DNA of 64,000 nucleotides from contig NZ_JAJNCY010000001.1 in assembly GCF_021026335.1 (NCBI RefSeq), forward strand, positions 124,001-188,000. Direction: 5' to 3'. Positions 1 to 64,000 of the stretch are shown one piece after another. The DNA comes from Rhizobium sp. C1. Its GTDB lineage: Bacteria; Pseudomonadota; Alphaproteobacteria; Rhizobiales; Rhizobiaceae. The notes under the pieces are model-generated. The model saw only the letters and a list, made by a program, of their open reading frames with translations. It had not been told where the DNA came from and did no database searches. Positions within the stretch are counted from its first letter, which is position 1; every line of letters begins with the position of its first letter. A program made the translations under genes and the position numbers.

Positions 1-167
1 AACTGCTTGACCAGCCGTTCGAGTGCCGCGCCGGGAATGCCCGTGAGGATCAGTTCATGGACTGCAATCGGGCTCGAAACATCGTGCTTGAGACCCTTTT
101 CGCCACCGAAGAGGGTTGCAACATCGATTGCTTCGCTGACTTTGCCGACCGTTTCGCGCGTATTCAT
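1..167 (-). CDS. Xre/MbcA/ParS-type antitoxin, N-terminal part (runs off left edge)
   Basis: Reading leftwards from ATG at 165-167 the frame is open to the window edge (55 codons). The peptide starts MNTRETVGKVSEAIDV and continues with a GGEKGLKHDV stretch and then SPIAVHELILTGIPG. This resembles the N-terminal region of Xre-like antitoxins (DUF2384/MbcA-ParS group) that pair with RES-domain toxins. A purine-rich AAGGATGGGA lies just upstream. A perfect inverted repeat at 183-213 fits an autoregulated promoter. The toxin gene, if present, is outside the window. The family call rests on the N-terminal pattern only. Confidence 0.6.
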   Translation of the reverse strand, partial: MNTRETVGKVSEAIDVATLFGGEKGLKHDVSSPIAVHELILTGIPGAALERLVKQ

Positions 168-182
168 CGCGTCCCATCCTTT

Positions 183-213
183 GTCACGTGTCGTTTAATA
201 TACGACACGTGAC
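183..213. promoter_or_regulatory. Perfect 12-bp inverted repeat, probable antitoxin operator
   Basis: The arm GTCACGTGTCGT (183-194) is repeated exactly in inverted orientation at 202-213, with a 7-base AT-rich centre. It starts 16 bases upstream of the antitoxin start codon, where an autorepressor would cover the promoter. Antitoxin binding is inferred. Confidence 0.6.
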
Positions 214-234
214 GGTGAGTTGCAATGTTATGTT

Positions 235-1206
235 TTAACCCCGTCCGTGCGGGCTCGTCAGATCCATGACCGGGCCGCTCGGTACGATGCCGGTCGGGTT
301 GATCGTGTGGTGGCTGCCATAATAGTGGTGCTTGATGTGGTAGAAGTCGACCGTTTCGGCGATGCCGGGATGCTGGTAGAGGTCTTTCAGATAGGCTTGA
401 AGGCTCGGGTAGTCGGCGATGCGGCGGATGTTGCATTTGAAATGGCCGACATAGACGGGGTCGAAGCGGACGAGCGTGGTGAAGAGGCGCCAGTCGGCCT
501 CCGTCATGCGGTCGCCGAAGAGATAGCGGCCCTTCGAAAGACGCGCTTCCAGCGTGTCCAGCATGTCGAACAGCGGGCCGATATGGCTCTCATACGCTTC
601 CTGCGTGGTCGCGAAGCCGCACTTGTAGACGCCGTTATTGACCTTGTCGTAGATCTCCGCATTCAGCGCATCGATCTCCTGGCGCAGGTCTTCCGGATAG
701 AAATCCTCCGTCGAACCGGTCAGCTCGTTGAAGGCCGTGTTGAACATACGGATGATTTCGGCGCTTTCGTTGGAAACGATCGTGTTCTTCTCTCTGTCCC
801 AGAGAACCGGCACGGTAACGCGACCTGAGTAATTCGGATCGGCGCGGGTGTAGACCTGCCAGAGATAATCCGAGCCGAAGAGGTCGTCCTTCGTGCCGCC
901 GTTGCGGCCTTTGAATTCCCAGCCGTTTTCCAGCATGTAGGGATCGACGATGGAGACGCTGATGAGGTCTTCCAGCTTCTTCAGCTTGCGGAAGATGAGC
1001 GTGCGGTGCGCCCAGGGGCAGGCGAGCGAGACGTAGAGATGGTAGCGACCGGCTTGCGCCTTGAAGCCGCCTTCGCCGCTCGGGCCGGCACTGCCGTCTG
1101 CGGTCACGTAATTTCGGAAGCGCGATTCCTGCCGCTTGAAATGGCCGCGCGTTTCCTTGGTGTCGTACCAGACATCGTGCCAGACGCCTTCGATCAGCAT
1201 GCCCAT
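235..1206 (-). CDS. Glutathionyl-hydroquinone reductase (glutathione S-transferase, YqjG/PcpF type)
   Basis: A 323-residue protein of the usual length for this family. It carries the catalytic motif ACPWAHR near residue 63, where the cysteine attacks glutathione conjugates, in a thioredoxin-fold N-terminal half, with an all-helical GST C-terminal half. The family reduces glutathionyl-hydroquinones to hydroquinones in the cytoplasm. The ATG at 1206 is chosen because AAAGGAG lies 8 bases upstream; an ATG at 1227 has no such site. It is monocistronic and ends about 20 bases from the palindrome of the neighbouring antitoxin. Confidence 0.88.
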   Translation of the reverse strand: MGMLIEGVWHDVWYDTKETRGHFKRQESRFRNYVTADGSAGPSGEGGFKAQAGRYHLYVSLACPWAHRTLIFRKLKKLEDLISVSIVDPYMLENGWEFKGRNGGTKDDLFGSDYLWQVYTRADPNYSGRVTVPVLWDREKNTIVSNESAEIIRMFNTAFNELTGSTEDFYPEDLRQEIDALNAEIYDKVNNGVYKCGFATTQEAYESHIGPLFDMLDTLEARLSKGRYLFGDRMTEADWRLFTTLVRFDPVYVGHFKCNIRRIADYPSLQAYLKDLYQHPGIAETVDFYHIKHHYYGSHHTINPTGIVPSGPVMDLTSPHGRG

Positions 1207-1340
1207 GGATGTTCTCCTTTGTCGCAAACATAGTCCGCGCTGGATGACAGGAGTACCGCGAATTCAATGAACACTGTGTTTTTCGGTTTGCGTTTTGAAA
1301 ATTTCCTGCTATCGGCATTTTTTACAACAGGAAGGCCAAC

Positions 1341-1370
1341 ATGTTCGGAAGAAACCCGCGACGACGCTGA
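1341..1370 (+). CDS. Possible 9-residue leader peptide upstream of the acetyltransferase
   Basis: ATG at 1341 follows AGGAAGG with ideal spacing and opens a 9-codon frame (MFGRNPRRR) ending in TGA. The run of CGA/CGC arginine codons at its end is unusual. A small hairpin (CGCGC at 1384-1388, GCGCG at 1395-1399) follows. The downstream acetyltransferase ATG at 1442 has no visible Shine-Dalgarno site. This may be a regulatory leader or chance; there is no protein-level support. Confidence 0.25.
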   Translation: MFGRNPRRR

Positions 1371-1441
1371 AGATCGATTTGAACGCGCTGAAAGGCGCGA
1401 CCGGTTTTCCATGTCTGTTCCGTTGCGGTTGATTCTATCCC

Positions 1442-1945
1442 ATGAAAAAGCACGACTTCCTGTATCTCACCGAAGATGCAACGCATGATAACGTCATTGA
1501 GTTCATCAATGACGAGGCTTTCGGTCCCGGACGCTATACGAAATCGTCGCAGCGCATCCGCGAGCAGGGGCCGCATGACCGGTCGCTGTCCTATGTCGCG
1601 ATCGACAATGGAGAGGTCATCGCCTCCGTGCGCATGACGCCCGTTTTTGCCGGTCAGCTGAAGGGCCATCTTCTCGGACCGCTCGCGGTCAGGCCTTCAC
1701 ACAAGAATATCGGCATTGGACGCGAGCTGGTGCGGATTGCCGTCGATGCGGCGCGGCGCAAGGGCTCGCAGGGCGTGATCCTGGTTGGCGATCCACCCTA
1801 TTACATGCCGCTTGGCTTCGAGAAGGTCGCCTATAACGCGTTGCAGTTTCCGGGGCCGACTGACCCCGGCCGTATCCTCGTCGTTCCGCTGATGGAAGGC
1901 GCCCACGATCTGATCCGGGGCGAAATGCACTGGCGGGCGGACTAA
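1442..1945 (+). CDS. GNAT-family N-acetyltransferase
   Basis: A 167-residue single-domain acetyltransferase. The acetyl-CoA loop is seen in LAVRPSHKNIGIGRELVR (about residues 81-98), a variant of the family R/Q-x-x-G-x-G/A signature. The C-terminal segment GDPPYYMPLGFEKV is typical of the YhbS-like subgroup. The substrate cannot be told from sequence. No Shine-Dalgarno site is visible before the ATG, but the N-terminus MKKHDFLYLT fits the fold. It stands alone between a GST and a convergent transporter gene. Confidence 0.85.
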   Translation: MKKHDFLYLTEDATHDNVIEFINDEAFGPGRYTKSSQRIREQGPHDRSLSYVAIDNGEVIASVRMTPVFAGQLKGHLLGPLAVRPSHKNIGIGRELVRIAVDAARRKGSQGVILVGDPPYYMPLGFEKVAYNALQFPGPTDPGRILVVPLMEGAHDLIRGEMHWRAD

Positions 1946-1951
1946 GCGGTT

Positions 1952-2935
1952 CTATTCCGCCGCGGCGAGCGCCTCCTTCGGGGCCTTGGCGGCATAACGC
2001 TGGGCAATCACCGCGCAAGTCATCAGCTGGATCTGATGGAAGATCATGATCGGCAGGACGATCGCCCCCACCGCCTGGCCGGCGAAGATGGCGTTGGCCA
2101 TCGGCACGCCTGAAGCCAGGCTCTTCTTCGATCCGCAGAAGGTTATGGCGATCTCGTCCTCGCGCGAGAAACCGAGCTTGCGGCTGCCGAACATGGTGAT
2201 GACGAGCATGACGGCGAGAAGTGCCGCGTCGATGACGACGATGAGGCCGAGATCCGCGAGATCGAAATTGTGGAAGATGCCTTCGACGATCGCCTCGCTG
2301 AAGGCGCCATAGACAACCATCAGGATCGAGCCCCGGTCGATCGGCATGAGGATTTTCTTGTGCGCGCGCACCCAGTTGCCGATCCAGGGCTGCAGCAATT
2401 GGCCGGCGATGAAGGGGAGCAGAAGCTGCGTGAAGATCTGCAGCATCGCATCCAGCGACACGCCGCCATGACCACCGGCCGAGAGGATCAGGCCGCAGAG
2501 CAGCGGCGTGAGGAACATGCCGAAAATGTTGGAGGCCGAGGCCGCGCAGATCGCCGCCGGCACATTGCCGCCGGCCATGGAGGTGAAGGCGATCGAGGAT
2601 TGGACGGTCGAGGGCAGGGTGCAGAGATAGAGCACACCGATGAAGAGCGTCGGCGAGAGAACGCCCTTCAGCGCGTAACTCAGACCGAAACCGACCAGCG
2701 GAAAGAAGCCGAAAGTCACCAGCACGATCATCAGATGCAGCCGCCAGTGCAGGAGGCCTGCAATCACCACATCCCGCGACAGCCGGGCGCCGTGCAGGAA
2801 GAAGAGTGCCGCAATCGCAATCTTCGTCGCCGTCGAGAACCATTCTGCCGGCTGGCCGTAGATCGGCACCTGCGACGCAAAGGCCACGGTGCAAACGAGG
2901 AGGATGGTGAAGGTGTCGGGCAGGAAGCGTTTCAT
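1952..2935 (-). CDS. Bile acid:sodium symporter-like transporter (SBF-like, YfeH type)
   Basis: A 327-residue, roughly ten-helix membrane protein. It opens with MKRFLPDTFTILLVCTVAFA and includes the LPSTVQSSIAFTSMAGGN segment (about residues 107-124) and GSKKSLASGVPMA (about 268-280), both typical of the SBF-like (PF13593) branch. The substrate is unknown. It is divergent from a LysR regulator across an 88-bp gap with a LysR-type dyad, so that regulator probably controls it. Confidence 0.88.
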   Translation of the reverse strand: MKRFLPDTFTILLVCTVAFASQVPIYGQPAEWFSTATKIAIAALFFLHGARLSRDVVIAGLLHWRLHLMIVLVTFGFFPLVGFGLSYALKGVLSPTLFIGVLYLCTLPSTVQSSIAFTSMAGGNVPAAICAASASNIFGMFLTPLLCGLILSAGGHGGVSLDAMLQIFTQLLLPFIAGQLLQPWIGNWVRAHKKILMPIDRGSILMVVYGAFSEAIVEGIFHNFDLADLGLIVVIDAALLAVMLVITMFGSRKLGFSREDEIAITFCGSKKSLASGVPMANAIFAGQAVGAIVLPIMIFHQIQLMTCAVIAQRYAAKAPKEALAAAE

Positions 2936-2971
2936 GGGATCAATCCGGGACGTGAGCTGGCTTGCAGTTTA

Positions 2972-2994
2972 TTTCATCACGGATCATAATGAAA
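2972..2994. promoter_or_regulatory. LysR-type operator (TTTCAT-N11-ATGAAA)
   Basis: A dyad of TTTCAT (2972-2977) and ATGAAA (2989-2994) separated by 11 bases matches the T-N11-A architecture bound by LysR proteins. It lies between the divergent transporter (start 2935) and lysR-type gene (start 3024), as expected for an autoregulated pair. Confidence 0.6.
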
Positions 2995-3023
2995 ACGCTA
3001 ACAGTTATCGGATTTCGCAATAA

Positions 3024-3878
3024 ATGCTCAATCTCCAGCATGTGGCGACCTTTGTCGCGCTTCAACAGGCCGGCAGTTTCACCGGTGCGGCCACGCGGCT
3101 GGGCTTGAGCCAATCGACGGTCAGCCAGCATATTCAGCGGCTTGAGGAGCATCTGGGGCGCAAGCTGATCTGGCGGACGACCCATGCCGTGCGTCTGACG
3201 CCTGACGGGGAGGCGCTAATCAGCCATGCGCGCGACATGCTGGAAATCAACGGCAAGGTTTCGGCGCTGTTCAACCAGACGCGGCTGCGCGGCCGGCTGC
3301 GGCTCGGGATATCTGAGGATTTCGTCACCTCGCGGCTGACTTCGGTGCTGGAAAGCTTCATCCGCCAGCATCCGCTGGTCGATCTGGAGCTGACGGTCGA
3401 TCTGAGTGGTGTGCTTTACGAGGCGCAGGCGAAGGGCGATCTCGATCTCGTGCTCGCCAAGCGGCTGAAGGATGAGGCGCGGGGACGCTTTCTGCAGCGC
3501 GAGCCGCTCACCTGGCTCGGCCGCGACCGGCACCTCCAGCTTGAAAGCGGGGCCGCGATTCCGCTCATCACCTATCCGCAACCCAGCATCACGCGACGCG
3601 TCGCCATCGAGGCGCTGCAAAAAGCGGGCTTTGCCTGGCGGATCGTCTGCACCTGCAACAGCCTGAGCGGGCTGACGGCCGCGGCTGCCGCGGGCATGGG
3701 TGTGCTGGTCCAGCCGGTCGCCATGGCGCCGGCGGGGCTGGTCGAGGTGGAGGTGCCGCAGCTTCCCGCGCTGGAGGCCGTCGAATTCGTTCTCGTTCCG
3801 TCGCGCGGGGTCGATCCGAAGATCGTCGAGGCGCTGTGGCGCGAGGTGGAGGCCCGGATCGGCGGCGCGGCGCTTTAA
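3024..3878 (+). CDS. LysR-family transcriptional regulator
   Basis: A 284-residue regulator. The N-terminal winged helix-turn-helix is clear: FVALQQAGSFTGAATRLGLS followed by QSTVSQHIQRLEEHLGRKL (about residues 9-47). The effector-binding domain begins at RGRLRLGISEDF (about 91). It is divergently transcribed from the SBF-like transporter and shares its promoter region, so control of that gene is the simplest hypothesis. The inducer is unknown. Confidence 0.9.
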   Translation: MLNLQHVATFVALQQAGSFTGAATRLGLSQSTVSQHIQRLEEHLGRKLIWRTTHAVRLTPDGEALISHARDMLEINGKVSALFNQTRLRGRLRLGISEDFVTSRLTSVLESFIRQHPLVDLELTVDLSGVLYEAQAKGDLDLVLAKRLKDEARGRFLQREPLTWLGRDRHLQLESGAAIPLITYPQPSITRRVAIEALQKAGFAWRIVCTCNSLSGLTAAAAAGMGVLVQPVAMAPAGLVEVEVPQLPALEAVEFVLVPSRGVDPKIVEALWREVEARIGGAAL

Positions 3879-3890
3879 CGTCCGAGAGAG

Positions 3891-5960
3891 TTACCGCCCC
3901 TCGCGCCACCACATGGCCGAGGCTGCAAAGAGAAGTGCCACAAGGCCGATCAGGCCGTTGAAGAGCGGCAGCGTGTCGATGCCCTTCAGCACGGATTCGT
4001 TCGTCAGGCGGAACGCCATGCGGTCGTTGCCTTCGATGCGAACATTGCCGTTGACTGTGAGTATTTGCGGCAGCGGTTCGGCACTGCCATCGGCCTTGGC
4101 GAGGCGCGTGACGATGCCATGCGTCGCCTCTGCCATCGGGGCAAGCGTCGCCGTGGTCGAGATTTCCGACTTGAACTCTGGCGCATCGACCGCGCCGACA
4201 TGGGCGAGTGCTGAAAGGTCGCCATTCGTCACCTTGAACAGGCCGGTTTCACCCACGGCGACCGAGGCTTTGTAAAGGCCTGGTTCGGAGGATGTGAGCT
4301 TGACCTTCTCCGTCTTGCCCGAGGGATAGGTGATGGTTGCTTCGCCTGGATCGTCGCCGATGGTCTGGCGGGTGATTTCGAGGTTGCGGCCACTCGCGCG
4401 CGCCGTCAGCGCCTCTTCTTCCAGAGCGGGTTCCTTCATCAGCCAGTAGGCGATGCGGCGATAGAGAGAGGCATGCGGCCCGCCGCCCTCGAAGCCGCGC
4501 GACCAGAGCCAGCCTTCGTCGGACAACAACATGGCGACGCGGCCTTCGCCGGCGCGGTTCAGCACCAGAAGCGGATCGTCATTGGCGCCCTTCATCACAG
4601 TGCTGCCTTGCGTGTCGGAGACACCGATCGTGCGGAACCAGCGGCCCCATTTCGGCGGTTCGCTTTCCGAACCTTCCAGCCCGCGCGTCACGGGGTGTTT
4701 CTTGCCAAGGTCGGTGAGGCGGGGATAAAAGCCCTTCTCGTCCATCTGTCCCGTCGGCAGGGCCGGCAGGATATCGGCCAGCGGCGTGTCCGCGATGGAG
4801 TTGGGGCTCGCATATTCCGGCCCCGCCGCAATCAGCAGCGCACCGCCCTTTTTCACGTATTCAGCGATGTTATCGTAATAGAGGATCGGCAGCACACCGC
4901 GGTTCTGGTAGCGGTCGAAGACGATCAGGTCGAACTCCTTGATCTTGTCGACAAAGAGCTCGCGTGTCGGGAAGGCGATCAGCGACAGTTCGTTGATTGG
5001 CGTGCCATCCTGCTTTTCCGGCGGGCGCAGGATGGTGAAGTGGACGAGATCGACCAGCGCATCCGACTTCAAAAGGTTGCGCCATGCCCGTTCACCCGCA
5101 TGGGGTTCTCCGGAAACGAGCAGCACACGCAGGTTCTGGCGGATGCCGTCAATGAGCTGGACCGCGCGATTGTTGCTTGTCGTCAGCTCGCCGGGGACTG
5201 CGGCGACTTCGAAATCAATGACATTGGTGCCGGCGCGGTTGAGCTTGAAGTCGAAGCGCGTGTCCTTGCCGGGCTCGGCCTTCAGGGAGCCGACCTCCTC
5301 GCCATTAATGCGGATGGTGACATCCGCCGGGGCGGCGATCGGCTGGCCGTCGTCGATGACGCGGAAGGTCAATTGCTGCTGGGCGTTGACAAGGCTGAAG
5401 CGCGGCGCGCGGACGACCTCGATGCGGCGGTCGAATTCGTTGGGCCGCCCGGTGATCAGCGCATGAACAGGCGCATTGAAGCCGGGCAGTTTGCCGGCTT
5501 CCGGAATATCGTGGATCTGGCCATCAGTGATGAACACTGCGCCGCCGACACGGGCGGGCGAGACATCCGACAAAGCTTCATTGAGCGCCGCGAAGGCCTT
5601 GGTGGAGGGCGATTCCTCCTGGCCGTCGTCGCGAACTTCGACAATGCGCGGCTCGATGCCGGGGAATTTGGAGAGACGGTCGGTGAGTTCCTTGAGCGCC
5701 GCGTCCGTCTGCTTGACGCGTTCCGGCATCAGCTGGCTTTGGCTGCGATCCACCACGACGGCGACGATGGTGGGTAGAGGCGCTCGGTTCTCCGAGACGA
5801 AGGACGGGTTGGCGATCGCGAGCACGAGCAGGCCGAGCGCCAGCGCGCGCAGCCACGCGCCGCGCATGCGCCGGGCGAGGCCAAAGCCTGCCAGCAGGAC
5901 TGCGGCGACGCCGATGGCAAGCATGGCCCATAGGGGGAAGAAGGGCGCGAAGGTGATCAT
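3891..5960 (-). CDS. Membrane protein with vWA-like and glutamine-amidotransferase-like regions, last gene of MoxR operon
   Basis: A 689-residue protein. Two N-terminal membrane helices (about 10-30 and 38-55) are followed by a vWA-like segment opening with IVAVVVDRSQSQ. A central region (about 310-520) resembles the class-I amidotransferase-like fold seen in alphaproteobacterial members of this operon. A C-terminal helix ends in AMWWREGR. It starts 1 base after the DUF4159 gene stop, so the two are co-translated. Function is unknown; the setting suggests a membrane partner of a MoxR ATPase system for protein maturation or envelope stress. Confidence 0.75.
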   Translation of the reverse strand: MITFAPFFPLWAMLAIGVAAVLLAGFGLARRMRGAWLRALALGLLVLAIANPSFVSENRAPLPTIVAVVVDRSQSQLMPERVKQTDAALKELTDRLSKFPGIEPRIVEVRDDGQEESPSTKAFAALNEALSDVSPARVGGAVFITDGQIHDIPEAGKLPGFNAPVHALITGRPNEFDRRIEVVRAPRFSLVNAQQQLTFRVIDDGQPIAAPADVTIRINGEEVGSLKAEPGKDTRFDFKLNRAGTNVIDFEVAAVPGELTTSNNRAVQLIDGIRQNLRVLLVSGEPHAGERAWRNLLKSDALVDLVHFTILRPPEKQDGTPINELSLIAFPTRELFVDKIKEFDLIVFDRYQNRGVLPILYYDNIAEYVKKGGALLIAAGPEYASPNSIADTPLADILPALPTGQMDEKGFYPRLTDLGKKHPVTRGLEGSESEPPKWGRWFRTIGVSDTQGSTVMKGANDDPLLVLNRAGEGRVAMLLSDEGWLWSRGFEGGGPHASLYRRIAYWLMKEPALEEEALTARASGRNLEITRQTIGDDPGEATITYPSGKTEKVKLTSSEPGLYKASVAVGETGLFKVTNGDLSALAHVGAVDAPEFKSEISTTATLAPMAEATHGIVTRLAKADGSAEPLPQILTVNGNVRIEGNDRMAFRLTNESVLKGIDTLPLFNGLIGLVALLFAASAMWWREGR

Positions 5961-5961
5961 G

Positions 5962-8763
5962 TCACTGCCCCAGCCGTTCGAGGAGGGCAGGGATATGCAC
6001 CTGATCCGATTTGTAATTGCCGGTCAGCATATACATGACGATGTTGACGCCGGCGCGAAAGGCGAGCTCGCGCTGGCGGTCGTCCGGCGGCACGGTCGGC
6101 AGAAGTGGATTGCCGGCGCGGTCGGTCGCCCAGGCACCGGCGAAATCATTGCCGGTGATCAGGATCGGCGAAACGCCATCGCCCCGCTGCACGGGCCGCG
6201 CCGCATCGCGCTTGGCATCGCCCGCCGCCTCGATCCAGAGCGGGCTGCCGGCATAGCGTCCGGGGAAATTCTGCAGGAGATAGAAGGATTTCGTGAGCAC
6301 ATGGCTGTGCGGCACTGGCTCGAGCGGCGGAATGTCGAGGCTCGCGAGAATGGCCTGAAGCCGCTCGGTATTGGGTCCGGCGGCGGCGCCTTCGAGATTC
6401 GTGTCCTGATCGCGCGTGTCGAAAAGCACGGTACCGCCGGCGCGCATATAGGCGTCGATGCGGTTGATCGCGTCCCGCGATGGCATGGGTGCGGTCGCCG
6501 TCACCGGCCAGTAGATGATCGGATAGAAGGCGAGGTCGTCCTTCTCGAGATCCAGACCCACGGGATCGCCGGGCTCCAGCGAGGTGCGGTAACGGATAAA
6601 GTCGGACAAGCCCATCAGACCGGCTTGAGAGATGCGATCCACGTCCGCTTCGCCCGTGCGGACATAGGCGAGATGGGTCGAGTCGAGCGCGGCAATGATC
6701 TTGTCGTCGCCCGGTCTGGAATCGTCCGCAGCGCGGCCGTCATGCGGCATCAGGGCAAGTGCTGCGCCGAAAGCGAGAGCGATGGCAGCGGTCGCGCCTG
6801 CGCGGCGACGGCTGAAGAGACCGGAAAACGCGCCGCCCATCACGAAGACGGCGATGGAATCCGCGACCAGCAGGAGGAAGGCCGCCAGCAGAAGCGCGGG
6901 GCGCAGTTCGGTCGTGCCCGAGCCGGCGAGGCCAGCCGTCGTCACGGAGAGGCCCTGAGGCGCGAAATTCAGCGGGGCGAGCGTATTGCCGGGGCGGAAG
7001 AGATTGAGCGCGGTGAAGCCTTCTTCCGTGCCGTAGAGGCCGGGGGGCGTGTCGAAGCTGGGTGTTGGTACCTTGCCGGCGGCGACCGTCAGCGGTTTGG
7101 CGCCCGCCGTTTCCGCCGTCAGCACGCCGTTTGCGTTGAGCAGGCGGAAGGGCGCGAGCGTTTCGGCCGTGCCGGAGGCGGTTCCGCCATGCGCGCGGGA
7201 AATCTGCGTGATGCGGCGAAGCATTTCGACGAAATGGCCGGAGAGCGCGAGGTTCGACCAGCTCGTGTCGGCGCTGGTGTGGAAGAGCACGATCTGCCCT
7301 GCGTCGAGCTTCTTGGCGGTCACCAGCGGGGTGCCGTCGGCGAGGCTTGCCCAGGTATGTTCGGCGAGAGTCGGCGCGGGGTTGGCGAGAACCTGCCGCG
7401 TGACGGTCACGCCATCCGGCTTCGGCAATCCGGCAAAGGGGCTCTTTTCGGGGAAGGCCGCGAGCGGCTGCGGCTCGCTCCAAGACAGTGCGCCGCCGAG
7501 CGAGCGTTCGCCCTGGCGCAGCTCGACCGGCACGAGCGGATCGTCGGCGGGGGCTGCAGCCAGACGCGGGCCGGCAAAGCGCACCAGCGTACCGCCGGCC
7601 TTGATCCAGTCCATGATCTGCGGATAGGCCGCCTCGGGCAGCTTGCCGATATCGGCCAGGATGATGACAGAGGGCTTTTCGGCAATGAGGTCCGGGATCG
7701 CCTTGGCGAGATCGGCCTCGCCGGGCTCCGCTATGTCGGCATAGGGCGAGAGCGCGCGCTTGATATAATAGAGCGGCGACAGAAGCGGTTGCGACAGGAA
7801 GCGCGTTTCGCCGCTGAGCAGGCCGATGCGTCGGCGCTTGAAGCCATCGTCGAGCAAGTATGTGCCGCCTGCCTGTCGGCTGGCGGTGATGGCGATACGG
7901 GCGAAATCGTTGCGGAGTTCGATGGGGGCGGCGATCTTGCCGGTGGCCACGGTCTCGCCGTCCTTGAATTCGGCGGTGCCCTTCATGAGTACACGGCCCT
8001 TTTCGTCCAGCGCATCGAGCGCGATCGTCTGCGGGCCTTGGGCGAAGGGGCGGGTGACGGTGACGTCCGTGTTATCGATGTCGTTCTTGACCTCGGTGAT
8101 GGCGGCCACGCTGCCGCGTGCCGAATAGAGCCATGTTTCGCCGGGCTTCAGACCCGCGACGAGGCTCGTGAAGTCCTCGTCCTTCGGAGCCTTGATGCCG
8201 CTCGATACGAAGGCCAGCGTGCCGGGTGGCGTGGTCTGCAGGGCCGTGGCGAGGCTCGCGAAGGCGGCCTTGCGGTCGGCCTCCAGCGGGCGCGGTTCGG
8301 CGGCCTTGAGGCGCGTCATCGCGGCGTCGGCTGAGGTGGGGACCGGATCGTTCGTCGGGTCGGCGGTGAGCGTCAACGAGACGGGCACATCGGCGCGGCC
8401 TGCCTGTTCGATCAGTCCTTCCGCAGTCGCGACGCGGTCGGGCCAGTCGGGGGCGGAGGCCCAGTCATTGTCAATAACCAGCGCCAGCGGACCGGCCTTG
8501 GAGAGCGTGTTGCGATGCGGGTCGAGCATGGGGCCGGAGAGTGCCAGAATGATCAGTGCGGCGAGAAGCATGCGCAGCGCCGTGAGCCACCATGGGCTCG
8601 TCGCCGGCGTTTCCTCACGCTTCGCAATGCGGGCCAGAATGGCAAGCGGCGGGAAGACTTCGCGTGCCGGCCGCGGCGGCGTGACGCGCAGCAGCCACCA
8701 GATGGCGGGAAGGGCAGCCAGCGCCACCAGCAGGATCGGATTGGCGAAACCGAGAGCTCCCAT
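5962..8763 (-). CDS. BatA-like / DUF4159 domain membrane protein
   Basis: A 933-residue protein. The N-terminus (LGFANPILLVALAALPAIWW) and a second helix near residues 60-80 match the BatA-type membrane anchor, followed by a vWA-like region. Two further helices lie near 640-690. The C-terminal about 230 residues, beginning near SDFIRYRTSLEPGDP and including YPIIYWPVTA, are DUF4159. Its ATG shares one base with the stop of the DUF58 gene (TGATG), a coupled arrangement. The role is unproven; MoxR-vWA systems are thought to act in protein folding or metal insertion. Confidence 0.85.
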   Translation of the reverse strand: MGALGFANPILLVALAALPAIWWLLRVTPPRPAREVFPPLAILARIAKREETPATSPWWLTALRMLLAALIILALSGPMLDPHRNTLSKAGPLALVIDNDWASAPDWPDRVATAEGLIEQAGRADVPVSLTLTADPTNDPVPTSADAAMTRLKAAEPRPLEADRKAAFASLATALQTTPPGTLAFVSSGIKAPKDEDFTSLVAGLKPGETWLYSARGSVAAITEVKNDIDNTDVTVTRPFAQGPQTIALDALDEKGRVLMKGTAEFKDGETVATGKIAAPIELRNDFARIAITASRQAGGTYLLDDGFKRRRIGLLSGETRFLSQPLLSPLYYIKRALSPYADIAEPGEADLAKAIPDLIAEKPSVIILADIGKLPEAAYPQIMDWIKAGGTLVRFAGPRLAAAPADDPLVPVELRQGERSLGGALSWSEPQPLAAFPEKSPFAGLPKPDGVTVTRQVLANPAPTLAEHTWASLADGTPLVTAKKLDAGQIVLFHTSADTSWSNLALSGHFVEMLRRITQISRAHGGTASGTAETLAPFRLLNANGVLTAETAGAKPLTVAAGKVPTPSFDTPPGLYGTEEGFTALNLFRPGNTLAPLNFAPQGLSVTTAGLAGSGTTELRPALLLAAFLLLVADSIAVFVMGGAFSGLFSRRRAGATAAIALAFGAALALMPHDGRAADDSRPGDDKIIAALDSTHLAYVRTGEADVDRISQAGLMGLSDFIRYRTSLEPGDPVGLDLEKDDLAFYPIIYWPVTATAPMPSRDAINRIDAYMRAGGTVLFDTRDQDTNLEGAAAGPNTERLQAILASLDIPPLEPVPHSHVLTKSFYLLQNFPGRYAGSPLWIEAAGDAKRDAARPVQRGDGVSPILITGNDFAGAWATDRAGNPLLPTVPPDDRQRELAFRAGVNIVMYMLTGNYKSDQVHIPALLERLGQ

Positions 8764-9668
8764 CAGCGCGCGCTCCCTTGGCCGGAGAGATAAATATGCG
8801 CAGAGACCAGCGCTTCGGATGCCGGTCGATCCGTGGAATGGCGGATCAGCGACCAGCCGATGTGCCGCAGTTCTGCGCCCAGCGCGTCGCGGTTCGCGGC
8901 ATAGGCGAGGCGATACTCTTCGGCCAGCACTTCGGCGCGGCCTGCGGTGAACTTCTCGCCCGTCTCGGGATCGGTGAATTCCGTGCGCCCTGCATAGGGG
9001 AAGTCGGCCTCAGCGGGGTCGGCGACCATGATCAGCGTTCCGCGCAGGCCCCGGCGGGCGAGCGGCGCGATGCGCTCCATGATCCTGTCGAGCGGGTCGA
9101 GAAAATCTCCGATCAGCACGATTTCGCTGGCGCCCCGGATCATGGAGGTATCCGGCAGACCGCTGACATTTTCGGCATAGGCCAGCGCGGTTGCCAGCCG
9201 TTCGGCGGCGTTGCGGGCGGCAATCGGCTCCATCAGGCCGGGCGCGCCGATGCGTTCGCCGGAGCGGGCCAGCACTTCGGCCAGCGCCAGCATCAGGACC
9301 AGCGCGCGGCTCTCCTTGGAGACCTGTCCGAATTTCGAATGATACATCATGGAGGCGGACAAATCGGCCCAAAGCCAAACGGTATGCGCGGCCTGCCATT
9401 CCTTGTCGCGGACATAGGTGTGGAGATCGTCGCGCGCCGATCTGCGCCAGTCGATGCGGGCCATGTCCTCGCCCGGCGAATAGGGGCGGAACTGCCAGAA
9501 ATTCTCGCCGATGCCGCGCCGTCTGCGGCCATGCCAGCCGGCGCTTACGGTGTTGGCGATGCGGCGGGCTTCGACAAGGCAGTCGGGCACGAGCGCTGCG
9601 CGCGCCTTGGCGCGGGCGAGGATTTCCGCTCCGCCCGTTCGTTCGACTGACTGGCCTATTGGCGCCAT
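8763..9668 (-). CDS. DUF58 domain-containing protein
   Basis: A 301-residue soluble protein. It has the DUF58 signature region REFRPYSPGEDMARIDW-like (here FWQFRPYSPGEDMARIDWRR, about residues 57-76) and a following vWA-like strand VWLWADLSASM with a degenerate MIDAS motif. It sits between the MoxR gene (9 bases upstream) and the BatA/DUF4159 gene (1-base overlap). DUF58 proteins are regular partners of MoxR ATPases. Confidence 0.88.
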   Translation of the reverse strand: MAPIGQSVERTGGAEILARAKARAALVPDCLVEARRIANTVSAGWHGRRRRGIGENFWQFRPYSPGEDMARIDWRRSARDDLHTYVRDKEWQAAHTVWLWADLSASMMYHSKFGQVSKESRALVLMLALAEVLARSGERIGAPGLMEPIAARNAAERLATALAYAENVSGLPDTSMIRGASEIVLIGDFLDPLDRIMERIAPLARRGLRGTLIMVADPAEADFPYAGRTEFTDPETGEKFTAGRAEVLAEEYRLAYAANRDALGAELRHIGWSLIRHSTDRPASEALVSAHIYLSGQGSAR

Positions 9669-9677
9669 TCCTATTCC

Positions 9678-10682
9678 TTACTTCCTGCCAACGATGCCGG
9701 CGATGACCGACTTCACCGTCATGCCTTCGGCGCGCGCGGCAAATGTCAGGGCCATGCGGTGCTGGAGCACGGCTTCGGCAATGGCGTGGACGTCGTCCAC
9801 GGAGGGCGCGAGACGGCCTTCGTAGAGCGCGCGGGCGCGGGTCGCGAGCATCAGGGCCTGACCGGCGCGGGGACCGGGCCCCCAGGAAACGTTGCGGTCG
9901 GTGAGTTCGTTGCCATGGCCGGGGCGGGCGGCGCGCACGAGGTTGAGGATCGCCTCGACCACGGTTTCGCCGACCGGCATCTTGCGAATGAGACCCTGGA
10001 TTTCAGCGAGACGGTTAGCGTCAATAACGCGGCCGGCGGTGCGTTCGGCGACGCCGGTGGTCTCGAGCAGAATCTGGCGCTCGGCGGCGAGCTCCGGATA
10101 GGGCACGTCGACCTGCATCAGGAAGCGGTCGAGCTGGGCTTCCGGCAGCGGATAGGTGCCTTCCTGTTCCAGCGGGTTCTGGGTCGCCAGAACATGGAAC
10201 GGACGGGGCAGGTCGAGCCGCTTGCCGGCGACCGAGACGTGATATTCCTGCATCGCCTGCAAGAGCGCCGACTGCGTGCGCGGCGAGGCGCGGTTGATTT
10301 CATCGGCCATCAGAAGCTGGGTGAAGATGGGCCCCTGAACGAAGCGGAAGGAGCGTTTCCCGCTCTCGTCCTGATCCATGACTTCCGAGCCGAGGATGTC
10401 GGCGGGCATCAGGTCCGGTGTGAACTGCACGCGCGCGGCATCCAGCCCGAGCACCGAGCCGAGCGTGGTGACGAGCTTGGTCTTGGCCAGCCCTGGCACA
10501 CCGACGAGAAGCGCATGGCCGCCGGAGAGCACGGCGAGCAAGGTCTGCTCCACCACGGCTTCCTGACCGAAAATGACCTTGGCGACTTCCTGCCGGATCG
10601 CGGCAATGTCGGCGAGCGCGCTTTCGGCGGCGGCCACCATGGCGGCTTCGTCGAGGGGTTCGCTTGTTGTGACGGCCGTCAT
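9678..10682 (-). CDS. MoxR-family AAA+ ATPase
   Basis: A 334-residue ATPase. The Walker A region is the MoxR variant GVPGLAKTKLV (about residues 61-71), with Walker B LLMADEINRA and sensor motif VLATQNPLEQEGTYPLPEAQLDRF split over about 130-175. It is the first gene of the minus-strand operon with the DUF58, DUF4159 and vWA-like proteins. MoxR proteins work with vWA proteins as chaperone-like machines. The 150-bp gap to the divergent DUF1285 gene should hold its promoter. Confidence 0.92.
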   Translation of the reverse strand: MTAVTTSEPLDEAAMVAAAESALADIAAIRQEVAKVIFGQEAVVEQTLLAVLSGGHALLVGVPGLAKTKLVTTLGSVLGLDAARVQFTPDLMPADILGSEVMDQDESGKRSFRFVQGPIFTQLLMADEINRASPRTQSALLQAMQEYHVSVAGKRLDLPRPFHVLATQNPLEQEGTYPLPEAQLDRFLMQVDVPYPELAAERQILLETTGVAERTAGRVIDANRLAEIQGLIRKMPVGETVVEAILNLVRAARPGHGNELTDRNVSWGPGPRAGQALMLATRARALYEGRLAPSVDDVHAIAEAVLQHRMALTFAARAEGMTVKSVIAGIVGRK

Positions 10683-10833
10683 GCGGCTTTCTCCTCAAGG
10701 TCTCGGTCGTTCAAGTTCGAATCGAACCGGAACGGTGTTCTGATCGTTTCCCTTTAACTTATAGCGCGGTGGCGGGCTGACAAGCGCGGGCTGAGCGACT
10801 ATTTGATTTCTGAAGGTAAACCGGGACCAAAGA

Positions 10834-11445
10834 ATGGCGGATGACAGGCTGGACAAGGCGGGCGATGCGGCGGGACTGGCGGCGATGATTTCGCGGGCGG
10901 CGGACCCCAAGCGTGGTTTGCCGCCCGTGGATCGCTGGAATCCACCCTTTTGCGGCGATATCGACATGGAAATCCGCGCCGACGGCACGTGGTTCTACAT
11001 GGGAACGCCGATCGGGCGCGAGGCGCTGGTGCGGCTCTTCTCGACCGTGTTGCGCCGCGACGAGGACGGGAAAACATACCTTGTGACGCCTGTGGAAAAG
11101 GTCGGCATCCGCGTCGAGGATGCGCCGTTTCTCGCCGTGGAGATGACGCGGACTGAACGGGACGGCGAGCAGGTGCTCACCTTCCGGACCAATGTGGGCG
11201 ATCTTGCCGAGGCCGGACCAGAGCATGAATTGCGCTTCGAGATTGCCGGCGAGAAAGGCGAGCTGAAGCCTTATCTGCATGTGCGCGGACGGCTGGAGGC
11301 TCTGGTCTCGCGCGCTGTGATGTACGATCTGGTCGAACTCGGCGAAGTCGTCGAGATCGAGGGCAAGGCGATGTTTGCTGTCCGCTCCGGCGGGACCGTC
11401 TTCCCCGTCATGCCGGCCGACGAGCTGGAGAGGCTCTCGCAATGA
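10834..11445 (+). CDS. DUF1285 domain-containing protein
   Basis: A 203-residue soluble protein matching the conserved alphaproteobacterial DUF1285 family, with PPVDRWNPPFCGDIDMEIR near residues 30-48 and GTWFYMGTPIGREALVRLF next. The function is unknown. Its TGA overlaps the start of the NUDIX gene by four bases (ATGA), and that gene overlaps cca, so the three form a tightly coupled operon. Confidence 0.85.
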   Translation: MADDRLDKAGDAAGLAAMISRAADPKRGLPPVDRWNPPFCGDIDMEIRADGTWFYMGTPIGREALVRLFSTVLRRDEDGKTYLVTPVEKVGIRVEDAPFLAVEMTRTERDGEQVLTFRTNVGDLAEAGPEHELRFEIAGEKGELKPYLHVRGRLEALVSRAVMYDLVELGEVVEIEGKAMFAVRSGGTVFPVMPADELERLSQ

Positions 11446-12071
11446 GCCTTTATTCGGCGGATGAGTTTCGTCGCCGCGCGCTGCGCCAGGTCGGCGAGCC
11501 CGAAGGGCTCGATTGGGCCGATCACGGCGATATTCTCATGAATCCCGGCTATGCCGATCAGCTGCAGCAAATCAAACTGCGCGATGCGGCGGTGCTTGTT
11601 CCGGTCATCGATGACGGGCCGGATGCGCGGGTGATCCTGACGCAGAGGACCGCGAAACTGCGCAAGCATTCCGGTCAGGTCGCCTTTCCGGGCGGGGCCA
11701 TCGATCCTGAGGATGTGTCTCCCGAGGCCGCGGCACTGCGCGAGGCGGAGGAGGAAATCGGGCTGAAGCCGGATTTCGTGGAGACGGTCGCGCGGCTGCC
11801 GGATTACCGGACATTTACGGGCTTTTCGATCACGCCGGTGATGGCGGTTGTCAAGCCGGGGTTTGAACTCAAGATCAACCCGGACGAGGTCGATCATGTG
11901 TTCGAGGTGCCGCTCTCCTTTTTGATGAATGAGGAGAACCATATTCTCGACAGCCGCAGCTGGGACGGCGGCGAGCGCTTCTTCTATCGCATGCCTTATG
12001 AAAACTGGAATATATGGGGCGTGACGGCGGGCATCCTGCACACCGCCTGGGAAAGATTATACGCATGGTGA
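11442..12071 (+). CDS. NUDIX hydrolase, CoA pyrophosphatase type
   Basis: A 209-residue protein. The Nudix box is intact in FPGGAIDPEDVSPEAAALRE followed by AEEEIGL (about residues 83-109). The upstream residues QRTAKLRKHSGQVAF match the NudL/CoA-pyrophosphatase subfamily signature. The likely reaction is hydrolysis of CoA or a derivative to 4'-phosphopantetheine and 3',5'-ADP; the substrate is inferred from subfamily only. It overlaps DUF1285 upstream and cca downstream. Confidence 0.88.
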   Translation: MSLYSADEFRRRALRQVGEPEGLDWADHGDILMNPGYADQLQQIKLRDAAVLVPVIDDGPDARVILTQRTAKLRKHSGQVAFPGGAIDPEDVSPEAAALREAEEEIGLKPDFVETVARLPDYRTFTGFSITPVMAVVKPGFELKINPDEVDHVFEVPLSFLMNEENHILDSRSWDGGERFFYRMPYENWNIWGVTAGILHTAWERLYAW

Positions 12072-13330
12072 ATGTTGCGAATGAAGACTGGTTTAACGCG
12101 CGGGACCTGAAGCAGGCCATGGCGCTCATCAACGCCGATGGCGGGGAGGGGCGCATTGCCGGGGGTGCCGTGCGCAACAGTCTCATGAAGATCGCCATTG
12201 CCGATGTCGATCTGGCGACCACACTGAAGCCCGAAGAGGTGATGGAACGCGCCAAGGCGGCCGGCATCAAGGCGATCCCGACCGGGATCGAGCATGGTAC
12301 GGTGACGCTGGTGATCGATGGCCGGCCCTTTGAGGTGACGACGCTGCGCCGAGACGTGACAACGGACGGACGCCGCGCCGAGGTCGCCTTCACCGATGAC
12401 TGGCAGGAGGATGCCAGCCGGCGCGATCTGACGATCAACGGACTTTATGCAGATGCCAAGGGCGAGGTCATCGATCTCGTTGGCGGGCTTGCCGATATCG
12501 AGACGCGCACCGTGCGCTTCATCGGCGATGCGGAGACGCGCATCCGCGAGGATTACTTACGCATCCTGCGCTATTTCCGCTTCTTTGCCTTCTACGGTTC
12601 CGGACGTCCGGACGCCGGAGCGCTCAAGGCCATGGCGCGGGAGAAGGACGGATTGAAGCGCCTTTCGGCCGAGCGGGTGTGGTCGGAGCTGAAGAAGCTG
12701 CTTTCGGCGGACGATCCGGGGCGGGCGCTTTTATGGATGCGCACGGCGGGCATTCTGACGCTCATCCTGCCCGAGACGGAGAAATGGGGCATTGACGAAG
12801 TGCCGGCGCTGATTGCAGCCGAGCGTGCCTTCGGCTGGAAACCCGATCCGCTTCTTCGCCTCGCCGCTATCGTGCCCCCGGATGCCGAGCGGCTGGCCGC
12901 GATGGCCGACCGGCTGCGGATGTCCCGGCAGGAGGCGGATTTTCTGGGTCAATGGGCGTCGTCGCCGGCAATTCCGGAGAATGTTGCGGTCACGGCATTC
13001 CGCCGCATGCTTTACCGTACCGGCAAGGCGGGCGCGATTGTCCGGCTGAAATTGCAGCTTGCCATCGCACGCGCCAAGGCGGAGGGCGATGTGGCGCTCA
13101 TGGCCGAAGTCGGCCGATTGAGCGCGTTGCTGAAAGAGGCTGACACATGGGGCAAGCCGGTCTTTCCGCTGACAGGTCTGGATGTCATCGCCAAGGGCAT
13201 CGCGCCCGGCCCGCGGGTGGGCGAAATCCTGTCCGTTCTGGAAGAGGAATGGGTGGCGGGCGATTTCAACGCGGACAGGTCCGCGTTGCTTGCCCGGCTG
13301 GAGGCGCTGATTACGGCCCCGTCTTCTTAG
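12065..13330 (+). CDS. cca: CCA tRNA nucleotidyltransferase
   Basis: A 421-residue class II nucleotidyltransferase that adds or repairs the tRNA 3' CCA end. The head domain shows IAGGAVRN (about residues 31-38), the metal-binding DVDLATT and the RRDLTINGLY motif (about 121-130). An RNA-binding helical domain follows, with RILRYFRFFAFYG near 160. The start at 12065 (MVNVANEDW) overlaps the NUDIX stop by 7 bases. Its last 20 bases overlap the convergent GGDEF gene. Confidence 0.93.
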   Translation: MVNVANEDWFNARDLKQAMALINADGGEGRIAGGAVRNSLMKIAIADVDLATTLKPEEVMERAKAAGIKAIPTGIEHGTVTLVIDGRPFEVTTLRRDVTTDGRRAEVAFTDDWQEDASRRDLTINGLYADAKGEVIDLVGGLADIETRTVRFIGDAETRIREDYLRILRYFRFFAFYGSGRPDAGALKAMAREKDGLKRLSAERVWSELKKLLSADDPGRALLWMRTAGILTLILPETEKWGIDEVPALIAAERAFGWKPDPLLRLAAIVPPDAERLAAMADRLRMSRQEADFLGQWASSPAIPENVAVTAFRRMLYRTGKAGAIVRLKLQLAIARAKAEGDVALMAEVGRLSALLKEADTWGKPVFPLTGLDVIAKGIAPGPRVGEILSVLEEEWVAGDFNADRSALLARLEALITAPSS

Positions 13331-14576
13331 CCGAATAGATCCGCGTCATGCGGCGGCTGATTCGCTGTTCGGCAAGGCCAACGCGCTTCTCGCCGTCATT
13401 TTCGAGCACTTTCATCAGCCGCATGGTCGGGCTGAACATGGTCACGCGGTTACGTCCGTCTTCCTTGGCGGCGTAAAGTGCGCAATCGGCGGCGGCAACG
13501 AGATTGTCGAAGTTGACGCCGGCCTTGGCGATGGTGGCAACGCCGATGCTGACGGTCAGCCGCAGCGGTCGGCCCTGGCATTGGAGGACGGTGTTCTCGA
13601 CGGCCTCACGCAATTCATCGAGCAGTATGAAGACGCTGCGCTCCGGGTTTTCGGGGATGAAAACCGCAAATTCCTCGCCGCCTACGCGGCCGAAAAGGGC
13701 GTCATGTGGCAGGCGGCCCTTCACTGTGCGGGCGAACTCGACCAACGCCAGGTCGCCGGCCTGATGACCGAACTCGTCATTGATGGATTTGAAGTGGTCG
13801 AGGTCGATAATGGCGAGAACGGCCCCTTCGCCGGCGCTTCTAAGGGCCGTGTCGGTGCGCTGGACGAAGGCGCGGCGGTTGGCGACGCCGGTCAGCATGT
13901 CTGTTTCAGATGCGATGCGATGGCGTTGCTCGGAGCGTTCCTTGATGAGCAGCATTGAGCTCGTGGCAATCATGGTCACGTTCAGGAAGGCCTCAAGCAT
14001 GAAGAGCTTGAACCAGGTGGATGCGATGCGCCCAGCCACGAGCGGTGCCGGATCGTTAAAGAGCACGATCACATTGGCGGCGTGAAAGGTCGCGTGCAGC
14101 AACAGGAAACCGACGAGAGGCTTTGTCAGTGACAATTCCGAATTACCCTTGCCGAAATAGAGGGTAAAGGCGTTGCTCGTCGCAAAGATGCATGTGAGGG
14201 TCGACTGCAACATCACCGCATTGTTCGGATTCTCACGCAGCGCTGGAAACAGAAGATGCACGAGAAGCATGGCCAGCGGCAGGCCCACGATCGCGGACGG
14301 GTAAACCTGCCGGCTACCGAAGGCTCGGTAGGCTGACCAGGAGAGCGTGTAAGATAGCGTGTTCAGGACCGAGGCGACGATGACTCCAACCTCCGGCGCA
14401 TGGGGCATGAGGGTAATCGTCAGCCCTGAGCAGGCGCCAGCGAGAAAGCCCGGGGCCCAGAAGGCAGCGGCCGTTTCTCTTCTGTTATGGTGCCATATGA
14501 TCGCCATTGCCACGGACAAAGCCACCATGACAATGAAGATACAAAGGGTGATCGTCGGTACGCTGATAAGTTCCAT
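13311..14576 (-). CDS. Membrane-bound diguanylate cyclase (GGDEF)
   Basis: A 421-residue protein. About six N-terminal membrane helices (residues 5-215) form an integral sensor. A GGDEF domain (about 225-385) has the active-site motif RVGGEEFAVF, so c-di-GMP synthesis from GTP is expected. No RxxD product-inhibition site stands five residues before GGEEF. A basic tail follows the domain. It is convergent with cca and transcribed alone. The sensed signal is unknown. Confidence 0.87.
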   Translation of the reverse strand: MELISVPTITLCIFIVMVALSVAMAIIWHHNRRETAAAFWAPGFLAGACSGLTITLMPHAPEVGVIVASVLNTLSYTLSWSAYRAFGSRQVYPSAIVGLPLAMLLVHLLFPALRENPNNAVMLQSTLTCIFATSNAFTLYFGKGNSELSLTKPLVGFLLLHATFHAANVIVLFNDPAPLVAGRIASTWFKLFMLEAFLNVTMIATSSMLLIKERSEQRHRIASETDMLTGVANRRAFVQRTDTALRSAGEGAVLAIIDLDHFKSINDEFGHQAGDLALVEFARTVKGRLPHDALFGRVGGEEFAVFIPENPERSVFILLDELREAVENTVLQCQGRPLRLTVSIGVATIAKAGVNFDNLVAAADCALYAAKEDGRNRVTMFSPTMRLMKVLENDGEKRVGLAEQRISRRMTRIYSAKKTGP

Positions 14577-14678
14577 CGCTTGTCTCCAGCCCCAAGGCTA
14601 TTGGACAAGCTTAAAAAATAGGCTAATCGCGTCCGTCTTTATTTAATTGTTGCGCCTCTTTTTGAGACTGCTGGTGCT

Positions 14679-14864
14679 TCACTTCGCGGGCATTTCGTCG
14701 CGGATGCGCGCCTTGATGTTCTCCACCATGGTTTCCCGGATGATGGTTTCGCCGTGGACCTCTCGCAGATGTTCGACTGCGCGGCGAACAACTTCAGCTT
14801 CCTCCTCCGCCCGCGTATGCCACTGGCAGCCGGGAACGAGGGTTGCGCATTCAAACTGTCGCAT
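14679..14864 (-). CDS. DUF1059 domain-containing small protein
   Basis: A 61-residue protein starting MRQFECATLVPGCQWHTRAE. The two cysteines (residues 6 and 13) and the EHLREVHGE segment match DUF1059 (PF06348). A strong CAGGAGGAAG site precedes ATG 14864. It lies 70 bases downstream of hemF on the same strand and may be co-transcribed. Function is unknown. Confidence 0.8.
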   Translation of the reverse strand: MRQFECATLVPGCQWHTRAEEEAEVVRRAVEHLREVHGETIIRETMVENIKARIRDEMPAK

Positions 14865-14934
14865 GATCTTCCTCCTGCTGGTTCGGTCCATTCCGAACTG
14901 AGCAGGGGCCGAGACGTTCCCGGCCAATGTCAGA

Positions 14935-15849
14935 TCAGGGCCAGCGCACCATCGGGGGGAGCGAGGAGAGGATCGACTCGACATTGCCGCCGGTCTTCAG
15001 GCCGAAGATCGTGCCGCGGTCGTAGAGCAGGTTGAACTCGACATAGCGGCCGCGACGGATCAGCTGTTCCTCGCGGTCCTGCTCGGTCCAGGGCGTATTG
15101 AAATTGGATTCCACGATTTTCGGATAGACCATCGCGAAGGTGCGACCGACGTCGCGGGTAAACGCGAAGTCGGCTTCCCAGCCGCCCTTGTCTTCGGGCG
15201 AGTGCAGCCAGTCGTAGAAGATGCCGCCGATGCCGCGCGGCTCGTTGCGGTGCTTGAGATAGAAATAGTCGTCGCACCAGGCCTTGTATTTCTCGTAGTC
15301 CGCAACCGCCTCATTGTGGCGGCAGGCCAGTTCCATGGCGCGGTGGAAGAGCTTGGTATCGGGATCGTATTGTGTGCGCCGCCGGTCGAGTACCGGCGTG
15401 AGGTCGGCACCGCCGCCGAACCAGTGCGAGGTGGTTACCACCATGCGCGTGTTCATATGCACGGCCGGCACATTGGGGTTCACCGGATGGGCGATCAGCG
15501 AAATGCCCGAGGCCCAGAAGCGCGGGTCTTCTTCCGCGCCCGGGATCTGCGCACGGAACTCCGGCGAGAACTCACCATGGACGGTGGATGTGTGAACGCC
15601 GACCTTTTCGAAGACCCGGCCGGTCATGATTGACATGCGGCCGCCGCCGCCGCGACCCTCTTCACGATGCCAGTCCTTTGGAGCGAAACGGCCCGGCGCG
15701 CGATCAGAGAGCGGGCCCGTCAGCTTGTCTTCCAGCGCCTCAAAGGATCGGCAGATCTGGTCGCGCAGGTTTTCGAACCATTGGCGAGCCGCACCCTTCC
15801 TGGCCTCGATATCGGGCGGAAGGCCCTTCGGTAAGCTCGGTCTCTGCAT
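14935..15849 (-). CDS. hemF: Aerobic coproporphyrinogen III oxidase
   Basis: A 304-residue enzyme of normal family length that converts coproporphyrinogen III to protoporphyrinogen IX with oxygen in heme synthesis. Diagnostic segments are [32 protein letters not shown] (about residues 137-152), [13 protein letters not shown] and [18 protein letters not shown] near the C-terminus. It is the first gene of a possible pair with the DUF1059 gene. Confidence 0.95.
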
Positions 15850-16005
15850 TCAGGCTATTCCGATTCCGATCAATATCTTGCGCTCGTGTGCTTGAGCTTT
15901 GAGTCATCTAACAGCAGCGCGCCGCCGCATCCAGTGCGTGAATTGACTCTCCCCCGGGAATTGCCCATCTTGAGGCTAAATATCGCAGGTTTAGTGTGAG
16001 GCAGC

Positions 16006-16266
16006 ATGGCACGGGTACCCGGGCCTCCTCCCATGGACGGGCTGAGGCGCAAGATTGCAGAAGGTCGGCAGGTGAGGGCCGGCGCGGGCGAAGGTCGCTT
16101 CGTGCGGGAGACCTTTATGCTGCCGCGCGAAGATGCGCGCGCCAAGGCGCGGGAATGGTTCGACGCCTTTCCCAAGGCCGCCTACTGGACCGAGGTCGAG
16201 AGCTGGCGGCAGCTTCCCGATGGCGCGATCGAGTTCACGATGCGGCGCCTGCCATCCGCTGATTGA
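16006..16266 (+). CDS. Conserved hypothetical protein, 86 residues
   Basis: A small soluble basic protein (MARVPGPPPMDGLRRKI...). The central part FVRETFMLPREDARAKA followed by REWFDAFPKAAYWTEV has a coherent amphipathic pattern that looks like a real rhizobial hypothetical protein, but I cannot name the family. Its 3' end overlaps the convergent panE-like gene by 32 bases. Confidence 0.6.
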   Translation: MARVPGPPPMDGLRRKIAEGRQVRAGAGEGRFVRETFMLPREDARAKAREWFDAFPKAAYWTEVESWRQLPDGAIEFTMRRLPSAD

Positions 16267-17266
16267 TCAGCCCTGCAATCTCCCGTGGCGTCCAGTTTTT
16301 CCGCCCGCCACATTCGGCCTGTTTCACCAGTTCCACCATCGTTTCGTTCGCAGGGCAGGGGACGCCGTGGCGGCGTCCGTGTTCGGCGACCGTGCCGTTT
16401 AGGAAATCGATTTCGGTCCGGCGTCCGGCCGCGAAATCGTCGGCCATCGATGACCGCGCGTCGCGGGCGATCTTCTGGAGCTTCAGCCCGGTTCGGTTGA
16501 ACAACCAGTCCGGCGTTGCGAGGAAATAGGGAATGAGCCAGGGCGGAAGCGGCCCCAGCTTGGCCGGCTCAATTTCCTCGGCGCTCATCACTTCCAGACA
16601 TTCGCCTTGCAGCGTGGCGAGAAGCCGACGCCAGGCGCGCTGCGACAGCTGCTCGTGAAGCGTGAGACCTGAAAGCGCATTGAGCGGATTGTTGAGATTG
16701 AGAAGCAGCTTGCTCCATTTGACGGCGGTCATGTCGGTCACGAAGTCGATGGGCTGACCTGAAGCGGAAAGCGGTGCGAACGCCGCTTCCAGCGACGCAT
16801 TGCGGCCCATCGCAACATGGCCGGCGCTGGTCTTGCGAAACCGGGTCGGCGTGGGGCGTACCACATTATAGGGCACCATGCCCTCGACAATGCTCATAGT
16901 CGGAAGCAGGGCGGACAGTCGAACAGCGTTCTCAACGCCGTTTTGCAGTGACAGAATGAGGGTTCCGGGGCGGGCATGGGCGGCGATCTCGGCGGCGGCA
17001 GGTTCGTCATCGGTCGTCTTGACGCTCAGCACGATGATATCGGCGTCGGCGAGCGCTTCGGGCGATGTCGAAAAGGCGATGTCCTGCGGTTTGAACAGAT
17101 GCGTTCCGCCGTCGCCCTCCACGCTCAAGCCTTCGCCGGCAATGCGCTCGGCGAGCGATGCCCGGCCGACGAAGCGGATATCGAGCCCGGCGGCGAGCCA
17201 GGTGAGGCCGACATGACAGCCAATGGAACCCGCGCCGAAAACGACGATCCTGGGGCGTGGCGTCAT
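16235..17266 (-). CDS. panE: 2-dehydropantoate 2-reductase family protein (ketopantoate reductase-like)
   Basis: A 343-residue NADPH-dependent oxidoreductase. It has the Rossmann motif FGAGSIGCHVG at residues 9-19, the family NGVEN segment, and the catalytic-lysine region TAVKWSKLLLNLNNPLNAL. Members reduce ketopantoate to pantoate for CoA synthesis. Rhizobia often carry several paralogs, so the substrate is not certain. The start overlaps the MFS stop by four bases (ATGA), indicating one transcript with that transporter. Confidence 0.8.
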   Translation of the reverse strand: MTPRPRIVVFGAGSIGCHVGLTWLAAGLDIRFVGRASLAERIAGEGLSVEGDGGTHLFKPQDIAFSTSPEALADADIIVLSVKTTDDEPAAAEIAAHARPGTLILSLQNGVENAVRLSALLPTMSIVEGMVPYNVVRPTPTRFRKTSAGHVAMGRNASLEAAFAPLSASGQPIDFVTDMTAVKWSKLLLNLNNPLNALSGLTLHEQLSQRAWRRLLATLQGECLEVMSAEEIEPAKLGPLPPWLIPYFLATPDWLFNRTGLKLQKIARDARSSMADDFAAGRRTEIDFLNGTVAEHGRRHGVPCPANETMVELVKQAECGGRKNWTPREIAGLINQRMAGAAS

Positions 17267-18471
17267 GACGTTGCGCCCGCCTTCTTGGGAACGGGACCGT
17301 TCAGCATTTCGGCAACGGCGATGGGCAATGTGGCGAGGAAGCCTGCCGCGGCAATCGCCGGCCAGCCGAAATGGGCATAAAGCACGGGACCGAGCGCCGA
17401 GGTGATCGAGCCCGCCACGAAGATCGAGGTGATATAGGCGGAGTTGATGCGGCCGCGTTCCTCCTCGGACAGTGCATAGATCAGCCTCTGGCTGATGACC
17501 TGATTGGCCTGAACGCAGGCGTCGAACAGCGCTGCGGCGATCATCAGGGCGATGATCATCCCGGCCTGCGCGAAGAATTCAGTCAGCGCCAGGATGATCG
17601 CGGCGCCGAGCCCGGCCGCGATCGTTGCCGCACGCGACAGGCCCCTGTCGGCGATGCGTCCGGCGAGAGGGGCCGACAGCGCGCCGCCGGCACCGGCCAG
17701 CGCGAAGAGCGCGATCTCCTGCTGGTCATAGCCGAAGCGGTCGGCCAGCAGCAGGGGGATCGTGGTCCAAAAGGCGGTGAACATGCCAAAGAGCGACATC
17801 TGGTAGGCCATGCGCCGGCGGAGCACGCCGTAGCGCATGACGGTAGCCGCAGTCGAGCGCAACGTGCTCAGATAACCTTCCTTGAGCGCTGGCTGGCGGG
17901 TGGGTAGCAGCGCGCGCAGGAGAAGGCCGATCAGCAACGTGATCGCGGCGGCGGTGAAGAAAACGCCGCGCCAGCCGATGACGCTGGCAAGAAAGCTCGA
18001 GAAGGGGCGGGCCAGCATGATGCCGGTGATCAGCCCTGCCATGACCGTGCCGATGACGCGACCGCGCCGCGCGGTGGAGGCCATGCCGGCGATCATGGGA
18101 ACGAGGATCTGCGCGCCGACGCAGGCCGCACCGGCCACGACTGCGGAGGTCAGGAAGGCTGCCTCATTGCCGGAGAGCGCGATGGCCGTCAGCGCCAGCG
18201 CCGTGACGACGAGGCTGATCGTCACCAGCATGCGGTTCTCGTAACGGTCGGCCAGCGGCACGATAAGCGCGAGGCCGAGACCATAGCCGATCTGCATCGC
18301 CGTCACGATCAGGCCGGCCGCCTGCCGCGACAGGCCGATGTCGCGGCTGATCGGGTCGATCAGCGGCTGCGCATAGTAGATCGTTGCGACGAGAACCCCG
18401 GAGCCGATGGCGGCCAGCCAGACCATGAGCGCGGTCGGTTCGGACGAGACGGCAGGGCGAGGTTCGGACAT
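17263..18471 (-). CDS. Major facilitator superfamily transporter
   Basis: A 402-residue, 12-helix transporter. The first helix is GSGVLVATIYYAQPLIDPIS. The loop 2-3 motif region is LIVPLADRYENRMLV (about 68-82). The sequence resembles YajR/YnfM-type drug or metabolite exporters. It is the first gene of a two-gene operon with the ketopantoate-reductase-like gene. The substrate is unknown. Confidence 0.87.
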   Translation of the reverse strand: MSEPRPAVSSEPTALMVWLAAIGSGVLVATIYYAQPLIDPISRDIGLSRQAAGLIVTAMQIGYGLGLALIVPLADRYENRMLVTISLVVTALALTAIALSGNEAAFLTSAVVAGAACVGAQILVPMIAGMASTARRGRVIGTVMAGLITGIMLARPFSSFLASVIGWRGVFFTAAAITLLIGLLLRALLPTRQPALKEGYLSTLRSTAATVMRYGVLRRRMAYQMSLFGMFTAFWTTIPLLLADRFGYDQQEIALFALAGAGGALSAPLAGRIADRGLSRAATIAAGLGAAIILALTEFFAQAGMIIALMIAAALFDACVQANQVISQRLIYALSEEERGRINSAYITSIFVAGSITSALGPVLYAHFGWPAIAAAGFLATLPIAVAEMLNGPVPKKAGATS

Positions 18472-18752
18472 TCAGGTACTCACTGTGGCGGATGCGCGGG
18501 AGCGTGAACACGCCTTTCGGCCGGTGTGCTTCCGGGATGATGAACGGATGATGGGGCTGACCCTGAAGCGGCTCGTTGAAGGCCGCGACGCCAAGGCATC
18601 TTAGACCGGAAAAACGCCGCGTCACAACCGTTTCCGGGTGCCGCAATTGATTCAATTCCGAGCTTTTGCGGAAACGTCATTTCAATATGTCTGATTTATG
18701 GTGATTTTCGAAGGTTTGCGAACTGTTCGCATGAAGGGCACGGGAGAACGCG

Positions 18753-19703
18753 ATGTCCGGCGTATCTTACAATAGCAGTGCAGCCGGCGCTCTGGCGCTG
18801 TTGACCGGATCGACCCAGGCGCTGGAAAACCAGCAGCGGGTGATGTCGACCGGCAAGAAGATCAATACCGCCTCCGACAATGCGGCCTACTGGTCCATTT
18901 CCAAGGCGATGAACTCGACCGGCATGTCGATGTCGGCCGCTGCCGATGCCTCCGAACTCGGCGCCGCCACGGCGGACGCCGCGAGCCTCGGCATGAGCAA
19001 GGCGACCGATATCGTACAGGACATCCAGACCAAGCTGATCATGGCCAAGGCGGTCGGCGCGGACAAGAGCGCGCTCAACTCCGAAATCACCCAGTTGAAG
19101 GAACAGCTCGGCACGGTGATGAAGTCGGCCGGTTTTTCGGGTCAGAACTGGCTCTCCAGCGGTTCGGCCAAGCCGGGCACGACCTCGCTCGTCGCCTCCG
19201 TTTCGACCGCGCAGGACGGTTCCACGCAGGTCAATTCGCTGAATTTCGATACGTCGAAGACCAACCTTGCCTCGACCGGCAACGCTGCCGACGGTATCCT
19301 CACCCAATCCTATTCGGTAACGACGAAAGCCGGCAACACCTATGACTATCATCTGCTGGATGTCGGCTCGGCCACACCGGCCGGCGGCAGCGAAATCGCG
19401 GTTTCCAGCACGACCAGCAATGACGAGATCGACGGCATGCTCTCAGCCGTCGGCGGCATGCTGAACAAGATGTGGTCGGCAGGCTCCGCGCTCGGCTCGG
19501 TGTCGAGCAATCTGCAGGGCACGTCCAACGTCATGCAGAAGCTGCAGGACACACTCGCCATCTCGACCGGACGTCTGGTGGACGCGAACATGGAGCAGGT
19601 CGCGGCCAACATGGCGGCGGCGAAGGCGGCCTCACAGCTCGGCACCCTCGGTCTGTCGATCGCCAACCAGAAGGGCGCCAATACGCTCGCTCTGTTCCGG
19701 TGA
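18753..19703 (+). CDS. Isolated flagellin
   Basis: A 316-residue flagellin. The N-terminal D0/D1 region has the family pattern QRVMSTGKKINTASDNAAYW (about residues 30-49). The C-terminal D0 ends with LSIANQKGANTLALFR, the usual flagellin tail. The middle is short with no large D2/D3 insert. GGAG lies 7 bases before the ATG. No other flagellar gene is near. Its N-terminus (MSGVSYNSSAAGALALL) differs from the common rhizobial MTSINTN-type start, suggesting a divergent minor filament subunit. Confidence 0.85.
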   Translation: MSGVSYNSSAAGALALLTGSTQALENQQRVMSTGKKINTASDNAAYWSISKAMNSTGMSMSAAADASELGAATADAASLGMSKATDIVQDIQTKLIMAKAVGADKSALNSEITQLKEQLGTVMKSAGFSGQNWLSSGSAKPGTTSLVASVSTAQDGSTQVNSLNFDTSKTNLASTGNAADGILTQSYSVTTKAGNTYDYHLLDVGSATPAGGSEIAVSSTTSNDEIDGMLSAVGGMLNKMWSAGSALGSVSSNLQGTSNVMQKLQDTLAISTGRLVDANMEQVAANMAAAKAASQLGTLGLSIANQKGANTLALFR

Positions 19704-19720
19704 TCACTCCACGCCATTGA

Positions 19721-20197
19721 TCATGCGGCGGGCGGCGCAAAGCCGTCCGTTTGCCTCAGCGCTTCCCCCGCAATCATCGCCGCCGACAGGGCGACATTGA
19801 TCGACCGCTGGCCGGGCGCCATCGGGATCAGGATACGCGCATCCGCGCTCTCATGCACATGATCCGGCACGCCGGCGCTCTCGCGGCCGAAGAGCAGGAT
19901 ATCGTCGGGCCTGAATTCGAAATCAACATAGGAGACGGCGGCCTTGGTGCTGGCCAGCACGACGCGGCGTCCGCTTGTTTTGCGCCATATCTCGAAGGCC
20001 TCGAAGTTGACATGTCGCGTCATCGTCACCGAGGCGATATAGTCCATGCCGGCGCGCTTGAGGTTCTTGTCGGAGAGCACGAAACCGGCCGGCTCGATAA
20101 TGTCGACCGTGAGCCCCATGCAGGCGGCAAAGCGCAGGATCGTGCCGGTATTGCCTGGAATGTCCGGCTGGTAGAGGGCGATTTTTAGATCGGGCAT
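19721..20197 (-). CDS. trmL: tRNA (cytidine(34)-2'-O)-methyltransferase
   Basis: A 158-residue SPOUT methyltransferase that modifies the wobble base of tRNA-Leu. Motifs include LYQPDIPGNTGTILRFAA (about residues 7-24), LLFGRESAGVPDHVHE (about 98-113) and the knot segment RSINVALSAAMIAGEALRQ. The start at 20197 (MPDLKIALYQ) fits family N-termini better than the ATG ten codons upstream. It is convergent with the flagellin gene. Confidence 0.9.
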   Translation of the reverse strand: MPDLKIALYQPDIPGNTGTILRFAACMGLTVDIIEPAGFVLSDKNLKRAGMDYIASVTMTRHVNFEAFEIWRKTSGRRVVLASTKAAVSYVDFEFRPDDILLFGRESAGVPDHVHESADARILIPMAPGQRSINVALSAAMIAGEALRQTDGFAPPAA

Positions 20198-20299
20198 TTG
20201 TCGGCTCTTCTTCGAATTCTGATTCAACGGCTTTAGAACCTGATTCCATTAGGCTTTGCAGTGCGTTGAATACAAATAGTTTTACAGCGTTGCTTTCAT

Positions 20300-20323
20300 A
20301 TCTGTGGCGATGCTGCCACAGAT
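20300..20323. repeat. 9-bp inverted repeat in the trmL / ABC transporter intergenic region
   Basis: ATCTGTGGC (20300-20308) and GCCACAGAT (20315-20323) form a perfect dyad with a 6-base loop. There is no T-run, so it looks more like an operator or RNA stem than a terminator. The 20198-20627 gap also holds a small reading frame (20422-20490). Confidence 0.4.
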
Positions 20324-20421
20324 TGTCAGGAACGCCGCCTATTGATCTTTGAGGGTGGTCAAGCGGGTTGAACGCGGTTATGTTCGTCACCACTTTCAAC
20401 CCGATCAAGGAGGAGGCATTG

Positions 20422-20490
20422 ATGGATCACATTCCGGTCTGGCGCATTCGCCTTCTTGTCCATATCTGGGCCGACATCCGGCTGTCCTGA
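20422..20490 (+). CDS. Small ORF (22 codons) with strong ribosome-binding site, possible leader peptide
   Basis: ATG 20422 is preceded by AAGGAGGAGG with 5-base spacing, one of the best Shine-Dalgarno sites in the window. The peptide starts MDHIPVWRIRLL and ends in LS, with two tryptophans and four arginines. It ends 137 bases before the ABC transporter ATG. The same frame could extend up to an ATG at 20380, but the ribosome site favours 20422. It may be a leader peptide or a small membrane-active protein. Confidence 0.4.
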   Translation: MDHIPVWRIRLLVHIWADIRLS

Positions 20491-20627
20491 CGGGTTATAG
20501 AATTTCCAGTCCCATTGCGGAAATTTGCGTTCGGACCTTTGCGCCGAAGCTGACCTGTCATCGTCCGGATTCCCTGTTTCAATAGTTTGCCCGCATCTGA
20601 AGACGGGCCCAAGAGGAGAGAACCGCC

Positions 20628-22490
<1,863 letters not shown>

Positions 22491-23169
22491 AGGGGGCTGC
22501 GACGCAGGAGCGGTACACCCTCTCCTGCGTCATCCTCGGGCCTGTCCCGAGGATCTGCTACGGTCGAATTTCTGCTGCACCGTCAATTGCTTGGCTTCGT
22601 CAGCAGATGGTCGGGACAGGCCCGACCATGACGGCGTTGAATGTGGTGCCGCGGCTGTCTCACGTGAACGTCCGAGAGAAAATTTCGTCCCTCAATTTCC
22701 CCGCACTCTCAACTCCCCTTATCCTGAACCCCTCCCGTCACCGGATGGGCCAGCGACGACTGGCTCAGGCGGGAGGAGAGCTTGATGATGTCCATCGTAA
22801 CGTGCGGCGGATGTCATCAGGGGGCGCGGGCGGCGATGGATCTGACACATCCAGCGAAACGACTCCCCCGATGGGCTGCGAATAGCTCGGCGGCCTGGCT
22901 ACGCCAGAGAACCCGTCTGCCTCCGCAGGCGGTTTAGCGAGGCGGCCCGCGCTTGAGGAATGGAGTCGGATGAGGCTCCCCTTGGCAATCTCGACGGGTC
23001 GCGCTGGCGCTCCGCCGTTTTTACTAACTACCAACTGGGCGGCGCGTCAGCGTGGCTCTCCGGAAGCCGATGTCCGAAGACAGGGATGGAGGCGTGAGGA
23101 CCGGAGCGGAACTCGGGAGAGGTTTTTCCCGAGGGTTTTGGCGTGGCGGGAGCGTGAGGCGTTCGAGCC
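22491..23169. other. 680-bp spacer without a supported gene
   Basis: No reading frame here looks real: the open frames are proline/serine/arginine-rich shadows. It contains a RIME-like double palindrome (22525-22632). The rest (about 22640-23169) reads like composite intergenic repeat DNA, with a small dyad CTCGGGA/TCCCGAG at 23112-23133. Confidence 0.5.
22525..22632. repeat. RIME-like intergenic mosaic element
   Basis: Two hairpins sit at the ends of a segment of about 108 bases. The left stem is ATCCTCGGG (22532-22540) with CCCGAGGAT (22546-22554). The right stem is ATGGTCGGG (22607-22615) with CCCGACCAT (22621-22629). The size and paired palindromes resemble the Rhizobium-specific intergenic mosaic element RIME1. 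Assignment is from memory of its architecture. Confidence 0.55.
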
Positions 23170-23577
23170 TCAGAGCTCAAACAAGCTCTCGTCCTCGCGA
23201 TAAAGCGAACCTTTTCCCGATCGTGCGCGGGACCAGATTTCGTCGTCGGAAAGCGCGGTCTCGATCAGTTCGACCGGCACGCCGGCATCGTTGATGATAG
23301 CGACGCGGTAACCGTCGATGGGTTCGTAGGGGCCGAGCAGGAGCTCCTCGCCGGCCATGGCTTCTTCAAGACTGGCAACCTTGAAGGCCGGGTGCGGGAC
23401 CGTCCGGATGAGCGGGTGAAGCGGCGATGTATCCGTGAAACGGTGCCACTGTATGCGGAAGCGGCCCGGATTGTCCGTCGTGAACATGCCTGCTGCGGCG
23501 CTGAAGATTTCGCCATCGCGTTCCTCTGTCGTCGGGATGCCCATATGGTGAAATTCGTAGCGGATATGGTCTTTCAT
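23170..23577 (-). CDS. VOC/glyoxalase-like hypothetical protein
   Basis: A 135-residue soluble protein. The segment YRVAIINDAGVPVELIET (about residues 89-106) is the kind of closing strand seen in vicinal-oxygen-chelate proteins, and HHMGIPTTEE near residue 10 could be the first metal-ligand strand. The N-terminal half is less typical, so function is open. It is transcribed against the two flanking ABC genes and has no operon partner. Confidence 0.6.
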   Translation of the reverse strand: MKDHIRYEFHHMGIPTTEERDGEIFSAAAGMFTTDNPGRFRIQWHRFTDTSPLHPLIRTVPHPAFKVASLEEAMAGEELLLGPYEPIDGYRVAIINDAGVPVELIETALSDDEIWSRARSGKGSLYREDESLFEL

Positions 23578-23826
23578 GAATTATCCCGGGATCTGATGGA
23601 AGACTTGGAGCGTTTGGTGTGATCACTTCGGTAACATATCTTGTTTCAAGGCATGTCCAGACCGAAAAACAGGTTCCGTGCCGACCCGGAAATGCTCCGG
23701 CTTCATGGCCGAATTGTAACACCCCATCCTTGCCGCATGGTGCTAGTCTGAATCCTGACAAACATAGACGCGGGAATCGCTTAGGGTCTCAGCCGGAGAT
23801 CTGACGAGAAGAGAAAGCAGCCATCC

Positions 23827-25704
23827 TTGAAGCGCATATTCGAACTGTTCGAGAGCTGGATCCCGCCGTTTGACCGGCGCGATGATCTCACCCCGCCGGA
23901 AAATGTGTGGGGATTCATCTGGTTCTATGTAGGGCAGGCGAAGTGGCCGTTCCTGCTGATGATGATCACGGGCGCGATGGTCGGGGCGCTGGAAGCGGCG
24001 TTGTTCTGGTTCGTGGGCCGGCTGATCGACATCTTTGCCAGCATTCCGAAGGATGCGGGCTGGAGCGGGCTGATTGCGGCGCATGGGTACGAGCTTGCGG
24101 CGATGGTCGTGGTCGTGCTCATAGTGCGCTTCCTGGTGACGGCGATCGGCGCGCTGGTGGAGGAGCAGGCGATCGTTGTCGGCTTCTTCAACATGGTGCG
24201 CTGGCAGTCCTATCTGCATGTATCGCGTCAGCCGCTCGCCTTCTTCCAGAACGATTTCTCCGGCCGCATCGTCACCAAGGTCTGGGCAGCGGGGCAGGCG
24301 ACGGGGGATTTCGTCACCTCCATCCTGCAGGTCGCCTGGTTCGTGGTGATCTATACCGTCTCGACCATGGCGCTGGTGGCGCGGCTCGACTGGCGGCTGG
24401 CAGCACTCGTTGCCGTCTGGATCGTCGCCTTCGGAGCATTGGCGCGCTATTTCGTGCCGCGCATCCGCATCCATTCGCGCGATACCGCGGAAGCCGGCTC
24501 GATGCTGAACGGGCGGGTGGTGGACGCCTATTCCAACATCCAGACGCTGAAGCTCTTCGGCCGTTCGGAGGACCATGACGCCTTCATCCTGTCCGGCTTC
24601 CATACATTCCAGAAGACTGTCACGCGTTTCGCCCGTTTCATCACCGGCGTGCGTTCGTCGCTGGCGCTGCTGTCGGGCATCATGATCTCGACCTTTGGCG
24701 CGCTGTGCGTCGATCTCTATCTTGCCGGACATATTTCGGCGGGCGGCGTTGCCTTCTCGTTGGGCCTGGTGCTCAGGCTCAACTTCCTGCTCGGCCGGCT
24801 GATGACGCAGCTCAACAGCATCATGCGCAGCCTCGGCTCCATTCAGAACTCGGCGGAGCTGATTTCCAAGCCCATCGAGTTGCTCGACAAGCCGGATGCG
24901 CGTGAGTTGATCGCGAAGGAACCGGAGGTCCGCTTCGAGAATATCCGCTTCCACTACGGCAAGGGCGGCGGGGTGATCGAGAACCTCTCGCTCTCCATCC
25001 GCCCCGGCGAGAAGGTGGGCATTGTCGGCCGTTCCGGCGCGGGCAAGACGACGCTCGTCAATCTGCTGCTGCGCTTCTACGATCTGGAAGGCGGGCGCAT
25101 CCTCATCGGCGGGCAGGACATTGCGAGCGTGACGCAGGAGTCGCTGCGCTCGAAGATTGGCATGGTGACGCAGGATACGGCGCTGCTGCATCGTTCGATC
25201 CGGGATAACATCATGATTGGGCGCTGGGATGCATCTGAAGCCGATCTGATCGCGGCGGCGGAGGAGGCCGAAGCTTATGACTTCATTCAGGGCCTGAAGG
25301 ACCAGCGCGGGCGCACCGGCTTCGACGCGCATGTCGGCGAGCGTGGCGTCAAGCTCTCCGGCGGTCAGCGGCAGCGCATCGCCATTGCCCGCGTCATGCT
25401 CAAGAATGCGCCGATCCTCGTTCTGGACGAGGCGACGTCGGCGCTCGACTCGGAAGTCGAGGCTGCGATCCAGGACAACCTGACGCGGCTGATGCAGGGG
25501 AAGACGGTTCTGGCGATTGCCCATCGGCTTTCGACCATTGCGGCGCTCGACCGGCTCATCGTCATGGACAAGGGCGCGGTTGTGGAGAGTGGCACCCATG
25601 CCGAACTGATCGCGCAGGGCGGTCTTTACGCCTCGCTCTGGGCGCGCCAGTCCGGCGGGTTCCTTGCGGATGACGACGACCCGGAAACGCGTCCGGCAGA
25701 ATAA
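23827..25704 (+). CDS. ABC half-transporter, permease fused to ATP-binding domain (copy 2)
   Basis: A 625-residue paralog of the protein at 20628-22490. It has six membrane helices (about residues 25-325), Walker A GRSGAGKTT (about 401-409), LSGGQRQRIA and LVLDEATSALD. The start is TTG at 23827, giving MKRIFELFESW; I see no in-frame ATG that keeps this N-terminus. Together with copy 1 it probably arose by tandem duplication. Substrate unknown. Confidence 0.9.
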   Translation: MKRIFELFESWIPPFDRRDDLTPPENVWGFIWFYVGQAKWPFLLMMITGAMVGALEAALFWFVGRLIDIFASIPKDAGWSGLIAAHGYELAAMVVVVLIVRFLVTAIGALVEEQAIVVGFFNMVRWQSYLHVSRQPLAFFQNDFSGRIVTKVWAAGQATGDFVTSILQVAWFVVIYTVSTMALVARLDWRLAALVAVWIVAFGALARYFVPRIRIHSRDTAEAGSMLNGRVVDAYSNIQTLKLFGRSEDHDAFILSGFHTFQKTVTRFARFITGVRSSLALLSGIMISTFGALCVDLYLAGHISAGGVAFSLGLVLRLNFLLGRLMTQLNSIMRSLGSIQNSAELISKPIELLDKPDARELIAKEPEVRFENIRFHYGKGGGVIENLSLSIRPGEKVGIVGRSGAGKTTLVNLLLRFYDLEGGRILIGGQDIASVTQESLRSKIGMVTQDTALLHRSIRDNIMIGRWDASEADLIAAAEEAEAYDFIQGLKDQRGRTGFDAHVGERGVKLSGGQRQRIAIARVMLKNAPILVLDEATSALDSEVEAAIQDNLTRLMQGKTVLAIAHRLSTIAALDRLIVMDKGAVVESGTHAELIAQGGLYASLWARQSGGFLADDDDPETRPAE

Positions 25705-25725
25705 GACGCAACATTGCGGCCAATC

Positions 25726-25756
25726 AAAAAGGCGCTGCCGCTTGGCCGGCAGCGCC
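25726..25756 (-). terminator. Rho-independent terminator of the gluP-like gene
   Basis: GGCGCTGCCG (25731-25740) pairs perfectly with CGGCAGCGCC (25747-25756). On the minus strand the stem is followed by TTTTT (25730-25726), placing it just after the sugar transporter stop at 25786. Confidence 0.85.
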
Positions 25757-25785
25757 CTCTTCATGCTTGTCTACAGGGCCTGCAA

Positions 25786-27075
25786 TCAAGCCGGATGGCT
25801 GCCCTTCATGCCGTAATAGGCGATGTAGATGTAGCACAGGACCGGCATCAGGAACGCATGCTGGATGCCGATATGGTCGGCCAGCGCGCCCTGCGCCAGC
25901 GGCAGGATGGCGCCGCCCACGATGGCAAGGCACAGGATGCCCGAGCCCTGGCTGGTATGGCGGCCGAGGCCGTGCAGCGCCAGCGAAAAGATCGTGGGGA
26001 ACATGATCGAGTTGAAGAGGCCGATGGCCAGCACCGCCCACATGGCGATCGTTCCGGATGTGAAGATGGTGACGAGCAGCAGCAGCGCTGCGATCGCCGC
26101 ATTGAAGGCAAGCGCCTTGCCGCCCGAAACGTAGCGCATGGCGGCCGAGCCGATGAAACGGCCGATCATCGCGCCGCCCCAGAAATAGGTGACGTAATGG
26201 GCGGCGTCCGCTTCCGACAGATGCGCGATGGAAGCCTCGCCGAGGAAGTTGACGAGGAAACTGCCGACGCTGACTTCCGCGCCGACATAGAGGAAGATGG
26301 CCACGGCGCCGAGGACCAGGTGGCGGTGATGCCATGCCGAGCCCGTATCGCTGATCGGCGTCAGGTCTTCCTGGTCGTCGAATTGCGGCAGGCGAAGCGC
26401 GGCGAAGATGGCGGCGAGCAGCAGCAGAACTGCCGCCAGGCCCATATAGGGCAGCTTGACGGTGGCTGCTTCCGCCGCCTTGATGGCATCGAGCTGTTCC
26501 GCTGTCATGCCGGCGGTCGCGGCGGCCGTGCCACCCAGGATGAGCAAGGCCCCGAACATCGGCGCGACGGTGGTGCCGAGCGAGTTGAAGGCCTGCGTCA
26601 GCGTCAGGCGGCTGGCTGCCGTGTCGGGCGGTCCAAGCACCGTCACATAAGGATTGGCGGCGACCTGGAGAAGCGTGATGCCGCTGGCCAGCACGAAGAG
26701 CGCGCCGAGGAAGAGCGGGTATGAGCGGGCGCCGGCGGCCGGGATGAAGAGCGCGCAGCCGATGGCCGCCACGACGAGGCCGCAGACGATGCCCCATTTA
26801 TAGCTGATGCGCTTGACGATCGCGCCGGCGGGCAGGGACACGAGGAAATAGGCGCCGAAGAAGCAGAACTGGATCAGCATCGACTGCGCATAGTTCAGCG
26901 AGAAGACATTGCGCAGATGTGGCACGAGAATGTCGTTCAGGCAGGTGATGAAGCCCCACATGAAGAAGAGGGAGGTCAGCGCCACGAGGGCGAAACGGTA
27001 GGAGGCCGCAGGCGGGACGGCTGCTGCGGCGGCGGAGGACGCGCCGGCCGCGTTGTTGGGTTGAATGGTGGCCAC
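25786..27075 (-). CDS. gluP: Glucose/galactose-type sugar:proton symporter (FucP/GluP family MFS)
   Basis: A 429-residue, 12-helix transporter. [18 protein letters not shown] near residues 37-54 and [20 protein letters not shown] (about 128-147) are diagnostic of the FucP/GluP family of sugar importers. The start is taken as GTG 27075, preceded by AAGGG; a longer frame from 27249 would add an atypical basic N-terminus. A palindrome at 27351-27367 lies far upstream and may be the operator of a sugar-responsive repressor. The exact sugar is not known. Confidence 0.87.
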
Positions 27076-27350
27076 GGAAAATACCCTTGTCGATTTTCGC
27101 AGGCAGCCGCTCGGGGAGGGTGAGGGCTGGCCACGAGATGAAGGCCTCGCCCGGCTTTGGGAGCGCCGGAGCTGCGCCTTAAATGGAGGGCGAACCGCTT
27201 CCGGCGGAAGCAATTCGGGTTTGTCGTTGCCGCATCGCCGGTCGGACATTCGCCTGGTCCGGTGAATGCCTTGCCGCCGGCTGCACCCCAGGCCGGACCG
27301 ACGCCGCGGTGCGGCACGTGGGCGATCTATGGCTCAAGCGACCGCTTGGC

Positions 27351-27386
27351 AAGCGTTCAAAACGCTTTGACTGCCTTATTTGTTCC
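27351..27386 (-). promoter_or_regulatory. LacI-like palindrome overlapping an EcfG-type promoter motif
   Basis: AAGCGTT-CAA-AACGCTT (27351-27367) is a perfect 7-bp dyad like LacI-family operators. On the minus strand GGAAC (27386-27382) is followed after 17 bases by CGTT (27364-27361), matching the rhizobial EcfG/RpoE2 pattern. The -10-like part lies inside the palindrome. The site is about 285 bases upstream of the gluP-like start. Both readings are inference; the 27076-27765 gap has no supported gene. Confidence 0.4.
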
Positions 27387-27577
27387 TCATCCACCGAAGC
27401 GGACAGGAGGATACAGGCAGTGGTGACGGAGGGGCACGGTGCAGGGCGAACCGGTGAGGGGTGGTGATCGCTACGCACGGTTGCGGGCAGCAGGCGGACA
27501 AGGTCCCGCGGGTGGCTTTGAAACTGACAAAACCGAATTGCCAAGTCCGTGTGCTTCCAACTGTTTTCGTGGCAGTC

Positions 27578-27591
27578 TTGATAAAGGTCAA
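27578..27591. promoter_or_regulatory. FNR/FixK-type box upstream of petABC
   Basis: TTGATAAAGGTCAA matches the TTGAY-N4-RTCAA consensus for FixK/FnrN proteins at every defined position. It lies 175 bases before the petA start and is the only such site in this 690-bp gap. Oxygen-responsive control of the cytochrome bc1 operon is inferred. Confidence 0.5.
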
Positions 27592-27765
27592 ACCTGCCCC
27601 TTTTCCCGCGACATTGTGCCATCCCTCCCGCGTCTTCTCTGGACATGAAGTCTGATCAAGCTTAAACCTCGAGCGGATCGAGGGGAATCTGTGGCATTTG
27701 TATGTCCCGGATATCGAATCATGGGACGAGGATCGCAATCTTTTGCGCTAGGGGATGATGAAGCC

Positions 27766-28344
27766 GTGACCGACCACGACATGAACAATCACACCATGGG
27801 CGAGCCTACTCGCCGCGACTTTCTCTATCTGGCGACGGGAATGGCCGGCGCTGTGGGTGCCGTGTCTGTGGCATGGCCGTTTATCGACCAGATGCGGCCT
27901 GATGCATCGACGCTCGCCATGGCCTCCATCGAAGTCGACGTTTCGGCGTTGACGCCGGGCATGTCGCTGACGGTGAAGTGGCGCGGCAAGCCGGTGTTCA
28001 TCCGCAACCGCACCGACAAGGAAGTGCAGGAAGCGGCAGCGGTCACACTGGAACAGCTCAAGGATCCGGTTGCGCGCAACCAGAACCTTCCCCCCGATGC
28101 TCCCGCGACCGGTGTCGACCGTTCTGCCGGCAAGGGCAAGGAAAACTGGATCGTCATGATCGGATCGTGCACGCATCTCGGTTGCGTGCCGCTCGGTCAG
28201 GCGGGTGAATATGGCGGCTGGTTCTGTCCCTGCCATGGTTCGGTCTACGATACGGCTGGCCGTATCCGTAAGGGCCCCGCACCGGAAAACCTGCTGATGC
28301 CGATTTTCGCGTTTACAAAAGATACCGTCATCAAGATCGGTTGA
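27766..28344 (+). CDS. petA: Ubiquinol-cytochrome c reductase, Rieske iron-sulfur subunit
   Basis: A 192-residue Rieske protein of the cytochrome bc1 complex. An [10 protein letters not shown] Tat-type signal with an uncleaved membrane helix leads to the cluster motifs CTHLGC and CPCHGS (about residues 130-158). It passes electrons from ubiquinol to cytochrome c1 at the periplasmic face. GTG 27766 is preferred as start because MTDHDMNNH... resembles family N-termini; ATG 27781 is possible. petB and petC follow directly. Confidence 0.93.
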
Positions 28345-28361
28345 CGGGAGGGGACCTGATA

Positions 28362-29618
28362 ATGAGTGGTGGACATTCTTCTTACGAGCCGACAAGCGGT
28401 CTTGGAAAATGGGTTGATTCCCGTCTTCCCCTGCCGCGCATGGTCTACGATAGCTTCATTGCCTATCCCGTGCCGCGCAATCTCAATTACGCCTACACGT
28501 TCGGCGCCATGCTGGCTGTCATGCTGGTGGTGCAGATCCTGACCGGCGTCGTGCTCGCGATGCACTATATCGGTAGCATTGATCTCGCCTTCGGGTCCGT
28601 CGAAGGTATCATGCGCGACGTGAACCATGGTTGGCTGCTTCGCTACCTGCATGCCAACGGCGCCTCCTTCTTCTTCATTGCCGTCTATCTGCACATCGCG
28701 CGCGGTCTCTACTACGGCTCATACAAGGCGCCCCGCGAAATCCTCTGGATCCTCGGCGTGGTCATCTATCTTCTGATGATGGCAACGGGCTTCATGGGCT
28801 ATGTTCTGCCCTGGGGTCAGATGTCCTTCTGGGGTGCGACCGTTATCACCGGCTTCTTCTCGGCCTTCCCGCTGGTCGGCGAGTGGATCCAGCAGTTCCT
28901 GCTTGGCGGCTTTGCCGTCGGTCAGCCGACGCTGAACCGCTTCTTCTCGCTGCACTATCTGCTGCCCTTCGTGATCGCCGGCGTCGTCATCCTGCACGTT
29001 TGGGCGCTGCACGTGACGGGCCAGACGAACCCGACGGGCGTCGAAGTCAAGTCGAAGACCGACACCGTGGCCTTCACGCCCTATGCGACCGTCAAGGACG
29101 CGCTCGGCGTGGTCATCTTCCTTCTGGCCTATAGCTGGTTCGTCTTCTACATGCCGAACTATCTGGGCCATCCGGATAACTACACGATGGCCAACGCGCT
29201 GAAGACGCCGGCTCATATCGTTCCGGAATGGTATTACCTGCCGTTCTATGCGATGCTGCGCGCCATCACGTTCAATGTCGGTCCGATCGACTCCAAGCTC
29301 GGCGGCGTGCTCGTCATGTTCGGCTCGATCATTGTGCTGTTCTTCCTGCCCTGGCTCGATACGTCGAAGGTTCGCTCGGCCGTCTATCGTCCGTGGTACA
29401 AGCTGTTCTTCTGGCTGTTCGTGGCAGACTGCATTCTGCTCGGCTGGCTGGGTTCGCGTCAGCCGACCGACACCTACACGCTGATGGCGCAGTTCGGCAC
29501 GCTCTACTATTTCGGCTTCTTCCTCGTCATCATGCCGGTTCTCGGCCTGATCGAGACGCCGAGGCGGTTGCCAAACTCGATCACGGAAGCCGTGCTCGAA
29601 AAGAGCGCCAAGGCCTGA
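28362..29618 (+). CDS. petB: Cytochrome b of the bc1 complex
   Basis: A 418-residue, eight-helix membrane subunit carrying two b hemes and the quinol oxidation and quinone reduction sites. Seen are [16 protein letters not shown], the [15 protein letters not shown] segment (about residues 147-161) and the Qo-site PEWYYLPFY. The ATG at 28362 follows GGGAGGGG, 17 bases after the petA stop. It is full length, the fused alphaproteobacterial form rather than the split b6/IV type. Confidence 0.96.
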
Positions 29619-29644
29619 TGCGAGCGGTGGAGAGGAACAAAAAC

Positions 29645-30520
29645 ATGAAAAAGCTTGTTGCAAGCATCGCTATCGCCGCAACGCTCGTCGGCTTCCGGGG
29701 CGTGGCCTCCGCAGCCGAGGAGCACGACCTCAAGGCGCTCACCGAACATGCCATCGAGGGCGGTCACTTCCCGATCCTCAAGCCGAAGAACCAGGAATGG
29801 TCCTTCGCCGGTCCGTTCGGCAAGTATGACAAGGCTCAGCTGCAGCGCGGCCTGAAGGTCTACAAGGAAGTCTGCTCGGCCTGTCACTCGATGAAGCTCG
29901 TCGCCTTCCGCAGTCTGGAAGAGCTCGGCTACAACGAGGCGCAGGTGAAGGCCTTCGCCGCGCAATACGACGTTCAGGACGGCCCGAACGGGGACGGCGA
30001 GATGTACACCCGCAAGGGCGTCCCGTCCGATCACTTCCCGTCGCCGTTTGCGAACGAGGAAGCGGCGGCTGCCGCCAATGGCGGCGCTGCTCCGCCGGAC
30101 TTTTCGCTGCTCGCCAAGGCGCGCGGCGTGGAGCGCGGCTTCCCGACCTTCATCTTCGACATCTTCACGCAGTATCAGGAAGGCGGGCCGGATTATATCT
30201 ACTCGCTGCTGACCGGATATACCGAAGCCCCGCAGGGCATTCAGGTGGCTGAAGGCACGCACTTCAACCCCTATTTCGCCGGCGCTTCCGCATTGAAGAT
30301 GCCGCCGCCGCTCTCCGACGGCCAGGTCACCTATGATGATGGCTCGCCGGCGACGCTTGACCAGTATGCCCACGACGTTGCCGCATTCATGATGTGGGCC
30401 GCCGAGCCGCATCTGGAAGAACGCAAGCGCACCGGCTTCATGGTCATGGTCTTCCTCGTCATCTTCGCCGGCCTCGTGTACCTCACGAAGAAGTCGGTCT
30501 ATGCGAACAAGGAACACTGA
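29645..30520 (+). CDS. petC: Cytochrome c1 of the bc1 complex
   Basis: A 291-residue protein with a signal peptide (MKKLVASIAIAATLVGF, cleaved after ASA), the heme c motif CSACH (about residues 78-82), a probable methionine ligand near ALKMPPPLSDGQ, and a C-terminal membrane anchor (MVFLVIFAGLVYL). It accepts electrons from the Rieske protein and passes them to cytochrome c. GGAGAGGA precedes ATG 29645. It is the last gene of petABC, followed by a terminator. Confidence 0.95.
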   Translation: MKKLVASIAIAATLVGFRGVASAAEEHDLKALTEHAIEGGHFPILKPKNQEWSFAGPFGKYDKAQLQRGLKVYKEVCSACHSMKLVAFRSLEELGYNEAQVKAFAAQYDVQDGPNGDGEMYTRKGVPSDHFPSPFANEEAAAAANGGAAPPDFSLLAKARGVERGFPTFIFDIFTQYQEGGPDYIYSLLTGYTEAPQGIQVAEGTHFNPYFAGASALKMPPPLSDGQVTYDDGSPATLDQYAHDVAAFMMWAAEPHLEERKRTGFMVMVFLVIFAGLVYLTKKSVYANKEH

Positions 30521-30550
30521 GGCCTGAACAAGCCGACGTGAATTCGGAGA

Positions 30551-30575
30551 GGCGGTCCGCAAGGGCCGCCTTTTT
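30551..30575 (+). terminator. Rho-independent terminator of petABC
   Basis: GGCGGTCC (30551-30558) pairs with GGGCCGCC (30563-30570) around a GCAA tetraloop, followed by TTTTT. It lies 30 bases after the petC stop. Confidence 0.88.
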
Positions 30576-30646
30576 CATGTGCGGTCCAGAATCCGATTGC
30601 ACCGCTCGTGCCATGCGCTATCAAAGGCCGAAAGGAATCCCATCCC

Positions 30647-31186
30647 ATGACGCTGACTGAAGAACTCATCGCCGCCATCCGCAACATTCCGGACTATCCG
30701 AAGCCGGGGATCATGTTCCGCGATATCACGACGCTGCTCGGCAATCCGCGCGCCTTCCGCCGCTCGGTGGATGAGCTTGTGCATCCCTTTGCGGGCACGA
30801 AGATCGAGAAGGTTGCGGGCATGGAAGCGCGCGGCTTCATCATTGGCGGAGCAGTCGCGCACCAGTTGTCGGCCGGCTTCGTGCCCATCCGCAAGAAGGG
30901 CAAGCTGCCGCATGACACGGTGCGCGTGGCCTACAGCCTCGAATATGGCGTGGACGAGATGGAGATGCATCGCGACGCGGTGCAGCCCGGCGAGAAGGTG
31001 ATCCTGGTGGACGATCTCATTGCCACGGGCGGCACAGCGGAAGGCGCGGTGAAGCTCCTGAAGCAGATGGGCGCAGACATTGTCGCCGCCTGCTTCATCA
31101 TCGACCTGCCGGCGCTGGGCGGCCGCAAGAAGCTCGAGGCCTTGGGCGTCGAGGTCCGCACACTGGTCGAGTTCGACGGGCATTGA
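30647..31186 (+). CDS. apt: Adenine phosphoribosyltransferase
   Basis: A 179-residue purine salvage enzyme making AMP from adenine and PRPP. It has the family N-terminus [20 protein letters not shown] (about residues 10-29), the EARGFIIG segment, and the PRPP-binding loop [13 protein letters not shown] (about 122-134). AAAGGA precedes ATG 30647. It follows the petABC terminator and precedes a membrane protein by 38 bases. Confidence 0.95.
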
Positions 31187-31224
31187 TTGAAGCACTTTCG
31201 TGAGGCCGGAGGCTTCGGATACGC

Positions 31225-32277
31225 ATGGCTGAAACATTGCGCGAAAGTCTCGCGGCGGCGGCTCAGGCCGGGATTATCTCTTCCGGACAGGTGGAGCCTC
31301 TTTCCCGCTTCGTCGAGGCGCGGGCGGCGCTTCCGGCCGGTGGCGCTACGGACGAGCCCAGCCGCGAGGAAGACAGCGAAATTCCGCGCTTCATCCGCGG
31401 TTATCACGACATCCTGATCACGATCGGCATCGTCGTGGTGCTGACCGGCATTGGCGGTCTGGCGCCGATCTATATGGCCGTTGCTGCGGTGGTCGTTCTT
31501 GCAGAAATCTTCGTCTATCGGCAGCGGCTGGCCCTGCCGTCCTTCGCGCTGACCATCGCCTTCGCGCTCCTGGCGGGCTGGACGATCATTGTTCTCGATC
31601 GTTATGGTATTTCGGGTGAGAAAAATGCCTTGTCGGCCAGTGCGCTGCATATGGCAGCACTTGCGGCAGCGGAATGCGTGGCGCTGGCGGTCTTCTATTG
31701 GCGTTACCGCGTTCCGGTCGCTCTGGCCGCCTTGCTGGTCGCTGCCGTCGTCACCGGCACTGTTCTGGTTCTTTCGAGCATCTATCACGGCGATTTCGAA
31801 GAGTATGCCACGATGCTCTTCCTGATCGCCGGCGTGGTCCTCGTCGGTGTCGCGATGCGTTTCGACCTGACCGATCCGATGCGGCTCTACACGCGCTCCG
31901 ACGTTGCCTTCTGGCTCTATCTCGTGGCCGTGCCTTCGATCCTCAAGGGCATTTTCGGGAGCGTGCATCCGCAGACGACACAGGGCGCCGTCCTGGTCGT
32001 TGTGGTCGTCGCTCTCATGATGATGGTCGGGCTGCTGCTCGATCGCCGCGCCTTTGTCACCGCCGGACTGATTTATCTCGGCTATGCCTTCGCAGCGCTG
32101 ATCGACACAGATACCGGCGTGCTGGGTGACCTCGACACGAGCAATCTGATCATGTGGATCCTCGTGGCCATCGGCCTCATCGTGCTCACTGTCGGCTTCG
32201 GCTGGCGGTTCTTCCGCCAGCTTCTGCTGAGCGGAATGCCGGAGGCGCTGCAGGCAAGATTGCCCGTTCTGAGATAA
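31225..32277 (+). CDS. Multi-pass membrane protein, DUF2157-like
   Basis: A 350-residue protein. A soluble N-terminus of about 60 residues (LRESLAAAAQAGIISSGQVE) is followed by about nine helices, starting at ILITIGIVVVLTGIGGL. The helical N-terminal domain before a helix-rich body resembles DUF2157-type proteins, but the match is loose. Function unknown. It may be co-transcribed with apt. Confidence 0.65.
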   Translation: MAETLRESLAAAAQAGIISSGQVEPLSRFVEARAALPAGGATDEPSREEDSEIPRFIRGYHDILITIGIVVVLTGIGGLAPIYMAVAAVVVLAEIFVYRQRLALPSFALTIAFALLAGWTIIVLDRYGISGEKNALSASALHMAALAAAECVALAVFYWRYRVPVALAALLVAAVVTGTVLVLSSIYHGDFEEYATMLFLIAGVVLVGVAMRFDLTDPMRLYTRSDVAFWLYLVAVPSILKGIFGSVHPQTTQGAVLVVVVVALMMMVGLLLDRRAFVTAGLIYLGYAFAALIDTDTGVLGDLDTSNLIMWILVAIGLIVLTVGFGWRFFRQLLLSGMPEALQARLPVLR

Positions 32278-32892
32278 TCAGCGCTGCTCCATCGCGAGCT
32301 TCGTCGCCATGGCGAGTAAGGCGATGCCTAAGGTCCGGTTGATCCATGTGGCTATCGCCGGACGGGCGATCACACGGCTCCGGATGCTTGCGGCAGAAAT
32401 TCCGTAGAGTGCGAAAACCACGAAGGTCAGCGCCATGAAGACGAGGCTTGCCTCGATCATCAGGCCAAGCGCATCCGGTGCGGCCGCATCGATGAATTGC
32501 GGCAGGAAGGCCAGGAAGAACAGCGAAAGCTTCGGATTGAGCAGATTGATCAGGATCGCCTTGATGACGATCGCCATGCCGGTCAGGCCGTTGCCTGCGT
32601 CGGTTGCGGCGGGGGCTGAGGCTCTTGATACGATCAGGCCATAGGCCATGTAGGAGAGATAGGCGACGCCGCAGAGCTTCAGCAGGTTGAAGGCCATGGG
32701 GCTGCCGTGCAGCACGGCGGCAAGGCCGGTCAGGGCGGCGGCCATATGCGGCACGATGCCGAGTGTGCAGCCGAATGCGGCTATGACACTGCGGCGCGGG
32801 CCTTCGCAGAGACCGGTGGCGATCGTGTAAAGCGCCCCGGTGCCGGGCGTGGCAACGATGATCAGGGCGGTGATCATGAATTCGAGGGTCAT
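32278..32892 (-). CDS. LysE/RhtB-family amino acid exporter
   Basis: A 204-residue, six-helix exporter. The first helix ITALIIVATPGTGALYTIATG (split about residues 7-27) carries the family PGP-like turn, here PGTG. NLLNPKLSLFFLAFLPQF (about 112-129) is the second hallmark. AAGGAG precedes ATG 32892. It lies 46 bases downstream of an AraC regulator on the same strand, which probably controls it; the stop abuts the convergent membrane protein gene. Confidence 0.88.
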   Translation of the reverse strand: MTLEFMITALIIVATPGTGALYTIATGLCEGPRRSVIAAFGCTLGIVPHMAAALTGLAAVLHGSPMAFNLLKLCGVAYLSYMAYGLIVSRASAPAATDAGNGLTGMAIVIKAILINLLNPKLSLFFLAFLPQFIDAAAPDALGLMIEASLVFMALTFVVFALYGISAASIRSRVIARPAIATWINRTLGIALLAMATKLAMEQR

Positions 32893-32938
32893 GCGAGGCT
32901 CCTTGTGCTGGAACCTCCTTGTGGCCCCGGTCGGTGCC

Positions 32939-33769
32939 TCAGGTCTTGAACGGAATTGCAGCAAGCGCTGCGTTCTGAGCGGCTGCCGGCGTCAGACCAT
33001 AGCGCGTGCGGAAGGCCCGGGTCATGTGGCTCTGGTCGGCAAAGCCACTGGCGGCCGCGGCCTCGGCAAGGGGTGTGCCGGCGAGAATCAGGCGGCGCGC
33101 CAGCTGGGTACGACGTTCGACGAGATAGGCATGGGGCGTCAGGCCGGTGGCGCGGGCAAAGGCGCGCAAGGCCTGGAAACGGCTGAGGCCGGCCTCGTCA
33201 GCAAGGCTCTGAAGTGAGTGTTTGCCAAGCACATCGTCGTCGATCAGTGCGCGGAGCCGCGCGATCTTGTCTGCCGCCAGCGAGGTATCGCGGCCATCGC
33301 GTCGGCTGCCCAGACGCCCATGAAGGAAGGTCAGCAAAGTCTCCTCCGCGGCCAACGGAGAAAGGCGCGCTACGTCGCCGCCGACGATGTCCCGCCATGC
33401 GGTGGCAAACCGGATGGCCGCCTCGCCGTCGGCCATCACGGGGTGGTGGAACTCGAGTGCTGCCGCCTTGCCGACATCCAGCCCTTCGCCAATTTTGTCG
33501 ATCAGGGCAGGGCTGAGATAGAACATGTGCCACTGGCGCGGCTCGCCGCGAACAGGCTTACCGTCGTGAACTTCGCCGGGATTGACGGTGATGACATTGC
33601 CCGGGCCAGCCTCAACTTGACCGCGTCCGGAGGCGGAAATCTGGCCGCCTGAAACCACGAGGCCGATGCCGAAATCGTCGTGTGTGTGTCGGGGGAAGCA
33701 ATGGGCGCTGCGACCCGACACAGCCTGCAGACCTTCGACGCCGGTGGAATGCGCGGCGAAGCCGGCCAT
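32939..33769 (-). CDS. AraC-family transcriptional regulator
   Basis: A 276-residue regulator. The N-terminal cupin domain shows HCFPRHTHDDFGIGLVVSG (about residues 23-41). The C-terminal AraC DNA-binding domain has two helix-turn-helix units: SLQSLADEAGLSRFQALRAF and PLAEAAAASGFADQSHMTRA, then FRTRYGLTPAA. It is followed by a LysE-family exporter, a common regulator-exporter pairing. The effector is unknown. Confidence 0.9.
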   Translation of the reverse strand: MAGFAAHSTGVEGLQAVSGRSAHCFPRHTHDDFGIGLVVSGGQISASGRGQVEAGPGNVITVNPGEVHDGKPVRGEPRQWHMFYLSPALIDKIGEGLDVGKAAALEFHHPVMADGEAAIRFATAWRDIVGGDVARLSPLAAEETLLTFLHGRLGSRRDGRDTSLAADKIARLRALIDDDVLGKHSLQSLADEAGLSRFQALRAFARATGLTPHAYLVERRTQLARRLILAGTPLAEAAAASGFADQSHMTRAFRTRYGLTPAAAQNAALAAIPFKT

Positions 33770-33773
33770 TGGG

Positions 33774-34253
<480 letters not shown>

Positions 34254-34281
34254 GGTTCTGCCTCTTCTTGCCGGAAATATG

Positions 34282-34749
34282 TTAGATGAATTCGATCACG
34301 GTCGGTGTAAATGATACGACGATCTTCCCGTCCTGGTTCTTGCCCTCGCAGTAGACGTCATGCAGCAGGCGATCGGCATGGTTGGGAGCCCTGACGGTGC
34401 GCGTCAGCGTATTCGAATAGGTCACCACATCGCCGGCGAACACGGGAATACGCCAGCGCAAATCCCGGAAGCCGAGAGCCGGACCGAGCTTGGGCGCGGG
34501 ATGACCTTCCTTCACCATGCGTTTGAACTCGCCGAACATATAGGCGACGTTCAGCCCCATCCAGGCGGAGCAGACATGCCAGCCTGACGCACAAAGACCG
34601 CCAAGCACGGACTCCTTTGCGCGCTCGGCATCAAGATGAAAATACTGCGGATCGAATTTCGAGGCGAATTCGATGATCTTCTCAGGCGTGAAATGGTAGC
34701 TGCCGATTTCCGAGGCCGTATCGCGGGGCCAGACATCTTCGAATCTCAT
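34282..34749 (-). CDS. MaoC-like hydratase (second of a pair)
   Basis: A 155-residue hot-dog-fold protein. It opens MRFEDVWPRDTASEIGSYHF, with the MaoC segment FASKFDPQYFHLDAERAKES (about residues 28-47), whose Asp and His are the usual hydratase catalytic pair. The ATG overlaps the stop of the upstream MaoC gene by four bases. It is likely to act on an enoyl-CoA, perhaps as a heteromer with its partner; the substrate is unknown. Confidence 0.87.
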   Translation of the reverse strand: MRFEDVWPRDTASEIGSYHFTPEKIIEFASKFDPQYFHLDAERAKESVLGGLCASGWHVCSAWMGLNVAYMFGEFKRMVKEGHPAPKLGPALGFRDLRWRIPVFAGDVVTYSNTLTRTVRAPNHADRLLHDVYCEGKNQDGKIVVSFTPTVIEFI

Positions 34750-35222
34750 CGGCAGGCCTCCACTGTCTGCGCCTGCCGCATCCGGAGCATGGCGGGAGCC
34801 TGCATGCGCATGACCTTCTCGCCCTTCTGGTTCGTCAGCAGATGTTCCATCGTCACCAGGCCGATGCCGGGACGGGAGGCGAGCGGGCGGCGCGATTTGA
34901 CCTTCACATTGAGCCGGATCGTATCGCCGGCAATGAGCGGCTTGCGCCATTCCATGAAATCGATGCCCGGACCGCCTTCGCCCGCGCTCTTCGAAATGAC
35001 GGTGTCGAAGAACAGACGCATGGCGAGCGAACTCATATGCCAGCCGGAACCGGAGAGGCCACCGAGGATGCTGGCCTTGCCGGCCGCTTCGTCGAGATGC
35101 ATGGGCTGCGGGTCGAATTCGGATGCGAAGGCAATAATCTCTTCGGCCGATACGGTCCTTTCCGCACTGATGAATTCTCGGCCTTCCTCGAAGTCCTCGT
35201 AGTAAAGCATTTCATCCGCCAT
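34746..35222 (-). CDS. MaoC-like hydratase (first of a pair)
   Basis: A 158-residue hot-dog-fold protein. LYYEDFEEGREF near the start and the catalytic segment AFASEFDPQPMHLDEAAGKA are typical of MaoC dehydratases. The start at 35222 gives GAGGA nine bases upstream; an ATG at 35231 lies too close to that site. It is translationally coupled to the second MaoC gene. The pair may form a heterodimeric (R)-specific enoyl-CoA hydratase. Confidence 0.87.
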   Translation of the reverse strand: MADEMLYYEDFEEGREFISAERTVSAEEIIAFASEFDPQPMHLDEAAGKASILGGLSGSGWHMSSLAMRLFFDTVISKSAGEGGPGIDFMEWRKPLIAGDTIRLNVKVKSRRPLASRPGIGLVTMEHLLTNQKGEKVMRMQAPAMLRMRQAQTVEACR

Positions 35223-35308
35223 GCGGGTCATTCCTCGACAATTCCGATCAAGGTTGAACAATGGCGATACAGGCGGCGGAGTTCAAGGCCAGTGTTGCAG
35301 GGAAGCGT

Positions 35309-36523
35309 TCACGGCAGTGCAATTTCGATCTCGTTGGCGGGGACAAGAAGTCCCTTCAAGACTTCGAACAATTCGCCCGGTGTCCTGGTGCCTGCGGCGT
35401 TTTCTGCGAAATGCAGGTTGCCTTCATTGTCGATACCGGTGGTGACTGGTGGTCTCGACCGTGCGGCATCCGCCGGCAAGGGCGTGAAGTGCGGCTCGAA
35501 AAGCGGCAGGTATCGCCCGTCGTGCCAGCGCTCCAGTGATGCGCGGTAACGGGCGGCGAGCGTGTCGAAGCTTTCCTTGTCGCGGTAGTTCTCGCAGTTG
35601 CGCATGAGGGCTTTGACGAGGTTCTCCTCATAGCCCATGTGGGGAAAGCCATATTTCCTGCAAAGCCAATGCTGAACGACAAAAATCGTCGCGGTGACGC
35701 CGCGCCCGGCCCGAAACGGTGTGTCGGAGAGCAAGGGGTCATCGTTGATGTCGCGCCCGAGATCGAGATTGAAGCGATGTGCAGAGGCGTCCTCCTCTGC
35801 AATTGTTCGCGTTGCGGCGGAATTGCTCTCAGGACAAACGCCTGGCACCGAAAACGGGCGTGAAACGTGATAAAAAGTCTTGCCCGTCAGGATGACCTTG
35901 AAAGCGTTTTCGTAATCGATGGTCGGAAACTCGAAGAAGCGGCCGCCAAAGACATCCCGTATCTTCAGAAGCAGCGCCCGCGATATTGCGCCGTGATAGA
36001 CGGAGTTGCCGCATATGGGCACATGTGCCGCACCTTGCCAGCCGAACGCGCGGCCGATGAGGTCGCGCTTGTCGAAGCGGGTGACTTTGGCGTTGAGATC
36101 GACCTTGAGCGGCAGGGGCGGTACACCATCGACCGGCCAGACATAATTGAAGCCGCTCCAGGTGAGTGCGTCGATCTCTCCAACCTTCGCCTCCAGATTG
36201 ATGAGGAAGGCCGCGAGATCCGGATCGGCATAGTCATCGTCGCCGATCACTGTGACATAGCGACCTCTTGCTGCGCTCACCGCACGCTCCCAGTTCTCCA
36301 TCATCGAATGGATGCGCTCGCCGGAGGGGAGGTAGGTGATGCGGGGATCGCCGATCTTCTCCGCGATGAAGCCGTTCATGATCGACGGATCGTCGGAGTT
36401 GTCGACAAAGACAAATTGTACGTCTGTGCGCTCGTTTCGCAGCAGCGCCCTGATCGTTTCGCGAAAATAGAACTGGCGGTTGCGTGACGGGACGCAGATC
36501 GAAAGCACCGGTTCTGCCGCCAT
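35309..36523 (-). CDS. Family 2 glycosyltransferase
   Basis: A 404-residue GT-A type glycosyltransferase. The nucleotide-sugar-binding start LSICVPSRNRQFYFRETIR is at residues 7-25, with VFVDNSDD (about 42-49) and the metal-binding VIGDDDYADPDL. The C-terminal 200 residues are not typical of a named subfamily. AAAGGAG precedes ATG 36523. No other polysaccharide gene is nearby, so the acceptor cannot be guessed. Confidence 0.85.
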   Translation of the reverse strand: MAAEPVLSICVPSRNRQFYFRETIRALLRNERTDVQFVFVDNSDDPSIMNGFIAEKIGDPRITYLPSGERIHSMMENWERAVSAARGRYVTVIGDDDYADPDLAAFLINLEAKVGEIDALTWSGFNYVWPVDGVPPLPLKVDLNAKVTRFDKRDLIGRAFGWQGAAHVPICGNSVYHGAISRALLLKIRDVFGGRFFEFPTIDYENAFKVILTGKTFYHVSRPFSVPGVCPESNSAATRTIAEEDASAHRFNLDLGRDINDDPLLSDTPFRAGRGVTATIFVVQHWLCRKYGFPHMGYEENLVKALMRNCENYRDKESFDTLAARYRASLERWHDGRYLPLFEPHFTPLPADAARSRPPVTTGIDNEGNLHFAENAAGTRTPGELFEVLKGLLVPANEIEIALP

Positions 36524-36604
36524 GGGAGTCTCCTTTGGCGGCACGTTAGCCGGGGTCGCTTATGCGAGACTGTACCGCGAGGTTCCGATCAAAGGGCCGT
36601 GCGA

Positions 36605-37708
<1,104 letters not shown>

Positions 37709-37800
37709 GATATATCGCCTGTCGCAGGTCGTGAAATGATTGCGTTGCCTATGCGGGATAGGCCTCCGCGCGTCAAGAGGCAGGCCGGACAGCCTTGTAT

Positions 37801-37820
37801 GTAAGGTGGAAGTGCCTTAC
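37801..37820. promoter_or_regulatory. Inverted repeat, probable VapBC operator
   Basis: GTAAGG (37801-37806) and CCTTAC (37815-37820) are separated by 8 bases. They lie 37 bases before the antitoxin ATG at 37857, as expected for toxin-antitoxin autoregulation. Confidence 0.5.
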
Positions 37821-37856
37821 TGTGAAGAAAAGGAGTAACACGGAGAACCTCGGCAC

Positions 37857-38114
37857 ATGGTGCGCCTGAAGATCACGGCCAAAGGTCAAGTCACTTTGCG
37901 CAAAGACATCCGCGAACATTTGGGCGTCGAGATCGGCGACGAGATCGACGTGTCGTTCGAGGAGCAGGGCGAGGTTTCTGTCCGTCCGGCTCGCAAGCGG
38001 CACACGAAGCAGGAACTGTTCGGCATGTTCGCTCACAAGGCTGACCGGGTTCACAGCCTTGAGGAACTGGATGAAGCGATCAGGGACGGCTGGGCCGGGA
38101 AGGTCAACTCTTGA
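37857..38114 (+). CDS. VapB-type antitoxin, AbrB/SpoVT fold
   Basis: An 85-residue protein with an AbrB-like swapped-hairpin N-terminus: VRLKITAKGQVTLRKDIREH (residues 2-21) then LGVEIGDEIDVSFEEQGEVS. The C-terminal helix (EELDEAIRDGWAGKV) would wrap the toxin active site. It overlaps the PIN toxin gene by four bases (ATGA-type). An inverted repeat marks the promoter. Confidence 0.87.
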   Translation: MVRLKITAKGQVTLRKDIREHLGVEIGDEIDVSFEEQGEVSVRPARKRHTKQELFGMFAHKADRVHSLEELDEAIRDGWAGKVNS

Positions 38115-38503
38115 CCTTTATCATCGACACGAACATTCTGGTACGAGCCATTGTCCAGGATCACGCCGAGGAAGCCGAGAGAGCCAAAGCCCTGCTTTCC
38201 GCCAACGAGGTCGTGATTCCGACCCATGTCTTTTGTGAGCTGACTTGGGTTCTGAGCAGGGTGTACAAGCTGTCACATAGTGACTTGATCGAGGTTATCT
38301 CGGCCTGGTCTGACACGGAAGGCGTCGTTGTTGATACAGCTGCCGTGGCCGCTGGCCTTGCGGTCATGAAGAGGGGCGGCGACTTCGCCGATGGTGTTGT
38401 GGCATTTGAAGGACGGCGCCTTGGCGGCAGCGTCTTTGCGACCTTTGATCGTCGCGCAAGCCGGATCCTTGGGGCCGAAGGGCACGAATGCCGGCTGGTT
38501 TGA
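38111..38503 (+). CDS. VapC-type PIN-domain ribonuclease toxin
   Basis: A 130-residue PIN domain. Acidic residues appear at the expected places: FIIDTNILVRAIV (Asp at residue 5), CELTW (Glu near 43), GGDFADGVVAF (Asp near 91-94) and FATFDRRA (Asp near 113). VapC toxins cleave tRNA or rRNA when the antitoxin is degraded. The start overlaps the antitoxin stop, giving coupled translation. Confidence 0.88.
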   Translation: MTFIIDTNILVRAIVQDHAEEAERAKALLSANEVVIPTHVFCELTWVLSRVYKLSHSDLIEVISAWSDTEGVVVDTAAVAAGLAVMKRGGDFADGVVAFEGRRLGGSVFATFDRRASRILGAEGHECRLV

Positions 38504-38631
38504 GAGCTCAAGTGGCCCCGGCTGATCGACCTCTTGCAATTTTCCGTGCATGACCCAAAATATGGGTGTCCGATCAAAGGTTCGGACCAACAATCCTGGA
38601 CAACAGCATCAAATTCCCCGGAGGTCTTCTC

Positions 38632-38943
38632 ATGGCCGAGAACGATGTCGTGCTTGCTCCGCGCGTGAAGACCACGCCGAAGGTCGAGAAGCCGAAGCTC
38701 TACAAGGTGCTGTTGTTCAACGATGATTACACGCCGCGCGAATTTGTCGTGATGGTTCTGAAATATGTCTTCCGCGCCGATAGCTCCTCCGCCGAGAAGA
38801 TCATGCTGACGGCGCATATGAAGGGATCGTCGGTGGTGGCCGTCTATACGAAGGATATTGCCGAGACGAAGGTCAAGGAGGCGATGGATCTGGCCAAGGA
38901 GGCCGGGTTCCCGCTGATGTTCACGGCCGAGCCGGAGGAGTGA
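38632..38943 (+). CDS. clpS: ATP-dependent Clp protease adaptor ClpS (ClpS2-like paralog)
   Basis: A 103-residue N-degron adaptor. The core LLFNDDYTPREFVVMVLKYV (about residues 28-47) contains the ClpA-contacting and N-end-binding Asn-Asp-Asp, and the tail GFPLMFTAEPEE fits the short ClpS2 type of Agrobacterium. CGGAGG precedes ATG 38632. No clpA is adjacent, consistent with a second ClpS; the primary copy normally lies beside clpA. Confidence 0.9.
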   Translation: MAENDVVLAPRVKTTPKVEKPKLYKVLLFNDDYTPREFVVMVLKYVFRADSSSAEKIMLTAHMKGSSVVAVYTKDIAETKVKEAMDLAKEAGFPLMFTAEPEE

Positions 38944-38951
38944 TCCGCTCT

Positions 38952-39668
38952 TCAATCCTTCTTGCCAAACATCCGCTTCAGCATGTCCGCCATGGGGCCG
39001 GTTGCCGGCAGGTCCGGCTTGTGATTGCGGGCCTGGTGGATGTGGGACTGGGCTTTCGGAGCCGTCTGAGCCTTGGGTGCTGACGCGTCCTTCTTCTCGG
39101 CCTTGGTCGGCGGCGGGGCGAGCTTGTTCATGAATTTCGAGCCGTCGCCGTCGAAGAGGAGTTCGGCGTTGAGGGTGATGTCGTCCATCAGTTCATCGAG
39201 CCAGCCTTGGTCGACCTTGGCGAAATCGCCCAGAACATGGTTGTGGACGAGTTCCTTGGCGCCCGGATGGCCAATGCCGAGGCGGAGCCGCTTGTAGTCG
39301 CGGCCGCAATGGGCGTCGATGGACTTCAGGCCGTTATGGCCGCCATGGCCGCCGCCGACCTTGAGCTTCACCTTGCCGGCGGGCAGGTCAAGTTCGTCGT
39401 GGATGGCGATGATGTCGCCGGGGCCGAGCTTGTAGAAGCGCATGGCTTCGCCCACGGCCTCGCCGGAGAGGTTCATGAAGGTCTGAGGCTTCATCAGCAG
39501 AACCTTCTCGCCGGCAATCTCGCCCTCGGAAATTTCGGCCTTGAACTTCTTCGACCATGGGCCGAACGGGTGCTTGCGATGCAGCGCGTCGATCGCCATG
39601 AAACCGATATTGTGGCGGTTGGCCGCGTATTTCGGGCCGGGATTGCCCAGGCCGACGATGATCTTCAT
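38952..39668 (-). CDS. pth: Peptidyl-tRNA hydrolase
   Basis: A 238-residue enzyme that frees tRNA from stalled peptidyl-tRNA. It has [18 protein letters not shown] (residues 6-23, catalytic His), [12 protein letters not shown] (about 63-74), the [10 protein letters not shown] catalytic Asp and [14 protein letters not shown] low-complexity alanine/lysine-rich tail (about residues 185-225) extends beyond the usual 190-residue core, as in other rhizobia. It is normally just downstream of rplY; here about 4.3 kb intervenes. Confidence 0.95.
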
Positions 39669-39757
39669 GGCTTTGATCCGCGCATGTGACAAGGATGGCG
39701 TTGTGAAATGCGAAACGGTCGCCCGTGTCAAGCGTCTCTCGGGTGGGTCGGCGGCAA

Positions 39758-40543
39758 TCAGCGCAGAAGCCCACCTTCCACGAAATTATAACGCTGGAAT
39801 ATGCCCGACCGGGTCCCGTCCGCGATCAGTTTTTTCAGACTGCTGCGCATGCGTCGCAGCGCATCGGCATCGGTCTGCCTGTTGCAGGCCAGAGCGTCGA
39901 GGCTGGTGTTGAGAATGACGGCTGCCTCCACCGGAAGGCCCTGCCTCTGCAGATCGGCCAGCATGGAGGCGGCCATGGGCATCAGGTCAATGCGGCCCGC
40001 GAGCAGTTTCTTGACGCTCAGGTCGATCTCCGACGTGAGGTCGATCCGGGTAAAGCCGTTCTGCTTCAGGAGGTTCTCGGTATAATCGCCGAGCTGAGTC
40101 CCGATGAGGTAACGCTTCGCCTCCTCCAGATTGGCGGGACGGATGCCCGATCCGGACTTGCGGACAAGATAGGCCTCGGTTGTAAACAGCGGCTCCACCC
40201 ACTCGAACAGATCTGCGCGCTCCTTCGTATGGACGGTCGAAAACACGCAAGAGCCTGGCGTGTTGAGAGCGAGGCTATAGGCCCGTGCCCACGGCTGCAG
40301 CGTCATTTCGTATTGCAGGCCGGCATCCGCCATGACCGCTTTCACAAGGTCTACGGCAATGCCTTTCAGCACGCCGTCTTCTTCATAGTTGTAAGGAGGA
40401 TAGTCTTCCGTGAGCAGATGAAGAGATTCGCCTGACGCGGGTAGGGCGGCGGCCGACCAGAGGCCGAACGTTGCCGCCCACATCCATCTGCCGAATGTCG
40501 CGGTTTTCCTCATGCCCCTGCATCTGGGGTGAACGATTGCCAT
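39758..40543 (-). CDS. Secreted solute-binding protein (SBP_bac_3-like), copy 2
   Basis: A 261-residue periplasmic protein with a signal peptide in [19 protein letters not shown]. The mature protein starts with a family-3 pattern, [20 protein letters not shown], and has [14 protein letters not shown] and [11 protein letters not shown]. It shares layout and several motifs with the upstream copy. No ABC permease or ATPase is near, so import is unlikely; it follows a GGDEF-EAL gene and may be a ligand sensor. ATG 40543 has GAGG 7 bases upstream. Confidence 0.82.
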
Positions 40544-40581
40544 TGCGATACCTCACGGGGACGGTGCTTCTGCGTATGCGA

Positions 40582-41367
40582 TCACTGGGACGTCTTTTCA
40601 TCCGAGGCAACGCCATACGTATCGAGAATTCGCCGTTGCGTGCCTTCGGCAATCAAATTGTTCAGCACCTGCTGTAGCCGAAGGATCATAGAGTCCTTCG
40701 TGTTTCGGTTGCAGGCAATCGAATACGTACTTTCAGACAATGTGATCACAGATTCGATGTCTGCGCCATCCCGTTTCAGCTGATCGTAGTATTTTTCTGA
40801 CATCGGCATCAGATCGATCCGCCCGCTCATCAGCTTCTTGAATGTCAGAACGAGGTCTGTCGCCAGATCGACTTTGGGAAATTTGTTCTCTGTCAGCAGA
40901 TCTTCGGTGAAGTCGCCGCGCTGTGTGCCGACTATATAGGATTTTGCTTCATCGAGTGTCTTCGGCGCTGCCTTCGATCCTGTCTTGTGTATGAGGATCG
41001 TTCGGCTTCGCAGCAGCGGCTCCACCCATTTGAAGCGGTGGTCCCGTTCGGGATTGTGGACGGCGGTGAACAGACAGACGCCGTTTCCGGTCTCCGCCTC
41101 CGAGATGGCCCGCGCCCACGGCATGACCTCGATGGAGAAGGGTATGTCGACCTCCTTCATGATCAGCTTGATCTGATCTGCCGAAGCCCCCCTGACTTGA
41201 CCGTTTTCCAGATAATTGAAGGGGGGATAGGTTTCGGTCACGAAGCGGATGTTCTCCGCCCGCGCCAGACCGGCCGCCAGCAGCGAGAGATGCGCGCCAA
41301 GAAGAGCCTTGACGAGGCCGTGGCGCAGGACGTGACGTGCAAGCGAAGCTGCTGTGGTGTCTGGCAT
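40582..41367 (-). CDS. Secreted solute-binding protein (SBP_bac_3-like), copy 1
   Basis: A 261-residue periplasmic protein with a signal peptide (ALLGAHLSLLAAGLARA). The mature part has FVTETYPPFNYLENGQVRG, YIVGTQRGDFTEDLL and [10 protein letters not shown], paralogous to copy 2. It begins 6 bases after the stop of the GGDEF-EAL gene, with no strong ribosome site, so translation is probably coupled. Such amino-acid-binding-fold proteins can act as receptors for membrane signalling proteins; the ligand is unknown. Confidence 0.82.
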   Translation of the reverse strand: MPDTTAASLARHVLRHGLVKALLGAHLSLLAAGLARAENIRFVTETYPPFNYLENGQVRGASADQIKLIMKEVDIPFSIEVMPWARAISEAETGNGVCLFTAVHNPERDHRFKWVEPLLRSRTILIHKTGSKAAPKTLDEAKSYIVGTQRGDFTEDLLTENKFPKVDLATDLVLTFKKLMSGRIDLMPMSEKYYDQLKRDGADIESVITLSESTYSIACNRNTKDSMILRLQQVLNNLIAEGTQRRILDTYGVASDEKTSQ

Positions 41368-41373
41368 AGAGTG

Positions 41374-43803
41374 TCAGACGAGCTCGGCCAGCCGTTCGCC
41401 GGTCGGATTGTAAAGCTGCTCGATATCATCGATGCTCAACGGACGGGAGAAGAGGTATCCCTGGCCGTACTGAATACCCATGTCCTTCAAAATTTCCCGC
41501 TGGCTGGGGGTCTCGATCCCTTCCGCCACGACCTTGCATTTCAGATGCTGGGCTATGGTGTTGATCCCCTGGACGAGAAGGTAGGGCTTGTCGCGTTCAA
41601 CGGCGCTGTCGGGGTGAAGAGCCGCGACGAAGGAACGGTCGACCTTGACGATGTTGACCGGGAACCTGTGGAGGTAGCTCAGCGAGGAATAGCCGGTTCC
41701 GAAATCGTCGAGCGCGATGGACATGCCGCAGTCGCGCAGACCGCGCAGCACCATGTTGATCTCGGGGTTGTTGCGCATCAGCACGGCTTCGGTGATCTCC
41801 AGCGCGATGCGCGCGGGCTGGACGCCCGATTTCATCAGAATATCCGACATGCGCGCCAGAAGGTCGGCATTCAGCTGCAGAGGAGAGAAATTGATCGACA
41901 TGCAGGCCGCTTCGAGACCCGGAATCCGGCTGATCCGGGTCAGATAGTCGACGGCCTTCTTCAGGATCACGTTGCCGATGGCTTCAATCGTGCCGTTTTC
42001 CTCGGCAACGGCAATGATCTTTGCCGGCGGGAGGATCCCGTGCGCGGGATGACGCAGACGCATCAGCGCTTCGAAATTCGTCGGCTGGCCGGTCTTGAGG
42101 TCGCAGATCGGCTGAAGCCAGGCGTCGAACCAGTCGTTTTCCAGCGCCTCGTTGATGTAGCGCTCCAGTTCCGCGCGCTCACGGGCGGTATCCGCGATGG
42201 AATCGTTGAAGACTTCCGTGCCGTTCTTGCCGTTGCGCTTGCGCGCATACATGGCCAGGTCGGACTTTTGCAGCAGTTCCGCAGCGCAGGTTGCATGGTG
42301 CGGGTAAAGCGCGATGCCGATGCTGGCGCTCAGTGTCACGCTGGCCCCGTCCGGCGTGAAGGGGGCGGCAAAGGTCGCCTTGATACGTTCCGAAATACCC
42401 CGGGCGATTGCTTCCGCCTCCGGTGCTGAAATGAGAATTGCGAACTCGTCTCCGCCGAGACGGGCGATGATATCGGTCGGGCGCAATTGCTGGCTGGCGC
42501 GGCTGACGACTTCTTTCAGCACCTCGTCGCCGGCTGCGTGTCCCATGTTGTCGTTGATCCACTTGAAGCGGTCGAGATCGACGAAGAGACAGGCGACTTC
42601 ATGGCCGCGCTTGTCCGCATCCATAATCTTGCCGTCGAGAGCGGCCTCGAAGCCCTGCCGGTTCAGAAGACCGGTCAGATGGTCGGTGATGGCCTGGAGA
42701 TGGTTGCGCGTCTCGGCTTCCTTCAGCTCCGTCACGTCGGTCATGACGCAGAGTACGCTGGTGGGGCCGGTGGTTTCTCCCATCGGTGTTTCACGGATCA
42801 GAACGTCGATGATGCGGCCATCGGCGCACTGGAACTTGACGGTGGCGCCATTGGGCTCGGAGGAGGGCGCATGGCCGATTTTGCTAGATATGTCCCATGT
42901 CGCGCCGCGTGCGAGGAACTCGGTGAAGTGCCGTCCCGTGACCTCCTCGCGGGAGTAGCCGGTGGCAAACATCCAATAGTCGGAGACGGCTGCGATGCGG
43001 CCGTCAGCATCAATCATGTAAAGCATGGCGGGGGTTTTGTTGTAGACCGCCTGAACCATGGCATGCGCCGCTTTCAGCGCGCTTTCCTCATGCGCCAGTT
43101 CGCTCTGCATTTCGTTGAAGTTTTCGGCCAGAAGGCCCATCTCGTCGCGGGAATGCCAGTTGACGCGCTGGCGATAGCCGCTGCGGCGCGTGCTGATCAC
43201 GGCGTCCGTAAGGCGCAGGAGCGGGCGGATGACGATGACGCGATTTGCGATGACGGCCGCCAGAAAGACGATGGCGACCGCGAAGACGAAGATGAACATG
43301 AAATTGATGTCGCGGCTGCCGATCGTCGACATCAGGCCGCCATTGTCCACCTCGATCTCGAGCGTGCCGACATATTTGTCGCCGTCCACGGACGGGTAGT
43401 AGATCGGCGTCGAGATGCGGCGCGGTTCCACATCGTGTTTCGTGCCCGTGGTCGAGATGCTGATGGCGATGGAGCCGGAGCTGTCGCGGACATGGACCGC
43501 CTCGATCTCGTTGCCGGCCGCAATGGCAGCGGCGACCTTTCTGGCGCTGTCGATATCGAAATCCCACAGCGGCTTACCGAGCGCCTGTGCGTTGGTGGAG
43601 ATCGTCAGGTCGATCCGCTCTCTGCGTTCGGTCAGCGTCCGTTCGGCGGACAGGTAGAAAAACAACCCGAAGAGCGGGATCACGAAAGCGAATACCGCGG
43701 AACAAATGATCAAAAGGAATCGCTTTTCCACGGAGTGAGTATGCATAAGCTTCCGTTTCGCGCGCGGTAGGACTTGGCTTCGATGAAGCAGGTAATCTTG
43801 CAT
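41374..43803 (-). CDS. Membrane GGDEF-EAL protein (diguanylate cyclase / c-di-GMP phosphodiesterase)
   Basis: An 809-residue protein. A membrane helix (about 28-48), a periplasmic region of about 120 residues, a second helix, a HAMP region, and a PAS domain (about 255-370) lead to GGDEF (about 385-545) and EAL (about 555-800). The cyclase motif LGGDEF is intact, with an RPTD inhibition site five residues before it. The EAL side keeps FEALMR, EITEAV and DDFGTGYSS. Both activities look possible. The start could also be ATG 43746. It heads an operon with two solute-binding proteins. Confidence 0.9.
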   Translation of the reverse strand: MQDYLLHRSQVLPRAKRKLMHTHSVEKRFLLIICSAVFAFVIPLFGLFFYLSAERTLTERRERIDLTISTNAQALGKPLWDFDIDSARKVAAAIAAGNEIEAVHVRDSSGSIAISISTTGTKHDVEPRRISTPIYYPSVDGDKYVGTLEIEVDNGGLMSTIGSRDINFMFIFVFAVAIVFLAAVIANRVIVIRPLLRLTDAVISTRRSGYRQRVNWHSRDEMGLLAENFNEMQSELAHEESALKAAHAMVQAVYNKTPAMLYMIDADGRIAAVSDYWMFATGYSREEVTGRHFTEFLARGATWDISSKIGHAPSSEPNGATVKFQCADGRIIDVLIRETPMGETTGPTSVLCVMTDVTELKEAETRNHLQAITDHLTGLLNRQGFEAALDGKIMDADKRGHEVACLFVDLDRFKWINDNMGHAAGDEVLKEVVSRASQQLRPTDIIARLGGDEFAILISAPEAEAIARGISERIKATFAAPFTPDGASVTLSASIGIALYPHHATCAAELLQKSDLAMYARKRNGKNGTEVFNDSIADTARERAELERYINEALENDWFDAWLQPICDLKTGQPTNFEALMRLRHPAHGILPPAKIIAVAEENGTIEAIGNVILKKAVDYLTRISRIPGLEAACMSINFSPLQLNADLLARMSDILMKSGVQPARIALEITEAVLMRNNPEINMVLRGLRDCGMSIALDDFGTGYSSLSYLHRFPVNIVKVDRSFVAALHPDSAVERDKPYLLVQGINTIAQHLKCKVVAEGIETPSQREILKDMGIQYGQGYLFSRPLSIDDIEQLYNPTGERLAELV

Positions 43804-43853
43804 GTGAGCCTTAATCGAACTTGAATATCGAGATAACAGTTCTTGCCGATCGT

Positions 43854-43893
43854 AAAAAAACAAAGGCCCGCTCACACAATTGTGGAGCGGGCC
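43854..43893 (-). terminator. Rho-independent terminator of rplY
   Basis: GGCCCGCTC (43865-43873) pairs with GAGCGGGCC (43885-43893), and the loop itself contains CACAATTGTG. On the minus strand a T-rich run (43864-43854) follows. It lies 56 bases after the rplY stop and separates rplY from the GGDEF-EAL operon. Confidence 0.9.
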
Positions 43894-43948
43894 CATGAGT
43901 AGACTGCGTGTCTGATGTCATCCGGACGGCGCTCAGGCCGCCAGGTGA

Positions 43949-44554
43949 TCAGGCTTCAGCTTCGCCGGTTGCTTCTTCGACGCCGGCAGCCGGGGTCGCG
44001 ATCGTAGCGATCGTGAAGTCGCGGTCGGTGATGACGGGCGTGACGCCAGCCGGAAGCTTGATATGCGAGATGTGAACACCTTCGCCGATCTTGAAGCCTT
44101 CGAGGTCAGCCGTGATGAATTCCGGAATAGCGTTCGCCGGGCAGACAAATTCAACTTCGTGACGGACGACGTTCAGCGTGCCGCCGATCTTGAGGCCCGG
44201 GGACTTCTCATGGTTCACGAAGTGAACCGGAACGGCAACCGTGACCTGGGTGTTGCCAGAGACGCGGAGGAAGTCGACATGCATGGTGAAGTCGCGGACC
44301 GGATCGAGCTGGTAGTCCTTCGGGAGAACCGAGATCTTTTCGCCGCCGACGTCGATCGTTGCGATGGTGGTCATGAAACCGCCAGCGTGGATCTTCTTCG
44401 TGACTTCATTGGTCGACAGAGCGATCGAAATCGGGGGCTGCTTGTCGCCATAGATAACTGCAGGGATAAGACCGTTGCGGCGCAGTTCGCGGGAGGACCC
44501 CTTACCAGCCCGATCGCGCTTTTCGGCCTTGAGCTCGTACGAAGCGTGGCTCAT
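43949..44554 (-). CDS. rplY: 50S ribosomal protein L25 / Ctc
   Basis: A 201-residue, long-form (TL5/Ctc-like) L25 that binds 5S rRNA. The N-terminal L25 domain contains [20 protein letters not shown] (residues 7-26) and GLIPAVIYG. The C-terminal beta domain includes [26 protein letters not shown] precedes ATG 44554. The tail is acidic (EEATGEAEA). Its own terminator follows, so the usual link to pth is cut. Confidence 0.95.
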
Positions 44555-44714
44555 GGTATTTCCTTTCAACGTTTGCGGAGAGCCCGCACCCGTTCATCGC
44601 GAACCGATGCGAACTGAAGCTTGTGCCTATTTCGCAGAAAGCCTCATCCGCCTTGCCTCCAAGGGTGTCTAGGCGGACGGCGCTCCTTACTCCAAAGGGT
44701 GCGGGAATGCAAGG

Positions 44715-44734
44715 GCAGGGGAACAAGCCCCTGC
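44715..44734. repeat. 7-bp hairpin between rplY and the GAF-Fis regulator
   Basis: GCAGGGG (44715-44721) and CCCCTGC (44728-44734) form a perfect stem with a 6-base loop. There is no T-run. It could be part of the rplY leader on the minus strand. Confidence 0.35.
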
Positions 44735-44747
44735 TGTCCGGAATGGA

Positions 44748-44761
44748 TTGATCAGGGTCAA
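44748..44761. promoter_or_regulatory. FNR/FixK-type box upstream of the GAF-Fis regulator
   Basis: TTGATCAGGGTCAA fits TTGAY-N4-RTCAA at every defined position. It lies between rplY (start 44554) and the regulator (start 44965), about 200 bases from each. Binding is inferred. Confidence 0.45.
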
Positions 44762-44787
44762 CGCGCAAGTGTCTCAGATGGCGCATT

Positions 44788-44839
44788 CTTGCGACAGTTC
44801 GTAACTCGTATACAAAAGTCGTGATGCATTTGTCGCAAG
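44788..44839. promoter_or_regulatory. Widely spaced 9-bp inverted repeat upstream of the GAF-Fis regulator
   Basis: CTTGCGACA (44788-44796) and TGTCGCAAG (44831-44839) are exact inverted copies with centres 43 bases apart, about four helical turns. They lie 126-177 bases before the regulator start, like paired binding sites of a Fis-type helix-turn-helix activator. Confidence 0.5.
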
Positions 44840-44964
44840 GCCATGTCATTCTGCAGGGCAATTTCGTGAAATCGGCACGAACCTGGCAGGGGCGTTGGAC
44901 ATATCCTTCGATATGTCGAGCAAGGATAACCTGAACGGGAGCTTTGGGAGGAGCTGAGCTGATC

Positions 44965-45906
44965 ATGACCCATCATGCAGAAAAGGTTTATTCGCTGGCG
45001 CGCAAGTCTTCGCAGGCCGCCAGTTCGCCCGTTGCCGCCTCGTGGCTGCGGTGCATGAACGTGCACAAGCTCAGTCCCGACCAGAACCTGTCGCCCGCCC
45101 GGCTCACCGAGCAGGAATTTCGCGATGCGACAGACCGGTCGCGGGTGATGGTCGAAGAGGCGCGCGACGAGCTTGACCGGTTGTTCCTGATGGCGGGCCG
45201 GTCCGGCCATGCGCTGCTGCTGACCGACGGAAACGGCGTCGTGCTCGACCGGCGCGGAACCGCTGGCGACGAGAAGGATTTCCGTGGTGTCGGCCTGTGG
45301 TCGGGAACCGTCTGGAGCGAGGCGAGCGTCGGCACCAACGGCATCGGGACGGCGTTGGCAGATCAGCGCGCGGCCACCGTGAGCCGCGATCAGCACTTCC
45401 TGTCGTCGAACACGGGCCTGAGTTGTACCGCAGCTCCCATTCGCGACCACACGGCACGCATTTCGGGCGTGCTCGATTTCTCGACCTGCCGCGACGATGC
45501 CAATGAACTGACCATGGCCATGCTGTCGCATGCGGTGCGCGATGCGGCGCTCAGGATCGAAGGCAATCTGTTCCGCCGAGCCTTCCCGACGGCGCGTATT
45601 GTCATGGTGGGCAGCGGTTACGGCGCACTCCTGGCGGTCGATCGGGACGATATCGTGCTGGGTGCCACGCGCGGCGCGCGTCAGGCCCTTGGCCTCGACG
45701 ATCACCGTCTGGCCGCCGGCGTTCCGGCAGCTGACCTGCTGGATGAAAGTGAGCCGGCGCGCTCGACCGATCTTCTGGAGGCTGAACGTTCGGCGCTTCG
45801 CCGGGCGATCAACCGCAATGGTGGCAACATGTCGCGCACGGCCGAGGCGCTGGGCATCAGCCGCGCAACGCTGCATCGCAAGGTGAAGCGGCTCGGCCTG
45901 ACCTGA
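44965..45906 (+). CDS. GAF-Fis transcriptional regulator lacking the AAA+ domain (AcoR-like ends)
   Basis: A 313-residue regulator. The N-terminal half matches the AcoR/DhaR sensory region: VAASWLRCMNVHKLSPD (about residues 22-38), a GAF domain with VGLWSGTVWSEASVGTNGIG, and SCTAAPIRDHTARISGVLDF. The C-terminus is a Fis-type helix-turn-helix (ALRRAINRNGGNMSRTAEAL then GISRATLHRKVKRLG). The sigma-54-contacting AAA+ domain that normally lies between is absent, so it should not activate sigma-54 by the usual ATPase mechanism. The ATG at 44965 is chosen over a TTG at 44944. Confidence 0.85.
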   Translation: MTHHAEKVYSLARKSSQAASSPVAASWLRCMNVHKLSPDQNLSPARLTEQEFRDATDRSRVMVEEARDELDRLFLMAGRSGHALLLTDGNGVVLDRRGTAGDEKDFRGVGLWSGTVWSEASVGTNGIGTALADQRAATVSRDQHFLSSNTGLSCTAAPIRDHTARISGVLDFSTCRDDANELTMAMLSHAVRDAALRIEGNLFRRAFPTARIVMVGSGYGALLAVDRDDIVLGATRGARQALGLDDHRLAAGVPAADLLDESEPARSTDLLEAERSALRRAINRNGGNMSRTAEALGISRATLHRKVKRLGLT

Positions 45907-45977
45907 GGGCAGTGTGGTTCCCATCCCGGCGGAGGCCGCAAGAGTGCCCAGGCGCAGGGTTCCAAAACCGATGAGTG

Positions 45978-46000
45978 AGGCGGCCTTCAGGCCGCCTTTC
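45978..46000 (+). terminator. Terminator of the GAF-Fis regulator, overlapping the chemoreceptor 3' end
   Basis: AGGCGGCC (45978-45985) pairs with GGCCGCCT (45990-45997) around a TTCA loop, then TTTCTGTTCT. The hairpin includes the stop codon and last codons of the convergent chemoreceptor gene. Confidence 0.7.
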
Positions 46001-48254
46001 TGTTCTGCATGCTGTCCGACGTGGTGAAAGCGCTGACCTGGCCGGTGAGAACAGCCGATTCCCGATCAAGCCCGAAGACTGCTGCCGTGGTCTCCTCGAC
46101 CATGGCGGCATTCTGCTGGGTGACGTGATCGAGATCGTTCACCGTGCTGTTGATCTCCTGCAGCCGAACCGACTGATCGCGCGTGGCGGCGACCATCTCG
46201 CCGATATGCTCGTGGATCGTCTTCACGCCGTTTTCGATCATCTTCAGGCTTTCACCCGTCTTCAGAACCAGACTGACGCCGTTCTCGACATCGCTCGCGG
46301 AGGTGGCGATGATGCTGTTGATATCGCGCGCGGCCGCGGCCGATTTCTGCGCCAGCTCGCGCACCTCCTGCGCCACGACGGCGAAGCCCTTTCCGGCCTC
46401 GCCGGCACGCGCGGCCTCAACGCCCGCGTTGAGGGCCAGAAGGTTGGTCTGGAAGGCGATCTGGTCGATGACGTCGATGATCGAGCGGATCTGTGACGAG
46501 GAGGCTTCGATGCGCTCCATGGCTTCGATCGCCTGCTGGACGACGCTGGCGGAGGACAGGCTGTTGTTTAGCGCGGTCGAGGCTTCGCTGTCTGCGGTTT
46601 CGCAGCGGCGGCGGGTGGCGTTGACGGTGTCGGTCATTTCGCTGAGCGCGGCAGCGGCCTCTTCGAGCGAAGAAGCCTGCCGCTCGGTCCGATGGGCGAG
46701 ATCTTCCGACGCGCTCTTCAGGTCGGCCGCGCCTGCCTGGATGCTGTCGGCGCTGGTGCGGATCGCCGTCACGGTCTGCTCGAGACGGGAGACCGATTCG
46801 TTGAAGTCAATGCGCAGCTGATCCAGTTGCGGCACGAAGGGGCGATCGATGCGGATGTCGAGCCGTCCGCCCGACAGGGACTTGAGGGCCGTGGCAAGCG
46901 CGGAGACAGCAGCCTCCAGTTCGGCCGTGCTGCGGGCCTTTTCGGCCTCGCGTTCCTGCCGGTCCCGTTCCGACACGCGGCTTTGTTCGTCGGCGCTGCG
47001 TTCGACGCGCTCCTTGTCGATGGCGCTCTGGCGGAAGGATTCCAGCGCGCGGGCCATGGTGCCCACCTCGTCGCGGCGCTCGGTGTAGCCCACGGTAATG
47101 GTCTTCTCGCCGTCGTTCAGGCGGTTCATCAAGCCGGCCAGCGTGGTCAGCGGGCTGGTCAGGCGCGCGGCGATGACGAGGCCGGCGGTGCCCATGACGG
47201 CAAGAACTGCGAGCGCACAGATGCTCGCCATCAGCGCCAGATTGTTGGCTGCGGCCAGGATTGAAGATTTCGGCTGGCCGGCAACGAGCAGATGCGGCTG
47301 TCCGTCAATGTCAACGGGCTTGTAGGCATAGAACATGCTGCCTTTGACGGTGTCGCCGAAGACCGAGCCAGTCGATCCGCCCTTGGCCGCCTCCGCGAGG
47401 ATTGGCGGCGCCTGTCCGCCCTCCGTCGCTGTCATTTCGCCGGCACGCAGGATACCGTCGCCGGAAAGAAGGAAGGAGTCCTGAACCGCCGCCTCTTCGC
47501 CTTGCGGCTTCAGAAGCGATGTGAATTCGCTCTGGCTCACCTTGATGACGACCACACCCTTGAGGGTCTGCGTACCCCAGACATCCACGGCGAGCGGCTG
47601 GATATAATAGGCTGCGAAGGCGCCATCGACCCCCTTGATGAAGCCGGTCTTGTAGACGTCTGTCATCTTCCCGGCCGCCGCCTTGTCCACGAAGGGCTTG
47701 AGTGCGGCGTTGGCGGGATCGGACATCTTTGACAGGAATTCGGGACCCTTCGTGACCGTGTAGTAGATCACGCCGTCCAGGCCGATGACGAAGATTTCCG
47801 AGACGTGGGCGTTCTTGCGTACCGCGTTAAGGGCGGAATGAATCTTGGCATGGCGGACACCAAAGAGCAGCTTCGTGTCGGAACCGCTGATGCCCGCCCG
47901 CTGCTCGGCACTTGATCCCGCGGGCTGAAAAGCGATCCGGATCTGGTCGTTCTCGCTCGCGATAATGTTGGGAAACACATCCATCACTTCGCCGAGCGCT
48001 GCGTTTGATGAAACCTCACCCAGGGTCTGCAGGGCGCGGGTGTCGAAGGCGCTGATTTCCTTTGCGCGGGCATTGACCACCGACTGCAGACCGAATTTGC
48101 TGGCCTCAATCAGTCCCTCGCTGCCGATCTTGTAGCTGAGCAGGCCGACCGAGGCGCAGGAGGCCAGCGTGGCGCCAATGACAAGTGCTGCAAATTTCGA
48201 CTTGACCGTTCGAAGCCGCAAAAAGCCGGCTCGTGTTCCTGCTCCACCCATCAC
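45987..48254 (-). CDS. Methyl-accepting chemotaxis protein with periplasmic Cache-type sensor
   Basis: A 755-residue chemoreceptor. A membrane helix at about 18-40, a large periplasmic domain (about 45-340, Cache-like), a second helix (about 342-368), HAMP segments, and a signalling domain (about 500-740) are visible. The hairpin tip contains NLLALNAGVEAARAGEAGKG and FAVVAQEVRELAQKSAAAAR. It signals to CheA/CheW. No C-terminal CheR-binding pentapeptide is seen (ends QNRKAA). The ligand is unknown. Confidence 0.92.
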   Translation of the reverse strand: MMGGAGTRAGFLRLRTVKSKFAALVIGATLASCASVGLLSYKIGSEGLIEASKFGLQSVVNARAKEISAFDTRALQTLGEVSSNAALGEVMDVFPNIIASENDQIRIAFQPAGSSAEQRAGISGSDTKLLFGVRHAKIHSALNAVRKNAHVSEIFVIGLDGVIYYTVTKGPEFLSKMSDPANAALKPFVDKAAAGKMTDVYKTGFIKGVDGAFAAYYIQPLAVDVWGTQTLKGVVVIKVSQSEFTSLLKPQGEEAAVQDSFLLSGDGILRAGEMTATEGGQAPPILAEAAKGGSTGSVFGDTVKGSMFYAYKPVDIDGQPHLLVAGQPKSSILAAANNLALMASICALAVLAVMGTAGLVIAARLTSPLTTLAGLMNRLNDGEKTITVGYTERRDEVGTMARALESFRQSAIDKERVERSADEQSRVSERDRQEREAEKARSTAELEAAVSALATALKSLSGGRLDIRIDRPFVPQLDQLRIDFNESVSRLEQTVTAIRTSADSIQAGAADLKSASEDLAHRTERQASSLEEAAAALSEMTDTVNATRRRCETADSEASTALNNSLSSASVVQQAIEAMERIEASSSQIRSIIDVIDQIAFQTNLLALNAGVEAARAGEAGKGFAVVAQEVRELAQKSAAAARDINSIIATSASDVENGVSLVLKTGESLKMIENGVKTIHEHIGEMVAATRDQSVRLQEINSTVNDLDHVTQQNAAMVEETTAAVFGLDRESAVLTGQVSAFTTSDSMQNRKAA

Positions 48255-48341
48255 TCGTCCCCGCAGATGTATATCTGTGATTTCGAATATTAGAGTGCAG
48301 GCTTAATGGACTGTGAACGGACGCGCCCAAATCTAATGCAT

Positions 48342-48367
48342 CCGCAACGGCATAGCGCCGTTTGCGG
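48342..48367. repeat. Hairpin between the chemoreceptor and prs
   Basis: CCGCAACGGC (48342-48351) and GCCGTTTGCGG (48357-48367) pair with one bulged base. It lies just after prs on the minus strand but lacks a T-run, so it is at most an atypical terminator. Confidence 0.4.
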
Positions 48368-48402
48368 AGAGTTTGAATCAGTTTGGGTGCGCGGGGGATG
48401 CC

Positions 48403-49335
48403 TCAGTCGAACAGGCTGGAAACCGAGGCTTCCATGCTGGTGCGGTTGATCGCCTCGCCGAGGAGGGGTGCGGCCGTGATCACGCGGATATTATGCGCGG
48501 ATTGAACGGCCGTGGTCGGCTGGATTGTATCGGTGATCACCAGTTCCTTCAGCTTCGAAGAGCTGACGCGGGCTACGGCGCCGCCCGAGAGAACGCCATG
48601 GGTGATATAGGCGGTGACGCTGGTCGCGCCGTTCTTCAGCAGTGCTTCGGCCGCGTTGCAGAGCGTGCCGCCCGAGTCGACGATGTCGTCGATGAGGATG
48701 CAGTCCTTGCCGGTGACGTCGCCGATGATGTTCATGACTTCCGACTCGCCCGGACGATCGCGACGCTTGTCGACGATGGCCAGCAGACAGTCGAGCCGCT
48801 TGGCGAGCGCGCGGGCGCGCACCACGCCGCCCACATCGGGCGAGACGACCATGACGTTCGCGAGGTCATAGTGGTCCTTGATGTCGCGGGCGAGGATCGG
48901 TGCGGCGAAGAGGTTGTCTGTCGGAATATCGAAGAAGCCCTGTATCTGGCCGGCATGCAGGTCGAGCGTCAGAACGCGGTCGGCCCCTGCTTCGGTGATC
49001 AGGTTGGCAACAAGCTTGGCCGAGATCGGTGTGCGGCCGGAGGCGCGACGGTCCTGGCGGGCATAGCCGAAATAGGGAAGCACGGCGGTGATGCGGCGGG
49101 CAGACGAACGGCGGAACGCGTCGATCATGATCAACAGTTCCATCAAATGGTCATTGGCCGGGAAGGATGTCGACTGGACAACGAAGATGTCTTCGCCGCG
49201 CACGTTTTCCTGAAGTTCGACAAAGATTTCCTGGTCCGCAAAACGCCGAACCGTGGCCTTTCCCATGGGAACTTTAAGATAGTTGCAGATCGCTTCGGCC
49301 AAAAGCCGGTTCGAGTTCCCTGCGAAAACCTTCAT
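48403..49335 (-). CDS. prs: Ribose-phosphate pyrophosphokinase (PRPP synthetase)
   Basis: A 310-residue enzyme making PRPP from ribose-5-phosphate and ATP. Motifs include [20 protein letters not shown] (about residues 34-53), [11 protein letters not shown], the [13 protein letters not shown] segment and the PRPP loop [14 protein letters not shown] (about 213-226). The start [16 protein letters not shown] is the family N-terminus. It supplies PRPP for purine, pyrimidine, histidine and NAD synthesis, and for Apt in this window. Confidence 0.97.
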
Positions 49336-49460
49336 GATGGCCCGCCCTGATGATGCTGAATGGCGGCCTTTTAGCGCGCTTACCTGTGAATGCAAGCAGT
49401 AAAGACGGTTTTGTGATGTTTTCCCGCAAAATGACGGTCGTGCGGCGTACTTCTTGCGTT

Positions 49461-50237
49461 TCAGCCCCGCCGCGACTTCCATGCGATATATTGGTTGATC
49501 GTGTCGGCGGCGATCTTCGACATGACATCCGGGGGAATGTTTGCCCATGGATCGGACGATTTGCCCGGAAGCTTTTCCTGGCCCTGAAGGCGTGTGAGCC
49601 TTGCACCGGATGCATCGAGCACGTCCCAGACATAGGTGATGGTCGTGCCGGCGCCGTCGTCAAAGGCTGAGAAATAGCCCTTCAGCATATGCTCCGCCGA
49701 ATTGTCGGAGGAGGGTTTGATGGAAAGGCCGCGCGCGGAAGCATTCGAGGCCAGATCGCGGGACAGCGGCGTGACGGCGGACAAAGGCGCGCCGATGATC
49801 GGCAGGAAGCGGATCGAACCGCCCACTGCGCCCCCCATTGCGCCGTTGCCGGCCGGCAAGGTTCCGAGAACGCCGGGTGTGGCGGGCTGGCTGGAGGCCT
49901 GATAGATCGACTTCTGCGTGGCGGAAACCCCGCCTGGCGTGCCGAGCATGGGGCTGCGGGGACCGGTCTGCTCAGGCATCGGCTGCTGGTCGGCGCCGGC
50001 GGTCGTCGCGTTTGTCGGGAAGGGTGTCTGTTGCGTTCCGATATTGCGGCTTTCTTCGGCGGCGAGGCTGGTCTGGCCGGCCGGGTCGATGGGCTGAGGC
50101 CCGCCCTTCTTCGCGCTCGCCGTCTTCTGGCCTTGGTCGCCGATCGACTCGGGTGGCGACATCAGGTTCGAGGTCGTGCAGGCGGACAGGAATGAAAGTG
50201 CAGCGGCTGCCAGCACTGACATGAGAAGCTGCCGCAT
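49461..50237 (-). CDS. Lipoprotein, conserved hypothetical
   Basis: A 258-residue lipoprotein. The signal [20 protein letters not shown] ends in an LSAC lipobox with Cys at residue 20. A proline/glycine/glutamine-rich linker (about 25-140) leads to a structured C-terminal domain (about 160-255) with [28 protein letters not shown] precedes ATG 50237. It is probably anchored in the outer membrane by the Lol system. Function unknown. Confidence 0.8.
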
Positions 50238-50353
50238 CCTGTTCCTTCCTCCTGTTGGTTCAGGCTCAAACCCGGCAGCATTAACGTCTGGCGTCAACGC
50301 CATGTCAATGTAAAGGCTGCAATTGTCGGTGACCCGAGCGGGTTCTGCACGAT

Positions 50354-51505
50354 TCACGCGGTCAGAAGCGACAGCGGATGGCGCGACAGCGGCTTCGGCG
50401 CATCCTCCGTCGTCAGATAGGTCTGGCCCAGCGTCATGGCGAAACCTGATTCGGAATCCATGATGATCATATGCACGAAGAGCGTCATGCCCGGCGCGAT
50501 CTCCTGCGGATTGCCGGCATGGAACATCTGCTGCTCCATCCAGGATGGCGAGAAACGTGCGCCGAGGGAATAGCCGCAGGCGTTGAGCCGATGGCGGGCG
50601 AGGCCGCGCTCGTCCATCACGCGGGCATGGACGTCGAAGACGGTGCCGAACGTATTGCCGGGACGCAGAACCAGTTCGATCGCCTCGATCGCATCGCGGC
50701 AGGCTTCGAAGAGCTCGGTCTGGCGCGGCTCCGGTGCACCGATGACGATCGTGCGCATCATGGCGGCATGATAATGGGCGGAGGCGCCGGCCCATTCGAG
50801 GGTGAGCTGATCGCGTTCGGACAGCGTCCGGCGGCCGGACTTGTAGCGGCACAGAAGCGCATCCGCGCCCGAACCGATGACGAATTCATTGGCCGGATAG
50901 TCGCCGCCGCCGGCCAGGATCGCGGCCTGCATGGCGGAGAGGATTTCAGCCTCGTTCGCGCCCGCGCGAGTGAGGCGGATCGCCTCGTCCAGCGCGATGT
51001 CCGCAAGGCGGGCCGCTTCCGTGGTGAAGGCGATTTCCGCCTCGCTCTTGATGAGACGGAGCTTGCCGACCAGCAGCGAGGCGTCGATGACCTCACAGAA
51101 GTTCATCAGCTGTCGGTCGATGAGATGGGCCGTGTGGCCCGTCATGCCATGCGTGTCATACTCGACCCCGATGCGGGCGCCGAGAAGGTCGAGTTCGTTG
51201 AGCATGTCCTTGAGGTCGACCGAGGGATCGGCATTGGCGCGATCGACCCAGACGCGGATATCGGAAATGTTTGAGGTGTGGCGCGCCTGGCGCAGATCGG
51301 CGGAGCGCGTCAGCAGCACCTTTGAGCCGTCAGCCTTGACGACGAGCGTCTGGAAGAAGCAGTAGCCGAACGTATCGTATCCCGTCAGCCAGTACATGCT
51401 TTCCTGGGCGAAGAGCAGGATCGCGTCGAGCTTTTCCTCGCGCATCTGCGCCGTCAGCCTGTCCATCCGCTGCGTATATTCCCGTTCCGAGAAATGCATC
51501 GCCAT
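50354..51505 (-). CDS. M24 (pita-bread) hydrolase without metal ligands, DoeA/creatinase-like
   Basis: A 383-residue protein. The N-terminal creatinase-like domain (about 1-150) includes YWLTGYDTFGY. The C-terminal pita-bread domain shows LEWAGASAHYHAAMMRT and GYSLGARFSPSWME. Where metal-dependent M24 peptidases have Asp-Asp-His-Glu-Glu ligands, this protein has other residues, as in creatinase and ectoine hydrolase (DoeA). It probably cleaves a small C-N bond rather than a dipeptide. No ectoine genes are adjacent. GGGAGGAA precedes ATG 51505. Confidence 0.8.
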   Translation of the reverse strand: MAMHFSEREYTQRMDRLTAQMREEKLDAILLFAQESMYWLTGYDTFGYCFFQTLVVKADGSKVLLTRSADLRQARHTSNISDIRVWVDRANADPSVDLKDMLNELDLLGARIGVEYDTHGMTGHTAHLIDRQLMNFCEVIDASLLVGKLRLIKSEAEIAFTTEAARLADIALDEAIRLTRAGANEAEILSAMQAAILAGGGDYPANEFVIGSGADALLCRYKSGRRTLSERDQLTLEWAGASAHYHAAMMRTIVIGAPEPRQTELFEACRDAIEAIELVLRPGNTFGTVFDVHARVMDERGLARHRLNACGYSLGARFSPSWMEQQMFHAGNPQEIAPGMTLFVHMIIMDSESGFAMTLGQTYLTTEDAPKPLSRHPLSLLTA

Positions 51506-51624
51506 GGTCTTGTTCCTCCCGGTCAATAGCGTTTGGCGACTTCGACGCCTTCCGCAGGTCTTAGTCGTCACACTGCTCCGCGCAATTGCGGAGCACCCAT
51601 CAGGGAGCAGCACGCTCGTGCAGC

Positions 51625-51915
51625 TTAACCCAACCAGTTTTCAGTGCTGCGGGGGCCATAGACGATGGCCACCACCAGAATACCATATGGCATCGGTTCG
51701 TAGATGACGATGTAGCGCCCTTCAATCAGTATCCGCGCTGTGGGGCTCAGCTCATGACGGGGAGCCCCCATGTGCGGCTGGCTGCCAGCGAGTTCGATCT
51801 TATCCAGAATGCGGCGTAACAACCCGTCTGCCGCCCGTTCATTGTCGGCTGCGATCGCACGCCAAATCTCTCTTAAGTCGTCTTCTGCACGTGGGGTTAA
51901 GACGTACTTAGCCAC
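51625..51915 (-). CDS. ParE/RelE-type toxin
   Basis: A 96-residue toxin of the ParE/RelE superfamily. YVLTPRAEDDLREIWRAIA at residues 4-22, HELSPTARILIEGRYIVIYE and the closing strand ILVVAIVYGPR are characteristic. It overlaps the upstream antitoxin gene by 8 bases. ParE members poison gyrase and RelE members cut mRNA; the ParD-like partner favours ParE. Confidence 0.9.
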   Translation of the reverse strand: MAKYVLTPRAEDDLREIWRAIAADNERAADGLLRRILDKIELAGSQPHMGAPRHELSPTARILIEGRYIVIYEPMPYGILVVAIVYGPRSTENWLG

Positions 51916-52168
51916 TTGAGCGCGCTTCCGCTTTCAATTCCTTGAGAAGCGTATCGGCGCTCACTTCGCGGCCTTCACCGCTGGCCATTCCCTCGTCGTA
52001 GGCCCTTTTAAGCCGAGCCAACTCCATCTGCCGAATTTCCTCGCGCTGCTCCCACAGACGAAGCGCATCTCGGACGATCTCGCTATTCGATGCGTAGCCG
52101 CCGCTTTCGACGGCGCCTTGCATCATGGCAGCCTGGTGGGGCGTCAGGGAGACGGTGAGGGTTTTCAT
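51908..52168 (-). CDS. ParD-type antitoxin, ribbon-helix-helix
   Basis: An 86-residue antitoxin. The N-terminal ribbon-helix-helix contains TLTVSLTPHQAAMM and GGYASNSEIVRDALRLWEQR (about residues 24-43), matching ParD/CC2985-type antitoxins. The C-terminal part should bind the toxin. ATG 52168 is preferred because a TATAAA at 52197-52192 would put the transcript start almost on the alternative ATG at 52183. A perfect palindrome at 52215-52229 is the likely operator. Confidence 0.87.
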   Translation of the reverse strand: MKTLTVSLTPHQAAMMQGAVESGGYASNSEIVRDALRLWEQREEIRQMELARLKRAYDEGMASGEGREVSADTLLKELKAEARSSG

Positions 52169-52214
52169 GGTCGTGGCTTTCATGACTTCGGTTTATAGCA
52201 GTTCTCACAAGCTT

Positions 52215-52229
52215 TAACAAACTTTGTTA
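52215..52229. promoter_or_regulatory. ParDE operator palindrome
   Basis: TAACAAA-C-TTTGTTA is a perfect 7-1-7 palindrome placed about where the -35 region of the antitoxin promoter would be, with TATAAA (minus strand) at 52197-52192. It is squeezed between the pgeF stop at 52232 and the antitoxin start. Confidence 0.6.
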
Positions 52230-52231
52230 GC

Positions 52232-53020
52232 TTACCTGAGCATGATCGCGGAAATCTGACGGCCGTAATCCGGTTCCTTGCGGTGCGTGGTGCGGCGGTA
52301 GGAGTAAAAGCGTTCTTCGTCGGGATAGGTACAATGTCCGGTCATTGCGGCGTTGACGCCAGCGGCCTTGAGGCGCGCGACAGTCAGTCCCTGCAGGTCG
52401 AACATGGAATGATCTGCATTGACAGACGGCGTAAAGAAGCGAGCGTAGTCCGTGTCGACGGCGAGGAAGCGTTCGACGAATTCCGGGCCGACTTCGTAGT
52501 TGGCGGCGCTGATCGAGGGGCCGAGCACGGCGGTGATCGTTTCGCGTTTCGCGCCAAGCGCAATCATCGCATCGATCGTGCTCTCCAGAACACCATAGAG
52601 TGCACCTTTCCAGCCGGCATGCGCCGCGCCGATGACGCGGTTTTCCGCATCGGCAAAAAGGATCGGGCCGCAGTCGGCGGCCAGCACGCCGAGGACGATG
52701 CCAGGGGTTGCCGTGGCGAGAGCGTCGGCCTGCGGGCGCTCGCCGTCATAGTTTTCCGTTACGGTGAAGACGTCGGGGGAGTGAATCTGGTGGACGGTTG
52801 CCAGTTTCTCGATCTGAGCATCGAACCAGCCTGCGACACGGGCTCTGTTCTCGATCACCCGCTGCGGCGTGTCGCGCGAGCCCAGACCCACATTGAGGCC
52901 GGCATAAATGCCTTCAGAGACGCCGCCCTGCCGGGTGAAATAGCCGTGCCGGATCACATCGCCGGAGGCGGCTTGCAACACGTCGCTGATGATCGGGCTC
53001 AGACTTGCGGAGATGTCCAT
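52232..53020 (-). CDS. pgeF: Peptidoglycan editing factor PgeF (YfiH/DUF152 laccase-domain family)
   Basis: A 262-residue protein. It has HGYFTRQGGVSEGIYAGLN (about residues 26-44), VHQIHSPDVF, AADCGPILFAD (Cys/His metal site) and GAAHAGWKGALYGVLEST. Members have been described as polyphenol oxidases, purine nucleoside enzymes and a factor preventing misincorporation into peptidoglycan. The start 53020 (MDISASLS) follows GGGAGA. It lies downstream of lgt and midA on the same strand. Confidence 0.92.
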   Translation of the reverse strand: MDISASLSPIISDVLQAASGDVIRHGYFTRQGGVSEGIYAGLNVGLGSRDTPQRVIENRARVAGWFDAQIEKLATVHQIHSPDVFTVTENYDGERPQADALATATPGIVLGVLAADCGPILFADAENRVIGAAHAGWKGALYGVLESTIDAMIALGAKRETITAVLGPSISAANYEVGPEFVERFLAVDTDYARFFTPSVNADHSMFDLQGLTVARLKAAGVNAAMTGHCTYPDEERFYSYRRTTHRKEPDYGRQISAIMLR

Positions 53021-53115
53021 GATGTTGTCTCCCGTTGTCGCCCGCACCGCGGGTCTCTGGCAGGACGCTCAGAACCCGGGACCTGGGCGGATGTTGCAAA
53101 CTGCAGAAGGGTCTG

Positions 53116-54231
53116 TCAATCCACGGCCGGATGGCGGCGGGCGATGAAAGGTTCGAGCTCCACATGGCTCGAAGAAACGGCGAGAACCTTGAAGAGTTCC
53201 CCCATCTTGCCGATCCCTGCACCGGCAAGACGATCGACCGCCGTGGCGATATCCTCCGCGGCAAGGCTTTCCTTGCCACGCGCCAGCGACTCGGCGCGCT
53301 CGTAAATCCCGAGTCCGGCGAGGAAATCGCCCTGATGCATGACCCCGTTGACATGCAGGCCGGAGAGATGCGCGGTTTTCGCCAGGGCCTCGAAATCGAC
53401 ATGGCTGGTCAGGTCCGCTTCGCCGGGATGGGCGAGCGGCGGGTCGAACTGATGCGCGCGGATCGCCTGCAGCGTATCGCCATATCCGGAAGCGACATGG
53501 CCATAGTCGATGATCAGCGCGGAGCCGCCACCTTCGAGAAGCCGCTGGCAGAGCGCCTGCATGACGGCGAGACGGGCAGGGGCAAATTCAGCAATGGCGC
53601 CCATGGGTTGCGGTCCGGGAGGACCGGGCAGGAGGGCCGGATCGACGCCTGCAATTCCGGCGGCGAATGTCAATCGACCCTCGGCGTCGAGGCCGACCAT
53701 GCGCTCGCGGAAGCCGGTCGGCGTCTTGACGAACTGGCGGATCGGGATCGCATCGAAGAGTTCGTTGGCGGCAAGGAGGAGGGGGCCGGCCGGAATGCCG
53801 TCGAACCCGTCATGCCAGGTGATCTTCCATTTGTCGGCCACCAGGGTCTGCGCCTGAACCTTGCGCAGACGTTCGCTGGTTTCGATCAGATGGATCTGCG
53901 CGGCCTCGAACATGTCGGGCGCGAGCTTCTTGATGACGCGCAGGATGTCGGCCATCATCGTGCCGCGGCCGGGACCGATTTCGGCGAGGTGAAATTCCGA
54001 TGGCGCGCCATGCGCCTTCCATGCCTGCACCAGAAAGATGCCGACCATTTCGCCGAAGAGCTGGCTGATCTCGGGCGCCGTCGTGAAATCGCCGGCAGCC
54101 CCGAAGGGTTCGCGGGTCTTGTAGTAGCCGTGTTCCGGGTCGGCCAGACACAGCGCGAAATAGTCGGTCACGCTGATCGGCCCGTTGGTCCGGATGAAAG
54201 CCCTGATCTTTTCGGCAAGCGGCGTCGTCAT
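53116..54231 (-). CDS. Class I SAM-dependent methyltransferase, MidA/NDUFAF7 family
   Basis: A 371-residue protein. Diagnostic segments are [19 protein letters not shown] (about residues 19-37), [19 protein letters not shown], the SAM-binding [15 protein letters not shown] (about 84-98) and [16 protein letters not shown]. The mitochondrial homologue dimethylates an arginine of a complex I subunit; a bacterial role in complex I assembly is inferred. The ATG overlaps the lgt stop by four bases. Confidence 0.9.
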
Positions 54232-55073
54232 GAGGTCGCTTCGTCTCCCTGCGGCAGGCGGGCGGCGGCGCGGCGGGCGCGCCAGATTGCCCACAGGCCG
54301 GCAGCCACCATCGGCAGCGACAGAAGCATGCCCATGGTGAGCCAGCCACCAAAGAGATAGCCAAGCTGCGCATCGGGCTCGCGGAAGAATTCCGCCGTGA
54401 TGCGGCTGAGGCCATAGCCGCAGACGAAGACGCCGGTGATGAAGCCGGGCGTTTTCAGGAGCTTCGGGCCGTAGGCGAGCAGGCTGAGCACGGAGAGAAG
54501 GACGATGCCTTCAAGGCCGGCTTCGTAAAGCTGGCTCGGATGGCGCGGGAAAGGGCCGCCCGTCGGAAAGACGATGGCCCACGGCACGTCGGTAATGCGG
54601 CCCCAGAGTTCGCCATTGATGAAATTGGCGACACGTACGATGCCGAGCCCGATGGGCGCGACAATCGAGACGATATCGAACAGGCTCCAGACGGGTATCC
54701 TGTTGATGCGGGCAAACAGGATCATGGCGATGGTCGTGCCGAGGAAGCCGCCATGGAAGGACATGCCCCCATCGTAGACACGGAAGAATCGCATCGGATC
54801 CGCAAGCACATTCGGCAGGTCGTAGAAGAGCGCATAGCCGACGCGGCCGCCGAGCACGATGCCGATGGCGGCGTAGAGAACAAAGTCATCGAGTTGCTGG
54901 GCATTGACCGGCGCCCGGCCACTTCGCCAGAGAGTGTCATTGGCGATCAGCCGGCGGGCGTAGAACCAGCCGAGCATGATGGAGACGACATAGCCGATGC
55001 CGTACCAATGTACTTTCAGCGGCCCGATTTCGAAGGCGATCGGGTTGAAGCCCGGAAAGGCGAGGGCCGACAT
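54228..55073 (-). CDS. lgt: Prolipoprotein diacylglyceryl transferase
   Basis: A 281-residue, seven-helix inner-membrane enzyme that adds diacylglycerol to the lipobox cysteine of prolipoproteins. It shows [15 protein letters not shown] near residue 22, [25 protein letters not shown] (about 104-116) and the signature [17 protein letters not shown] 55073 gives the family start [18 protein letters not shown]. It is first in the lgt-midA-pgeF operon. Confidence 0.96.
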
Positions 55074-55294
55074 GGTGATGAGTTCGGTGTGCAATCTGTT
55101 TCCCGCCCGTTGTTTCGGCGGGAAAATGAAGTGTGAAAGGGGCAGGGTCAAGGCGATTTTTCTGACCTTTGGTAAACCTCCACGGGCTTTGCCGCGCGCG
55201 GGTTGCGGCATCGAGCAATAGTGCTTGCATAAGACCGCGCGACGACCTACCTCAGTTTCTGAATGTTGTAGTCCGAAAGGCAAGGGAGACGATC

Positions 55295-55555
55295 ATGTCC
55301 ACGGGACCGAACCGCATTTTTGACGATTTCGCCAAGCTGATGACGGATGCGGCGGGCGCAGCACAGGGCCTTCGTCAGGAGGCCGAAACGGCATTCCGGG
55401 CTCAGGCCGAGCGCTTCATGAACTCGATGGACCTCGTCAAGCGCGAGGAATTCGAGGCCGTGCGCGAGATGGCTGTGAAGGCGCGCGAGGAAAACGACGC
55501 GCTGGCCGCGAAGATCGCCGAGCTTGAGGCGAAGCTGGCGGCGAAGAAGGGCTGA
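55295..55555 (+). CDS. UbiK-family accessory protein (BMFP domain)
   Basis: An 86-residue helical protein. The body FDDFAKLMTDAAGAAQGLRQ (about residues 9-28) and a C-terminal coiled coil (KAREENDALAAKIAELEAKL) match the BMFP/UbiK family. UbiK helps ubiquinone biosynthesis; Brucella BMFP is also described as fusogenic in vitro. AAGGGAGA precedes ATG 55295. It is divergent from lgt and closed by its own terminator. Confidence 0.88.
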   Translation: MSTGPNRIFDDFAKLMTDAAGAAQGLRQEAETAFRAQAERFMNSMDLVKREEFEAVREMAVKAREENDALAAKIAELEAKLAAKKG

Positions 55556-55595
55556 CCGCCGCCTCGGCTTTGGTGTTGAATTACAAAGAATTCGA

Positions 55596-55628
55596 GGGGT
55601 CTCGTTTGGCGAGGCCCCTTTTGTTTTT
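55596..55628 (+). terminator. Rho-independent terminator of the UbiK-family gene
   Basis: GGGGTCTCG (55596-55604) pairs with CGAGGCCCC (55610-55618) with one G-T pair, followed by TTTTGTTTTT. Confidence 0.9.
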
Positions 55629-56031
55629 CCGCTGTTGCGGGCCTTTGCCTGTGTATGAATCACCGCCTTTTCGCAGGTGCATTCATCGCATTTCCGTTCA
55701 ATCGAATTTTTTCAGAAATTTTCTGCGCCTGTGGATTCCACCGAAAAATCATTGCCGCAGAGTCGGTTATGCCTTTGCGATCAAGCAGCTCCTAAAGCGG
55801 TTGCGCCATTTGATGCGCCAAAAGGTATTGATGCGGGGGTGGCGGGAACGGGGCGCCGCTATAGACTGATTTTCAACGACGATTCGAAGCGGCGCAAGTT
55901 TCGGGCAGGACGACGCGCCTAGCCTTTTTACCGCATAGGATCGTTTAATCTTTGTATCTGGCGCGTTCATTGGGTTTGGCGAGTGTGTGCTTGTCGCCGA
56001 GCCGTTGCGGGTCCGATGGAGAACATGCCGA
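55629..56031. other. 400-bp gap without a supported gene
   Basis: No reading frame is convincing on either strand. It holds a direct repeat TGCGCCA near 55803-55820 and presumably the promoter of the YbjN-proC operon near its right end. A small RNA cannot be ruled out. Confidence 0.4.
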
Positions 56032-56532
56032 ATGAGCCTTATTGAAATGCAGATCGCGCGCCAGTCGAACCCGGTCGATATGATCGAGTTTGTCGCCGCC
56101 AATAATGACTGGTCCTTCGAAAGGTCCGGCGAAGACGAGATTTCGATGTCCGTGGGCGGCCGCTGGGCCGACTACAACGTGTCCTTTTCCTGGATGGAGG
56201 AGTTCGAAGCGCTGCATCTGGCCTGCGCCTTCGATCTGAAAGTGCCGCAAAGCCGCGTCAACGAAGTGATCCGCCTCCTGTCCATCGTCAACGGACAGGT
56301 GCTGATGGGTCATTTCGATCTGTGGCGGCATGAGGACGCGGTGATCTTCCGTCAGTCTCTTCTTCTGGCAGGCGGGGCCGAGCCGACCGATCGTCAGGTG
56401 GAGGTTCTGCTGTCGAATGCTCTGGACAGCTGCGAAGCCTATTTCCAGGCGTTCCAGTTCGTCGTCTGGTCCGGCATGGATGCACAGGACGCGGTTGACG
56501 CTGTCCTGTTTGAAACGGCCGGGGAAGCCTGA
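56032..56532 (+). CDS. YbjN domain-containing protein
   Basis: A 166-residue soluble protein. WSFERSGEDEISMSVGGRWA (about residues 27-46) and LHLACAFDLKVPQSRVNEVI match the YbjN family (PF10722), related in fold to type III secretion chaperones. Escherichia coli YbjN affects motility and stress responses; the role here is unknown. The stop is 3 bases before proC, a conserved alphaproteobacterial pairing. Confidence 0.85.
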   Translation: MSLIEMQIARQSNPVDMIEFVAANNDWSFERSGEDEISMSVGGRWADYNVSFSWMEEFEALHLACAFDLKVPQSRVNEVIRLLSIVNGQVLMGHFDLWRHEDAVIFRQSLLLAGGAEPTDRQVEVLLSNALDSCEAYFQAFQFVVWSGMDAQDAVDAVLFETAGEA

Positions 56533-56535
56533 GGC

Positions 56536-57345
56536 ATGTCTGAAGGCAAGATCGTTCTTCTCGGTGCGGGCAATATGGGCGGGGCGATGCTCGCCGGCTG
56601 GCTCAAAAGCGGTATTGCCGGTTCCTCGATCCTGATCCTCGATCCGAAGGTCTCCGATGCCATGGCGGCGCTGGCCGCCGAGCATGGCGTGGAGGTTGCC
56701 ACCACTGCGCCGGAAGGCCTCAAGGCGTCGATCCTTTTTCTGGCCGTGAAGCCGCAGATCATGGATGCCGCGCTGCCCTCGGTCAAAAGTCTGGTTGGGG
56801 TGGACACGGTTGTGGTGTCGATTGCCGCAGGCAAGACGCTTTCGTTCATTGAAGGACATCTCGGAGCGGGCGCCCATGTGCGCGCCATGCCGAATACGCC
56901 GGCCATGGTCGGTCGCGGGGTGACCGGGGCCTATGCCAATTCCGCCGTGACGCCTGCGCAGAAGGCAAAGGTTCATGACCTGCTCAAGGTCAGCGGTCCG
57001 GTCGAATGGGTTTCGTCGGAGGCGGATATCGATGCCGTCACGGCGCTGTCGGGCAGTGGCCCGGCCTATGTTTTCTATCTCGTCGAGTGCATGGCTGAGG
57101 CGGGCCGAAAACTCGGTCTGCCGGCGGATCTCGCCATGCGTCTTGCTCGAGAAACAGTCTCGGGGGCTGGTGAACTCCTACACCAGTCCCCCGAGGATGC
57201 TTCGCGGCTGCGTATCAATGTGACGTCCCCGGGCGGCACGACGGCGGCAGCCCTTTCCGTCCTGATGGCCGAGGACGGCATGCAGCCGCTTTTCGATGCC
57301 GCGATCGCCGCGGCGCGGAAGCGTGCGCAGGAACTGGCAAACTGA
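56536..57345 (+). CDS. proC: Pyrroline-5-carboxylate reductase
   Basis: A 269-residue enzyme for the last step of proline synthesis. The NAD(P)-binding start LLGAGNMGGAMLAGWLKSGI is at residues 8-27. VRAMPNTPAMVGRGVTGAYA (about 115-134), ALSGSGPAYVFYLVE and the C-terminal VTSPGGTTAAAL are diagnostic. It is co-transcribed with the YbjN gene and probably with the tRNA-binding protein 10 bases downstream. Confidence 0.96.
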   Translation: MSEGKIVLLGAGNMGGAMLAGWLKSGIAGSSILILDPKVSDAMAALAAEHGVEVATTAPEGLKASILFLAVKPQIMDAALPSVKSLVGVDTVVVSIAAGKTLSFIEGHLGAGAHVRAMPNTPAMVGRGVTGAYANSAVTPAQKAKVHDLLKVSGPVEWVSSEADIDAVTALSGSGPAYVFYLVECMAEAGRKLGLPADLAMRLARETVSGAGELLHQSPEDASRLRINVTSPGGTTAAALSVLMAEDGMQPLFDAAIAAARKRAQELAN

Positions 57346-57355
57346 GCGAGCCATC

Positions 57356-57697
57356 ATGACCGAACCGATCACCTATGCTGATTTCGAGAAGGTGGATATC
57401 CGCATCGGGACGATCGTAGAGGCTGAACCCTTTCCGCAGGCGCGCAGGCCAGCCATCAAGCTGGTGATCGATTTCGGGCCGGAGATCGGCCGGAAGAAGT
57501 CCTCCGCGCAAATCACCGTGCATTATGCGCCCGAGACGCTGGTCGGGCGGCGGGTCATGGGCGTTGTCAATTTTCCGCCACGCCAGATCGGCCCGTTCAT
57601 GTCCGAGGTGCTGACCCTTGGCTTTGCCGATGCGGAAGGCGCGATTGTTCTGGCCGGTGTCGAGCGTCCTGTCCCGGATGGTGCGCGGCTCTACTGA
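57356..57697 (+). CDS. tRNA-binding-domain protein, CsaA-like
   Basis: A 113-residue single OB-fold tRNA-binding domain. FEKVDIRIGTIVEAEPFPQA (residues 10-29), LVIDFGPEIGRKKSSAQIT and VVNFPPRQIGPFMSEVLTLG are the CsaA hallmarks. CsaA proteins have export-chaperone-like activity and bind tRNA. It follows proC by 10 bases. Confidence 0.9.
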   Translation: MTEPITYADFEKVDIRIGTIVEAEPFPQARRPAIKLVIDFGPEIGRKKSSAQITVHYAPETLVGRRVMGVVNFPPRQIGPFMSEVLTLGFADAEGAIVLAGVERPVPDGARLY

Positions 57698-57763
57698 ACT
57701 CTCCCTGAATGTGCCGTTTTTTGCCCCAATCGAGGCGTAGGCCTGATTCCGGGATTCGAGGGG

Positions 57764-58327
57764 ATGAAGATGATGCTGGATCAGAATTTCCGTGTGAGCT
57801 GCCTGCCGCGCGCCCGCGAGGTGGCGGAGGAATGGCGCGCCACTCATGTCGTGTCGCTGATCGATCCCGAATTGCCGGATCATCTCGTGCCGGTCATCGG
57901 GCGCGGCGAGCATATCGTGGCGCGGCTGCGCGACCAGGAGACCGCGGCCTTTACCGCGCATTTTCCCGATCTTGTCGTCAGCCTGTTCGAGACTGTGCGG
58001 CCCGCCGTGGAACTGCCGGACAGCCGCATTCTCGTGCATTGCCATGCCGGCGTGAGCCGTTCGACTGCGTTTGCCTTCTGCCTCATGGCGCATCGAGCGG
58101 GGGCAGGGCAGGAGGCGAAGGCCTTCGACGCCTTTCTCAAGATCGTCAACAAGCCCTGGCCCAACCGGCGCATCGTCGAGATCATCGACGCACATCTCGG
58201 TCGCGGCGGCGCGCTTCTGCAGCCGCTCGACGCGCTCAGGGCGCGCTATCCCAAGCGCATCGATGCCTGGCATCGCTTCAATCTGCGTCGGCCCTATCCT
58301 GAACTGATGGGTGGTTACGGCCGGTAG
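57764..58327 (+). CDS. Dual-specificity / tyrosine phosphatase family protein
   Basis: A 187-residue phosphatase. The P-loop VHCHAGVSRSTAF (about residues 91-103) has the CX5R active site, and the family aspartate may lie in LRDQETAAFTAHFPD. It resembles the conserved rhizobial tyrosine-phosphatase-like family. The substrate is unknown. It ends 5 bases from the convergent histidine kinase. Confidence 0.85.
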   Translation: MKMMLDQNFRVSCLPRAREVAEEWRATHVVSLIDPELPDHLVPVIGRGEHIVARLRDQETAAFTAHFPDLVVSLFETVRPAVELPDSRILVHCHAGVSRSTAFAFCLMAHRAGAGQEAKAFDAFLKIVNKPWPNRRIVEIIDAHLGRGGALLQPLDALRARYPKRIDAWHRFNLRRPYPELMGGYGR

Positions 58328-58332
58328 CCGGC

Positions 58333-59736
58333 TTATGCCGGGATACGGATAACGGCCCTCAGGCCTCCCATGGGACTGTCGTCCAGCGTCACGTTGCCGC
58401 CATGCGAGCGAGCGACGTCGCGCGCGATGGAGAGGCCGAGACCGGTGCCGGAGGCGTTGAGATTGCGAGCCTCGTCCAGCCGGAAGAACGGCTTGAAGAC
58501 GTCGTCGCGCATAGCAGGCGGAATGCCTGGACCGTCGTCATCGACCGTCACCGTCAGCCACTTCGTGCCGTGATCGGCCTTGAAGCGCACATTGTCGGCA
58601 TGCCGCCAGGCATTCGAAATGAGGTTCGAGATCAGCCGGTTGAAGGCATTGGGGCGGACGCGGATTTCATCCTGCCCTTCGATCGTCGCGCTGAAGCCCT
58701 TGTTTTCCAGCTCCGCATGCATTTCCAGCCGGCGCACAACTTCGCTCAAATAGACCGTTCCGACATCCTCTTCCGCTTCCGAGCGGACGAAGGCGAGATA
58801 ACCTTCGAGCATGGATTGCATGTCGTTGACGTCCTGGTGCAGCGGCTCCAGTTCCTTGTCGTCGCCGAGAAGGGCCAGCTGCAGCTTGAAGCGCGTCAGC
58901 ACCGTTCGCAGGTCGTGGCTGACGCCGCTGAGCATCGCGGTGCGCTGCTCCACATGGCGCTCGATGCGTTCGCGCATGAGAATGAAGGCGAGGCTTGCCT
59001 TACGGATCTCATCGGCACCGCGCGGGGCGAAGTTTTCCGGCATCTTCTGGCCCTTGCCGAAACTTTCCGCGGCCCTGGCCAGCGCAGTGATTGGCCGGAT
59101 CTGGCCGCGGATGAAGAGGACGGAGATGCCGATCAGAATGATCGACGTCACCACCATCCAGACGATGAAGATATGGGTGTTGGAGGCATAGGCGGATGCA
59201 CGGGGCGCGAAGATGCGCAGCACGTCCTTGCCGACCAGGATGCGGATTTCGATGATGCGCGAATTGCCGACCGTATCGATCCAGAAGGGCTTGCCGATGC
59301 GCCGGGCAATTTCCTGGCTCAGGAAGTCGTCCAGCAGGGAGAAGAAGGGCTTGGGCCGTGGCGGTGGCAGTGTGCCGTTCTTCTCGACCGAGATATCCAG
59401 TTCGAGGCGCTGGCTGGCGATGCGTTTCAGCTGGGCGAAATCGTCGTTCTGCGGATAGGTCTCCATCATGTCGATGATCGCGGCGATGTCGCGCGTCACC
59501 GCGCTCGACAGGCGCTCCGTCACCATGTGCCAGTGACGCTCCATGAAGAGATAGGTCACGACGCCCTGCAGGATGAACATCGGCAGGATGATGATCAGCA
59601 GCGAGCGGGCAAACAGGCCGGTCGGCAACTGCCGGCGCAGCCAGCGGATCGACCGCTTCCAGCCCGACGACGGGACGCGGTCCCGCTCGGGGCGGATCGC
59701 ATCGAAACTGCTCGGCTTTGCGTCCGTATCTGCCAT
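58333..59736 (-). CDS. EnvZ-like sensor histidine kinase
   Basis: A 467-residue membrane kinase. Two helices (about 40-60 and 175-200) flank a periplasmic domain of about 110 residues. HAMP follows, then the phospho-acceptor SGVSHDLRTVLTRFKLQLAL (about 270-290) and a catalytic domain with N-box SNLISNAWRHADN, DDGPGIP and GTGLGLSIARDVARSHGG. It partners the OmpR-type regulator 83 bases upstream on the same strand. The start 59736 (MADTDAKPS) has AGGA upstream. Confidence 0.92.
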   Translation of the reverse strand: MADTDAKPSSFDAIRPERDRVPSSGWKRSIRWLRRQLPTGLFARSLLIIILPMFILQGVVTYLFMERHWHMVTERLSSAVTRDIAAIIDMMETYPQNDDFAQLKRIASQRLELDISVEKNGTLPPPRPKPFFSLLDDFLSQEIARRIGKPFWIDTVGNSRIIEIRILVGKDVLRIFAPRASAYASNTHIFIVWMVVTSIILIGISVLFIRGQIRPITALARAAESFGKGQKMPENFAPRGADEIRKASLAFILMRERIERHVEQRTAMLSGVSHDLRTVLTRFKLQLALLGDDKELEPLHQDVNDMQSMLEGYLAFVRSEAEEDVGTVYLSEVVRRLEMHAELENKGFSATIEGQDEIRVRPNAFNRLISNLISNAWRHADNVRFKADHGTKWLTVTVDDDGPGIPPAMRDDVFKPFFRLDEARNLNASGTGLGLSIARDVARSHGGNVTLDDSPMGGLRAVIRIPA

Positions 59737-59819
59737 TTCAAGGGTCCTGAACCCAGCTTCCCGTTTGGCACACCCTGTCGAAAAAACCGTTTCCGATTTC
59801 ACCGGGCGTGCCTGAATAC

Positions 59820-60530
59820 CTATTCCGTGTTGAGACGATAGCCGATGCCGCGCACCGTTTGCAGCCAGACCGGATTGGACGGATCGTCCTCGATCTTGCG
59901 ACGCAGGCGGTTGATCTGGACATCGATGGTGCGCTCGCCCGTCTCGGCGTCGCTGCCGGCCAGCTCGTGACGGGGAACGGTATCGCCTGCGCGCATGGCG
60001 AAAATGCGCATGATCTCCTGCTCGCGATCTGTGAGGTGCACGAATTCGCCGCTGCGGCGAAGCTCGGCCTTGGTGATCGAGAAGGTGAACGGGCCGAACA
60101 TCATCTGTTCGATCGCCGGGGGGCGTTCGGCGACGCTGCGGCGCAGGATGTTGTTGATGCGCAGCACCAGCTCGCGCGGATCGAACGGCTTGCCCAGATA
60201 GTCGTCCGCGCCCGCTTCCAGTCCTTCAATGCGCGATTCCGGTTCGCTGAGCGCGGTCAGCACGATGATGGGGAACTTGCGGTCCTTGCGCAGCGACTTC
60301 GTCAGCGCAATGCCGTTTTCGCCGGGCATCATCACGTCGGCAATCAGAAGGTCGAAATCGAGGCCTTCCAGCTTGCGTCGCGCCTCCTGGCTATCAGCGG
60401 CGGCGGTGACACGAAAGCCCTTGTCCTGCAGGAAGCGCTGCAGCAGATCGCGAATACGCTTGTCGTCATCGACGATCAGGAGGTGAGGGGCGTCATCGGC
60501 AATCGGTTCGGCCTTTACATTGGCGATCAT
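59820..60530 (-). CDS. OmpR-family response regulator (PetR-like context)
   Basis: A 236-residue regulator. The receiver has LLIVDDDKRIRDLLQRFL (about 17-34), phospho-acceptor LLIADVMMPGENG and the conserved Lys in DDYLGKPFDPRELVLRINNI. The winged helix has LTDREQEIMRIF and ERTIDVQINRLRRKIEDDPS. GGAGG precedes ATG 60530, which overlaps the MarR stop by four bases. A MarR gene coupled to an OmpR regulator recalls petP-petR of Rhodobacter. Confidence 0.93.
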   Translation of the reverse strand: MIANVKAEPIADDAPHLLIVDDDKRIRDLLQRFLQDKGFRVTAAADSQEARRKLEGLDFDLLIADVMMPGENGIALTKSLRKDRKFPIIVLTALSEPESRIEGLEAGADDYLGKPFDPRELVLRINNILRRSVAERPPAIEQMMFGPFTFSITKAELRRSGEFVHLTDREQEIMRIFAMRAGDTVPRHELAGSDAETGERTIDVQINRLRRKIEDDPSNPVWLQTVRGIGYRLNTE

Positions 60531-61033
60531 GCTTCGCCTCCTTCGTCTTCGACGCTCAGGCGGGTCAGGAAACGCACGATTTCGGCGCGTTCCTGCGCGG
60601 TTGCGGACGCCAGCGCCCGCGCGATGCGGCGGTGCTGGGGCGTGGACAGTTCGAGCGCCAGGTCACGACCGGCGCGGGTGGGGTAGAGGCAGCGCTGGCG
60701 GCGATCTTCCGGTCCTGCGATCTGACAGATGTAACCCTTGTCGATCAATTGCTTCAGGACGCGGGCAAGCGACTGCTTGGTGATCTTGAGCGTGTCGAGA
60801 AGCGCTGCCACCGTCATGCCCGGCTCGCGGTTGACGAAATGCAGGACGCGGTGATGCGCCCGGCCCATGTCGCCCTTTTCCAGGATCGCGTCAGGGTCGG
60901 AGGTAAAGGCGCGATAGGCGAAGAAGAGGAGTTCTATGATCTCGAAGTCAACGCCATCGGCAGCCGTCATCGGCTCCATGACTGGTTCGGGCCGGCTTTT
61001 CTTGCCAGGCCGCGTGCGTTGAGCTTCAAGCAT
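60527..61033 (-). CDS. MarR-family transcriptional regulator (PetP-like context)
   Basis: A 168-residue MarR protein. The winged helix lies in MTVAALLDTLKITKQSLARV (about residues 74-93), then LKQLIDKGYICQIAGPEDRR. It is coupled by ATGA to the OmpR-type regulator and heads a three-gene MarR-regulator-kinase operon. GAGGA stands 7 bases before ATG 61033. A 26-codon reading frame overlaps its start (61026-61106). Confidence 0.9.
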   Translation of the reverse strand: MLEAQRTRPGKKSRPEPVMEPMTAADGVDFEIIELLFFAYRAFTSDPDAILEKGDMGRAHHRVLHFVNREPGMTVAALLDTLKITKQSLARVLKQLIDKGYICQIAGPEDRRQRCLYPTRAGRDLALELSTPQHRRIARALASATAQERAEIVRFLTRLSVEDEGGEA

Positions 61034-61106
61034 GCGTAGTCCTCATGTCTTTCATGTCGCAGCCGCAGTCTGCGACCGTGTTTTCCGATAGACCGTAAAT
61101 GTCCAT
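61026..61106 (-). CDS. Possible 26-residue leader peptide with a Cys-Gly-Cys motif, overlapping the MarR start
   Basis: ATG 61106 opens MDIYGLSENTVADCGCDMKD and stops inside the first codons of the MarR gene (ATGCTTGA overlap). The arrangement would couple translation, and the Cys-Gly-Cys could respond to metal or thiol state. No strong ribosome site precedes it, so it may be chance. Confidence 0.3.
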   Translation of the reverse strand: MDIYGLSENTVADCGCDMKDMRTTHA

Positions 61107-61218
61107 CGGATCAACAGCAAGATATGAGTTCTGCTTCGCCGCTCCAGCCGGAGAAGCATTCCGCTGCGTCGCGGGTCCACCCGCCTCTCTATCCGCTCTC
61201 CGTCGCTCCCTAGTCGGC

Positions 61219-61494
61219 CTAGTGGCGCGTCCGCAGCATGCCTGTCGCCAGGGCCCCGACGATCGGCGTGAGGATCGCGCCTCCGAAGCCGCCCGTGTAA
61301 ACATCCACCAATGCACCGGAGACGGCACTTGCGCCGCCGGTCAGGTTGAACACGAGGCCGCCAAGGACGCCGCCCACCGCGCCGATCGCTGTTCTGCTCA
61401 AAAGCGTGAGAGCCGGTTGCTTCATGCCCGCGCAGACGGCGTTACCGGCGATAATGCCTGCGACGATCTGTATTGCGATATTCGCGTAGTCCAT
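61219..61494 (-). CDS. Small glycine-rich membrane protein, hypothetical
   Basis: A 91-residue protein with about three hydrophobic segments rich in glycine: IAIQIVAGIIAGNAVCAG (6-23), GAVGGVLGGLVFNLTGGASA (about 38-57) and a C-terminal one ending LATGMLRTRH. The glycine-zipper look suggests tight helix packing, but I cannot name the family. GGGAGG precedes ATG 61494. An FNR/FixK box centred about 87 bases upstream suggests low-oxygen induction. Confidence 0.7.
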   Translation of the reverse strand: MDYANIAIQIVAGIIAGNAVCAGMKQPALTLLSRTAIGAVGGVLGGLVFNLTGGASAVSGALVDVYTGGFGGAILTPIVGALATGMLRTRH

Positions 61495-61574
61495 GAAATG
61501 CCTCCCGTCAGTTCATGATCTGTCCGAAAGTTTCATGCGAATCTGTGTTTATGTCAACGACTTAATGACGCAGC

Positions 61575-61588
61575 TTGATCCAGATCAA
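61575..61588. promoter_or_regulatory. FNR/FixK box (TTGATCCAGATCAA)
   Basis: A perfect TTGAT-N4-ATCAA palindrome, the anaerobox consensus. It lies in the divergent gap between two small membrane-protein genes. Its distance to the minus-strand gene (start 61494) fits a class II FNR promoter with a leader of about 45 bases. Confidence 0.7.
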
Positions 61589-61649
61589 AGTTTGGTGTGA
61601 CAAAATATGCACGGGCTTGATAAAAGGCAAAAGCAGCGCTTTTCCCCGC

Positions 61650-61674
61650 GGAACCCTTTATCCTTCCTCGCGTT
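61650..61674 (+). promoter_or_regulatory. EcfG/RpoE2-type general stress promoter
   Basis: GGAAC (61650-61654), 16 bases, then CGTT (61671-61674) matches the alphaproteobacterial EcfG consensus exactly. The -10 element lies 45 bases before the start of the 53-residue membrane protein. Confidence 0.65.
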
Positions 61675-61718
61675 CTAGCCGCGAATCCGCTACCAGAACC
61701 GCATGAAAAGGGGTACCC

Positions 61719-61880
61719 ATGTCGTCGACCGAAATTACCAAAGAGGACGAGCCGCGCTCGATGCGGCCTGTGGCCATCCTTTTCTTCACCGTCGTTTTCG
61801 GCATTGCGGCGCTTCTTGCTACGACGGCATCCTTGGCGGTATCGCCGCTTGCCGTGCCCGAGGCGGTTTCCGAACGCTGA
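61719..61880 (+). CDS. 53-residue single-pass membrane protein
   Basis: ATG 61719 is preceded by AAAAGGGG. The peptide has a charged N-terminus (MSSTEITKEDEPRSMRP) and one hydrophobic helix starting VAILFFTVVFGIAALLATTA, ending VPEAVSER. It is short but has good coding signs and an EcfG-type promoter, suggesting a general stress gene. It lies 72 bases before the MBL hydrolase and could be co-transcribed with it. Family unknown. Confidence 0.65.
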   Translation: MSSTEITKEDEPRSMRPVAILFFTVVFGIAALLATTASLAVSPLAVPEAVSER

Positions 61881-61952
61881 ATTCCCATCAGCCCCGTTTC
61901 CATCTGCTCGATCTTCCTCTATCTGCTGTGGCAACGACAACGGAGTAGCGAT

Positions 61953-62600
61953 ATGGCGAAGCTTCAGGCAGGCGTGATCCCGGTAACGGCTTTTCAGCAG
62001 AACTGCACGGTCCTCTTTGACAGTGAGAGCAAGGAAGGCGTCGTCGTCGATCCCGGCGGCGATGTCGGGACGATCCTTGAGGTTCTGAAGTCCAATGCGA
62101 TCGACGTGAAGGCGATCTGGCTGACCCACGGCCATCTCGATCACGCCGGCGGGGCGATGGAGCTCAAGGAGGCACTGGGTGTCGAGATCGTCGGTCCGCA
62201 CAGGAACGACGAGACTTTGCTGAAGGATATCGAGGCGAAGGCGAAAATGTATGGGCTCGATACGCCCATGCGCAACTGTGTTCCCGATCGCTGGCTGGAC
62301 GACGGCGAGACCGTCAGCTTCGGCACCCATGTCTTCGAGGTCTATCACACGCCGGGCCATGCGCCGGGGCACGTGATCTATTTCCACCGGGAGGAGGGCA
62401 TCGCTCATCTCGGCGACGTGCTCTTCCATGGTTCCATCGGGCGCACGGATCTGCCGGGCGGCGACCACGCGACACTGCTGAATTCGATCAAGACCAAGGT
62501 GTTTCCGCTCGGCGACCATGTCGGCTTTCTTTGCGGACATGGACCGGGGAGCAGGATCGGCGACGAGCGCCGGAACAATCCTTTCCTGGCCGGGCTTTGA
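61953..62600 (+). CDS. MBL-fold metallo-hydrolase (GloB-like)
   Basis: A 215-residue metallo-beta-lactamase-fold protein. The metal motif LTHGHLDHAGG (about residues 50-60), further ligands in YHTPGHAPGHVIYFH and LGDVLFHGSIGRTDLPGGD, and the final CGHGPGS match the YcbL/hydroxyacylglutathione-hydrolase-like group. It probably hydrolyses a thioester in the cytoplasm; the substrate is not proven. A terminator follows. Confidence 0.92.
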   Translation: MAKLQAGVIPVTAFQQNCTVLFDSESKEGVVVDPGGDVGTILEVLKSNAIDVKAIWLTHGHLDHAGGAMELKEALGVEIVGPHRNDETLLKDIEAKAKMYGLDTPMRNCVPDRWLDDGETVSFGTHVFEVYHTPGHAPGHVIYFHREEGIAHLGDVLFHGSIGRTDLPGGDHATLLNSIKTKVFPLGDHVGFLCGHGPGSRIGDERRNNPFLAGL

Positions 62601-62630
62601 GCGCCTAGCTTCGAGCACCGAGAGGCAGAC

Positions 62631-62659
62631 AAAATGCCGGGCGACGAACCCGGCATTTT
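62631..62659 (+). terminator. Terminator of the MBL-fold gene (bidirectional shape)
   Basis: AAAATGCCGGG (62631-62641) pairs perfectly with CCCGGCATTTT (62649-62659). The A-run and T-run on either side let it work for the BA14K gene on the minus strand too. Confidence 0.9.
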
Positions 62660-62681
62660 CAGTTTTGAGAGAAGACGCTGA

Positions 62682-63110
62682 TCAGCCTGCGGTGCAGAAA
62701 TGCTGGCGGCCGTCATAACCGATGAAGGTGCCGCTCTGCGGGTCGAACGAGCGATAGCGGTTCGAGCAATAGCGATACCAGCTGCGCGACCACGGCTCGA
62801 GGCTCGGACGATAGACCGGAACCGGTTGCTCGTAAACATAGGCCGGGCGATAGTAGACACGGCGTGGCGGCGGTGGCGGCGGCGGGGCGTAATAACCGTC
62901 ATCATAATAGTAGCGGCGCGGCGGCGGCGGGCTGGCAATGGCTGCGCCGGCGATCACGCCGACGGCCAGACCCGCCACGCCCGCGGCAAGGGCATCTCCA
63001 CCGCCATAGTAGCGGCGATGCCATTCATGAGCAGATGCGCTGCCGGCAACTGCAAAGGCTGCGACCGTTGCGGCGCAGGAAATCGCGACAAATTTCGAAA
63101 CCTTGTTCAT
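62682..63110 (-). CDS. BA14K-family secreted protein
   Basis: A 142-residue exported protein. The signal peptide (VSKFVAISCAATVAAFAVAG) ends near ASA. A second hydrophobic glycine/alanine segment (about 40-60), a proline- and tyrosine-rich stretch (PPPPRRYYY, APPPPPPPRRVYY) and the C-terminal BA14K motif YCSNRYRSFDPQSGTFIGYD with final Cys follow. The Brucella homologue is an immunoreactive lectin-like surface protein. Confidence 0.88.
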   Translation of the reverse strand: MNKVSKFVAISCAATVAAFAVAGSASAHEWHRRYYGGGDALAAGVAGLAVGVIAGAAIASPPPPRRYYYDDGYYAPPPPPPPRRVYYRPAYVYEQPVPVYRPSLEPWSRSWYRYCSNRYRSFDPQSGTFIGYDGRQHFCTAG

Positions 63111-63229
63111 GGCCTTTCCTTTCGTCCATGCGCGCGATCAGATCGCGTTGTTGCGACGAAAGTTAGGTCTTCGAAGCTGAACGCAGTCTGAACAAGGTTA
63201 AAATTGCCCAAAGGTCCGAAAGTTCCGCA

Positions 63230-63285
63230 CCAAAAGAGAAAACCGCAGTCTGGAAGCGCAAAAGGCTGCGCCGGCAAACTGCGGT
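63230..63285 (-). terminator. Probable terminator of the cold-shock gene
   Basis: ACCGCAGT (63242-63249) and ACTGCGGT (63278-63285) form the outer stem, with inner GCGCA/TGCGC pairing. On the minus strand a TTTTCTCTTTT stretch follows (63241-63230). Confidence 0.65.
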
Positions 63286-63320
63286 CTCAAATCTAAGTCA
63301 GACGCTCAAGTCGTCGCCGT

Positions 63321-63536
63321 TTAGCCGGTCACCGTCAGGTTGACAGCCTTCGGGCCCTTGCCGCGGCGATCCGGCTCGGTGTCGAAGCTGACCTTCTGGT
63401 TTTCGGTCAGGCCATTGAGGCCCGATGCCTGTACGGCGGAGATGTGGACGAAGATGTCCGCGCCGCCCTTGTCGGGCTTGATGAAGCCGAAGCCCTTGTC
63501 GGTATTGAAGAATTTTACAGTGCCAGTCTCGGCCAT
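63321..63536 (-). CDS. CspA-family cold-shock protein
   Basis: A 71-residue single cold-shock domain. RNP1-like KGFGFIKPD (about residues 14-22) and RNP2-like DIFVHISAV (about 27-35) are intact. It binds single-stranded RNA or DNA and acts as an RNA chaperone. AAGGA lies 10 bases before ATG 63536. The long leader contains a GC-rich hairpin and two mini reading frames, so control at the RNA level is likely. Confidence 0.95.
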
Positions 63537-63933
63537 GTGTCTCAGGTCCTTTTCTCATGCCCGTGCCGGTACGGGCTCATTCAGCGCCATCAGAAGCGCC
63601 CCCGGCAGGCAGTCGTCGTCATGCGGAGGAAAGGTCCTGTTTGTTACCGCGGTTCATCTGGACACCGGACCTGCCTTGCCCGATACCCAAAACGACCGCC
63701 CGGAACTTGTCGCGTCTCCGGAGCGCAGAAATTATGAGGTCTTCCCGTGTGTCCAAACATTTCTGTGGACGGAGCGCAGAGTGATGTAGTTCTGAAAAAT
63801 TGGCAAGAGAAACTTTTACGGGTTTTTTGAAAACTTCTCGGGTCCGCGCGCGGAAATTTCAAATGTTTAATTGCCCGCCATATGGGCATATTTCGCAAGT
63901 GCTTGAAAAGTAATCAGTGTGTAGGGCTGACTT
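63537..63933 (-). promoter_or_regulatory. Long leader/promoter region of the cold-shock gene with mini reading frames and hairpin
   Basis: No real gene is seen. On the minus strand a 10-codon frame (63622-63590, MTTTACRGRF) ends in a TGATG that starts an 11-codon frame (63590-63555, MALNEPVPARA). The second frame contains a hairpin, GCCCGT (63559-63564) with ACGGGC (63571-63576), just before the cspA-type ribosome site. Confidence 0.4.
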
Positions 63934-64000
63934 TTATCCTGCTTGCGTCGCGGACTGGCTTCGTCGCGACAGAATTTCCGGAACGATTTCAACCAGCATC
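63934..64000 (-). CDS. Possible C-terminal end of a gene entering from the right
   Basis: A minus-strand frame is open from the right edge to TAA at 63936-63934 and ends VEIVPEILSRRSQSATQAG. It is too short to identify and could be chance. Confidence 0.3.
   Translation of the reverse strand, partial: MLVEIVPEILSRRSQSATQAG

Follow-up and report, generated by a model that had tools for sequence, protein, structure and literature searches.

Several membrane receptors, among them ChvE-VirA, TorT-TorS, LuxPQ and Trg, are controlled by a periplasmic solute-binding protein (SBP) that docks on them; their outputs are kinases or chemotaxis, their SBPs belong to other families than those described below, and one of them, the chemoreceptor Trg, serves two SBPs. 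ArtI is an importer-type SBP. Three described systems bring c-di-GMP enzymes under similar control. In NspS-MbaA of Vibrio cholerae, and in its Sinorhizobium meliloti form smc00991-smc00992, it is the SBP that conveys the signal, without any need for import, according to the available text of PMC8079147 and PMC9993111. PruR-DcpA and PruR-DTB of Agrobacterium tumefaciens and other Proteobacteria combine a periplasmic ligand-binding protein with a receptor (PMC13259868, available sections). In ArtI-STM1987 of Salmonella and RmcA of Pseudomonas aeruginosa, an arginine-binding SBP or a fused SBP_bac_3 domain feeds the c-di-GMP enzymes, as the accessible part of PMC8846402 has it.

The locus considered here lies in a 64,000-nucleotide stretch of Rhizobium sp. 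C1 DNA, called the window. On its minus strand, the ORF list and Pfam place a GGDEF-EAL membrane protein (GE), followed by SBP1 and then SBP2, between rplY and pth (Table 1). A preliminary description, made from the window's letters, had reported this order of GE, a family-3 SBP after 6 bases and then its paralogue, and ORFs and Pfam agree with it; the span it gave, 40543-41374, covers SBP1 but not the whole operon. The hairpin of the terminator behind rplY has a folding energy of -26.6 kcal/mol (z -6.4); a simpler terminator scan missed it. A promoter scan of 38800-45000 found none, and the true start of pth is probably near 39668.

Table 1. Features of the GE-SBP operon and its flanks (window coordinates).
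Feature	Position	Strand	Basis or remark
Whole operon	39758-43746	-	GE + SBP1 + SBP2
GE: TM1, ~110-residue periplasmic domain, TM2, HAMP, PAS, GGDEF, EAL	41374..43746	-	Pfam, homologue-based start, AF2
GE periplasmic sensor region (approximate bounds)	43303..43647	-	AF2 secondary structure, Foldseek/VIA matches, alignments A2 and A5
GE HAMP domain	43096..43233	-	Pfam; residues 191-236 of the 809-aa reading
GE PAS domain (cytoplasmic)	42727..43023	-	Pfam
GE GGDEF domain	42223..42693	-	Pfam, E 4.5e-42
GE EAL domain	41440..42156	-	Pfam, E 6e-62
SBP1: secreted SBP_bac_3 protein, 6 bases 3' of GE	40582..41367	-	ORF, Pfam, AF2
SBP2: second SBP_bac_3 protein, paralogue of SBP1, 38 bases 3' of SBP1	39758..40543	-	ORF, Pfam
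rplY (ribosomal L25), upstream flank, outside the receptor	43949..44569	-	Pfam; conserved synteny
pth (peptidyl-tRNA hydrolase), downstream flank, outside the receptor	38952..39731	-	Pfam; conserved synteny
Intrinsic terminator 3' of rplY, parting rplY from the operon	43852..43897	-	Hairpin, then U tract

The longest open frame of GE extends over 41374-43896, and the likely start is the ATG at 43746: the starts of aligned homologues lie near M-x-HSVE, and a GGAAG, found by eye, stands directly 5' of this ATG. GE is a membrane protein with a periplasmic domain and intact GGDEF and EAL domains, all four of its Pfam domains (HAMP, PAS, GGDEF and EAL) scoring above the cut-off, and it carries the GGDEF, RxxD (RPTD), EAL and DDFGTG motifs, the first three as earlier reported. 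Among the 74 relatives examined, the GGDEF, EAL and DDFGTG patterns occur in every one and the EGIE pattern of the EAL domain in 50, a shortfall that we count against our own explanation; a pattern search recovers the RxxD inhibitory site in only 18, and this site is therefore not a conserved feature. The AF2 model of the sensor, which covers the N-terminal 224 residues of GE, renders the region as a separate PAS/Cache-like domain, and Foldseek/VIA matched it to the WalK-YycH model 9a5d, the LapD orthologue 4u64 and Cache domains, matches that serve as leads only because the pTM is 0.51. Since the sensor is modelled as a domain of its own, the suggestion that the operon is an unfused solute-binding-domain cyclase holds as an analogy only.

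The kind of mechanism is already known from NspS-MbaA, PruR-DcpA and ArtI-STM1987; new are the SBP family, the sensor family and the tandem second SBP. As the available text describes NspS-MbaA, it resembles the present locus in encoding a soluble periplasmic SBP and a membrane GGDEF-EAL protein in one operon. However, NspS is a PotD homologue, whereas both SBPs here match SBP_bac_3 only; nspS lies upstream of mbaA, whereas the SBP lies downstream of GE here and in 80/80 named loci; the periplasmic part of S. meliloti MbaA is given there as residues 24-256, compared with ~110 residues in GE; and the two SBPs of the present genus are a further difference. The PruR systems, in the sections available, share the modular logic of a receptor whose output is either GGDEF-EAL or a histidine kinase, but PruR is a pterin-binding protein of the SUOX fold, whereas the partner here is SBP_bac_3, and the periplasmic region of DcpA has ~190 aa with a WX7E motif, against ~110 residues in GE. 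At the WX7E position the window has R at W+8, and E is present in 28 of 59 aligned relatives (33 of 59 by a looser pattern anywhere in the first 150 residues). Membership of the DcpA-type sensors was rejected, since profile A2 matched none of the six Oxidored_molyb loci examined. STM1987 differs in its dCACHE_1 domain, the GE sensor being modelled as PAS/Cache-like, and RmcA carries its SBP domain fused, where the SBPs here are separate proteins. In the literature searched, we found no description of the GE-SBP pair.

The conserved operon points to a two-part sensor of some external molecule and away from an uptake system. Our reading, to which we assign a probability of roughly 0.84, is that its products form a two-part periplasmic receptor controlling c-di-GMP, of which we infer the docking, the ligand binding and the direction of output. 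SBP1 and SBP2 would be exported as soluble binding proteins that feed no importer, and an SBP, ligand-loaded or empty, would dock on GE at its small, PAS/Cache-like domain in the periplasm. The change on docking would travel through TM2 and HAMP to PAS, and the balance between synthesis by GGDEF and breakdown by EAL would shift within GE.

Conservation of the pair was followed in a draw of 199 genomes of the family, with strong matches set at E <= 1.2e-35 for the GE sensor and E <= 3.8e-47 for the SBP. An SBP lies directly downstream of 39 of the 41 strong GE-sensor matches, GE standing without one in the other two (G092, G161), and all 43 strong SBP matches fall inside those 39 GE loci. Of these loci, 37 sit between rplY and pth in a space too tight for a permease gene, and the other two were judged by eye. 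The GE gene immediately precedes the SBP gene, both on one strand, in 80/80 named loci, which were fetched by, and hence chosen for, the SBP and overlap the family draw (at least L104/G014, L105/G117 and L126/G175), so that the samples are not independent. The rplY-pth site holds the pair in many genomes of Rhizobium, Neorhizobium, Sinorhizobium/Ensifer, Ciceribacter and the Agrobacterium/Allorhizobium vitis group, and the pair occurs as a unit away from this site at L035 and L036, at L106, L108 and L110, and at L107 (a short contig). The alignments comprised 30/41 SBP stretches plus 2 from the window (A1, also used as a profile), 29/41 sensor stretches plus 1 from the window (A2), 64/85 SBP stretches of the named loci plus 2 from the window (A4) and 58/79 sensor stretches plus 1 from the window (A5).

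The same SBPs could be orphans that serve amino-acid ABC importers whose other genes lie at distant sites, their adjacency to GE being accidental or a matter of co-regulation only. Solved SBP_bac_3 relatives are mostly importer subunits, the genome holds 89 PF00528 places at which a lone SBP could share a permease, and the accessible part of PMC9602780 predicts amino acids as ligands of SBP_bac_3 in general. Pfam searches of the neighbours found no permease gene in the operon or its rplY and pth flanks, the nearest PF00528 on its contig being ~71 kb away among the matches listed, and in the genome itself 7 of 10 SBP_bac_3 genes have a PF00528 permease no more than ~1.1 kb away, whereas the permease search placed none near SBP1 and SBP2. 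Considering also that the 43 strong SBP matches all adjoin GE, that in other families the SBP adjoins receptors with different outputs, and that a permease-like neighbour appears only at a weak match outside the clade (G196, E 2.7e-12; its ORF matches PF00528 with E 0.0014, below the cut-off), we regard orphan importer subunits as very unlikely. The soluble binding protein is encoded and conserved with GE with no permease genes adjoining, and the partnership in signalling rather than transport proposed in the preliminary description, along with its absence of nearby permeases, is supported: in the family draw the strong SBP homologues are not regularly found with permeases, and GE without SBPs is confined to the two strong matches named above.

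SBP1 and SBP2 share 40-41% identity, and SBP_bac_3, above the cut-off, is the sole Pfam match of both. A leader-like hydrophobic stretch was seen by eye at both N-termini, and AF2 puts a helix at residues 6-33 of SBP1, whose model (pLDDT 90.5) has amino-acid SBPs as its nearest folds. One PDB match, 7ejg_C, is labelled 'EAL domain-containing protein', a lead that was dropped. Both proteins are under purifying selection (dN 0.09-0.24 vs dS 0.9-1.7). Seven residues (T44, E45, Y47, W84, R86, R108 and D152) are invariant in 66/66 family members and kept in SBP1 and SBP2. In amino-acid SBPs of this fold, the head group of the ligand is presumably held by an Arg, here Arg108, and by the Asp of the D-N/E motif, the acidic residue that we take to hold the amino group in LAO and GlnBP. 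The Asp position is occupied by Ser in 55 of the 66 members, by Asp itself in 5, by Ala in 4 and by Thr in 2. This replacement could mean that the SBPs have lost ligand binding and regulate GE constitutively, as proteins that permanently restrain or activate it. The seven invariant residues, which probably face the cleft judging by the alignment, argue against such a loss, which we consider very unlikely; they suggest a kept binding site with another ligand.

Beyond the family, sensor and SBP were followed in an order draw (n=297). A periplasmic binding protein adjoins 15 of the 18 sensor-region places found there: nine were found by profile A1 (L092 and L093 weakly), four are more distant SBP_bac_3 proteins (L094, L096, L098, L099; L094 and L096 share a genus and have similarly scoring SBPs) and two are Peripla_BP_4 (L097, L100). 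At the other three places (L095, L101, L102) no SBP was recognised. The output behind the sensor is swapped in 3 of the 15, for HK-RR at L078 and for Guanylate_cyc, a class III cyclase, at L086 and L093, and chemoreceptors adjoin SBP relatives at L077 and L185. From the SBP side, a recognised receptor adjoins 8 of the 13 order-level matches outside the family with E <= 1.3e-30, and a sensor adjoins one (L092) of the five weaker matches examined, five of 13 such places having been fetched (L089, L090, L091, L092, L103). At L091 a GGDEF protein lies two genes from the SBP match.

These places bear on whether GE is governed mainly by its cytoplasmic PAS domain, or by a small ligand bound directly to the sensor, with the SBPs as accessories. 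The presence of the PAS domain, the resemblance of the sensor model to Cache/PAS domains that bind ligands directly and the two genomes with GE but no SBP all favour such an arrangement, but an accessory role would not predict binding-protein genes of several kinds, with several outputs, beside 15 of 18 order-level sensor places, and we hold it to be unlikely.

The SBP-sensor association fades at class level. In a class draw of 240 genomes, nine SBP and six sensor loci were fetched and all their ORFs searched with A1 and A2, Pfam being run on the neighbours of some loci only; a recognised SBP stands beside one of the six sensor loci examined, and in the four other genomes with both profiles the matches are at least 32 kb apart or on other contigs. 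A mirror-tree analysis covered 74/80 named loci, six being dropped because any one of the four genes was absent or did not form a single ORF. Given the cytoplasmic part and the flanks, the partial r of SBP with the periplasmic part is 0.29 (0/2000 permutations as high), and that with the cytoplasmic part given the periplasmic part is 0.51; the rplY and pth controls gave 0.30 and -0.09. The distances among SBPs track those of the entire GE protein and not of its periplasmic part in particular, and there is therefore no sign of interface co-evolution; co-evolution with the periplasmic part specifically was set aside on this result.

If our reading holds, a large plant-associated bacterial group sets c-di-GMP by a periplasmic ligand and therefore probably attachment and motility too, and another SBP family, together with another sensor domain, would have arrived at binding-protein gating of c-di-GMP enzymes. 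As its binder is a protein both small and soluble, the system offers a direct route to the ligand.

One SBP is the rule and two are the exception, the tandem second SBP being present in 4/4 own-genus genomes drawn and, among the named loci, at L131, L141 and L147. In a quick tree, the own-genus SBP2 falls outside the family's single SBPs and the second SBPs of L131 and L141 fall elsewhere; in AU tests on 61 rows, with some rows left out, a single second-SBP clade (p 0.38) and a single clade of the own-genus SBPs (p 0.56) both go unrejected. As the SBP gene is doubled in the genus, one receptor probably answers to two SBPs. More tentatively, and at rather less than even odds, SBP1 and SBP2 may each recognise a ligand of their own and either compete for the one periplasmic domain of GE or occupy it together, a single c-di-GMP enzyme then computing on two outside chemicals, with the sensor domain a general SBP-docking module to which outputs of the c-di-GMP, kinase and class III cyclase kinds have been attached. 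An example of such a two-input case would be one SBP favouring synthesis and the other breakdown.

The membrane protein GE and the two secreted solute-binding proteins SBP1 and SBP2 are encoded, by ORF calling, in the order GE, SBP1, SBP2 on the minus strand (39758-43746), with intergenic gaps of 6 and 38 bases, bearing out the gene order, the motif-bearing GE domains and the 6-base gap of the preliminary description. The longest GE ORF begins upstream of 43746, the start adopted here because homologues begin near M-x-HSVE. A strong terminator hairpin in the rplY/GE gap (-26.6 kcal/mol, z -6.4) makes the operon a unit of its own on the rplY side. The window also encodes a chemoreceptor.

Features of the operon and of loci mentioned in the text
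Feature	Position	Strand	Content
GE	41374-43746	-	HAMP, PAS, GGDEF, EAL, all above the Pfam cut-off
SBP1	40582-41367	-	SBP_bac_3, no other Pfam match
SBP2	39758-40543	-	SBP_bac_3, no other Pfam match
rplY, flank of operon			Ribosomal_L25p (Pfam)
pth, flank of operon			Pept_tRNA_hydro (Pfam)
Chemoreceptor, window	45987-48254	-	HAMP, MCPsignal, dCache_1-like region below cut-off (Pfam)
SBP-less GE, L072	6249-8627		at rplY-pth
SBP-less GE, L071	7866-10268		at rplY-pth
SBP_bac_3 gene, L184	G000:C2:148107-148787		
Binding-protein cluster, L088 (G234)	6146-12683		SBP_bac_8 + peptidoglycan-binding domain; A1-type SBP; NMT1_3; Peripla_BP_6
Three SBPs, L190 (G518)	5805-9087	one strand	252, 254 and 270 aa
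Kinase locus, L200 (own genome)	2845-6943 (C2, about 38.8-42.9 kb)		weak Oxidored_molyb (PruR-like) ORF; kinase; receiver-like ORF

Among 199 genomes of the family, own genome included, SBP matches occurred in 38 genomes at 44 places, 43 strong (E <= 3.8e-47) and one weak (G196, E 2.7e-12). The first 243 residues of the longer reading of GE matched 44 places in 42 genomes, 41 strong (E <= 1.2e-35) and three weak (G085, G083, G004). A GE gene adjoins the SBP in all 38 loci fetched around strong SBP matches of other genomes, being split over two ORFs in L036. With the window counted in, an SBP lies beside 39 of the 41 strong GE places and GE beside all 43 strong SBP places, so the adjacency that the preliminary description had proposed to look for in rhizobial genomes is present in this draw. 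The opposite case, GE conserved without SBPs, which it had held to speak against a partnership, was seen at two strong places only (G092, G161), where GE sits at the rplY-pth place with too little room for an SBP; the two SBP-less loci are natural tests of GE function alone. The rplY-pth bracket is found in 37 of 39 family loci; the remaining two, in G045 and G138, are additional copies of the pair at another position in those genomes.

When named genomes were scanned with nine close SBPs, GE lay upstream on the same strand in every one of the 80 best loci retained out of at least 556 confirmed relatives, with a frame broken into several ORFs in L147; because these loci were selected by SBP, they are uninformative on GE without it. 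Here pth is present in 76 loci and rplY too in 75 (L114 is cut by its contig), while neither occurs in L106, L108, L110 and L107, the last on a 5-kb contig. The mature SBP begins a median of 84 bases after the GE stop, about a signal-peptide length (83 SBP genes, four second SBPs counted in). Tandem SBPs occur in five of the 80 (L104, L105, L131, L141, L147), the remainder being single, and in all four own-genus genomes drawn (window, L032, L033, L034); L104 and L105 have contigs equal in length to those of G014 and G117 and are probably identical records, so that the samples overlap. SBP1 and SBP2 share 40-41% identity and are under purifying selection in the genus, with dN/dS of roughly 0.1-0.2, an approximate figure because dS is near saturation. 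SBP trees did not separate one duplication from several.

Outside the family, the draw of 297 genomes of the order gave 18 places matching the sensor profile, all fetched, and a periplasmic binding protein lies beside 15. These are SBPs detected by profile A1 in L078, L079, L080, L081, L083, L085, L086, L092 and L093 (weakly in the last two, 6e-15 and 2e-10, both SBP_bac_3 by Pfam), more distant SBP_bac_3 proteins in L094, L096, L098 and L099, and Peripla_BP_4 proteins in L097 and L100 (Pfam); none was found beside the sensor in L095, L101 and L102. The sensor output is GGDEF-EAL at 11 places, a histidine kinase at three (L078 with SBP, L101 and L102 without), a class III nucleotide cyclase at two (L086, L093) and cut off at two (L079, L092). 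Conversely, seven of the 13 SBP places outside the family (E <= 1.3e-30) adjoin the sensor and one, L077, a chemoreceptor. At the other five (L076, L082, L084, L087, L088) no recognised receptor was seen, and PF00528 permease was absent among nine scanned neighbour proteins; L087 ends near its contig end. L088, from another family of the order, has a run of four adjacent genes, each from a different binding-protein family, the Peripla_BP_6 protein having a weak, below-cut-off channel-like membrane match; no transporter was found among the neighbours scanned.

In 240 genomes of the class, the two profiles matched in 13 and 14 genomes, own included, and SBP and sensor are never side by side in the four further genomes that match both. 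L185 pairs an SBP with a chemoreceptor, and in L196 an SBP_bac_3 protein adjoins a kinase bearing a GE-type sensor; the other five sensor loci and eight SBP loci showed no such partner by Pfam on few neighbours. L190, from a small incomplete genome, has three SBPs in a row. On these family, order and class counts, the GE-SBP association is strong within the family, still clear at order level and fades farther out.

A dedicated importer role was weighed against signalling. Of the ten SBP_bac_3 genes in the own genome, seven have a PF00528 permease no more than about 1.1 kb away. For SBP1 and SBP2, the only own-genome matches to SBP1 at E <= 0.001, the nearest lies about 71 kb off, in agreement with the earlier remark that no ABC permease is nearby. 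The third permease-less gene, in L184, has no PF00528 listed on its contig. Taken together, permease distances and synteny argue strongly against a dedicated importer.

The likeliest mechanism is docking of an SBP on the GE sensor, which would tilt the GGDEF/EAL balance. All 74 relatives examined carry the GGDEF, EAL and DDFGTG patterns; EGIE was found in 50 of them and the RxxD inhibitory site in 18. The sensor model is the poorer one (pLDDT 78.8, pTM 0.51), and its structural matches comprise Cache domains, a LapD-type domain and WalK as it stands in a WalK-YycH model. WalK domains of similar shape bind other extracytoplasmic proteins. A LapD domain of similar shape likewise binds one, LapG. 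The SBP1 model (pLDDT 90.5) has amino-acid binding proteins as nearest folds. When the SBPs are aligned by profile with AncQR and others, all 66 keep R108, the Arg of the TxxR motif; W84, R86 and D152 are likewise invariant, and in 55 Ser takes the place of the Asp in the 'D-N/E' motif. From this pattern, and from the roles of these residues in LAO and GlnBP, we infer that the ligand is probably not bound in the manner of a plain alpha-amino acid; the amino acids predicted for SBP_bac_3 in general by a survey (PMC9602780) count against this.

Stimulation of c-di-GMP enzymes by SBPs is an established kind of control (PMC9602780, PMC8846402). NspS with norspermidine bound promotes synthesis through MbaA (PMC8079147), and ligand-bound PruR promotes breakdown through DcpA (PMC13259868). 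SBP1 and SBP2 are neither PotD-type nor SUOX-type, and the gene order differs too. The pair was not found in the accessible part of a c-di-GMP gene survey of alphaproteobacterial orders (PMC9756655), and literature searches, with most subscription journals outside their coverage, returned no paper on it. SBP gating is thus already known, and this pair, differing in partner type and gene order, is seen as new within that kind. In the same genome as GE, the PruR-like ORF of L200 immediately precedes the gene for a HisKA-HATPase-receiver-Hpt kinase, which is followed by an ORF that appears receiver-like by eye; these genes look like a pterin receptor operon of the PruR-DTB type.
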